From Ignavibacteriota bacterium (GTDB lineage: Bacteria > Bacteroidota > Ignavibacteria > UBA10030 > UBA6906), in NCBI GenBank assembly GCA_003152875.1, contig PMBF01000065.1:78543-113486 (forward strand): 34,944 bases of DNA. The letters are read 5' to 3'. This document shows, piece by piece, positions 1-34,944 of the stretch (its first letter is position 1; every line of letters starts with the position of its first letter). A program made the position numbers and the translations under genes. Below the pieces are notes generated by a model. It was not told the DNA's origin, ran no database searches, and saw nothing but the letters and a program-made list of their open reading frames with translations.

Positions 1-267
1 CTGAAGGGTCCCTCATACGAAACGGCAGCAGAGGTGGACATGCTGCACCGGCTGGGGGCAGATGCGGTTGGCATGTCTACCGTTCTGGAGGTTCACCTGG
101 CCGCCGCCCTGGGGATGAGAGTTCTCGGGATCTCCTGCATTACAAACAAGGCTACCGGATTCGGAGCCCAGCGGCTTGACCACGCGGAGGTCACGGAGGT
201 GGCGGCACGAGTCAGGACACGATTCACTCAACTTCTCACCGGCATCCTTGATTCACTCCCCGGCTAG
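1..267 (+). CDS. Purine nucleoside phosphorylase, C-terminal part (5' end outside window)
   Basis: Frame 1 is open from the first base and ends in TAG at 265-267, giving 88 residues. It starts within the GPSYETAAE loop that binds the purine nucleoside in trimeric purine nucleoside phosphorylases, followed by GADAVGMSTVLEV and the LGISCITNKATG segment that carries the purine-binding Asn. The family cleaves guanosine or inosine with phosphate to the base plus ribose 1-phosphate in the cytosol for purine salvage. It is convergent with the copper ATPase gene that ends at 361. The 93 bases between them hold a weak GC-rich inverted repeat around 290-310 with no T-tract. Family assignment is firm. 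Whether it is the PunA or the MTA phosphorylase subtype cannot be told from this part. Confidence 0.9.
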   Translation: MKGPSYETAAEVDMLHRLGADAVGMSTVLEVHLAAALGMRVLGISCITNKATGFGAQRLDHAEVTEVAARVRTRFTQLLTGILDSLPG

Positions 268-360
268 ATTCTCCCGGGGCGTCTCAAGCCGGCTCTCGAG
301 CCCGGCATCCTGGATGGCTCAGTCTCACGTCAACCCGCGACATGTTCCTCCTGTCACCTG

Positions 361-2526
361 TCATCCCGCCACCCTGAGGTCGCGCGCCGTTGGTTCCGGA
401 GCAGCATCCTGGATCCCCCCCTTTTCGTCATGCACCATCCAGGCTGAACCTGCAATGACCATTGCACTGCTCAGGACCATGATGACCGCGGAAACGACAG
501 GATGAAGAAGACCTGCGAGGGCAAACCCAATTCCCCCTCCATTGAAGGCGAAGGCCCATGCAACGTTCAGGCGTATCGTCCTCCGGACCCTGCCCGAATG
601 ACTCACGAGCCAGGGGAGTCGCGGCATACTCCCGGCACACATGACGACATCGGCGGTGCTGCGCGCCAGATCCGCGGCTTCCGCAACTGCCATCCCAACC
701 GTGGCTGCACCCATGCAGGCAGCATCATTCACTCCGTCGCCCACCACGAGCACGCGTGACCCGCAGGCCATTGCCCCGCGCACTGCCTCGAGTTTCTGCT
801 CCGGTGTCATGCCGCCTCGTACTTCGGCTATCCCCACTGCCTTCCCGAGCGCAGCCACACTCTCCGTGCGATCCCCGGACAGGATGGCAAGCTGCAGGCC
901 CATAGCTTTGAGTTGCGCGACCATGGTTGCTGCCTCCGGAAGGAGAGCATCCTCAAACCGGATTGTGGCAAGAATCTTGTTTTCGTGTCGGAGCCAAGTA
1001 TAAGCGGCGTAGCTGGTTGGTGACGGAGTCCCGTGTCCGTAATAGCGGTAAGTCTCATCCCTGACCTGACCCAGGCTCAAGGCCACGAAACCTTTTCCCG
1101 GAATCAGCACCTCACCATAGATTCCCGATCCTGGAATCTCCTTGACAAATCTGGTCTTATAAGGTTCAGTGCCGCGTGACCTGGCCATTGTCGACAGGCT
1201 TCTTGAAAGGGGATGGATCGAGTTGCCGGCCAGAGAAGCAGCGGCAAGAAGGGTCTCCTCCATTCCCCCGATTGGAGAGTCTGCATCACTGTACGGAAGA
1301 CATTCCGCCACAGCCGGATGGCCCAGGGTAAGCGTGCCGGTTTTGTCGAACATGACCGTGGTGACCGTGCAAAGGCTTTCCAGGGAAGAAAATGAGCGGA
1401 AGAGGAATCCTCTCCGGGCGGCCGCCGCATAGCCGGCCGAGGCCGCCAGATTTGCCCCGATTCCAACCGAACAGGGACAAGAGATCAGAAGGACTGCCAG
1501 GAAACGAAACAGGCCGGCGGCGAACCCCTCCATGAAGCCCACTCCGACTCCGGCACCGATGGAGAGCGCCAGGACGACCGGCGTGAACCAGCGGGCCACA
1601 TGATCGGCGCACCTGAGGGCGGGCGAGCGGGATTCGAGGGCAGCTTGGGCGAGGCGTTCCATCCGGGCGAGATACATTTCAGGAGGGGAATTCAGAGCCC
1701 TCACAAGCATAGCTCCGTCATAGTTCACCGATCCGCCCAGCACGTCAGCCCCGATTTCCTTCTCGACGGCTGCCGGCTCACCCGTCAGCTGAGCCTCACT
1801 CACTGAACTCCTCCCATCCTCGACGAAACCGTCGACGGGAATCAGTTCACCCGGGCGGACGCGCACGAGATCGCCCTCCCTGATCTCCCTCGCAGGAATG
1901 GTCTCCTCTCTCCCCTGCCGCACGACCCGGGCACGATCGATGCGGCTTCCTGTGTGGGTCTTGAGATGCTCCGCCGTCTTCCTTCGGGCATTCGCCTCGA
2001 GGTACCTGCCAGAGGTCACCAGAACCAGGATCGCGCATGCCGAGTCGAAGTATCCTGGCTCCGGTCTTCCTTCTGCCACTGAGAGAACGGAGTGCGCGAA
2101 AGCGGCAAGCACACCCGATGCGATAAGAGTGTCGATGCCGGGTTGAAGCCGCAGGATCTCCCTGATCGTATTGCGAAGAAAGGGAAGGCCCAGGAGGACG
2201 GCAACGGGGAGGGAAAGCACGAGTGCCAGCCGCTGAAGGGTCAGCACGGAGTCACGGTCAAGCGGAAAGAGAAATGCGCCGCCGTACGCCGCCCAGTTCA
2301 ACACCATGACATTCATGGCAAAGAATGCGGCGATTCCAATTCTGATGAGGAGCAGGTTGGTCGAGCCGGCGGGGTGCCTCTCACCAGTGACCTGGTGCAC
2401 GAGCCAGCACCCATAGCAGCAGAAGGACACCTTTCGGGACCCCATGCGGTCCGCGGTCGGCGGCACGGACCGGGCGAGAGGCAGTCCGCAATGCGCGCAC
2501 ACGGACCTGGAGATGGTCGAGGGCAT
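361..2526 (-). CDS. ccoI: Copper-transporting P1B-type ATPase, CcoI/FixI-like, without HMA domain
   Basis: The 721-residue protein is a heavy-metal P-type ATPase of the cytoplasmic membrane. The N-terminus has a Cys cluster typical of the CcoI/FixI metal-binding domain (CAHCGLP at 10-16, FCCYGC at 35-40). It then goes directly into membrane helices from about residue 56, so the usual HMA domain is missing. Further motifs are TGE (248-250, actuator), CPC (350-352, transport site), DKTGT with phospho-Asp394, HP (438-439) and GDGVNDA (596-602). The last helices carry FN and MVLSS, close to the YN and MxxSS signature of Cu(I) pumps. CcoI-type pumps export Cu(I) towards the periplasm for oxidase CuA/CuB sites, which fits the cox locus just upstream. 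The ATG at 2526 has GGAAG about 8 bases before it and lies 21 bases after the phosphatase stop, so the two are probably cotranscribed. Confidence 0.88.
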
Positions 2527-2547
2527 CTGGCGCTTCCACGTATCTTC

Positions 2548-3783
2548 TTACATCATGCGAATGCAGACGGCGGAGATATCATCGCCGAATCCCCCCTTCC
2601 TGCCCGTGAAGCGCTCGAGAGCGCTGAGGACGGAAGACAGAATATCCTGAGGAGAGCCCTCGGCCGTCGAGAAGATTCCCTTCAAACGGTCTTCACCGAA
2701 TTCCTCCCCCTCCTCGTTCGACGCTTCGAGGATTCCATCGGTATAGAAAAGGAACAGATCTCCGGGGCCGCACGCAACCCGCGCTGCAGCGTCAAATGCT
2801 GTATCCCTGCGCATTGCCAGTGCCGGGTTCCTGCTGCGGATCGCCCTCACATCCCGGGATGCGCGGTCCCTGTGGAGGACAGGTGGATGGCCAGCCGTGG
2901 CGATATCCACTGATCGGCCGGTGGAATCGATGCATGCACAGGCGAACGTCACAAACGTCTTGTCATCCGAGAGCTCGTACAGGGTCCGGTTCAGACTGGC
3001 AAGAACGGCAACGGGGGCCGCATCGTGCTCAAGCTGGGTGTGGAAGGCGCTCTTGGTCATGGCCGAGAGGATGCCGGCCCCGACTCCATGGCCGGTGACA
3101 TCGGCGATTGCCACAACGACACGTCCGTCAGGGAGGAGCAGGAAATCGTGATAGTCACCCGCCACCTCGCTCGTGGGAACGGTCATTCCCGAGATGGTAC
3201 AGGAGGCCGCGCTGAGCGATTCTGCGGGAATGAGGGACCGTTGGATGTCCTGCGCAATCAGCACTTCCGTTTCCAGCCGGGCCCTCCTGCCGACTTCGCC
3301 CCGGATCACCACCACGACCGTGGTGTATCCGAGGACCAGGAGGATCAGTGCCAGGCCGCCGACGATGCCGCGCTGGATGTAGACCGCCTGCAGGTCCGAG
3401 GGGGTCAGCTGGGGATGGAGAAGCGAGTGATCATCGGCATCACGCAGCGGTCCTTCGAGGCGGACGCTGAACTGACCGTCGGTCACGACGAAGCTCAACC
3501 CGCCGCCGTTCACAAACATGACGCCGGTCCAAAATGCCACGATGAGCACGGTCACCCACCATCTCCTCCCCGCAGTCAGCACGATGCTCGCCGCCAGACC
3601 GCCGGCGGCAACGGTCTGCATGGCCACGAACGTCCAGGGAAAAACCCGGATGGCAGACTGCATCAGGATGGAGAGGAGCCCGAGCACGCCGAACAACAGG
3701 AACGCCGCCAGGGCAAAGAGCCGGAGCGTGGGAGGCTTCATCTGCCTCCAGATGTCCAAGGTCTCATTCATCCTTCGGGGCAT
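2548..3783 (-). CDS. Membrane-anchored SpoIIE/RsbU-type PP2C serine phosphatase
   Basis: The 411 residues hold three hydrophobic helices at about 20-90, a roughly 50-residue non-membrane loop and a fourth helix at about 145-165. A short coiled-coil-like linker (LETEVLIAQDIQRSLIP) leads into a PPM/SpoIIE phosphatase domain. Metal-binding motifs are visible: EVAGDYHD, IADVTGHG, FYTDGILEA and FGDDIS. The family dephosphorylates serine residues, often on anti-sigma factor antagonists (RsbV/SpoIIAA type). No antagonist, switch kinase or sigma factor is encoded in this window, so the target is unknown. The start at 3783 is supported by GAGGAG five bases upstream; an internal ATG at 3771 is less well placed. 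It sits behind the terminator of the cox operon and directly before the copper ATPase. Confidence 0.85.
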   Translation of the reverse strand: MPRRMNETLDIWRQMKPPTLRLFALAAFLLFGVLGLLSILMQSAIRVFPWTFVAMQTVAAGGLAASIVLTAGRRWWVTVLIVAFWTGVMFVNGGGLSFVVTDGQFSVRLEGPLRDADDHSLLHPQLTPSDLQAVYIQRGIVGGLALILLVLGYTTVVVVIRGEVGRRARLETEVLIAQDIQRSLIPAESLSAASCTISGMTVPTSEVAGDYHDFLLLPDGRVVVAIADVTGHGVGAGILSAMTKSAFHTQLEHDAAPVAVLASLNRTLYELSDDKTFVTFACACIDSTGRSVDIATAGHPPVLHRDRASRDVRAIRSRNPALAMRRDTAFDAAARVACGPGDLFLFYTDGILEASNEEGEEFGEDRLKGIFSTAEGSPQDILSSVLSALERFTGRKGGFGDDISAVCIRMM

Positions 3784-3907
3784 GCGGACTCCTCAAGGAT
3801 CTCCCCGGAAGGGCGCCGATCCGTTCCTTCCGACCGAAGAAGCGAGTGCGCCCTCTATGGATAGCCCATCCGCGACTGTAGGCCAACGGAGGCCAATCCA
3901 ATATCGC

Positions 3908-3934
3908 AAAAATCCGGCTCAGATAATCAGCCGG
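3908..3934 (-). terminator. Rho-independent terminator of the cox operon
   Basis: Read on the minus strand, a GC stem CCGGCT/AGCCGG (6 bp, 9-base loop) is followed by A and five T. It lies about 165 bases after the stop of the DUF420/CtaM gene and about 125 bases before the phosphatase start, so it most likely ends the cupredoxin-to-ctaM transcript. The stem is short, so termination may be partial and allow readthrough into the phosphatase and copper ATPase genes. Confidence 0.6.
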
Positions 3935-3956
3935 GTGAGGTTTGCGGCCGGGTCCG

Positions 3957-3972
3957 TCCGGCTGAAGCCGGA
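3957..3972. repeat. Perfect inverted repeat, hairpin with 2-base loop
   Basis: TCCGGCT and AGCCGGA flank a central GA, forming a 7 bp stem. It shares its CCGGCT/AGCCGG core with the terminator stem only 23 bases away, so the two could form alternative pairings in RNA. There is no T-tract after it on either strand. Confidence 0.55.
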
Positions 3973-4099
3973 GGCGGCGGGGGGGAGAGGGGAGTACTTT
4001 GATGAAGCAGACTATTCACGGCTGCCGGAGAGGTCAGGCAACCCCGCTTTCCTCCGGGGCCAGAGCGGGAGAGGCGCAGCGAAGAGGAGCCTCCGCCGT

Positions 4100-4528
4100 T
4101 CACAGCGCTCCCGGGGACACCTGATAGAGCATGAGGTAGATCACCACCCCGGTAACCGATACGTATAGCCATACCGGAAGCGTCCACCGGGCAATCCGCC
4201 TGTGCCGGTCGAACCTGCGCGCAAGTCCCCGGCTGAGCGTGATCACCGCAAGCGGCGGCACGGCAACCGCGAGCACTGTGTGGCTGACAAGGATGCCAAA
4301 GTACACAGTCCGGATGAAACCTGTCCCTCCGAACCGGACTGACCCCACCTGTGAGTGGTAGATCAGATATGACGTGAGGAAGAGCGCGGATGAAACGAGG
4401 GCCGAGATCATGAAGGCCCTGTGCTGCGCGATCCGTTTGTGGCGGATCAGGTAAAACCCGGTCAGTAGTAGAACGGCTGACGTCCCGTTTAGTGCAGCAT
4501 TGAGCAGGGGGAGATCGTGGATTGTCAC
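4100..4528 (-). CDS. ctaM: DUF420 membrane protein, CtaM/YozB-like oxidase assembly factor
   Basis: The real gene is 142 residues starting at GTG 4528; a longer open frame running upstream is a shadow of ctaB. The GTG is preceded by GGAGA with 7-base spacing, and the protein then begins TIHDLPLLNAALNG, as DUF420 proteins do. Four hydrophobic segments follow, with conserved-looking His/Arg positions (LIRHKRIAQHRAFM, YLIYHSQVG, LVSHTVLA, FDRHRRIARW). DUF420 includes CtaM/YozB, which is needed for active heme-a oxidases in Firmicutes; its precise chemistry is not settled. Its place as the last gene after ctaA and ctaB agrees with an assembly role. It is separated from ctaB by 62 bases. Confidence 0.85.
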   Translation of the reverse strand: MTIHDLPLLNAALNGTSAVLLLTGFYLIRHKRIAQHRAFMISALVSSALFLTSYLIYHSQVGSVRFGGTGFIRTVYFGILVSHTVLAVAVPPLAVITLSRGLARRFDRHRRIARWTLPVWLYVSVTGVVIYLMLYQVSPGAL

Positions 4529-4535
4529 GGACTTG

Positions 4536-4540
4536 TCTCC
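4536..4540 (-). promoter_or_regulatory. Ribosome binding site that fixes the ctaM start
   Basis: GGAGA on the minus strand, 7 bases before GTG 4528. It supports the short 142-residue product over the longer open frame, whose upstream part would be out of frame ctaB sequence. Confidence 0.6.
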
Positions 4541-4590
4541 TGGGAAGGACTCGTGCAGGTTGTGGCAGATGCGTTGTGGCGCCTTGCCGG

Positions 4591-5508
4591 TTACCGGTAC
4601 GGGATCAGACGGTCGAAAACCATCACACACATCAGGGCCGGCAGGTAGACGAGAGAGGCCGCGAACAGGCGGCGCGCGGCCATGTTTGAGCGGGATCGCT
4701 GGAGTTGGGAGCCGGCGGCCAGGAAGCCCCCGCCAAGCAGGACTGCCCCGGTGAGGTACACGATCCCGAACATACCACTCAACCAGGGGATGATCGTCAT
4801 CATGACAAGTGCCATGGAATGAACGAGAATATGCCGGCAGGTTTGCGTCCCCTGTAGGTCGATGACGGACAGGAGGCGGTATCCTGCGCGGGAATAGTCC
4901 CGGCGGTACATCCATGCAAGGGAGAGGAAGTGCGGCATCTGCCAGAAAAACAAAATGCCGAAAAGGAGAAGCGCATCCCCGTCTATCGTGTTGCGCGCAG
5001 CCGCCCACCCCATCAGGGGAGGGATTGCGCCCGGGACGGCGCCGACAAGCGTCGCGTGCGGGGTGATGCGCTTCAGGGGCGTATACAGGAAGAGGTAAGA
5101 GACGAGCGTTGCCGCGGCCAGGAACGACGTCAACGGATTGACGAAGAGCGCCAGCTCCGCTATCCCCGCAAGGGCGATGCCGCACCCAAAAAACAGCGCT
5201 TCGAAGGGAGCCAGCCGTCCGGAGGGAAGCGGCCGCTGCTCCGTCCGCTTCATCAAACGGTCGTATCGCCGTTCTATGAACTGGTTAAGGGCCCCGGCCC
5301 CCCCTCCCACCAGGGCTGTGCCCGCCAGAGTGTGCAGGAGCAGCTGGGCCGACAGCGGTTTCGCGGCTCCGCCTGATGCGAGGAGGAAGCCGGCCAGTGC
5401 CGTGAGCACAGAAAGGAACGTCAGCTCAGGTTTCGCGAGGCTGACATAGTCCCACAGACGCCCCCGGTCGATAGTGATGGCGCCCTGCGTATTGACGCTT
5501 GGTTTCAT
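4591..5508 (-). CDS. ctaB: Protoheme IX farnesyltransferase (heme O synthase)
   Basis: The 305-residue integral membrane UbiA-family prenyltransferase adds a farnesyl group to heme b to make heme O, the precursor of heme A. The first Asp-rich motif region reads NQFIERRYDRLMKRTEQRPL at about 95-114, matching the N-x(4)-R-x(2)-D-x-L-M-x-R-T pattern of CyoE/CtaB. The second loop reads RRDYSRAGYRLLSV. About eight to nine hydrophobic helices are visible. The ATG overlaps the ctaA stop by four bases (ATGA), so translation is probably coupled and no Shine-Dalgarno sequence is needed or seen. Product feeds CtaA, encoded immediately upstream. Confidence 0.95.
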   Translation of the reverse strand: MKPSVNTQGAITIDRGRLWDYVSLAKPELTFLSVLTALAGFLLASGGAAKPLSAQLLLHTLAGTALVGGGAGALNQFIERRYDRLMKRTEQRPLPSGRLAPFEALFFGCGIALAGIAELALFVNPLTSFLAAATLVSYLFLYTPLKRITPHATLVGAVPGAIPPLMGWAAARNTIDGDALLLFGILFFWQMPHFLSLAWMYRRDYSRAGYRLLSVIDLQGTQTCRHILVHSMALVMMTIIPWLSGMFGIVYLTGAVLLGGGFLAAGSQLQRSRSNMAARRLFAASLVYLPALMCVMVFDRLIPYR

Positions 5509-6524
5509 GAACGTGAGAGTTGTGCCAAAGTCGATACCTCCGGCTCAGTCTGGCTAAGAGTGAACAGACGGAATGTCCGGAGGGTGATACATGCGCTTGT
5601 TGCCAGGAGCAGCGAGCCAACGGCGACGTGTACGGTAGCGATTTCGACTCCCTTGCCGGTCCAGACGGTCAGGGCGCCGAAGAGGATCTGCATCACCAGA
5701 AGAAGGCCGAGCACGATCGCCGGCTCCCGGAGCCGCTTCTCGTCCTGGTATGCCTTCAGCACGTGGAGAACGAACGAAAGCACCACAATTGCAGTGAGAA
5801 GGGCGCCAAGCCTGTGCGCGAAATTGATCCAAACCTGAGACAGCTCAACCGGCGGAAGCCCCCCTGCAAGGCGATCCTGATTGACAGCCGAGATCCCCGC
5901 GTCGGTGGCCGGCGGGAGCATCTGGCCGTATGAGAGAGGGAAATCAGGAATAGCGAGGCCTGCGTCGCTATGGCGCATCCACGCCCCCAGGATGAGCTGG
6001 ACGAGCAGAATGCCTGAGACGGAGAGGGCCAGCCTGCGTGTCTTGTCGGCCACCGGCATTTCCCTGGGCACCACCCGCTTCCATCCAGGCGAGGTCACCA
6101 GGGCGATGATGACCGTAAGGCCGAAGAACGATTGTGCCAGCGTCGCGTGCATGACCGAGATCGGCGTGGGCAGGAGGAAGAGGACCGTCAGCCCTCCCAG
6201 GACGCCCTGCACGATCACCGCCGCGAGACCCGCGAGGCCGAGGATTCTCACCCAGCGCCTCTCCTCCGCTTTCCAGAGCCAGTAGGCCAGAACAATCATG
6301 AGCATGCCGACGAAGGTAGCCACCATCCGGTGGCCATGCTCGTAGAGAATGCCTCCGACCATCGGGGGCATCAGCTTGCCGTACGAGAGGGGCCAGTCGG
6401 GAACGGAAAGGCCGGAACCGGTGCTTGTGACCAGCCCTCCGGCTATGACCAGGAGAAAGGTGCAGCATGCGGTGAATACCGCAAACCGGTGCAGCCTTCG
6501 TTGGGATGGAGTCCAGGTGTCCAT
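5505..6524 (-). CDS. ctaA: Heme A synthase
   Basis: The 339-residue, eight-helix membrane protein belongs to the COX15/CtaA family, which oxidises the C8 methyl of heme O to the formyl group of heme A. Two related halves are visible: SGLSVPDWPLSYGKLMPP in the first and AGLAIPDFPLSYGQMLPP in the second. Heme-ligand His candidates are EHGHR, VMHATLAQ, NFAHRLG and TVHVAVG. The extracellular loop cysteines known from Bacillus CtaA are absent, as in the cysteine-less class. I place the start at ATG 6524, with AAGGA 9 bases upstream, rather than at an in-frame GTG at 6554 that lacks well-spaced binding sequence. It follows coxB by 34 bases and overlaps ctaB by four. Confidence 0.93.
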   Translation of the reverse strand: MDTWTPSQRRLHRFAVFTACCTFLLVIAGGLVTSTGSGLSVPDWPLSYGKLMPPMVGGILYEHGHRMVATFVGMLMIVLAYWLWKAEERRWVRILGLAGLAAVIVQGVLGGLTVLFLLPTPISVMHATLAQSFFGLTVIIALVTSPGWKRVVPREMPVADKTRRLALSVSGILLVQLILGAWMRHSDAGLAIPDFPLSYGQMLPPATDAGISAVNQDRLAGGLPPVELSQVWINFAHRLGALLTAIVVLSFVLHVLKAYQDEKRLREPAIVLGLLLVMQILFGALTVWTGKGVEIATVHVAVGSLLLATSACITLRTFRLFTLSQTEPEVSTLAQLSRS

Positions 6525-6558
6525 GGTGGAATGTCCTTGTTCAGGAGTGAGCACAATC

Positions 6559-7497
6559 CTACTGGGCGAGAAGGGCCGACTGTTCCGCCATCCAGGCCCT
6601 GTAGGCGCTGTCCGGTTCGATTGTGACGAATCCCCGCATCCGGTAGTGTCCGAGCCCGCAAAGCTGGGCGCAGGCGATCTCGGTCGGCGTGTCCGGGGCT
6701 GCGACGACCCTCCCGATCCCCTTCAGGCTGAGGGCCTGAATGACATCGGGAGTCAGCGGTGACCCGGCAGCAACGACCACCAACCCCTGCGCATCGACAA
6801 CTGCTTCAAGCGTGCTCAACAACGAGAGATCGCGGAGTGAATCGGCCGGGTCAATCCGGACGGAGGATGCCATCATGAGGCGCATCTCCGCGGAAGTCTT
6901 TTCCGGGATGAACCAGAGGCGAACCCTCTGGCCAGGGATCGCATCCTGCTTGAGGCGGAAAAGCGGAAGCGAAAAGCTGTGAATGACATCCTTTGATGAC
7001 AAATAGATGACCACAGGCCGACCGACGGGGAGGTGCATGACGTTCAGCGTGGTAATGTCGTCTTTTGCAGCCGGGTCGTTCCTGTCGAGACCGAGGGGGT
7101 TTTCAGGCGTCACGAGCGAGATGTCGGCTCTGCCGAACACGCCATCCGGCCCCGGGTAGTGGATGTTCCATGCGAACTGTTCCGCCACCACCCGGACCAC
7201 CGTGGCATCCCGGTCGGCCGGAGCGGCGTCGATCCGGCCTGCCCAGAAGGGAAGCGCGACGCCTACCAACAGCGTGATTTCGACCACTGCAATGCTGATT
7301 TCGGAGAGCCACCCAAACCGGTTAAGTCTTGATGAGCTGGCCGGCGAATTTCCGGAAGAACGGCGCCCCCGGACAATGGCTGCAGCGAGAAATATCCCCC
7401 ACCCCACAAACACTACGGCTATGAGGATGTGCACCATCAGCATCAGGTTGTCTATCTGAGCTCCGTGCTCAGCGCCGTTCGGAGGCAAACCGGGCAT
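6559..7497 (-). CDS. coxB: Cytochrome c oxidase subunit II with an extra segment in the CuA domain
   Basis: The 312 residues have two membrane helices (about 18-42 and 66-87) and a periplasmic cupredoxin domain that takes electrons at a binuclear CuA site. Ligands visible are His173 (DVIHSF), Cys276, Cys280, His284 and Met287 in CAQLCGLGHYRM. The usual Glu between the two cysteines is Gln278. The aromatic entry region is QFAWNIHYPG (107-116). Between FIPEKT (196-201) and PTEIACAQLC the usual few residues are replaced by about 70, including AQGLVVVAAGSPLTPDVIQA. There is no C-terminal cytochrome c domain and no CxxCH anywhere, so the donor is a separate protein. It starts 9 bases after the CPICFG gene, with GGGGAG near the ATG. 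Confidence 0.92.
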   Translation of the reverse strand: MPGLPPNGAEHGAQIDNLMLMVHILIAVVFVGWGIFLAAAIVRGRRSSGNSPASSSRLNRFGWLSEISIAVVEITLLVGVALPFWAGRIDAAPADRDATVVRVVAEQFAWNIHYPGPDGVFGRADISLVTPENPLGLDRNDPAAKDDITTLNVMHLPVGRPVVIYLSSKDVIHSFSLPLFRLKQDAIPGQRVRLWFIPEKTSAEMRLMMASSVRIDPADSLRDLSLLSTLEAVVDAQGLVVVAAGSPLTPDVIQALSLKGIGRVVAAPDTPTEIACAQLCGLGHYRMRGFVTIEPDSAYRAWMAEQSALLAQ

Positions 7498-7506
7498 GGC
7501 ACTCCC

Positions 7507-7752
7507 CTATTCAGATGGAGGAGTGTGCATCCGCTGCAACCGGCGGATGCGTAGAGCAAACGCGCCAAAGGAACCCATTACCCCCATCGTGACCCCCAGG
7601 AGCACCAGAATCGACTGGGCGGCCGCCTGTGTCGTCTGAGAATCCTTGTCGCCAAAACAGATGGGACAGGCTATCGACGGTACCACGAGAAACAACATCA
7701 ATGCGGTAATGGTAACCTGATGCAGTACAAGGCGGTTGATCGTATGGTTCAA
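7507..7752 (-). CDS. Small exported CPICFG membrane protein of the oxidase locus, function unknown
   Basis: An 81-residue protein with a hydrophobic N-terminal stretch (about 15-28) ending in PSIA, then CPICFGDKDSQTTQAA, then a second helix (about 46-65) and a basic tail RIRRLQRMHT. The layout suggests a cleaved or anchored signal sequence, a short periplasmic Cys pair and a C-terminal anchor. Small proteins with a CPxCFG motif between oxidase subunits occur in several phyla, but I know of no assigned function. The Cys pair could bind copper or act in thiol chemistry. CPIC is not followed by His, so it is not a heme c site. The annotated start is TTG 7752 with no clear binding sequence; an ATG at the LMLFLVV segment is an alternative. 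Confidence 0.7.
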   Translation of the reverse strand: MNHTINRLVLHQVTITALMLFLVVPSIACPICFGDKDSQTTQAAAQSILVLLGVTMGVMGSFGAFALRIRRLQRMHTPPSE

Positions 7753-7880
7753 AGTTGTTCGGGGTATTAACAGTGAGGCACGGAATACTTCCTGATCTCT
7801 TATCTACAAAACAAGAAATCCTCTCGGGAAATTCCTTTACCGGGGAACTGAAGCCCGATTCGTGCTTCTCGCCAGTCGCT

Positions 7881-10073
7881 TCAGGGCATGTAAAAGAGAA
7901 CCAGGATCAGGATCCAGACCAGGTCCACAAAAAGCCAGTATGCTCCAAACAGGCCTGGAACAATCGACCCCTCTTCCTCCGGCGCGGCGCCCAGGTTGCT
8001 CACACCCTTTCCCGCTGCAAAGACAATCCCGGCAAGGACATGGAGCCCGTGTAAAACGCTGAAGAGGTAATAGAGTCCCAGAAATGTGCTGGAGCCAGGG
8101 ACAAGTCCTGACGAGGAGAGCGAGGCGAGATCAATCGACTTAAACCCGAGAAATGCCGTCGCAAATAGGAGAAAACCGGCAATGCCGAGCCGTGGGGCTA
8201 GGCGCCTCGATGCTCCCAGACAGAGTGTGGCCGCAAGGAGCAAGATAGTGTCTGTGACGGCCGTGCCCCCATGGAGGACGCCGCCGGTGGGCCAGGAAAG
8301 GCTGTTGATCCTGAGGAGCGTATAGGCGGCGGCAAGCGACCCGAAGAGCATGACTTCGGAGGCAAGAAAGAGACCTATGCCAAGAGAGCCGTTTTTCAAG
8401 CCGGTGTCCGGGCGGCGGAAACGGCGGTAAGGCGTCTCCTCCTCAGGGCGCGAAAGGAGGGATCGGCCGGAGGCGTGTCCGGAAGGAGCCCAATCAAGTG
8501 TTGTCGCATCCCAAGGATTCGCGCCCGCGATCTTCCCCCTCTTCAGGCTCCAGAACAGATTGACGATGAAAAAGAGCTGGGTGACGCCGAGGAGCCAGGC
8601 AGAGATGGACATGAATTCATTCCAGTGCAGGACGCCCTGCGCGTGGGCGTATTGGGATCCGCCGTCATAGAGGCGCCGTGAGACACCGGCGAGACCCTGG
8701 ATGAACATCGGGAAGAACACGCCGTTCATGAAGATGAGCGAAAGCAGGAAGTGGATCCGACCCAGTGTCCTGTTCATGAGGCGGCCGGTGACGCGCGGAA
8801 ACCAGTGATAGATTCCGGCAAAAAGGGCGAAAATGGTTCCCGGCGCCACGATGTAGTGGAAGTGGCCGATAACGTAGTATGTGTCGTGGAGATGCATATC
8901 CGTGGGGGCCAGACCCAGGGGAAGCCCCGTGAGGCCCCCGAGGCCGAACATGGGGAGGAACGCCAGGGCAAAGAGCATGGGCGTCGTGAAACGGATGGTC
9001 CCCCCCCAGAGGGAGAGGAGAAGGGATGTCACGATGATGACGGAGGGGATGGAGACGATCAGCGTGGTCGCCTGGAAGAAGCCGCTCATGACGGTTCCCA
9101 TCCCTGTCAGAAACATATGGTGCGCCCAGACGATCATGGAGATGCACCCAAGAGCCACTGTTGCGTAGACCATGCTCCGATACCCGTGAAGCGGCTTCCG
9201 GGTGTTGGTCTGAAGGACTTCCGCCACGATCCCCATGGCCGGGAGGATCAGGACATAGACCTCGGGATGCGCGAGAAACCAGAAGAGGTGCTGCCAGAGC
9301 ACCGGGGCTCCCCCGCCGGTTGCAGGAAGCGGCGATCCCGCGACGATCAGTCCCGTGGGGAGGAAGAAGCTGGTCCCGGCGACGCGGTCCATCAGCTGCA
9401 GTGCGGCCGCGGTTTGCAGGGGCGGGAACGCCAGCAGCAGGAGGAACGCCGACACGAGCTGTGCCCAGACCAGGAACGGCATATCCATGAACGAGATGCC
9501 GGGACGCCGGAGCTGGATCACCGTCGTGATCATATTGATGGAGCCGAGAAGCGAGGAAATCCCGAGCAGGAACATGCCGGCAAGCCAGAGGGTCTGTCCG
9601 TCGTTTGCCACAACGGAGAGCGGGGGATAGGACGTCCATCCCGAGCTCGCAGCGCCTCCCGGATGGGCGAAGCCGGCCAGCAGGGTCATGCCGCCCGCCA
9701 CATAGGTCCAGTAGCTGAGCATGTTGATGCGCGGGAAGGCCATGTCGCGCGCGCCGATGAGAAGGGGCACCAGGTAGTTGCCGAATGCCCCCACCCCAAG
9801 AGGGACGATGCCCAGGAACACCATGATGGACCCGTGCATCGCGCCAAGCTGGTTGTAGAATTCCGGGAGCATGACGCCCTCGGGCATTCTCTCCGGTCCA
9901 AGGATCCGTCCCAGCCAGGGAAGTGCCTGCCCGGGATAAGCGAGCTGCCAGCGCATGAGCAGCATGAAGAGAAACCCGACGAGCAGAAAGGCCAGGGAAG
10001 TCATGGCATACTGGATGCCGATGACCTTATGATCGGTGGAGAATACCCTGCGGGCCAAAGTGGAGTAGGACAT
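7881..10073 (-). CDS. ctaD: Cytochrome c oxidase subunit I+III fusion, K-channel lysine absent
   Basis: The 730-residue membrane protein joins subunit I (about 1-530) to a short five-helix subunit III (about 555-730: FLASEVMLFG, LHGLHVLAG, YWLFVDLVWI). Subunit I reduces O2 at heme a3-CuB. Heme a ligands are His80 and His406, the a3 ligand is His404, and CuB ligands are His269, His318 and His319, with Tyr273 in HPEVY for the cross-link. D-channel residues look complete: Asp110 (ARDMAFPR), Asn99, Asn117, Glu271. The ungapped stretch from WAHHMF to LWGG shows Ile347 where A-type oxidases carry the K-channel Lys (IPSVII against VPTGIK). It follows the cupredoxin gene by 39 bases. A 128-base gap to the CPICFG gene holds no clear promoter or terminator. 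No obvious Shine-Dalgarno is seen before ATG 10073. Confidence 0.95.
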   Translation of the reverse strand: MSYSTLARRVFSTDHKVIGIQYAMTSLAFLLVGFLFMLLMRWQLAYPGQALPWLGRILGPERMPEGVMLPEFYNQLGAMHGSIMVFLGIVPLGVGAFGNYLVPLLIGARDMAFPRINMLSYWTYVAGGMTLLAGFAHPGGAASSGWTSYPPLSVVANDGQTLWLAGMFLLGISSLLGSINMITTVIQLRRPGISFMDMPFLVWAQLVSAFLLLLAFPPLQTAAALQLMDRVAGTSFFLPTGLIVAGSPLPATGGGAPVLWQHLFWFLAHPEVYVLILPAMGIVAEVLQTNTRKPLHGYRSMVYATVALGCISMIVWAHHMFLTGMGTVMSGFFQATTLIVSIPSVIIVTSLLLSLWGGTIRFTTPMLFALAFLPMFGLGGLTGLPLGLAPTDMHLHDTYYVIGHFHYIVAPGTIFALFAGIYHWFPRVTGRLMNRTLGRIHFLLSLIFMNGVFFPMFIQGLAGVSRRLYDGGSQYAHAQGVLHWNEFMSISAWLLGVTQLFFIVNLFWSLKRGKIAGANPWDATTLDWAPSGHASGRSLLSRPEEETPYRRFRRPDTGLKNGSLGIGLFLASEVMLFGSLAAAYTLLRINSLSWPTGGVLHGGTAVTDTILLLAATLCLGASRRLAPRLGIAGFLLFATAFLGFKSIDLASLSSSGLVPGSSTFLGLYYLFSVLHGLHVLAGIVFAAGKGVSNLGAAPEEEGSIVPGLFGAYWLFVDLVWILILVLFYMP

Positions 10074-10112
10074 GAAGAGGGCTGAACGATTCCTGCGGGA
10101 TTGCAGAGTAGC

Positions 10113-10802
10113 CTACTTTGCCTCGTATGTAAAATCTGCAGTGGCCGGGCCGGGGCCCGTCACCTTCACGCTCAAAGTGCGGGCGCCATAGCGTTCGTGC
10201 CATGCCTCGATGGTATAGTCGCCGGGAGGGAGGTTTCTGATCGTATATGATCCATCATCGCCTGTTACGGCGAAGAAAGGGTGCGTGAACACGCCGATGT
10301 ACGCCCCCATCCAGGGATGAACCTCGCATTTCACCTTGAAGGTCTCGGCTTGCTCGAACCGCTTGCTCATCTTCATGCCCGCGCGCGGCTGGGCAATGTT
10401 GAATTGCGGGTTGGCTTTCGACACGGAATGGACGTTGTGGAGCGTCGGATCCTCATTGATGATCTCGACTTCCTGCCCAGCCATGACACCCAGCACATGG
10501 GGATGGTACTGGCACCCTTTCTGATCGAGAACGGCACTTTTACCCGGGAGGTCGAATTTCCTGCTTGGGAGGCCGGTCTTTACCGCAACCAGGACGTTGC
10601 GCAGGGTTCCGTTGGGGTTGACGAGAACGTCCTCTGCGTAGACAGGGCCCTTGTGTTGGGCCATGCATTTCGGGTCGGCGTTCATCATGAGCAGGAAGGG
10701 CTTGGGGGGGGTCCCGTGGAATAGCACCTTACCCGAAACATCGCCGGCGGACGATGCCGCTGTGCAGAGGACCAGAAGAATGGCGAGGGGGAGCGCCCTC
10801 AT
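10113..10802 (-). CDS. Secreted cupredoxin-like protein with a C-terminal transthyretin-like domain
   Basis: The 229 residues start with a signal peptide (MRALPLAILLVLCTAASSAG). The middle resembles a type 1 copper protein: His122 in TLHNVH, then KCEVHPWM with Cys159, His162 and Met165. The Cys-x2-His-x2-Met spacing is like amicyanin. Cys46 and Cys97 could form a disulfide. From about 170 to the end lies a small beta domain of the carboxypeptidase-regulatory type (TGDDGSYTIRNLPPGDYTIEAW). It is the first gene of the oxidase operon, with a strong GGAGG four bases before the ATG. No cytochrome c is encoded nearby, so it may pass electrons or copper to subunit II; that is an inference from position and ligands. 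It could instead be a structural plastocyanin-like surface protein. Confidence 0.72.
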   Translation of the reverse strand: MRALPLAILLVLCTAASSAGDVSGKVLFHGTPPKPFLLMMNADPKCMAQHKGPVYAEDVLVNPNGTLRNVLVAVKTGLPSRKFDLPGKSAVLDQKGCQYHPHVLGVMAGQEVEIINEDPTLHNVHSVSKANPQFNIAQPRAGMKMSKRFEQAETFKVKCEVHPWMGAYIGVFTHPFFAVTGDDGSYTIRNLPPGDYTIEAWHERYGARTLSVKVTGPGPATADFTYEAK

Positions 10803-11111
10803 GAAGCCTCCGGGCAGATTGGATTGGTGCGGCTTGAGATTTCCCCTTCTCTAACACGGGCTCTTGCGGATTCGTTTCAATATTATGAACATTAGAGAGA
10901 AATCGATGTTCACCGGCTGAATGGCGGACAGGTCCGGTTCATCCTGCCTGATCCCGAAGACTGAACGCCCACACACGCCCGGTTCGACGGCGCTCTGGAT
11001 TGCCTCTCTCCCCTGATCCGAGTCGATGGCAGGCGGCGGCAAGGCAAGCTGCGGGATCCTTGCTTCTGCGGCACTGTTCTAGTATATTTGCCCACATTCC
11101 GGGGCCGATCC
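10803..11111. other. Divergent intergenic region between the oxidase operon and bshC
   Basis: 309 bases separate the two divergent starts, so both promoters should lie here. The bshC promoter is clear at 11060-11090. For the oxidase operon the only AT-rich candidate on the minus strand is TAATATTG at 10878-10885, one mismatch from the Bacteroidota TAnnTTTG element, about 75 bases before the ATG. It has no good upstream box. No coding frame is supported between about 10890 and 11055. Confidence 0.5.
11060..11090 (+). promoter_or_regulatory. Probable bshC promoter
   Basis: TTGCTT at 11060-11065 and TATATT at 11083-11088 are separated by exactly 17 bases, a good sigma-70 layout. The same site also reads TTG-N20-TATATTTG, matching the TAnnTTTG box described for Bacteroidota primary sigma factors. 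Transcription would begin near 11095. An in-frame TTG at 11088 lies within the -10 box and so cannot be the bshC start. Confidence 0.6.
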
Positions 11112-12812
11112 ATGGCTCAGATGTCAGCTTCCTTACCTTTTCCTCAGAATCCTCAACCCATGGCACCAGCATCTCGGTGGATTGACTACCGTGATCTGCC
11201 CCCTTCGGCGGGCGGGTATTCCTCTCTCTTTCTCGACTACCTGTACAACGGGGCTGCGGTCGAGCGGTTTTTCCCCGCATCATTCAGAGAAGGCCGGGCG
11301 TACGAATCGGTGATGGCAGCAATCGATGCACGGCCTCCCGACCGGACCACGCTCGTCCAGGTTCTCCAGGAACAGGCTGGCGCGGTGGGGGCCGGTCAAA
11401 AAACCCTGGACAATGTCTCTCTCCTCTCAAAGCCGTCGTCATACGCCGTGGTGACAGGACAGCAGGTCGGTGTGCTGGGGGGGCCTATGTACACGCTCTT
11501 GAAGGCCATAACGGTCCTCAAGCTCGCGGCGAAGCTCCGGGTCAAGTACCCCGGCAGGGATTTTGTGCCCGTCTTCTGGCTGGAGGGAGAGGACCACGAT
11601 TTCGACGAGATGAACAAGACATGGGTGCTGGACCAGGAGGGCATGGCGTCGGCGCTCGACTATCTCCCCGGGGGCGTGCCCCCCGAGCGAAACATGGGAG
11701 CGGTCGGGGAGATTGTGTTCGACGAATGGATCGCAAAGACTATCGACCGCGCCGGAGAGCTGCTGCCGAAGACCGAATTTTCCGAGCCCCTGCTCGCCAC
11801 GCTGCGTTCATTCTACCAACCCGGGAAGACGTTCGGCCAGGCCTTTGCGGGCTGGCTCAACTATCTCCTGGGTGATCAAGGGCTGGTGCTGATTTCGGCG
11901 AACAATCCCCGGTTGAAACGCCTGCTTGCACCCATCTTCATACGGGAACTCGCCGAGTTCCCGCAGGTGTCGCAGCTCGTCATTGCCCAGAGCGCGGAGC
12001 TCGAACAATCCTACCATGCCCAGGTCAAGACCAAGTCAATCAACCTCTTCCTGTTCCACAAGGGGGGCCGGTACCTGATCGAGCCGAGGGAGCATGATTT
12101 CAGCCTGAAGGGGACGAGGCATTTCCTCACGCTCGAGGAACTGATGCGCATCGCCCAGGAAACGCCGGAGCTTCTGAGCCCGAACGTCGTGTTGCGGCCG
12201 ATTGCACAGGATACCATTCTCCCGACCGTCGCCTACGTCGCCGGCCCATCCGAGATCGCGTACCACGCCCAGCTCCAGCCGGTGTACGAGCACTTCGGCA
12301 CGGTACGACCGGTGGTCTACCCGCGCGCGAGCGCTTCGATCGTCGAAGACAAGGTGGCGCGCGTCGCGGAGAAGTACTCGCTGGAGACGAAGGATTTCTT
12401 CGGGGACAGGGACAGGCTCGTGGCCAGGGTGGTGTCGCAGATTTCCGAAGTGAGCGTGGAACAGATCTTCGAAACGGCCGACCGGGGGCTGCAGGCGGCG
12501 CTGAACGAGCTTCGCTTCGGCATCGGCGAAGTGGATCCGACCCTGCTCTCCCCTCTCGACAATACTACGGCGAAGATCCGGCAGGCGCTCTCCGTCCTGA
12601 GGGACAAGACGATGGCAGCCCAGCAGCGAAAGCACGAGACCGCGGTCCGGCAGCTGGATCGCGGGGTGCAGTCATTGCTCCCCAACGGCGAGCTCCAGGA
12701 ACGGGAGCTGAGCATCGTCTATTTCATGAACAAATACGGCCCCGATGTCGTCGGCTGGATCCTGCACGAGCTGGAGATCGATGGATTCAAGCACCAGCTT
12801 CTGGTGCGCTGA
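11112..12812 (+). CDS. bshC: Bacillithiol biosynthesis cysteine-adding enzyme BshC
   Basis: The protein has 566 residues from ATG 11112, slightly longer than the usual 530-545. BshC is thought to add cysteine to glucosaminyl-malate, the last step to bacillithiol, in the cytosol. The nucleotide-binding-like core is plain: VVTGQQVGVLGGPMYTLLKA, then FVPVFWLEGEDHDFDEMN. A later conserved part reads PTVAYVAGPSEIAYHAQL, and a helical region lies near the end. Family members usually begin close to the segment RWIDYRDLPP, so ATG 11160 is also possible; neither start has a strong ribosome binding site, only GGGG before 11112. The gene stands alone on the plus strand. bshA and bshB are not in the window. 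Confidence 0.93.
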   Translation: MAQMSASLPFPQNPQPMAPASRWIDYRDLPPSAGGYSSLFLDYLYNGAAVERFFPASFREGRAYESVMAAIDARPPDRTTLVQVLQEQAGAVGAGQKTLDNVSLLSKPSSYAVVTGQQVGVLGGPMYTLLKAITVLKLAAKLRVKYPGRDFVPVFWLEGEDHDFDEMNKTWVLDQEGMASALDYLPGGVPPERNMGAVGEIVFDEWIAKTIDRAGELLPKTEFSEPLLATLRSFYQPGKTFGQAFAGWLNYLLGDQGLVLISANNPRLKRLLAPIFIRELAEFPQVSQLVIAQSAELEQSYHAQVKTKSINLFLFHKGGRYLIEPREHDFSLKGTRHFLTLEELMRIAQETPELLSPNVVLRPIAQDTILPTVAYVAGPSEIAYHAQLQPVYEHFGTVRPVVYPRASASIVEDKVARVAEKYSLETKDFFGDRDRLVARVVSQISEVSVEQIFETADRGLQAALNELRFGIGEVDPTLLSPLDNTTAKIRQALSVLRDKTMAAQQRKHETAVRQLDRGVQSLLPNGELQERELSIVYFMNKYGPDVVGWILHELEIDGFKHQLLVR

Positions 12813-12958
12813 ACCCCGTCCCCGCTCCATCTGTTCGCCTGAGATGCCGCCTCATCGAACGTCATCGTGCTCCCCCCCCCCCGTGATTCCTCCCCTGCCT
12901 TTCCATGTATTGCTCCGCAGCTCATGCGCCGCCCCTGAATTGCGAAGCTCCCCGGCCG

Positions 12959-12982
12959 GGCACCCTCCAGAACGAGGGTGCC
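12959..12982. repeat. Perfect 9 bp inverted repeat between convergent bshC and pnp
   Basis: GGCACCCTC and GAGGGTGCC flank the loop CAGAAC. The hairpin lies in the 224-base gap between the convergent ends of bshC and pnp. It has no T-tract on either side, so it may be a bidirectional Rho-assisted or 3'-end protecting structure rather than a standard intrinsic terminator. A second GC-rich repeat (GCCGGC-GGGC-GCCGGC) lies just before the pnp stop, near 13015-13030. Confidence 0.6.
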
Positions 12983-13036
12983 AGCACGAGGAGCTATCGG
13001 CTTCACTGACAACGGCCGGCGGGCGCCGGCTTGAGT

Positions 13037-15214
13037 CTACCGGTTGTGGTGCGGACGGTCATGCCGCTCGTGTCTCTCGCGGTGTTCGCCGTGCTCAGCG
13101 TGATCGCCGTCGGTCGGATGCTCCCCCGGTTCGGCGGGCTTCATCAGCACTTTTCTGCTGAGCTTCCACCTCCCCTGCTCATCCTTGTCGGTGATCTTCA
13201 CGTCGAACTGATCCCCGACCTTGACAACGTCCGAGGGTTTTTCCACACGCTTCACATCGAGCTGCGACACGTGCACGAGGCCTTCCTTTCCGGGCAGAAA
13301 CTCGACGAAGGCGCCGAAGTCCATCACCTTCTTCACGGTCGCATGATAGATCTTCCCGACCTCCGGGATCTCTGTGATCCGCTCGATCTCGCGGATGGCC
13401 TTGTCGGCCGCTTCCTGCGATGTTGCCGCAACCACGACCGTTCCGTCGTCCTGGATGTCGATTTCCGCTCCGCTGTCCTTCACGATCTGCCGGATGACCT
13501 TTCCTCCGGGTCCGATCACGGCCCCGATCATGTCGACGGGGATCTTGAGTGTGGTCAGCCTTGGGGCGAAGGGCGACATGTCTGCGCGGGGCTGCGGAAT
13601 GGCCTGGTCCATGATGGACAGGATATGCAGCCTTCCCTCGCGGGCCTGTTCCAGCGCCGAACGCATGACGTCGATCGAGATGCCCCGGACCTTGATATCC
13701 ATCTGGCAGGCGGTGATGCCGTCGCGCGTCCCTGCGATCTTGAAGTCCATGTCCCCCAGGTGGTCTTCGTTGCCGAGAATGTCGCTCAGGACGGCAACGC
13801 GGGCCCCTTCGGTGACCAGGCCCATGGCGATCCCGGCGACCGACTTCTTCAGCGGCGCGCCGCCGTCGAAGAGCGCCAGCGATGCGGCGCAGACCGTCGC
13901 CATCGACGAAGAACCGTTCGACTCCAGGATGTCGGAAACGATGCGCACCGTGTAGGGGAATTCGGTCTCCGGCGCCATGATGTTTTTCAAGGATCGCTCG
14001 GCAAGGTTGCCGTGCCCGATCTCACGCCGCCCCACGCCCCCCATGCGACCAACCTCGCCGACGGAGAAAGGCGGGAAGTTGTAGTGGAGCATGAAGCGTT
14101 TGGTGGAGTCGGGGAGAAGACCGTCGATGATCTGTTCATCGAGCTTGGTCCCGAGCGTTATGGTGGTGAGACTCTGCGTCTCTCCGCGCGTGAAGAGCGC
14201 CGAGCCATGCGTGCGGGGGAGCAGGCCCACCTCGATGGTGATAGGCCGGATGTCGCGCAGGCCGCGTCCGTCCAGACGCTTGCCCTGCGACAGGATCATG
14301 TCCCGCATCTCGGTGTACTCGATATCATGGAGGATCGCATGGATCCTCTTGTTCTCATCGGGATACCGTTCCGCGAGTCCCGCGTCCACCTCGGCGTAAA
14401 TTGCTTCGGTCTGCTTCGCGCGGTCTTCCTTGAGCATGGGTGTATTGGCAAGCGTTTTGAGGCGGCCGGCCACGGCGGCGCGCACGTCCTCCTCCAGGCC
14501 TTTCGGGCGCTCGACGGGAACCGGTGCGCGCTTGGCGCGCCCCACCTCGGCGCACAGCTCACGCTGGATCCTGCATAGCTGCTTGATGGTCTCATGGCCG
14601 AAGGAGAGGGCCTCAAGCATGTCCTGCTCGGTGATCTCCCGTCCCTCTCCCTCCACCATCATGATCGACTCTTCCGTCCCCGCGATGCTGATATCGATAT
14701 CGGTCGACTGCAGCTCGGTGAACGTGGGATTGATGATCCATCGTCCCTCCACGCGTCCCACCCGAACCTCAGCTACCGGACCCTCAAACGGGATGTCGGA
14801 GATCATGAGTGCCGCCGACGCGGCCACGGCCCCAAGGACATCGGCGTCGTGCTCCTGATCTGACGAATAGACCGTAACGACAACCTGCGTCTCGTACTGG
14901 AACCAGTCGGGGAACATGGGCCTGATCGGCCGGTCGATTAACCGGGCGGAGAGGATCTCCTTTTCCGATGGCCGGGCTTCCCGCTTGAAGAATCCCCCGG
15001 GGATTTTACCCGCCGAAGCCGCTTTTTCGCGGTACTCGACCTGGAGAGGGAAATAGTCGAACCTGTCGGAAAGCTCCTTGGACGCCACCACTGTGGCGAG
15101 GACCATCGTTTCCCCGAAGCGCGCCATGACGGCGCCGTCCGCCTGTTTTGCGAACCGCCCGGTTTCGATGGAAAAAGCCTTCCCTCCGATTTCAATCTCT
15201 TTGATGACTTTCAT
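13037..15214 (-). CDS. pnp: Polyribonucleotide nucleotidyltransferase (PNPase) with a His-rich tail
   Basis: The 725 residues form the usual PNPase: two RNase PH domains (first from residue 1; second with GKRLDGRGLRDIRPI and FTRGETQSL), a helical linker, a KH domain (GPGGKVIRQIVKDSGAEIDI) and an S1 domain (GKIYHATVKKVMDFGAFVEF). The catalytic region LFDGGAPLKKSVAGIAMGL and DILGNEDHLGDMDFK are intact. The enzyme degrades RNA 3' to 5' with phosphate and works in the cytosol and degradosome. The last 29 residues are an extra charged tail with eight His residues (GDHAEHGEHRERHERH and on). It is the last gene of the rimP-to-pnp cluster, 44 bases after rpsO, the order seen in many bacteria. Confidence 0.97.
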   Translation of the reverse strand: MKVIKEIEIGGKAFSIETGRFAKQADGAVMARFGETMVLATVVASKELSDRFDYFPLQVEYREKAASAGKIPGGFFKREARPSEKEILSARLIDRPIRPMFPDWFQYETQVVVTVYSSDQEHDADVLGAVAASAALMISDIPFEGPVAEVRVGRVEGRWIINPTFTELQSTDIDISIAGTEESIMMVEGEGREITEQDMLEALSFGHETIKQLCRIQRELCAEVGRAKRAPVPVERPKGLEEDVRAAVAGRLKTLANTPMLKEDRAKQTEAIYAEVDAGLAERYPDENKRIHAILHDIEYTEMRDMILSQGKRLDGRGLRDIRPITIEVGLLPRTHGSALFTRGETQSLTTITLGTKLDEQIIDGLLPDSTKRFMLHYNFPPFSVGEVGRMGGVGRREIGHGNLAERSLKNIMAPETEFPYTVRIVSDILESNGSSSMATVCAASLALFDGGAPLKKSVAGIAMGLVTEGARVAVLSDILGNEDHLGDMDFKIAGTRDGITACQMDIKVRGISIDVMRSALEQAREGRLHILSIMDQAIPQPRADMSPFAPRLTTLKIPVDMIGAVIGPGGKVIRQIVKDSGAEIDIQDDGTVVVAATSQEAADKAIREIERITEIPEVGKIYHATVKKVMDFGAFVEFLPGKEGLVHVSQLDVKRVEKPSDVVKVGDQFDVKITDKDEQGRWKLSRKVLMKPAEPGEHPTDGDHAEHGEHRERHERHDRPHHNR

Positions 15215-15258
15215 ACGAGTCTAGCTCTTGCCTCCACACTGGTGATTCAGCAGCCGCC

Positions 15259-15528
15259 TTATTTGCGGATCTGGAGATCGGCAATGATTTTTCTGTAGCG
15301 CTCCATATTCTTCTCCTGGAGATAATCCAGAAGGCGGCGGCGCTTGCCGACCATTTTCAACAGGCCCACACGGGAATGGTGGTCCTTCTTGAATTTCTCA
15401 AAGTGCGGCGCCAGGTCGTTGATCCGGGCGGTCAGCAGTGCGATCTGCACCTCCGGTGTGCCGGTGTCCTTGTCACTCCTACCAAACTTCCTGACGATTT
15501 CGGCCTTCTGTTCCTTCATAATTGCCAT
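15259..15528 (-). CDS. rpsO: Ribosomal protein S15
   Basis: From ATG 15528 the product has 89 residues, the standard S15 length, and lines up with E. coli S15 without gaps at the N-terminus. AGGAG lies 7 bases upstream. A longer open frame to 15636 is ribF sequence in another frame. Recognisable segments are [40 protein letters not shown] and [13 protein letters not shown]15 binds 16S rRNA in the platform of the 30S subunit. It lies 19 bases after the ribF stop and is followed by pnp, a conserved pair. Confidence 0.97.
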
Positions 15529-15547
15529 TGCCCTGCTCCTTCGGTAA

Positions 15548-16513
15548 TCAACTGATGTGGTTTTGAGAATGATGCTCTTCAAACTCCTTGATGACCGCGA
15601 GCGAAGCCTCGAGGTCCCGCCGGATCTGGTCGACAAGGTCCTGGAGCGACGGGAAGCGGCGCTCTTCGCGCAACCTGGAGATGAACTCTACCGTCAGCGT
15701 GTGACCGTACACATCGCCCTCGAACTCCAGCAGGTGCACTTCGTAGGTTTCTTCGAGCCCCATGCCGACCGTCGGCCGCACGCCGATGTTCATCATTCCG
15801 TACCGCCGGATTCCGTCGAACGCCGCGGCCACCACGTACACTCCGCGACCGGGGATCATCTTCCCGGGGTGTGACGGCTCGAGGTTTGCCGTCGGGAAGC
15901 CCAGCGTTCGCCCCCGTTTGTCCCCGTCCACCACCCTTCCCTGGAGTGTGTACCGGCGTCCCAGCTGCCCGTTGGCTCGCCGGATATCGCCCTCGGCGAG
16001 CGCAGCCCGAATCGTCGTGCTGCTGACCACCTGCCCATCGAGCGTGAACGCCGGGATGCGCTCGATGGTGAAGCCGAATTCCGTGCCCAGCCGCTCGAGC
16101 TCCTCGATCCCCCCCTCGCGTTCCCTGCCGAAATGATGGTCGTGCCCCACGACGACATGCCGTGCCCCCACTGCGCCCGCGACCTGCCCGGAGACGAACT
16201 CCCGCGCCGTCTGCCGCGAGAACTCCCTGGTGAACGGGAGGATGACCAAGAGGTCGATTCCCAGTCCCTCTAGCAGCCCGGCCCGTTCCCCGGGGGTGGT
16301 CAGGACCCGCACCGGCTCTCCCACGGTGCCCACGACGCTCTTCGGGTGGGGATCGAATGTGATCACAACGGCTCTTCCCCCCGCCCGGCGGGCTTCCGTG
16401 ACCACCTTGTCCAGGATGACCCGGTGCCCAAGGTGGACGCCGTCGAACGTGCCGACGGTGACGACAGAATTGCGATCGGGTGCGACCGATCCGGCCGAGC
16501 GTGCAACCATCAT
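15548..16513 (-). CDS. ribF: Bifunctional riboflavin kinase / FAD synthetase
   Basis: The start at ATG 16513 overlaps the truB stop as ATGA, giving 321 residues; the open frame further upstream is truB in another frame. The N-terminal half is the FMN adenylyltransferase: [37 protein letters not shown] and SSTTIRAAL. The C-terminal half is the riboflavin kinase: [28 protein letters not shown] and [14 protein letters not shown]. The enzyme converts riboflavin to FMN and then FAD in the cytosol. Its place between truB and rpsO is common and probably reflects shared transcription rather than pathway logic. Confidence 0.96.
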
Positions 16514-17301
16514 TCCGTGGGCGCGCCGGCCTCCTGAAGGTTCCGAGCCGGGCTTGATGTTCTCTCCGCCCCGAGTGTGCCGCCGTCCAATGCCTGCGCG
16601 ATGGCGACAAGATCGTCGATGGTGGAGGCCTCTTCGATTCTGTAGGGTCCGATGCGTGTCCTCCGGAGCGACGACACGTATGCCCCGCAGCCCAGAAGTT
16701 GCCCGCAATCGTCGACCAGGGTCCGGATGTAGGTACCCTTGGAGCACACTACGCTCATGGTGACTTCGGGTATGTCGATGCGCACGGGTGTGATCGCATG
16801 GATGGTCACCTCCCTCGGGCTTCGCTCGACCTCGATCCCCCGCTTGGCGTACCTGTACAGGCGCTTGCCCCCTACCTTGACCGCCGACCACATGGGGGGG
16901 ATCTGGCGCTGCGGTCCCACGAAGCCGGAGAGCGCCTCACGCACGCCGGTCTCCGTCAGGCTGCCGGTGGGGCGTGTTTCGGTCACGGGGGTTTCTGCGT
17001 CGAAACTCGGAGTGCGGGAACCCAGGAGCATCGTCACCTCATATTCCTTCTCGGCCCCCATGAATCGCCCGATCTCCCGCGTCATCGGTCCGGTGCAGAC
17101 GATGAGCAGGCCGGTTGCCAGCGGGTCGAGGGTGCCCGCATGCCCCGCTTTCTTCACGTGGAACAGGCGGCGTATTTTGTGGATCACGTCGAACGACGTC
17201 CAACCCATCGGCTTGTCGACGAGAAGCATGAAGCCGCCGGACGGTCCGGGCTCATGCGCCAGTGTCGCCGCCATCGCCGCCTGATGTGGAGTCGCGCTCA
17301 T
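16510..17301 (-). CDS. truB: tRNA pseudouridine(55) synthase
   Basis: 263 residues. The catalytic Asp is in GHAGTLDPLATGLL; other family segments are LLVDKPMGWTSFDVIHKIRR, QIPPMWSAVKVGGKRLY and SKGTYIRTLVDDCGQLLGCG. The enzyme makes pseudouridine 55 in the T-loop of tRNAs. The start is uncertain: ATG 17301 overlaps rbfA by 50 bases, while ATG 17274 would leave 23 bases of overlap. Both put the start upstream of the conserved LLVDKP. The stop overlaps the ribF start. The short C-terminal extension is rich in Ala, Gly and Pro and lacks an obvious PUA domain. Confidence 0.95.
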   Translation of the reverse strand: MSATPHQAAMAATLAHEPGPSGGFMLLVDKPMGWTSFDVIHKIRRLFHVKKAGHAGTLDPLATGLLIVCTGPMTREIGRFMGAEKEYEVTMLLGSRTPSFDAETPVTETRPTGSLTETGVREALSGFVGPQRQIPPMWSAVKVGGKRLYRYAKRGIEVERSPREVTIHAITPVRIDIPEVTMSVVCSKGTYIRTLVDDCGQLLGCGAYVSSLRRTRIGPYRIEEASTIDDLVAIAQALDGGTLGAERTSSPARNLQEAGAPTE

Positions 17302-17635
17302 CGTTGATCTTTTTGATAATCTGATTGATCCGGTCGACCCGGTCGAGCGTGTCGTCGCGGAAGAATTCCAGGGCCGGCATGAACCGGAGCCGGATTCTGC
17401 GGGCCAGCATGCCGCGGATTTCGGGTTTGTTCTTCTCCAGCAGGTTCATCGTTCTCGTCCGGATCTCCTCCGAGCCGTACACGCTGAAATACACCTTGGC
17501 AATCCGCAGGTCCTGGGTCACGCGCACATCAACAACCGTGGTGAACCCGAGAGAGGGGCCGTTGTATTCCCGCTGCAGGATCCCCCCGATCTCCTCCTTC
17601 AGCAGCGAAGCGACCTTCTCCGTCCTGATGGACAC
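17252..17635 (-). CDS. rbfA: Ribosome-binding factor A
   Basis: 127 residues starting with GTG 17635, which has a run of G (AAGGGGGGCCG) just upstream and begins 10 bases after the infB stop. The KH-like fold of RbfA is recognisable from VASLLKEEIGGILQREY, FTTVVDVRVTQDLRIAKVYF and RIRLRFMPALEFFRDDTLDR. The protein binds the 30S subunit during late 16S rRNA maturation. The C-terminal tail is Gly/Asp rich. Its 3' end overlaps truB. Confidence 0.95.
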   Translation of the reverse strand: MSIRTEKVASLLKEEIGGILQREYNGPSLGFTTVVDVRVTQDLRIAKVYFSVYGSEEIRTRTMNLLEKNKPEIRGMLARRIRLRFMPALEFFRDDTLDRVDRINQIIKKINDERDSTSGGDGGDTGA

Positions 17636-17644
17636 CGGCCCCCC

Positions 17645-20419
17645 TTACGACAGTTTGCGCTTCGATTCGACGATCTTGTACGACTCGATCACGTCGCCGA
17701 CCTTGATGTCGTTGAAGTTCTCGATGCCGATCCCGCATTCGAAGCCAGATTCCACATCGCGGACATCGTCCTTGACCCGCTTCAGCGATGCGACCGTGCC
17801 GTCGAAAACCTGGATGCCGTCGCGGATGAGCCGGACGCGGTTGTTGCGGACGATTTTGCCTTCCTGCACGTAGCATCCGGCGACGTTGCCGATCTTCGGT
17901 ACCTTGAACACCGCGCGGACTTCCGCCGTGCCGACCACTTCTTCCTTTTTCTCCGGCGAGAGGAGGCCTTCGAGCGCAGCATGGATGTCGTCGATGGCGT
18001 CGTAGATGATGTTGTACATACGGATGTCGACCTTTTCCTTCTCGGCCAGACGTCTCGCGTTCAGGTTGGGCCTCACACGGAAGCCGATGATCACGGCCCC
18101 GGAGGCGGCCGCCAGGATGACGTCGGACTCCGAGATGGTGCCCACGCCGCTGTGCAGCACCCGGAGCTTCACCTCCTTGTGCTCGATCTTCATCAGCGAG
18201 TCGGAGAGCGCCTCCACGGAACCGTCCACGTCCCCTTTGACGATCACGGCGAGCTCCTTGATGCCTCCCTCCTTGATCTGCTGGGAGAGGTCATCCAGCG
18301 TGGTAAGCCGTATCTGACGGAAGTCCTGTTCCCGCTTGAGCTGCTGGCGCCTGAGGCTGATCTCGCGGGCCTCCCTGTCCGATTCCAGCACCAGGAAGGG
18401 GTCCCCTGCCTGCGGGATGCCGTCGAGGCCGGTAAGCTGGACCGGGATGGAGGGACCTGCCGCTTCAACGCGGTTGCCGCGTTCGTCGAACATCGCGCGC
18501 ACCTTCCCGCTGTAAATCCCCGCCAGGAACGGGTCGCCGACCCTCAGCGTCCCTTTCTGCACGAGGATGGTGGCGGTCACGCCCTTCCCCTTGTCGAGCT
18601 GCGCTTCCACAATGGTGCCGAGTGCCAGCCTGAGCGCGTTCGCCTTCAGATCCAGCACGTCCGCCTCCAGGACGATCTTCTCCAGGAGCAGGTCGACGTT
18701 TTTGCCGGTCTTTGCCGAAAGTTCCACGCACTGGTACTTGCCTCCCCACTCTTCCACCAGAATGTTTCTTTCGGCAAGCTGCTGGCGGATCTTGTCCGGG
18801 TTCGCATCGGGCTTGTCCACCTTGTTGACGGCGATAATGATCGGGACATTGGCAGCGTGGGCGTGGCTGATCGCTTCGAGCGTCTGGGGCATGACGCTGT
18901 CGTCGGCTGCAACCACCAGGACCACGATGTCGGTGATCTGCGCCCCGCGCGCGCGCATGGCCGTGAAGGCTTCGTGGCCGGGCGTATCGAGGAACGTAAC
19001 CATGCGGCCGGACGGGGTCGTGACTTCATAGGCGCCGATGTGCTGGGTGATTCCTCCCGACTCTCCTGCCACGACGTTGGAGCGCCGGATGTAGTCCAGC
19101 AGAGACGTCTTGCCGTGATCGACGTGTCCCATGATCGTGACCACCGGAGGCCGCCTGGTGAGCTCCTCGGGTTTGTCCTCGATCACGTCGACGACTTCCT
19201 CTTCCTTGACGTCGGAATAGAATTGCACCTCGAAGCCGAATTCGTCGGCAACGAGCTGAATGGTGTCCTTGTCCAGACGCTGGTTGATCGACACCATGAT
19301 CCCCATCTCCATGCACTTCTTGATCACGTCGGCGACGTTCACTTTCATCAGGTTCGCAAGATCGTTGACCGAGACGAACTCGGTCACTTTCAGCTTGCCT
19401 TCCTCCTGCATCGCCTGTTCCTGGAGGCGGTGCTCCTCTTCCTCTCGTTCCCGGCGTTTCCGCTTGCGGAAGGCCGTCCGGCCGCTGACAGGGGTGTCGT
19501 CCATCGCGGCGAATGTCCGCTTGATGGCATCGTTGACCTCGGTCTGATCCACCTCCTTGTGGCGCAGCTTCTTCTTCTTTTTCTTCTTCTTCTCGCCTGC
19601 CTCTTCGGTCTCCGGCGCGGGAACCGTCCCCGGGACTTCGTCGCGGACCTTTTTCTTCTTCTTTTTGCGCTTGTGGTCTTCGGATTCGGGGATGGGAGCG
19701 GCGGCTGGCTTCCCCGCTGCGGCAGCCGGACGCGCCGCTTTGGCCGGAGCCAGCTTGGGCCGGAGATCCATCCTTCCCTTGATCGTCAGCCCCATCTTCG
19801 TGCGCTGCTTTTTCTCCAGGGGTGAGAGGTAGGCTTCCTTGCGGGCGATCTGGTCCGGTTTGGGCTGCGCCTCGGCCGGAGCGGGAACAGCAGCCGCCTG
19901 GGGAACCGCTTCTGCTGCGGCCGCCGGAACTGCAGCTGCGGCCGGGGCGGATGCGGCGGGTACGGTCTGGACCACCGGGGCTTCTTCGATTTCTTCCGGA
20001 AGAGCGGCCTCGGCCGCCGGGGCCTCTTCGGCAACGGGTGCGGGAGGGGCTTCCGGCTCCTCGATGCGCGGCTTCTGTTCCGGCGGGGCCGCTGCCGGGG
20101 GTGCAGCTGGCGGGGGGGCGGCAACAACTGGGATAGGAGGAGGCGCTGGCGCATGCTCGACAGGCTCTTCGGGCTTCTTCTCCACCCGCTTCTTGCTCTC
20201 GCGGATCTCCTGGATCTTGCGCTGGTGCTTCTCGGCGACGTCCTTTTCCTTCTTGAAGTGGCTCAGGATGTCGCGCATCATCGGCTCGTCCACCGCCGAC
20301 ATGTGGCTCTTCACCTCATGTCCCTTCTTCCGCAGAAACTCCAGAAGAGTCTCATGCGAGAGGTTCAGCTCCGTAGCAAGCTTGTAAAGTTTCTTGCGCT
20401 TTTCGATCGTTTCAGCCAT
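17645..20419 (-). CDS. infB: Translation initiation factor IF-2
   Basis: 924 residues from ATG 20419, which has GGAGAAGGG six bases upstream; a GTG at 20440 that overlaps the nusA stop is an alternative. The N-terminal IF2_N domain (KLYKLATELNLSHETLLEFL) is followed by about 200 residues of Ala/Pro/Glu-rich low complexity and two Lys runs. A second IF2_N copy (GKLKVTEFVSVNDLANLMKV) then leads into the G domain: GHVDHGKT at about 431-438, DTPGHEAF, NKVDKPDANP and ELSAKTGKNV. Domains II to IV complete the protein. IF-2 places fMet-tRNA on the 30S subunit in a GTP-dependent way. It sits between nusA and rbfA, as in most bacteria. Confidence 0.97.
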   Translation of the reverse strand: MAETIEKRKKLYKLATELNLSHETLLEFLRKKGHEVKSHMSAVDEPMMRDILSHFKKEKDVAEKHQRKIQEIRESKKRVEKKPEEPVEHAPAPPPIPVVAAPPPAAPPAAAPPEQKPRIEEPEAPPAPVAEEAPAAEAALPEEIEEAPVVQTVPAASAPAAAAVPAAAAEAVPQAAAVPAPAEAQPKPDQIARKEAYLSPLEKKQRTKMGLTIKGRMDLRPKLAPAKAARPAAAAGKPAAAPIPESEDHKRKKKKKKVRDEVPGTVPAPETEEAGEKKKKKKKKLRHKEVDQTEVNDAIKRTFAAMDDTPVSGRTAFRKRKRREREEEEHRLQEQAMQEEGKLKVTEFVSVNDLANLMKVNVADVIKKCMEMGIMVSINQRLDKDTIQLVADEFGFEVQFYSDVKEEEVVDVIEDKPEELTRRPPVVTIMGHVDHGKTSLLDYIRRSNVVAGESGGITQHIGAYEVTTPSGRMVTFLDTPGHEAFTAMRARGAQITDIVVLVVAADDSVMPQTLEAISHAHAANVPIIIAVNKVDKPDANPDKIRQQLAERNILVEEWGGKYQCVELSAKTGKNVDLLLEKIVLEADVLDLKANALRLALGTIVEAQLDKGKGVTATILVQKGTLRVGDPFLAGIYSGKVRAMFDERGNRVEAAGPSIPVQLTGLDGIPQAGDPFLVLESDREAREISLRRQQLKREQDFRQIRLTTLDDLSQQIKEGGIKELAVIVKGDVDGSVEALSDSLMKIEHKEVKLRVLHSGVGTISESDVILAAASGAVIIGFRVRPNLNARRLAEKEKVDIRMYNIIYDAIDDIHAALEGLLSPEKKEEVVGTAEVRAVFKVPKIGNVAGCYVQEGKIVRNNRVRLIRDGIQVFDGTVASLKRVKDDVRDVESGFECGIGIENFNDIKVGDVIESYKIVESKRKLS

Positions 20420-20425
20420 TCTTTT

Positions 20426-20434
20426 CCCTTCTCC
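20426..20434 (-). promoter_or_regulatory. Ribosome binding site that favours the infB ATG
   Basis: GGAGAAGGG on the minus strand, six bases before ATG 20419. It makes this ATG more likely than the GTG at 20440, which would place the site within the coding region. Confidence 0.55.
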
Positions 20435-20436
20435 AA

Positions 20437-21864
20437 TCACCGGCCTTCGTGACCGGCGTCCTCCCCGTGTGTCTCCGATCCGGGCTGTTCGCCGGTCGGG
20501 CTCTGCACCGGTGTATCATCCCCCGGGGGCACAGGGGCTTCGCTTGCGGCGGCCGCTGGCGGGCCCGCCTCTTCAACCTGTTCTTCTTCCTCCTCCTCTT
20601 CTTCCTCAGCTTCCCCGGACTCGTCTTCCACCTCGGCTTCCTCGAGCTCCTTGCGAAGGATCTCGCGAACCTCCTCCACCCGGTCCTGGGTCATGCCGCT
20701 GACCGACAGCATCTTGTCCATGGTTGCCTCGAGCACATCCCGGGCGCTTTTGAGTCCGACCGCCGCCATCTGCCCGATGAGCTCAGCACCGAGTTCGTCT
20801 TCGAACTCGTCAAGGTCAATGTCGTACTCGTCTTCGCCTCCCTCTTTGAGCAGGTTGAGCTCGAACCCGGTCAGCTTTGATGCGAGCCTGATGTTCTGCC
20901 CGTTGCGTCCGATGGCCAGCGACACCTGGTCGGCGGCAACAAGCACGTTTGCAGTATGCGCCTCCCGGTTGAGTTCGATAGACTTCAGTTTCGCCGGCGC
21001 GAGAGCCCGGGCGATGAACGTCTCCGCCTGTTCGCTGAAGTTGATGACGTCGATGTTCTCGTTGTTCAGCTCCCGGACAATCGTGTGGATGCGCACCCCC
21101 TTCATCCCCACGCAGGCCCCCACGGCGTCGATCCGGTCGTCGTGCGACTCCACGGCAACCTTGGCCCGCTCGCCCGGTTCACGCGCAATGCGCTTGATCT
21201 CGATAATCCCGTCGTAGATCTCGGGGATCTCCATCTCGAATAGTTTTGCCAGGAACTTCGGATCGGCGCGCGAGACCACCACCACCGGGCTCCCCGAGTT
21301 TTTCCTCACCTCCTTCACCACCGCGCGGATGGTGTCCCCCTTCTTGTAGTGTTCCTTGGCGATCTGCTCGCTCCGCGGCAGCAGAAGCTCGTTCCGGTTG
21401 TGGCTGATCAGCACCTCGTTGCGCCGTGTCTGGTAGATCTCGCCGACGATAATGTCTCCCACCGCGCTGCTGTACTCGTTGTAGACTTGCTCCCGCTCGA
21501 TTTCCTTGATGCGCTGGTTCAGGTTCTGCTTCGCGCTCACCACCAGGCGCCGGCCGAACGATTCCAGTGGGACGACCTCCACGTAGTCCTCACCGACTTC
21601 CAGCACCTCCCCCGACAGCCTGCGGGCTTCCTCGACGGCAATCTGCGTCGTCGGGTCCTCCACGGTCTCCACCACGGCGCGCTCCAGAAAGATTTCGATG
21701 TCCCCCTTCTCCATGTTCACCACCACGTCGAACTTCGCTTCCTGTCCGTATCGCTTGCGAACCATCATCGAGAAAACATCCTCCACAATCCCGACGAGGA
21801 TATCCTTGTCGATGCCCTTTTCTCGAACCATCTGTGAGAATGATTCGACAATCTCGGAATTCAT
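20437..21864 (-). CDS. nusA: Transcription termination/antitermination factor NusA
   Basis: 475 residues from ATG 21864 (MNSEIVESFSQM), supported by GGAGG five bases upstream; an in-frame start 12 bases earlier is less likely. The N-terminal RNA polymerase-binding domain is followed by an S1 domain (VGDIIVGEIYQTRRNEVLIS) and two KH domains (ACVGMKGVRIHTIVRELNNE; LAIGRNGQNIRLASKLTG). A helical segment near 375-410 (GLKSARDVLEATMDKMLSVS) looks like one helix-hairpin-helix unit. The last 70 residues are very acidic (a run of nine Glu) and then Pro/Gly rich. NusA controls pausing and intrinsic termination and may act on the hairpin in its own operon leader. Confidence 0.97.
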   Translation of the reverse strand: MNSEIVESFSQMVREKGIDKDILVGIVEDVFSMMVRKRYGQEAKFDVVVNMEKGDIEIFLERAVVETVEDPTTQIAVEEARRLSGEVLEVGEDYVEVVPLESFGRRLVVSAKQNLNQRIKEIEREQVYNEYSSAVGDIIVGEIYQTRRNEVLISHNRNELLLPRSEQIAKEHYKKGDTIRAVVKEVRKNSGSPVVVVSRADPKFLAKLFEMEIPEIYDGIIEIKRIAREPGERAKVAVESHDDRIDAVGACVGMKGVRIHTIVRELNNENIDVINFSEQAETFIARALAPAKLKSIELNREAHTANVLVAADQVSLAIGRNGQNIRLASKLTGFELNLLKEGGEDEYDIDLDEFEDELGAELIGQMAAVGLKSARDVLEATMDKMLSVSGMTQDRVEEVREILRKELEEAEVEDESGEAEEEEEEEEEQVEEAGPPAAAASEAPVPPGDDTPVQSPTGEQPGSETHGEDAGHEGR

Positions 21865-21869
21865 TGCTT

Positions 21870-21874
21870 CCTCC
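21870..21874 (-). promoter_or_regulatory. Ribosome binding site that fixes the nusA start
   Basis: GGAGG on the minus strand, five bases before ATG 21864. The upstream in-frame start would place this site within the gene. Confidence 0.6.
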
Positions 21875-21906
21875 ACAAAAGACCGTTCATGTACGGGACG
21901 CGACCT

Positions 21907-22368
21907 TCACCATGGCACCTTGACGGTTGCCTCCTTCACGTCCGAAAAGCGGATCCTGGTTTCCCCGGCTTTCCTGCCGGCCCGGAGCGTCATGCCCTCG
22001 TCGTCCACCCCGATGAGCTCGCCGGTCCGCGAGACCTCCTCCTGAGCGAGGAGGAATCTCACCTGCATCTGCCTTCCGACGTGCTTGCGGTACTGCCAGG
22101 GGAACTTCAGGGGGCGTTCAGCACCGGGCGATGAGACTTCCAGCCTGTACCCGCCGTCGACAAGCTCCCGGGCATCGATCTCGTCCATCACTGCCCTGCT
22201 CACGGCCGAACATTGGTCGAGTGTCGCCCCTTCCACCGAGTCAATTCGCACCTCGATGACCCGTCTTCCCGTGTCGCCGCGAAGGACCAGGTCAATGAGG
22301 TGGGCACCTTGCTGCTCGACCAGGTGATCAACCAGCGAACGCAACTGTTCGGTTGCCGCGATGTCCAT
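21907..22368 (-). CDS. rimP: Ribosome maturation factor RimP
   Basis: 153 residues, typical for the family. Recognisable segments are VEQQGAHLIDLVLRGDTGRR in the N-terminal alpha/beta domain, GGYRLEVSSPGAERPLKFPW at the domain junction, and a C-terminal SH3-like barrel (GELIGVDDEGMTLRAG; IRFSDVKEATVKVPW). RimP takes part in 30S subunit assembly. It is the first gene of the cluster and lies 42 bases before nusA. The ATG has no clear Shine-Dalgarno sequence. The leader upstream holds a hairpin followed by T residues. Confidence 0.95.
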   Translation of the reverse strand: MDIAATEQLRSLVDHLVEQQGAHLIDLVLRGDTGRRVIEVRIDSVEGATLDQCSAVSRAVMDEIDARELVDGGYRLEVSSPGAERPLKFPWQYRKHVGRQMQVRFLLAQEEVSRTGELIGVDDEGMTLRAGRKAGETRIRFSDVKEATVKVPW

Positions 22369-22410
22369 ACACGGTTCTCAGGCGCTCCCGGGTTCTCGAC
22401 CGAATCCTGT

Positions 22411-22439
22411 CAAACAAAAATAGCCCGATCCGGGCTATT
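22411..22439 (-). terminator. Intrinsic terminator or attenuator in the rimP leader
   Basis: On the minus strand AATAGCCCG-GAT-CGGGCTATT forms a 9 bp stem with a 3-base loop and runs into TTTTTG. It lies about 117 bases after the thioesterase stop and 42 bases before the rimP start. It is well formed enough to end the upstream ltaE/thioesterase operon. A good promoter lies upstream of it (22452-22480), so it could also be an attenuator for the nusA operon. Confidence 0.72.
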
Positions 22440-22445
22440 ACACAA
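22415..22445 (-). promoter_or_regulatory. Alternative rimP promoter overlapping the terminator
   Basis: On the minus strand, TTG (22443-22445), 20 bases, then TATTTTTG (22415-22422) match the Bacteroidota TTG-N20-TAnnTTTG form with the same spacing as at bshC. The TATTTTTG is also the T-tract of the terminator, so the match may be a coincidence. Confidence 0.3.
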
Positions 22446-22451
22446 CACCAC

Positions 22452-22480
22452 ATGATATGCAGAAAGAGAGAGAAAAGCAA
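22452..22480 (-). promoter_or_regulatory. Probable rimP-nusA-infB operon promoter
   Basis: On the minus strand TTGCTT (22475-22480) and TATCAT (22452-22457) are separated by exactly 17 bases. The -35 box is the same as that of bshC. Transcription would begin near 22445 and enter the hairpin at 22411-22439 almost at once. No other sigma-70-like pair lies between the terminator and the rimP start. Confidence 0.45.
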
Positions 22481-22555
22481 GCGTTCCGGCCCTTTCTTCG
22501 CGGTTTTTCTCTCAGAAGCGGGCCGAAAGCTTCAGCGAGGCGGGTTCCCGATGCC

Positions 22556-23008
22556 TCAAACTGTCCGGTTTCGGCAGTTTCCTCCCTCAAATCCCAGCAC
22601 CGATGAGCGGAACGGCCCGGGAATCGTCAGAGGCCGGTGCGATCTGTCGTCCAGCCAGACATGCACGGCGACGTTTTCGGCCACAAGCCGCTTCGTTGTG
22701 GTTTCCTCGATAAGGCCCTCGAAAGTGAAGCTCGTCTCGCCAAGCGTGGATACCCGTGTGTGTATATCAAGGCGTTCCCCGAAATACGCCGGCGAGAGGT
22801 AGTCGATTTCATTCCTGGCGACTACGACCCGGGATTCATGCTGGATCGTCGTCACGTCGATCCGGATGCCCAGCTCTTCCAGGTAGGCCACCCGGCCGAT
22901 TTCGAAGTAGTGGAGGTACTCCGCGTTGTGGACGATCCCCTGCCAGTCGATCTCGTAGTTGCGGACTCTCACCTGGATGGAATGCCTGAACAGGGTGCGG
23001 TCGATCAT
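22556..23008 (-). CDS. Hotdog-fold acyl-CoA thioesterase (4HBT/YbgC type)
   Basis: 150 residues from ATG 23008, which overlaps the threonine aldolase stop as ATGA. The open frame that continues upstream is aldolase sequence in another frame. The hotdog signature is [20 protein letters not shown], with Asp21 as the likely catalytic acid, then [14 protein letters not shown] and [20 protein letters not shown]. Family members hydrolyse short or aromatic acyl-CoA thioesters in the cytosol; the natural substrate cannot be told. It is the last gene of the operon and is followed by a terminator. Confidence 0.87.
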
Positions 23009-24048
23009 GCCGCCCCCACCACTTCCCTGATGATCCTGGCGGCGGTCCTGACCTGTTCCATGCTCACGTCCAGGTGGGTCACCGCCCTCAGGCCCATGTA
23101 GTTGCCCGCGCTCATGAGGACTCCCCGCTGGCGAAGCGCGGCAAGGATCTTCTCGGGCTTCCTGCCGGTCCGTTCCGCATCGATGATGATGATGTTTGTC
23201 TGCACGGTTTCCATGTCGATCCCGAAGCCCGATATGGTGGACAGCTCGCCGGCAAGCCATGCCGCCCTGGCGTGGTCTTCCTTCAGCCTCTCCCGGTTGT
23301 GTCTGAGGGCGTAGAGACCCGCTGCGGCCAGGATGCCTGCCTGGCGCATTCCGCCTCCGAAGATCTTCCGGTAGTGGCGCGCCTGCTCGATGAAAACCTT
23401 CCTGCCTGCGATGACCGAGCCGACCGGGGCTCCGAGTCCCTTGGAAAGGCATACCGAAACCGAATCGAACCAGCGCGCATACGCTGACGGCTCGATCCCT
23501 GTGGCTGCGCACGCGTTCCAGAGGCGGGCGCCGTCGAGGTGCAGGGCAATGCCTTCGGACCTGGCCAGCGCATGGATCTCCTCGATCACCGGCATCGGGT
23601 AGATCGTTCCTCCAGCCCTGTTGTGCGTATTCTCGACGCAGATCAGGCTCGTCCTGGGCATGTAGTAGACTGCAGGCCTGATCTCCCGGCGGATCGCTTC
23701 CGCCCGCATGATGCCCCGCTCGCCGTCGACCGTATGCGGCTGCACCCCGGAGAGGAAGGCTGCGCCCCCGGTCTCGTAGTTGAAAATATGCGCCCCGCGC
23801 TCGACGATGATCTCGTCGCCTGGTTGCGTGTGCACCTTGACGCAGATCTCGTTTCCCATGGTGCCGCTGGGCACAAAGAGCGCGGCCTCCTTCCCCAGCA
23901 TCCCGGCCACCTCTTCCTGCAGGAGGTTGACCGTCGGATCGTCGCCGAAGACGTCGTCGCCGACTTCGGCGCTCATCATGGCTTCGCGCATCGCGGCCGA
24001 CGGGCGCGTGACGGTGTCGCTGCGAAGATCGATCACTGGAGTTCCCAT
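23005..24048 (-). CDS. ltaE: Low-specificity L-threonine aldolase
   Basis: 347 residues from ATG 24048 ([20 protein letters not shown]), the usual N-terminus of the family; the start lies 16 bases inside lnt. PLP-enzyme features are the [17 protein letters not shown] segment, PSGTMGNEI (61-68), His87 that stacks on the cofactor, HLDGAR (170-175) and Lys203 in [11 protein letters not shown], which binds PLP. The enzyme splits L-threonine or L-allo-threonine into glycine and acetaldehyde in the cytosol. Translation is coupled to the thioesterase that follows. Nothing else around it belongs to amino acid metabolism. Confidence 0.93.
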
Positions 24049-25772
24049 TGCTGTTTCCGAATCCGTTGCAGGAATGCGCGGCCCAGGGCCGCGAAGAGGA
24101 AAGCGGCGGCCGCCCAGAGGCACCCCTGGGCGAACGCATCTCCATGTTCCGAATAGAAGGTGAGTTCCCCGCTCCGCCCGATGGTACGCGACAGGGCCGC
24201 GGTGGTGAAGAGGCGTGTTGCGTCGTAGACCCGCCCGAAGGGATCCACGTAGCACGAGATGCCGCCCACCGCGCACTGTGCCACCCAGCGGCGGTTTTCC
24301 ACGGCACGGAGCACGGCAAAACGTTCATGCTGATAGGCGCCCGACATGTTGTCCCACCAGCTGTCGATCGTGATGATCGAGATGAACTCGGCCCCCTTGC
24401 GGACAAAGTCCGCGATGAACCCCGGGAACGCGGATTCGTAGCAGATAGCAGCGCAGAAGCGTGCGCCGGTTTTCGCTTCGCGGAAGATGACCTGACCCGG
24501 ACCGATCTGCCAGCCGCCGATGCCCACGTCCCAGCGGAGGAAATCGAACGCGGACAACATGTCCGCATAGGGGATCCGCTCGGCAAAGGGGACGAACTTC
24601 ATCTTTCCGTACCAGGGGAGAGAATCAGACCCGGGATCCAGGAGGGCGGCCGCATTGAATGTATCGTACCGCTGTCCCGTTCCCCTGAGCCTCTTCGCGC
24701 TCGGCGGAGCCTCTGCCGGGTCGCGGTAGATGACCATGTGCGGGAGCCCCGTGAGGACGGCGATGTCCATGGCGGCGATGCGTGCGCGGATATCGTCCAG
24801 GAGCCGGCGGTTTGCATCGGTCAATATGAAATACGGCACAGCGGTCTCCGGCCAGAGGACGATCCGCGGGCGCGGGAGCCCGGAGGAGTCCGCGACGCTG
24901 GCGGAACCCGCCAATCTGGCGGTCATGAGGAGATACCGGTCAATGATGGCGCTCCCGTGTTCGGTCCACTTGTCCCAGGGATCCGTGTCCGGCTGGACGA
25001 TGCCCACGGTCACCTCGCCCCGGTCCATGGCCGGTCTCGAGCCGTCCACTCCGGCGCCTGAGAGCAGCACCGTGCCGTATCCCCAGGGAAGGAAGAAGAG
25101 GAGCAGGATTGACCCCGTCCAGACCAGAGACTCGCGAGGGACCCCACGCTCCCTGCGCGCGAGCGATGAATACAGAAGGAAGGCGAGCACATTCAGGCAG
25201 AGAATCCAGAGCGAAAGGCCGTAGACGCCCGTGGCGCTGATGAACTGGATGCGCGCGAGATCGAACGACTGGGTGTTGCCGATCGTGAGCCAGGGGAACG
25301 ACCACTCGCTCAGGGAGTGCGTGTACTCGTATCCTGTCCAGAGGAACGGCAGCGCAATGAGGGCAGCCACGTCTCCAAGCCGCCTGCGCACGAAGAGGTA
25401 GGCCCCGAGGGGAATACAATAGAACAGCGGATGGACCGTCATGGTGACCGCTCCCGCGATCATCATGTACGGGTCTTTCATATGCGCATAGCCCCCCGTC
25501 CAGTTCAAGGTGATGAGATGGAAAACCAGCATCGCAAGGTACGCGAACCGGAGTGCCGTTCCGGTCTCCTCGATGTCCGCCAGAACGACAAGAAGCGGGA
25601 CAAGGGCGAAGCAGGCAAGCACTCCGAGAGTGCTCGGGGGGAACGAGGCGCCCAGCATCGCGCCCGAGAGGATGCAGAGGGAGGCACGGTACCGGGTGAG
25701 ACGCCGGCGCTGTTCCCGTTCTCCGGGGCTGAGCCCGTAGCTGCGCCCCTTCCTGAAGAACCCGAAGCTCAT
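24033..25772 (-). CDS. lnt: Apolipoprotein N-acyltransferase
   Basis: 579 residues from ATG 25772, which overlaps the PAP2 stop as ATGA. Several N-terminal membrane helices (about 30-240) are followed by a periplasmic nitrilase-like domain with the catalytic triad: Glu in VLWPETAVP, Lys in [14 protein letters not shown] and Cys in [13 protein letters not shown] last helix lies near the C-terminus. The enzyme adds a third acyl chain to the N-terminal Cys of lipoproteins in the inner membrane, a reaction of bacteria with an outer membrane. The N-terminus carries a basic cytoplasmic stretch of about 28 residues. Confidence 0.94.
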
Positions 25773-26386
25773 GGCGGCCCCTCGCCGGCGGGAGAGCTTC
25801 CCGGGGATGGAGCGGGGAAGATGGTTTGATGGATGCGTTGCCAGATCAGCACGATCGCCAGGGCGACCAGGACCCCCACGGCCGCGCCTCCCAGAACATC
25901 CGACGGATAGTGTACGCCGACGGCGACACGCGAGAGGCAAATCACGAAGGCCCATCCGAAGAGCCAGGGCCAGAGTCTCCGGTAGTAATAGCTGAAGAGC
26001 GTGGCGACTGCGGCATTGTTCACGGCGTGCGACGAGGGAAACGATTTGCCCGGTCCGCAGTTGACCAAGAGGTGAATCTGCTCCACGAAACGCACCCCGT
26101 TGATCATATGGCAGGGTCTCGGCCTGTCGAATAGCGGTTTTAGGACGCTGCTCGCAAGCTGGTCCGCCGAGACCAGGACGGGAATGAGGAGGAGCGCGGC
26201 CGTGCGGCCTCGGGTCCCTCCCCGGAGAATCAGCCAGATCCAGGCGGCAACGAGCACGATCCGGACCACCAGGATCTTGTCAAAGTCGGTGACGGCCGGC
26301 CAGAGGAGATCGCCCACCGGGTTGGCCAGGGTCGAGTTGATAAACACGAACAGCCATCGATCGACCGAGGCAAGCCACGCTATCAC
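25769..26386 (-). CDS. PAP2-family membrane phosphatase
   Basis: 205 residues starting with GTG 26386, which overlaps the DedA stop as GTGA and has GGAGGAG just upstream. The three phosphatase motifs are present: K83-x6-RP (KPLFDRPRP), FPSSH at 116-120, and SRVAVGVHYPSD from 152 with His159 and Asp163. About five to six helices are visible. Members dephosphorylate lipid phosphates such as undecaprenyl diphosphate, phosphatidylglycerol phosphate or lipid A at the outer face of the inner membrane. The DedA gene before it and lnt after it fit a polyprenyl or envelope lipid substrate. Confidence 0.9.
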   Translation of the reverse strand: MIAWLASVDRWLFVFINSTLANPVGDLLWPAVTDFDKILVVRIVLVAAWIWLILRGGTRGRTAALLLIPVLVSADQLASSVLKPLFDRPRPCHMINGVRFVEQIHLLVNCGPGKSFPSSHAVNNAAVATLFSYYYRRLWPWLFGWAFVICLSRVAVGVHYPSDVLGGAAVGVLVALAIVLIWQRIHQTIFPAPSPGSSPAGEGPP

Positions 26387-26997
26387 GGCTCCTCCTTCCG
26401 GCGCCGGCGGAGAATGAGTGCGCGGATCCCCCAGGCAATCGCAGCCAGCACCATGAGCCCCGTGACAAACTGGCTGTAGGTGCTCAGGTAAAACCCGATC
26501 GCGGTCCAGTTCTGTCCGAGTGCATACCCTCCGCCCACGAGCACGGCGTTCCAGGCCAATGCACTGACGGCGGAAAGCAGGGTCGTGCGGATCGTTTTCA
26601 ATTCCGACATCCCCGCGAAGAAGGAGACGACGGCCCTCGTGCCGGCCAGGAACCGGTTGCCGATGATGATCGCATACCCGTACCTGGCGAACCATCCCTC
26701 GACCTTGTGGATGGCCTCGATGGGGAGGAACTTCGGCCGGTAGCGTTCGATGATATGGGCCCCGAACCATTCGCCTACCTTGAACATCGTTAGAAAACCC
26801 GCCACGCTTCCGGCCGTGGACCAGAAGAGGACCGGGAGGAAACCGACGATGCCGAGGCCGGCGAGCGATCCTCCGAACACCACCACCATGTCGCTCGGCG
26901 ATGGCGGGAAGATGTTCTCCAGGAACGCAATCAGGAACAGGACGACGTAGATAAGCAGCGGGTTGAGGGTCTGAAGATAGTGAAGGAAGGATTCCAC
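26383..26997 (-). CDS. DedA/VTT-family membrane protein
   Basis: 204 residues starting with GTG 26997. The family pattern is clear: FLENIFPPSPSDMVVVFGG with the conserved Glu and Pro residues, and IIIGNRFLAGTRAVVSFFAG, the F-x-P-G-x-R-like re-entrant loop with Arg. Four to five hydrophobic segments and a basic C-terminus (RRRRKEEP) follow. DedA proteins include transporters that return undecaprenyl phosphate or other lipids across the inner membrane and depend on the proton gradient. It lies 32 bases after ispF and overlaps the PAP2 gene. Confidence 0.9.
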   Translation of the reverse strand: MESFLHYLQTLNPLLIYVVLFLIAFLENIFPPSPSDMVVVFGGSLAGLGIVGFLPVLFWSTAGSVAGFLTMFKVGEWFGAHIIERYRPKFLPIEAIHKVEGWFARYGYAIIIGNRFLAGTRAVVSFFAGMSELKTIRTTLLSAVSALAWNAVLVGGGYALGQNWTAIGFYLSTYSQFVTGLMVLAAIAWGIRALILRRRRKEEP

Positions 26998-27029
26998 CTG
27001 GGAGGTGTCCGTTCGTGTAGGGGATATCG

Positions 27030-27569
27030 CTAGCGGCGGAGCAGAAGGGCTGAGGCATATGCCGCCGCGCCCTCTCCCCTGCCGGTGAAGCCCATTCCTT
27101 CGCCGGTCGTCGCCTTCACCGAAACACGGTCGGTCTGGATCTTGAGCGTGCCGGCGATATTCAATCGCATGGTATCCACATAGGGGGCTATCCTGGGGGT
27201 TTCCAGCACGACGGTGGAGTCGACGTTGATCACCGTGTAACGGTGGTGCGCGAGAAGATCCCCGACGTGGCGCAGCAGGATGAGGCTGGAGAGGCCCCGG
27301 TACCTCTCATCCGTGTTCGGGAAATGTCTGCCGATGTCTCCCAGTGCGGCGGCTCCGAGCAGAGCGTCGGCAAGGGCGTGCAGAAGGACATCGGCATCCG
27401 AATGGCCTTCCAGCCCCCGGTCGGAAGGGATCTCGACTCCGCCAAGAACGAGCCGGCGCCCCGGGACCAGACGGTGCACGTCGTACCCCAGGCCGAAACG
27501 AAGGCCCCCTGTCGGGTGCTCAGCGGACTTCAAAGCGAGAAAACTCCCGGGATGGTTTTTGCCATTCAA
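27030..27569 (-). CDS. ispF: 2-C-methyl-D-erythritol 2,4-cyclodiphosphate synthase
   Basis: At most 179 residues from ATG 27569, about 20 longer than usual because the conserved part starts only at RFGLGYDVHRL. The start overlaps the acylphosphatase gene by 50 bases; a TTG further in is possible. Metal ligands are the Asp and His of GYDVH and the later His in GHSDADVLLHALADALLGA; DIGRHFPNTD and KATTGEGMGFTGRGEG complete the fold. The enzyme makes the cyclic diphosphate in the MEP pathway to isoprenoids, needed for quinones and the lipid carrier. ispD is not adjacent. Confidence 0.94.
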   Translation of the reverse strand: MNGKNHPGSFLALKSAEHPTGGLRFGLGYDVHRLVPGRRLVLGGVEIPSDRGLEGHSDADVLLHALADALLGAAALGDIGRHFPNTDERYRGLSSLILLRHVGDLLAHHRYTVINVDSTVVLETPRIAPYVDTMRLNIAGTLKIQTDRVSVKATTGEGMGFTGRGEGAAAYASALLLRR

Positions 27570-27792
27570 CCACGAGGCCGCTCACATGAGCGGAACGGGG
27601 ACCGGTTTTCACCTCGCCGATCAGGGCTTCCAGCAGGGAGCGGTCCCCCTCGGCCACAATCTCCACCTCCCCGCCAAAACGGTTGCGCACGTATCCCTGC
27701 AGTGCGAGGCGGGAGGCAAGCTGAAGGACGAACCAGCGGAACCCCACGCCCTGCACCACTCCCTTCACCACAATGTGCACGGCTGCTTCCAT
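27520..27792 (-). CDS. acyP: Acylphosphatase
   Basis: A 90-residue protein, the standard length. The N-terminal HIVVKGVVQGVGFRWFV carries the catalytic Arg of the phosphate loop and GYVRNRFGGEVEIVAEG carries the catalytic Asn. It hydrolyses acyl phosphates such as carbamoyl or acetyl phosphate in the cytosol. Its 3' end overlaps ispF, and 60 bases separate it from the EamA gene before it. Its link to these neighbours is not obvious. Confidence 0.95.
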   Translation of the reverse strand: MEAAVHIVVKGVVQGVGFRWFVLQLASRLALQGYVRNRFGGEVEIVAEGDRSLLEALIGEVKTGPRSAHVSGLVVEWQKPSREFSRFEVR

Positions 27793-27852
27793 GAACCGAC
27801 TGCGTCCTGTGCGGCAGGGGATGCCTCATGATACGGCGCGCGTGAGGGAAAA

Positions 27853-28755
27853 TCAAGGCGCATTCTCCTGACCCGCGCCCCCTGCGTCGAGCGAGCGTCT
27901 CAGGCCCGGGATGGAATCGGAAAGCTCCGAGACGAGCACGCCCCCGATGATGAGCGCGCCTCCCAGGGCACCGTCGATCCCCTCCCTGAGGACGAAAAAG
28001 GCAATCACTGCCGCGAAGACGGGCTCCATCGTGAAGATGACCACCGCCCTCACCGGCGTCGTGTCCTTCTGGTACCGGGTCTGGATCAGGAATGTGAGCA
28101 CGGTCGCAAACAGCGTGAGGAACACCAGAATGGCGGCTCCTCCCGTGCTCACGCTGAGCCTGGGGGGGCCGAAGAAGAGCAAGCCGATCAAGGCCAGGAC
28201 AGCGTTGGTCGTCAATTGCAGGAACATCAGACGCATCGTGGTGACCTCGCGCGAGACAATGTCGAGGTAGACGATGTACACGGCGAAGACCACCGCACAG
28301 ACAACCGTGAGCGCATCCCCCGCGTTGAATGTCGATCCGGCGGGCGATGTGAGAAGCCAGAGCCCTCCCGACACGATCGCCACGCCCACGACATTTCCGA
28401 CCTTCGGCGCCCTGCGCTCCATCATGAACTGCAGAAGAGGCACGAAGATGACCATCATCCCGGTGATGAATGCGGACTTCGAAGCGGTGGTGATCGTCAG
28501 CCCCACCGTTTGGGTGAGGAACCCGAAGAAAACGAAGATGCCCAGGATGACCCCCTTGGCCACGGATCGCCAGGGGATCGGGAAGATCGCGCGCCACGCG
28601 AACGCGGTCACAAGCAGCGAGGCCGCGCTGAACCGCACGAACACCATCTGCAAGGGGGTCACCTCGAGGAGGACGATCTTTCCGAGTGTGAAGGTGCTCC
28701 CCCAGATGGCCGTGGCGGCTAGCAGCAGCAATTCCGCTTTTCCGGCTCGTGTCAT
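27853..28755 (-). CDS. EamA/DMT-family permease
   Basis: 300 residues from ATG 28755, overlapping the DUF362 gene stop as ATGA. There are about ten hydrophobic helices in two EamA repeats: LLLLAATAIWGSTFTLGKIV opens the first, and ALTVVCAVVFAVYIVYLDIV opens the second. TRYQKDTTPVRAVVIFTMEP is the typical segment before the last helices. The family exports or imports small metabolites in the inner membrane; the substrate cannot be told. The open frame that extends upstream is DUF362 sequence in another frame. Confidence 0.9.
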   Translation of the reverse strand: MTRAGKAELLLLAATAIWGSTFTLGKIVLLEVTPLQMVFVRFSAASLLVTAFAWRAIFPIPWRSVAKGVILGIFVFFGFLTQTVGLTITTASKSAFITGMMVIFVPLLQFMMERRAPKVGNVVGVAIVSGGLWLLTSPAGSTFNAGDALTVVCAVVFAVYIVYLDIVSREVTTMRLMFLQLTTNAVLALIGLLFFGPPRLSVSTGGAAILVFLTLFATVLTFLIQTRYQKDTTPVRAVVIFTMEPVFAAVIAFFVLREGIDGALGGALIIGGVLVSELSDSIPGLRRSLDAGGAGQENAP

Positions 28756-29876
28756 GCGCCTGCCGGAACGGCGGGTACAGCGGTGCCGCGGCGCTCGTAC
28801 TCCTGGAAGAGGCGCCCCCAAGGCGTGTTGCGGCGCCACTGCTCGAAGACCTTCCTGTCCCTTACCGGCCAGCGGTAGTAGTCGTGGTAGGTTTCCGAGC
28901 CGAGGATGAAGGCGTGAACCATCGGCGTGCGGAAGAAGAGCTTCTGCATCCCCTTGAGCGGGCCGAACCAGGCAAGGTTGCCGAAGAGGCTCACGCCGTT
29001 GTTGCCGACCGTGAACCCCCACGATTCTCCGGTAATGTCGGCGCCTTCCAGGTTGATGTCGCGCACGTCCCCCGTGCCGAGTCCGTCCTCATGCGCCATC
29101 CGGATGTACCGGATGCCGAGCGGGTCGAAGCCCATGAGCTTTGCGGAAACGGCATCCACGGCCACCTGATCGGAGCTCGCCAGGATGTAGTTCTTGACCA
29201 CCGGACGCATCGTCCGCGGTCCGGGCCCGTCCCCGGCCGTGGTGCCGTCCACCATGGCGAAGATGCCCGTGTGGATTTCCTTCTGGATGGCAAGGAGATC
29301 CACCAGCGTTTCGTGGATCCAGCTGTGTGTGTAATGGCGCCGCGTATTCAGCAGCCCGCCGAAGGCATTCTTCATCGCGCCGGTCGTGGTGGTATAGATG
29401 TGGCACTTGACCGTCGGAAGGTGGACGATGTTTTTCCCGGCAAAGTAGTCGGGGATCTGAATGCCGTCCGGGAAGACCTTGTCGAGTGCATGCATGCGGG
29501 CCTTGGGCTTGTAGGCGATCCAACGCATATCCGTCTGCCTGAAATTGAAGAGCACGGGGATACCGTACTCGCGGAACAGGGGGACGTACTTGTTGAGGTC
29601 TTCACCCTTGAAGGCATCCGTGACCACCGTCTTGTTCTGCACGCAGCTGATGTCGCCGTAGCCTCCGTTCCGGAGGGCGAGGATGGCCCCCTCGAGCTGC
29701 CAGGGGCTGGTGTTCGCCGCGGGGAACGGAAAATGCCAGGAGATATTGTCTTTCAGGATCGTCCCGGCGCTCCGGTCGAGCGCGGAGGACATTCCCGCCA
29801 TGCCGGCAAGTTTCTGGTAGTCCTCGAGAACCGTCTCTGGCGAGGTTTTCAGGACGGCCACTGTTGATTTGCTCAT
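28752..29876 (-). CDS. DUF362 domain protein
   Basis: 374 residues with GGAG seven bases before ATG 29876. The DUF362 core runs from about residue 40 to 290: NIVHLPTVKCHIYTTTTGAM, KNAFGGLLNTRRHYTHSW, IFAMVDGTTAGDGPGPRTMR and DQVAVDAVSAKLMGFDPLG. No ferredoxin-type Cys cluster is attached, unlike some family members. The C-terminal part (from about 300) is rich in aromatic and basic residues. The function of the family is unknown. It is the first gene of the operon and is translationally coupled to the EamA permease, so the two may act on the same compound. Confidence 0.8.
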   Translation of the reverse strand: MSKSTVAVLKTSPETVLEDYQKLAGMAGMSSALDRSAGTILKDNISWHFPFPAANTSPWQLEGAILALRNGGYGDISCVQNKTVVTDAFKGEDLNKYVPLFREYGIPVLFNFRQTDMRWIAYKPKARMHALDKVFPDGIQIPDYFAGKNIVHLPTVKCHIYTTTTGAMKNAFGGLLNTRRHYTHSWIHETLVDLLAIQKEIHTGIFAMVDGTTAGDGPGPRTMRPVVKNYILASSDQVAVDAVSAKLMGFDPLGIRYIRMAHEDGLGTGDVRDINLEGADITGESWGFTVGNNGVSLFGNLAWFGPLKGMQKLFFRTPMVHAFILGSETYHDYYRWPVRDRKVFEQWRRNTPWGRLFQEYERRGTAVPAVPAGA

Positions 29877-29989
29877 GATATGCTCCGGTTCGTTCTTTCG
29901 GGAGTCTCAGAAGCCAGACCATTCTGCCCGGCACTCCAGTCCGGCATTCCCGCCTGAGTTGCACGACGGCCCGGTGAGCATGCCGGGAT

Positions 29990-30010
29990 GTTCCCGCGCA
30001 GGCCGGGAAC
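29990..30010. repeat. Hairpin between the mutase and DUF362 genes
   Basis: GTTCCCG and CGGGAAC flank a 7-base loop. The hairpin lies about 100 bases after the mutase stop. There is no T-tract on the minus strand, so it is at best a weak or Rho-assisted terminator. The rest of this 232-base gap shows no coding frame. Confidence 0.45.
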
Positions 30011-30108
30011 CCTGGTCAAGCCGGGCACCCGTCGGGCCGTTCAGAGGTATGTCCCTCCCGGCTGAGAGTGGAGTCCGACACAACAGTCTGTCACGAGCGT
30101 CGGTCTGG

Positions 30109-31770
30109 TCAGAACGCTGCAATTTCCTCGTGCAGGCCGAAGACTTCTGCCAGCGCCGAGCACATCTCGCCAAGCGTGACGTAGGCGTGGGCGCATTCCA
30201 GCAGCACCGGGAGGAGGTTGCTGCTCCCCGCTGCGGCAGCGCTGAGGTTCTTCAGGGCGGCGCGCACATTCTCCGGGCTCCGCCCGGCGCGGACCTCGGC
30301 AATCCGTTTCCGCTGTTTTGCTTCAACCCCGGGCGAGATCTCCAGAAGGGGAATCGTGACGTGTTCATGTTCTTCCACAAAGTCGTTCACGCCTACAATG
30401 GTCTTCTGCCTGGAATCGAGCTCCATCTGATACTGGTAGGCTGCGGCGGCGATTTCCCGCTGAAAAAAGCCCTGCTCGATAGCGGGGATGACACCGCCGA
30501 ACGCGTCGATCCTTTCGAAATAGGCCTGGGCCTCCTTCTCCATCCGGTCGGTGAGCGCCTCCACAGCGTAGCTTCCCGCAAGCGGGTCTATGGTGTTCAC
30601 CACTCCCGTCTCGTGCGCGATGATCTGCTGCGTCCGCAGGGCGATCTTGACGGCATTCTCCGAGGGGAGCGCAAGTGTTTCGTCCATGGAATTCGTATGG
30701 AGCGACTGGGTTCCGCCGAGCACCGCGGCAAGCGCCTGGAACGCAGTCCGTACGATATTGTTCTCCGGCTGCTGGGCGGTGAGCGTGCATCCGGCAGTCT
30801 GCGTGTGGAAGCGGAGCATCATGGAGCGCGGGTCCTTTGCCCCGTAGCGTTCCTTCATGCGCTTTGCCCAGATCCGCCGTGCAGCCCTGAACTTGGCGAT
30901 CTCCTCGAAGAAGTCGAGATGGGAATTGAAAAAGAACGAAAGGCGCGGCGCGAATGCGTCTATGTCCAGCCCTCGTGCGATGCAGGCCTCCACATAGGCG
31001 AAGCCGTCGGCCAGTGTGAACGCCAGCTCCTGGAGCGCTGTCGACCCCGCCTCCCGGATATGATATCCGCTGATGGAGATGGGGTTCCACTGCGGCATTT
31101 CGCGCGAGCAGAACTCGATCATGTCGGTCACAATCCGCATGCTCGGCCGTGGAGGATAGATCCACTCCTTCTGGGCGATGTATTCCTTGAGGATGTCGGC
31201 CTGAATCGTGCCGCGGAGCTCCGCCGGTTTGGCCCCCTGACGCGCCGCGACGGCCGCGTAGAGCGCCACTGCCATCGCCGCGGGGGCGTTGATGGTCATC
31301 GAAGTCGAGATATCCTTCAGGGAGATCCCCCTGAAGAGGATTTCCATGTCTGCCAGCGAACTGACCGAGACCCCGCAGATTCCGACCTCTCCTTCCGACA
31401 CCGGATCATCACAGTCCCGCCCCATGAGCGTCGGCAGGTCAAACGCCACGGAAAGCCCCATCTGGCCGTGGGATAAAAGGTAATGGTACCGATCATTGGT
31501 GTCCTCAGGAGTCCCGAAGCCGGCAAACTGCCTCATCGTCCAGAGCTTCCCCCTGTACATGTTTGTATGGATGCCCCTGGTGTACGGGTACTCTCCCGGA
31601 AACCCGATATCGGCAAGATAGTTGATGCGGGCCACATCATCCGGACCATAGAGAAGATTGACAGGCTCGCCGCTGACGGTGGTGAAGCTGACACCCGTGC
31701 GGGCTCCTGCCTGTCCGGCGCGGTCTTGCCAGCGACCCTTTGCCTCTTGATAGCCGTTCACGCCCGCCAT
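30109..31770 (-). CDS. B12-dependent acyl-CoA mutase large subunit, isobutyryl-CoA mutase-like residues
   Basis: 553 residues from ATG 31770, chosen because AGGAGGGG lies six bases upstream. The protein is the substrate-binding TIM-barrel subunit only, with no B12-binding domain (no DxHxxG), so it must pair with a small subunit encoded elsewhere. Family segments are [45 protein letters not shown] with His237, and [18 protein letters not shown]. The two residues that hold the methylmalonyl carboxylate in methylmalonyl-CoA mutase, Tyr89 and Arg207 in Propionibacterium numbering, are Phe82 and Gln200 here, as in isobutyryl-CoA mutase. It may thus rearrange isobutyryl-/butyryl-CoA or a related acyl-CoA. 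Generic annotation would be methylmalonyl-CoA mutase. Confidence 0.9.
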
Positions 31771-31776
31771 GATGCT

Positions 31777-31784
31777 CCCCTCCT
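31777..31784 (-). promoter_or_regulatory. Ribosome binding site that fixes the mutase start
   Basis: AGGAGGGG on the minus strand, six bases before ATG 31770. Two in-frame starts further upstream (31827 and the ATG within this site) would have no such sequence. Confidence 0.65.
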
Positions 31785-31954
31785 TCATCCAACACCCGCC
31801 CTTATCCCGGCTCCACCGCCTGAACAATCGTTTTCAGAAGCGCGCTCCCTTGCTGCGGCCGGCCACCGGGATCATTCGCCGTGTGACATTCCAGGCTGAC
31901 GGATCAGTACCCACGCAGCCCCATGCAGTCAGCCCGTTTGGTCTGAAATCGACG

Positions 31955-32016
31955 TCAGACTTCGTCCTCAGACTGTTTCGTCAGACATCAACGTCCCCTC
32001 AACGTCCGTCAACGTC
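31955..32016. repeat. Short tandem repeats, 13 bp then about 10-11 bp period
   Basis: TCAGAC recurs at 31955, 31968 and 31981, exactly 13 bases apart, as three imperfect 13-mers. Directly after, TCAACGTC recurs at 31988, 31999 and 32009. The array touches the edge of the mutase pseudogene fragment. Confidence 0.6.
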
Positions 32017-32019
32017 TCC

Positions 32020-32141
32020 CGCCAAGCCTCACGCAGGCCCGGGCGCATTCCAGCAGTGCAGGCAAGAGGTTGCCTCTCCCTGCGGCGGCGCCGAGGTTTT
32101 TTAAGAGGGGCGCGCATTTCCCGAGCTCCGCCCGGCGCACC
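32020..32141 (-). pseudogene. Frameshifted remnant of a second acyl-CoA mutase gene (3' end)
   Basis: About 120 bases resemble the 3' part of the intact mutase gene (about 30168-30295) in the same orientation. Shared stretches on the plus strand include GGGCGCATTCCAGCAG and CTCCGCCCGGCGC. On the minus strand one frame gives NLLPALLECARA against [12 protein letters not shown] in the intact protein, while the preceding part (REMRAPLK) is in another frame. The shift falls at an A6 run in CTTAAAAAACCTC; a second two-base loss lies some 20 bases before it. Similarity stops at both ends, so only this piece remains. It looks like a tandem copy that was mostly deleted, though an independent paralogue fragment is possible. 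Confidence 0.72.
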
Positions 32142-32239
32142 TGACAACCCGGCCGGACGGATCGGTCCACCTTCCACCACTTCCATCACCGCCGTCTGAC
32201 GCTTGCCTCGGACTCCGGCAGGATCCGTGCTTCCGGCCC

Positions 32240-34081
32240 CTACAGTCTCCCGAATCTTCTGTCAAGCTCCTCGGTCGAGATCCTCAGCACGATGGGACGC
32301 CCGTGCGGGCAGACATAGGGCATCGAGGTCGCGAATAGCTGGTCGATGAGCGACCGCATCTCTTGCTCGTTCAGCGGGTCGCCGGCCTTGATCGCCGAGC
32401 GGCACGAAAAGGACTTGGCCAGGTTGTCGCGCGCGTCCATCATCCCCTGCTGCTGGTATTCCTTGTAGAGCCCGAGGATTTCCTGCACGATGCGCTCCTC
32501 CGAACCGGCCTTCACATCGGCCGGGACTCCTTGAATGGACAACGTGTTCCTGCCGAACAGCGCCAGATCGAACCCCAGCATCTGAAAATGGCGGAACAGC
32601 TCCTCGACAAGCGCATAATCCCCCGGCGTCATTTGAACGGTGTACGGAAACAGGAGCTGCTGGGCGGACTGAAATCCGGTCTTGAATCGTTCCAGGGCGC
32701 GCTCGTAGAGCACCCGTTCGTGGGCAACATGCTGGTCCACGATCATGAGCCCGCTCCGGATCTGGCAGAGGATATACTTGTTGTGGAGCTGCCAGATCAA
32801 TCCGTGGGAGTCGCCTTCGGGGCGGTCGGCCTGATGTGTGAGGACGCTCCCCTGCCGCGGGGGAACCTCTTCCCTGCCCGGGGGAGCGAGAAGGCTCCAA
32901 GCCATCCCGTTGCCGCCGGACTCGTGGGGCGGGAAGATCTCGCCGGTTGCCGTATCGACCGGTGCGGGGGGCCATGGCGAATCCGCGGACGGCCAGCGAT
33001 GCTGCCGCGGCGAGAATTGCAGTTCAACGTCGGACCCCGGGGAGCCCTGATCCATCGACAGGACGGGAAAGGCCTGAGCCCCGGAGAGACCTTTGCGGAC
33101 CAGTGCGCCGGCCATCCGATAGATGCCCTGCTCGTCGTCGAACTTCGCCTCCATCTTGGAGGGGTGCACATTGACATCCACGCGGCGCGGATCAACTTCA
33201 ATGAACAATATGAAGAACGGAAACGTGCCTTTCAGAAGGAGATTCTCATAGCTGCTGAAGACCGCGTGACTGATGTTGCGGTGCACGATGAACCTGCCGT
33301 TCAGAAAAAGATATTGATGCGTGCGGGTCTTCTGACCGAAGGAGGGCTTGCCGATGTAGCCGGAAAGCGACAAGGCTTCCGTCCTCTCCTCAACCGGGAT
33401 CAGGGATTCCATCAGCCTCTCGCCGAACACGTCCGACAGGCGGGTCTCCAGCGCGGCCGGCTTCAGGTTGAAGATCGTATCGTCGCCGTTCACAAACCGC
33501 AGCTCGAGCTCCGGATGGCTGATGGCGACGCGGTGGACGGCCTCATACACATGCCGGAACTCGGTCGCCCTGCTTTTCAGGAACTTCTTTCGGGCGGGGA
33601 CATTGAAGAAGAGGTTCTGTATGGTGACGGTAGTGCCCTGCTCCCTGGCCTCGCGAGTGACCCGCGGCTGGCCGCCCCCGTCAATGCGCACCATGACGGC
33701 GGCATCGTCCCCGGCACGGCGGGTCTTCATGGTGACCTGGGCAACCGCAGCGATCGAGGCAAGCGCTTCTCCGCGGAAGCCGTAGGTCCGGATCTCCTCC
33801 AAGTCTTCATAGGTGGAGATCTTGCTCGTTGCGTGCCGGAGGAACGACGCCACGGCATCGTCCTGGTCCATCCCGGTGCCGTTGTCGGCCACCTGGAGGT
33901 ATGTGACTCCCCCGTCCTTCACCGTCACGGTGATCCGTGTCGCGCCGGCGTCCAGGGCATTCTCGAGGAGCTCTTTTGCCGCCGAATCGGGCCGCTGGAT
34001 GACTTCGCCCGCCGCGATCTTGTTTGCAACGTGGTCGGGCAGGATCTGGATCTTCCTGCGACCGTCAGCTGATGACGTCAC
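32240..34081 (-). CDS. mutL: DNA mismatch repair protein MutL
   Basis: 613 residues starting with GTG 34081, which overlaps the ftsY stop as GTGA. The GHKL ATPase part shows ELLENALDAGA, DNGTGM, GFRGEALASI and FFNVPARKKFLKS, then the transducer domain with VDVNVHPSKMEAKF. A linker of about 100 residues is rich in Pro and Ser. The C-terminal domain carries the endonuclease metal site DQHVAHERVLYE (449-460; the usual Ala is Val), with SCRSAIKAGD and CPHGRP. It is therefore a nicking-type MutL, as expected in organisms without MutH. The protein couples MutS mismatch recognition to strand cutting. Confidence 0.96.
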   Translation of the reverse strand: MTSSADGRRKIQILPDHVANKIAAGEVIQRPDSAAKELLENALDAGATRITVTVKDGGVTYLQVADNGTGMDQDDAVASFLRHATSKISTYEDLEEIRTYGFRGEALASIAAVAQVTMKTRRAGDDAAVMVRIDGGGQPRVTREAREQGTTVTIQNLFFNVPARKKFLKSRATEFRHVYEAVHRVAISHPELELRFVNGDDTIFNLKPAALETRLSDVFGERLMESLIPVEERTEALSLSGYIGKPSFGQKTRTHQYLFLNGRFIVHRNISHAVFSSYENLLLKGTFPFFILFIEVDPRRVDVNVHPSKMEAKFDDEQGIYRMAGALVRKGLSGAQAFPVLSMDQGSPGSDVELQFSPRQHRWPSADSPWPPAPVDTATGEIFPPHESGGNGMAWSLLAPPGREEVPPRQGSVLTHQADRPEGDSHGLIWQLHNKYILCQIRSGLMIVDQHVAHERVLYERALERFKTGFQSAQQLLFPYTVQMTPGDYALVEELFRHFQMLGFDLALFGRNTLSIQGVPADVKAGSEERIVQEILGLYKEYQQQGMMDARDNLAKSFSCRSAIKAGDPLNEQEMRSLIDQLFATSMPYVCPHGRPIVLRISTEELDRRFGRL

Positions 34082-34944
34082 GCAGCAGCCTCCCCGGTAT
34101 CGAACAACGCGTCAACAAACGCCGCGCGGTCGAAGGGCTGAAGATCGTCGAGCCCCTCGCCGACGCCGATGAATCGCACGGGAACATTCATCTCCCGGGC
34201 AATTGCCAGCACCACGCCTCCCTTGGCCGTGCCGTCAAGCTTGGTCAGGACCAGGCCGGTCACACCGACTGCAGCACCGAACTGCTTCGCCTGCTGGATG
34301 CCGTTCTGGCCTGTGGAGGCGTCAATCACCAGAAGCACCTCGTGCGGGGCCCCGGGGTGAACCTTTTCCACGACACGGCGGATTTTCCGCAGCTCTTCCA
34401 TCAGATTGACCTTCGTATGGAGCCTCCCCGCAGTGTCGATGATGACCACATCGGCTCGCTGGGACACGGCCGAACGCACCGCGTCGAACGCCACGGCCGC
34501 CGGATCGGAGCCCTTTTCCTGCCGCACCATCCTGGCGCCCGACCGCTCTGCCCAGATCTCGAGCTGCTCGTTCGCCGCAGCGCGGAACGTGTCGGAGGCT
34601 CCGATCACCACCTTCTTCCCTTTCTTCACGTACACGTGGGCGAGTTTCCCGATCGTGGTGGTCTTTCCTGCCCCGTTGACCCCGACCACCATGATGACAT
34701 GCGGGAGGGCTCCGGTAAGCTCGAAGGGATCGGTCTCTTCCTGAGGCGCACCGTTCAAGTGGGACCGAATCTCGTCTTTCAGCAGCCCCATGAGCTCGCC
34801 GGCAGACGCGTACCTGTCTTCCCGCGCGCGCTTCCTGAGCGATTCCACGATATCCACTGTGGTAGCGACCCCCACATCCGCGCCGATCAGGATCTCCTCG
34901 AGCTGCTCCAGGAAAGCATCGTCGACTTTCCCGCGTGCGGTGAC
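34078..34944 (-). CDS. ftsY: Signal recognition particle receptor FtsY (5' end outside window)
   Basis: The frame is open to the window edge, giving 288 residues; the true N-terminus is missing. The last part of the N-domain (FLEQLEEILIGADVGVATT) is followed by the SRP-type GTPase: GVNGAGKTTTIGKLAH (P-loop), DTFRAAANEQL, DTAGRLHTK and TKLDGTAKGG, ending with FIGVGEGLDDLQPFD. FtsY is the membrane-associated receptor that takes ribosome-SRP complexes to the translocon. Its stop overlaps the mutL start by four bases. The GTG at 34875 that begins one open frame is inside the N-domain and is not the start. Confidence 0.96.
   Translation of the reverse strand, partial: VTARGKVDDAFLEQLEEILIGADVGVATTVDIVESLRKRAREDRYASAGELMGLLKDEIRSHLNGAPQEETDPFELTGALPHVIMVVGVNGAGKTTTIGKLAHVYVKKGKKVVIGASDTFRAAANEQLEIWAERSGARMVRQEKGSDPAAVAFDAVRSAVSQRADVVIIDTAGRLHTKVNLMEELRKIRRVVEKVHPGAPHEVLLVIDASTGQNGIQQAKQFGAAVGVTGLVLTKLDGTAKGGVVLAIAREMNVPVRFIGVGEGLDDLQPFDRAAFVDALFDTGEAAA

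What the first reader, a model, noticed from the sequence alone, without database searches (positions are those of the whole stretch)
32020..32141. Decayed second copy of the mutase 3' end upstream of the intact gene
About 120 bases in the mutL-mutase gap match the intact gene's 3' part, same orientation, with two frame changes including one at an A6 run. It implies a past tandem pair of mutase genes followed by loss of one, or replacement of one mutase by another. This may relate to the change in substrate residues.
Basis: seen in the sequence. Interest (0 to 1): 0.58.

Follow-up and report, generated by a model that had tools for sequence, protein, structure and literature searches.

The report
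Decayed scrap of neighbouring mutase gene
A roughly 136-base broken copy of the end of a vitamin-B12-type mutase gene lies just upstream of the working gene; it looks like an ordinary dead gene remnant of this lineage.

Summary
Window 32017-32151 (minus strand) matches 30165-30306, inside the 3' part of the acyl-CoA mutase large-subunit gene 30109-31770, same orientation, about 78% identity. Score 119 against at most 35 in 500 shuffles; E = 6.5e-21 within the genome. It is more broken than reported: 22 substitutions spread evenly over codon positions (7/7/8) and 8 indel events of 1-2 nt. On a tree of this stretch it is sister to the adjacent gene alone, with the divergence on the fragment's branch.

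Relatives share the order mutL-mutase-DUF362 with one mutase. In 28 other distinct mutL-mutase gaps none holds mutase-like DNA, and 26 are 23-174 bp against 469 here. None of 390 other genomes of the class has the fragment. So the intact gene sits in its inherited place and the fragment arose in this lineage, after its split from every genus held.

Replacement of one mutase by another, and a link to substrate residues, are not supported: the Phe at the Tyr89-equivalent site is in 46 of 46 distinct orthologue rows, own included. Verdict: an inert pseudogene scrap, ordinary.

The parts
32017..32151 (-). Decayed partial copy of the mutase gene 3' part (gene nt 1465-1606); about 78% identity, 8 indel events, no reading frame kept
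30165..30306 (-). Source stretch inside the intact mutase gene (C-terminal residues about 489-535)
30109..31770 (-). Intact acyl-CoA (methylmalonyl-CoA-type) mutase large subunit, 553 aa, in its inherited position
31771..32239 (-). Enlarged mutL-mutase intergenic gap (469 bp; 23-174 bp in 26 of 28 other distinct loci)
31771..32010 (-). Rest of the gap between fragment and gene start; only a weak, unproven colinear resemblance to the mutase 3' end plus its downstream spacer
32240..34081 (-). mutL, upstream neighbour, conserved order
28752..29876 (-). DUF362 protein gene, downstream neighbour, conserved order

Best explanation
The stretch is a non-functional remnant of a local, same-strand duplication that involved the 3' part of this mutase gene, made in this lineage after it separated from all genera held. 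A duplicate of at least about 140 bp came to lie between mutL and the original gene, and then decayed without constraint by substitutions and small indels. Most likely a larger tandem unit (mutase, or its 3' end plus downstream spacer) was duplicated and most of the upstream copy was deleted; that step is inferred. The remnant does nothing. Shown: homology, orientation, broken frame, even spread over codon positions, own-gene origin, absence from relatives. Inferred: the size of the original duplication, the order of deletions, and the lack of any function.
For: Score 119 against a shuffle maximum of 35; only one second place in the genome, E 6.5e-21. Substitutions fall 7/7/8 on codon positions 1/2/3, with 8 indel events of 1-2 nt. 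Sister to the adjacent gene alone (support 1.0) among 45 reference rows including the own gene, fragment branch 0.31, own branch near 0; identity 76% to the own gene against at most 54% to any orthologue. None of 28 other distinct mutL-mutase gaps has mutase-like DNA above its shuffles. None of 390 other class genomes has the fragment beyond stretches of 24-42 nt in seven of them. No RNA family, no folding excess (z 0.52), no promoter- or terminator-like site, no Pfam match in two overlapping ORFs.
Against: Third codon positions show no excess of differences, so the gene seems almost unchanged since the duplication while the fragment changed by a quarter; this is unexpected under equal neutral rates, but the numbers (7/7/8) are small. 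At 0-based gene index 1582 (codon 528) the fragment has G (Arg), the majority state in relatives (30 of 47 rows), where the own gene has A (His), so at least one change may be on the gene side. No same-genus genome is held, so timing is bracketed from one side only. Whole-gene duplication is not shown: the flanks of the fragment have no significant match to the gene.
Confidence: 0.9

Rival explanations
1. Only a short stretch (about 140 bp) was copied, for example by template switching or repair synthesis, and inserted upstream; there never was a second mutase gene. (A sub-case of the best explanation, differing in the size of the event.)
For: Only gene nt 1465-1606 is recognisable; the 88 bp before it and the gene's last 56 nt show no significant match.
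Against: With permissive scoring the similarity runs on colinearly through the gene end and the downstream spacer to the end of the gap, better than 484 of 500 and 488 of 500 shuffled tails in two schemes, but not at all in two stricter schemes.
Confidence: 0.35
2. An older mutase was replaced by a different one acquired from elsewhere, and the fragment is what is left of the old gene.
For: Same-strand position beside the gene; at one codon the fragment keeps the majority residue of the relatives.
Against: Fragment is sister to the present gene, 76% against at most 54%; the present gene is in the conserved gene order and falls with its own family, as mutL does.
Confidence: 0.04
3. The copy is kept for a function, such as a small RNA or a leader element of the mutase mRNA.
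For: It survives at 78% identity, on the same strand, upstream of the mutase.
Against: No RNA family, folding no better than shuffles (z 0.52), no promoter- or terminator-like site, absent in relatives; being a direct repeat, its transcript from that strand would not pair with the mutase mRNA.
Confidence: 0.03
4. Assembly artefact (mixed strains or a mis-join).
For: The genome is in 120 contigs and the reads could not be inspected.
Against: The copies differ by over 20% including indels, the gene order on both sides is the conserved one, and the window holds no N.
Confidence: 0.03

Closest known systems
Prokaryotic pseudogenes from disabled native duplications (64-genome survey, PMC522871; passages read)
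   Same: Intergenic similarity to a gene with several disablements; that paper names disabling of native duplications as one of three suggested origins.
   Different: Here it was recognised mainly at DNA level and by its position beside its parent; how its length compares with the catalogued cases was not checked.
Methylmalonyl-CoA-type acyl-CoA mutase large subunits (PF01642, TIGR00641; closest solved 4r3u, 2-hydroxyisobutyryl-CoA mutase large subunit)
   Same: The parent gene is a clear full-length member.
   Different: The fragment codes for no usable part; the parent has Phe at a site that is Tyr in 1req and Phe in 5req, as have all its orthologues examined.

Membership tests
Duplicated pseudogene (gene remnant) | Similarity to a functional gene well above chance | tested here: met
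   119 against shuffle maximum 35 of 500; E 6.5e-21
Duplicated pseudogene (gene remnant) | Disablements of the reading frame | tested here: met
   8 indel events of 1-2 nt
Duplicated pseudogene (gene remnant) | No coding constraint since duplication | tested here: met
   Differences 7 of 45, 7 of 46, 8 of 44 at codon positions 1, 2, 3; small numbers
Duplicated pseudogene (gene remnant) | Derived from a native copy, not foreign | tested here: met
   Sister to the adjacent gene, support 1.0
Remnant of an ancestral pair of whole mutase genes | Relatives keep two mutases at this locus | tested here: not met
   No adjacent second mutase in 59 relatives at E up to 1e-60; 0 of 28 other gaps with mutase-like DNA
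Remnant of an ancestral pair of whole mutase genes | Remains of other parts of the gene | tested here: inconclusive
   No match to the 5' 1464 nt; weak resemblance of the tail to the gene end plus spacer only with permissive scoring
Methylmalonyl-CoA-type mutase (parent gene) | Full-length MM_CoA_mutase domain | tested here: met
   PF01642 positions 2-512 of 512, 741.7 bits
Functional small RNA or leader | Known family, conserved presence or unusually stable structure | tested here: not met
   Rfam none, z 0.52, not present in relatives
Functional small RNA or leader | Transcription | not testable with these tools
   no expression data

The most novel reading that the evidence does not exclude
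The remnant marks a whole second mutase that existed only in this genus, perhaps with its own specificity, and was lost recently enough that a congener still carries both.
Probability: 0.07. Interest if true: 0.25.

Novelty: new member of a known kind. Interest (0 to 1): 0.07.

Why it matters
It matters little: a small, well-bounded example of a lineage-specific local duplication decaying to nothing. Its use is negative. It argues against the idea that this locus once held two inherited mutases or swapped one for another, and it shows that the Phe at the substrate site is old and general in the group.

Tried and rejected
Function as RNA, leader or promoter: Rfam search, folding and promoter/terminator scan gave nothing. 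Overlapping ORFs 31968-32189 (-) and 31769-32104 (+): no Pfam match up to E 1.

Remains of other gene parts in the gap: the head (32152-32240) matched nothing; the tail (31771-32010) against gene end plus spacer, or spacer alone, had 13-23 of 300 shuffles at or above the observed score in two permissive schemes and 223-232 of 300 in a strict one. Joint extension: 16 and 12 of 500 shuffled tails reach the observed score in two schemes; in two stricter schemes there is no extension. Left as inconclusive.

Base rate: in 543,563 bases of the same genome, 8 of 210 spacers of at least 80 bp (crude greedy ORF calling) had some match on the same contig at E up to 1e-4, this one included. The other hit on contig C91 is a tandem pair of ABC-transporter ATPase genes (pstB-like by recall), not a remnant. 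Of the six others, one (C110) is a frame-broken relative of a nearby gene, one (C30) a local repeat, and the rest unclear or paralogues missed by the ORF caller. So matches of this kind are uncommon but not unique.

Possible recoding: several paralogues were listed with an in-frame stop. Of eight fetched, seven have it as the last codon of the aligned stretch, an ordinary end (six TGA, one TAA), and one (L175) has an internal stop. Dropped.

Papers: three searches, listings only; PMC522871 passages read. None of the listed titles and abstract starts describes this locus; no stronger claim about print is made.

Rows dropped: L011 and L031 as identical duplicates and L049 as not reaching this part, for the tree; L011 and L031 again in the residue count; L036, L044 and L051 as second copies of L031, L122 and L133 when counting gaps (judged by equal contig length and equal values). 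For the mutase and mutL trees L021, L036, L044 and L051 were left out, and pieces of 300 residues or less.

Full report
What is there. The window lies in a 3.96-Mb draft genome, contig C91. The best protein relatives are labelled Ignavibacteria, Ignavibacteriales or Bacteroidetes, so the genome probably belongs to that group; its own name is not given. Reading down the minus strand the order is ftsY, mutL (32240-34081), mutase (30109-31770), DUF362 gene (28752-29876), an EamA-type transporter, ispF-like and DedA-type genes (family checks for mutL, mutase and DUF362; the other names are recalled). The mutase is a full-length methylmalonyl-CoA-type large subunit (PF01642 2-512 of 512); the best-scoring solved relative is 2-hydroxyisobutyryl-CoA mutase 4r3u.

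The observation. Window 32017-32151 aligns with 30165-30306 on the same strand, score 119; 500 dinucleotide shuffles reach at most 35. In the whole genome this is the only second place, 78% over 126 nt, E 6.5e-21, and the repeat finder sees it too. The rest of the gap, 31771-32020, has no other place in the genome.

How it decayed. Over 135 aligned positions there are 22 substitutions, 7, 7 and 8 at codon positions 1, 2 and 3, and 8 indel events of 1-2 nt. That is the pattern of DNA that is not translated. At four positions where 46 of 47 other orthologue rows have the intact gene's base (the 47th is a gap), the fragment alone differs (0-based gene indices 1503, 1588, 1594, 1606). At index 1582 (codon 528) the fragment has the majority base of the relatives and the intact gene does not, so a change on the gene's side is possible there.

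Where it came from. On an alignment of the same stretch with 45 reference rows (own gene included) the fragment joins the own gene with support 1.0; the fragment branch is 0.31 and the own branch near zero. Identity is 76% to the own gene and at most 54% to any orthologue, while the own gene itself is 56-63% identical, in this stretch, to the eleven orthologues printed. The copy was therefore most likely made from this gene within this lineage.

Relatives. The protein search covered 60 genomes, the own one included; 57 have mutase matches at E up to 1e-60, and none shows a second mutase next to the first. The two cases of neighbouring matches (G020 C305, G045 C54) have complementary query ranges and read as one paralogue in two pieces. 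The order mutL-mutase is measured in 28 other distinct loci, with gaps of 23-174 bp in 26 and larger ones in two: L042 (371 bp) and L123 (2265 bp, holding other ORFs). In none does the gap match the local mutase better than the best of 100 shuffles. The fragment itself is absent from 390 other genomes of the class, apart from matches of 24-42 nt in seven. No other genome of the genus is held.

Replacement and substrate residues. The mutase of this genome falls among its family in the mutase tree, and so does mutL in its own tree. Against this, the exact neighbours inside the family differ (beside L125 and L130 for the mutase, beside L131 for mutL); support values were not examined. The alignments with 1req and 5req, which differ at this site (Y and F), place the Tyr89 site (numbering recalled) at the F of RQFAGF. 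That F is present in 46 of 46 distinct Ignavibacteria rows, own included. RQFAGF or RQFSGF is found in 52 of the 63 further loci L050-L112 (nearly all from other phyla; L051 is Ignavibacteria), the pattern not being found in 11. The residue is therefore old and unrelated to a recent scrap of the C-terminal part.

Mechanism. The simplest history is a local direct duplication that included at least gene nt 1465-1606, followed by deletions and free decay. Whether the whole gene was copied cannot be decided. The head of the gap matches nothing, and the tail resembles the gene end plus downstream spacer only under permissive scoring (16 and 12 of 500 shuffles reach it). The tail length (240 bp) is not far from what gene end plus spacer would give (288 bp, by coordinates), which fits but does not prove it. 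Nothing suggests a present function.

How common. In 543,563 bases of this genome 8 of 210 spacers showed some match to DNA on the same contig, most of them other things than a clear remnant. Disabled native duplications are one of three suggested sources of prokaryotic pseudogenes (PMC522871, passages).

Verdict.

Noticed in passing
window 30109-31770 (-), residue 82: Phe at the site that is Tyr in methylmalonyl-CoA mutase 1req, with Arg kept in PSMRI; all 46 distinct Ignavibacteria rows, own included, have the Phe. The substrate of this mutL-linked mutase is not established here.
   Followed up: partly
L123 (G018 C13) about 3420-5650: In one same-family genome the mutL-mutase gap holds about 2.2 kb with a 494-aa ORF that looks like a secreted protein and a shorter ORF that looks like a cut nucleotidyltransferase, so this junction has taken other DNA elsewhere (labels by eye).
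   Followed up: no
G000 contig C110 (L173) about 9530-10650: A frame-broken relative (three frames, 36-76% identity) of the nearby 785-aa gene at 15106-17460, a clearer pseudogene candidate than the one studied.
   Followed up: no
L175 (G044 C57), codon 191 of the aligned stretch: One paralogous mutase copy has an internal stop; the other seven fetched cases of a listed stop are ordinary C-terminal ends.
   Followed up: partly
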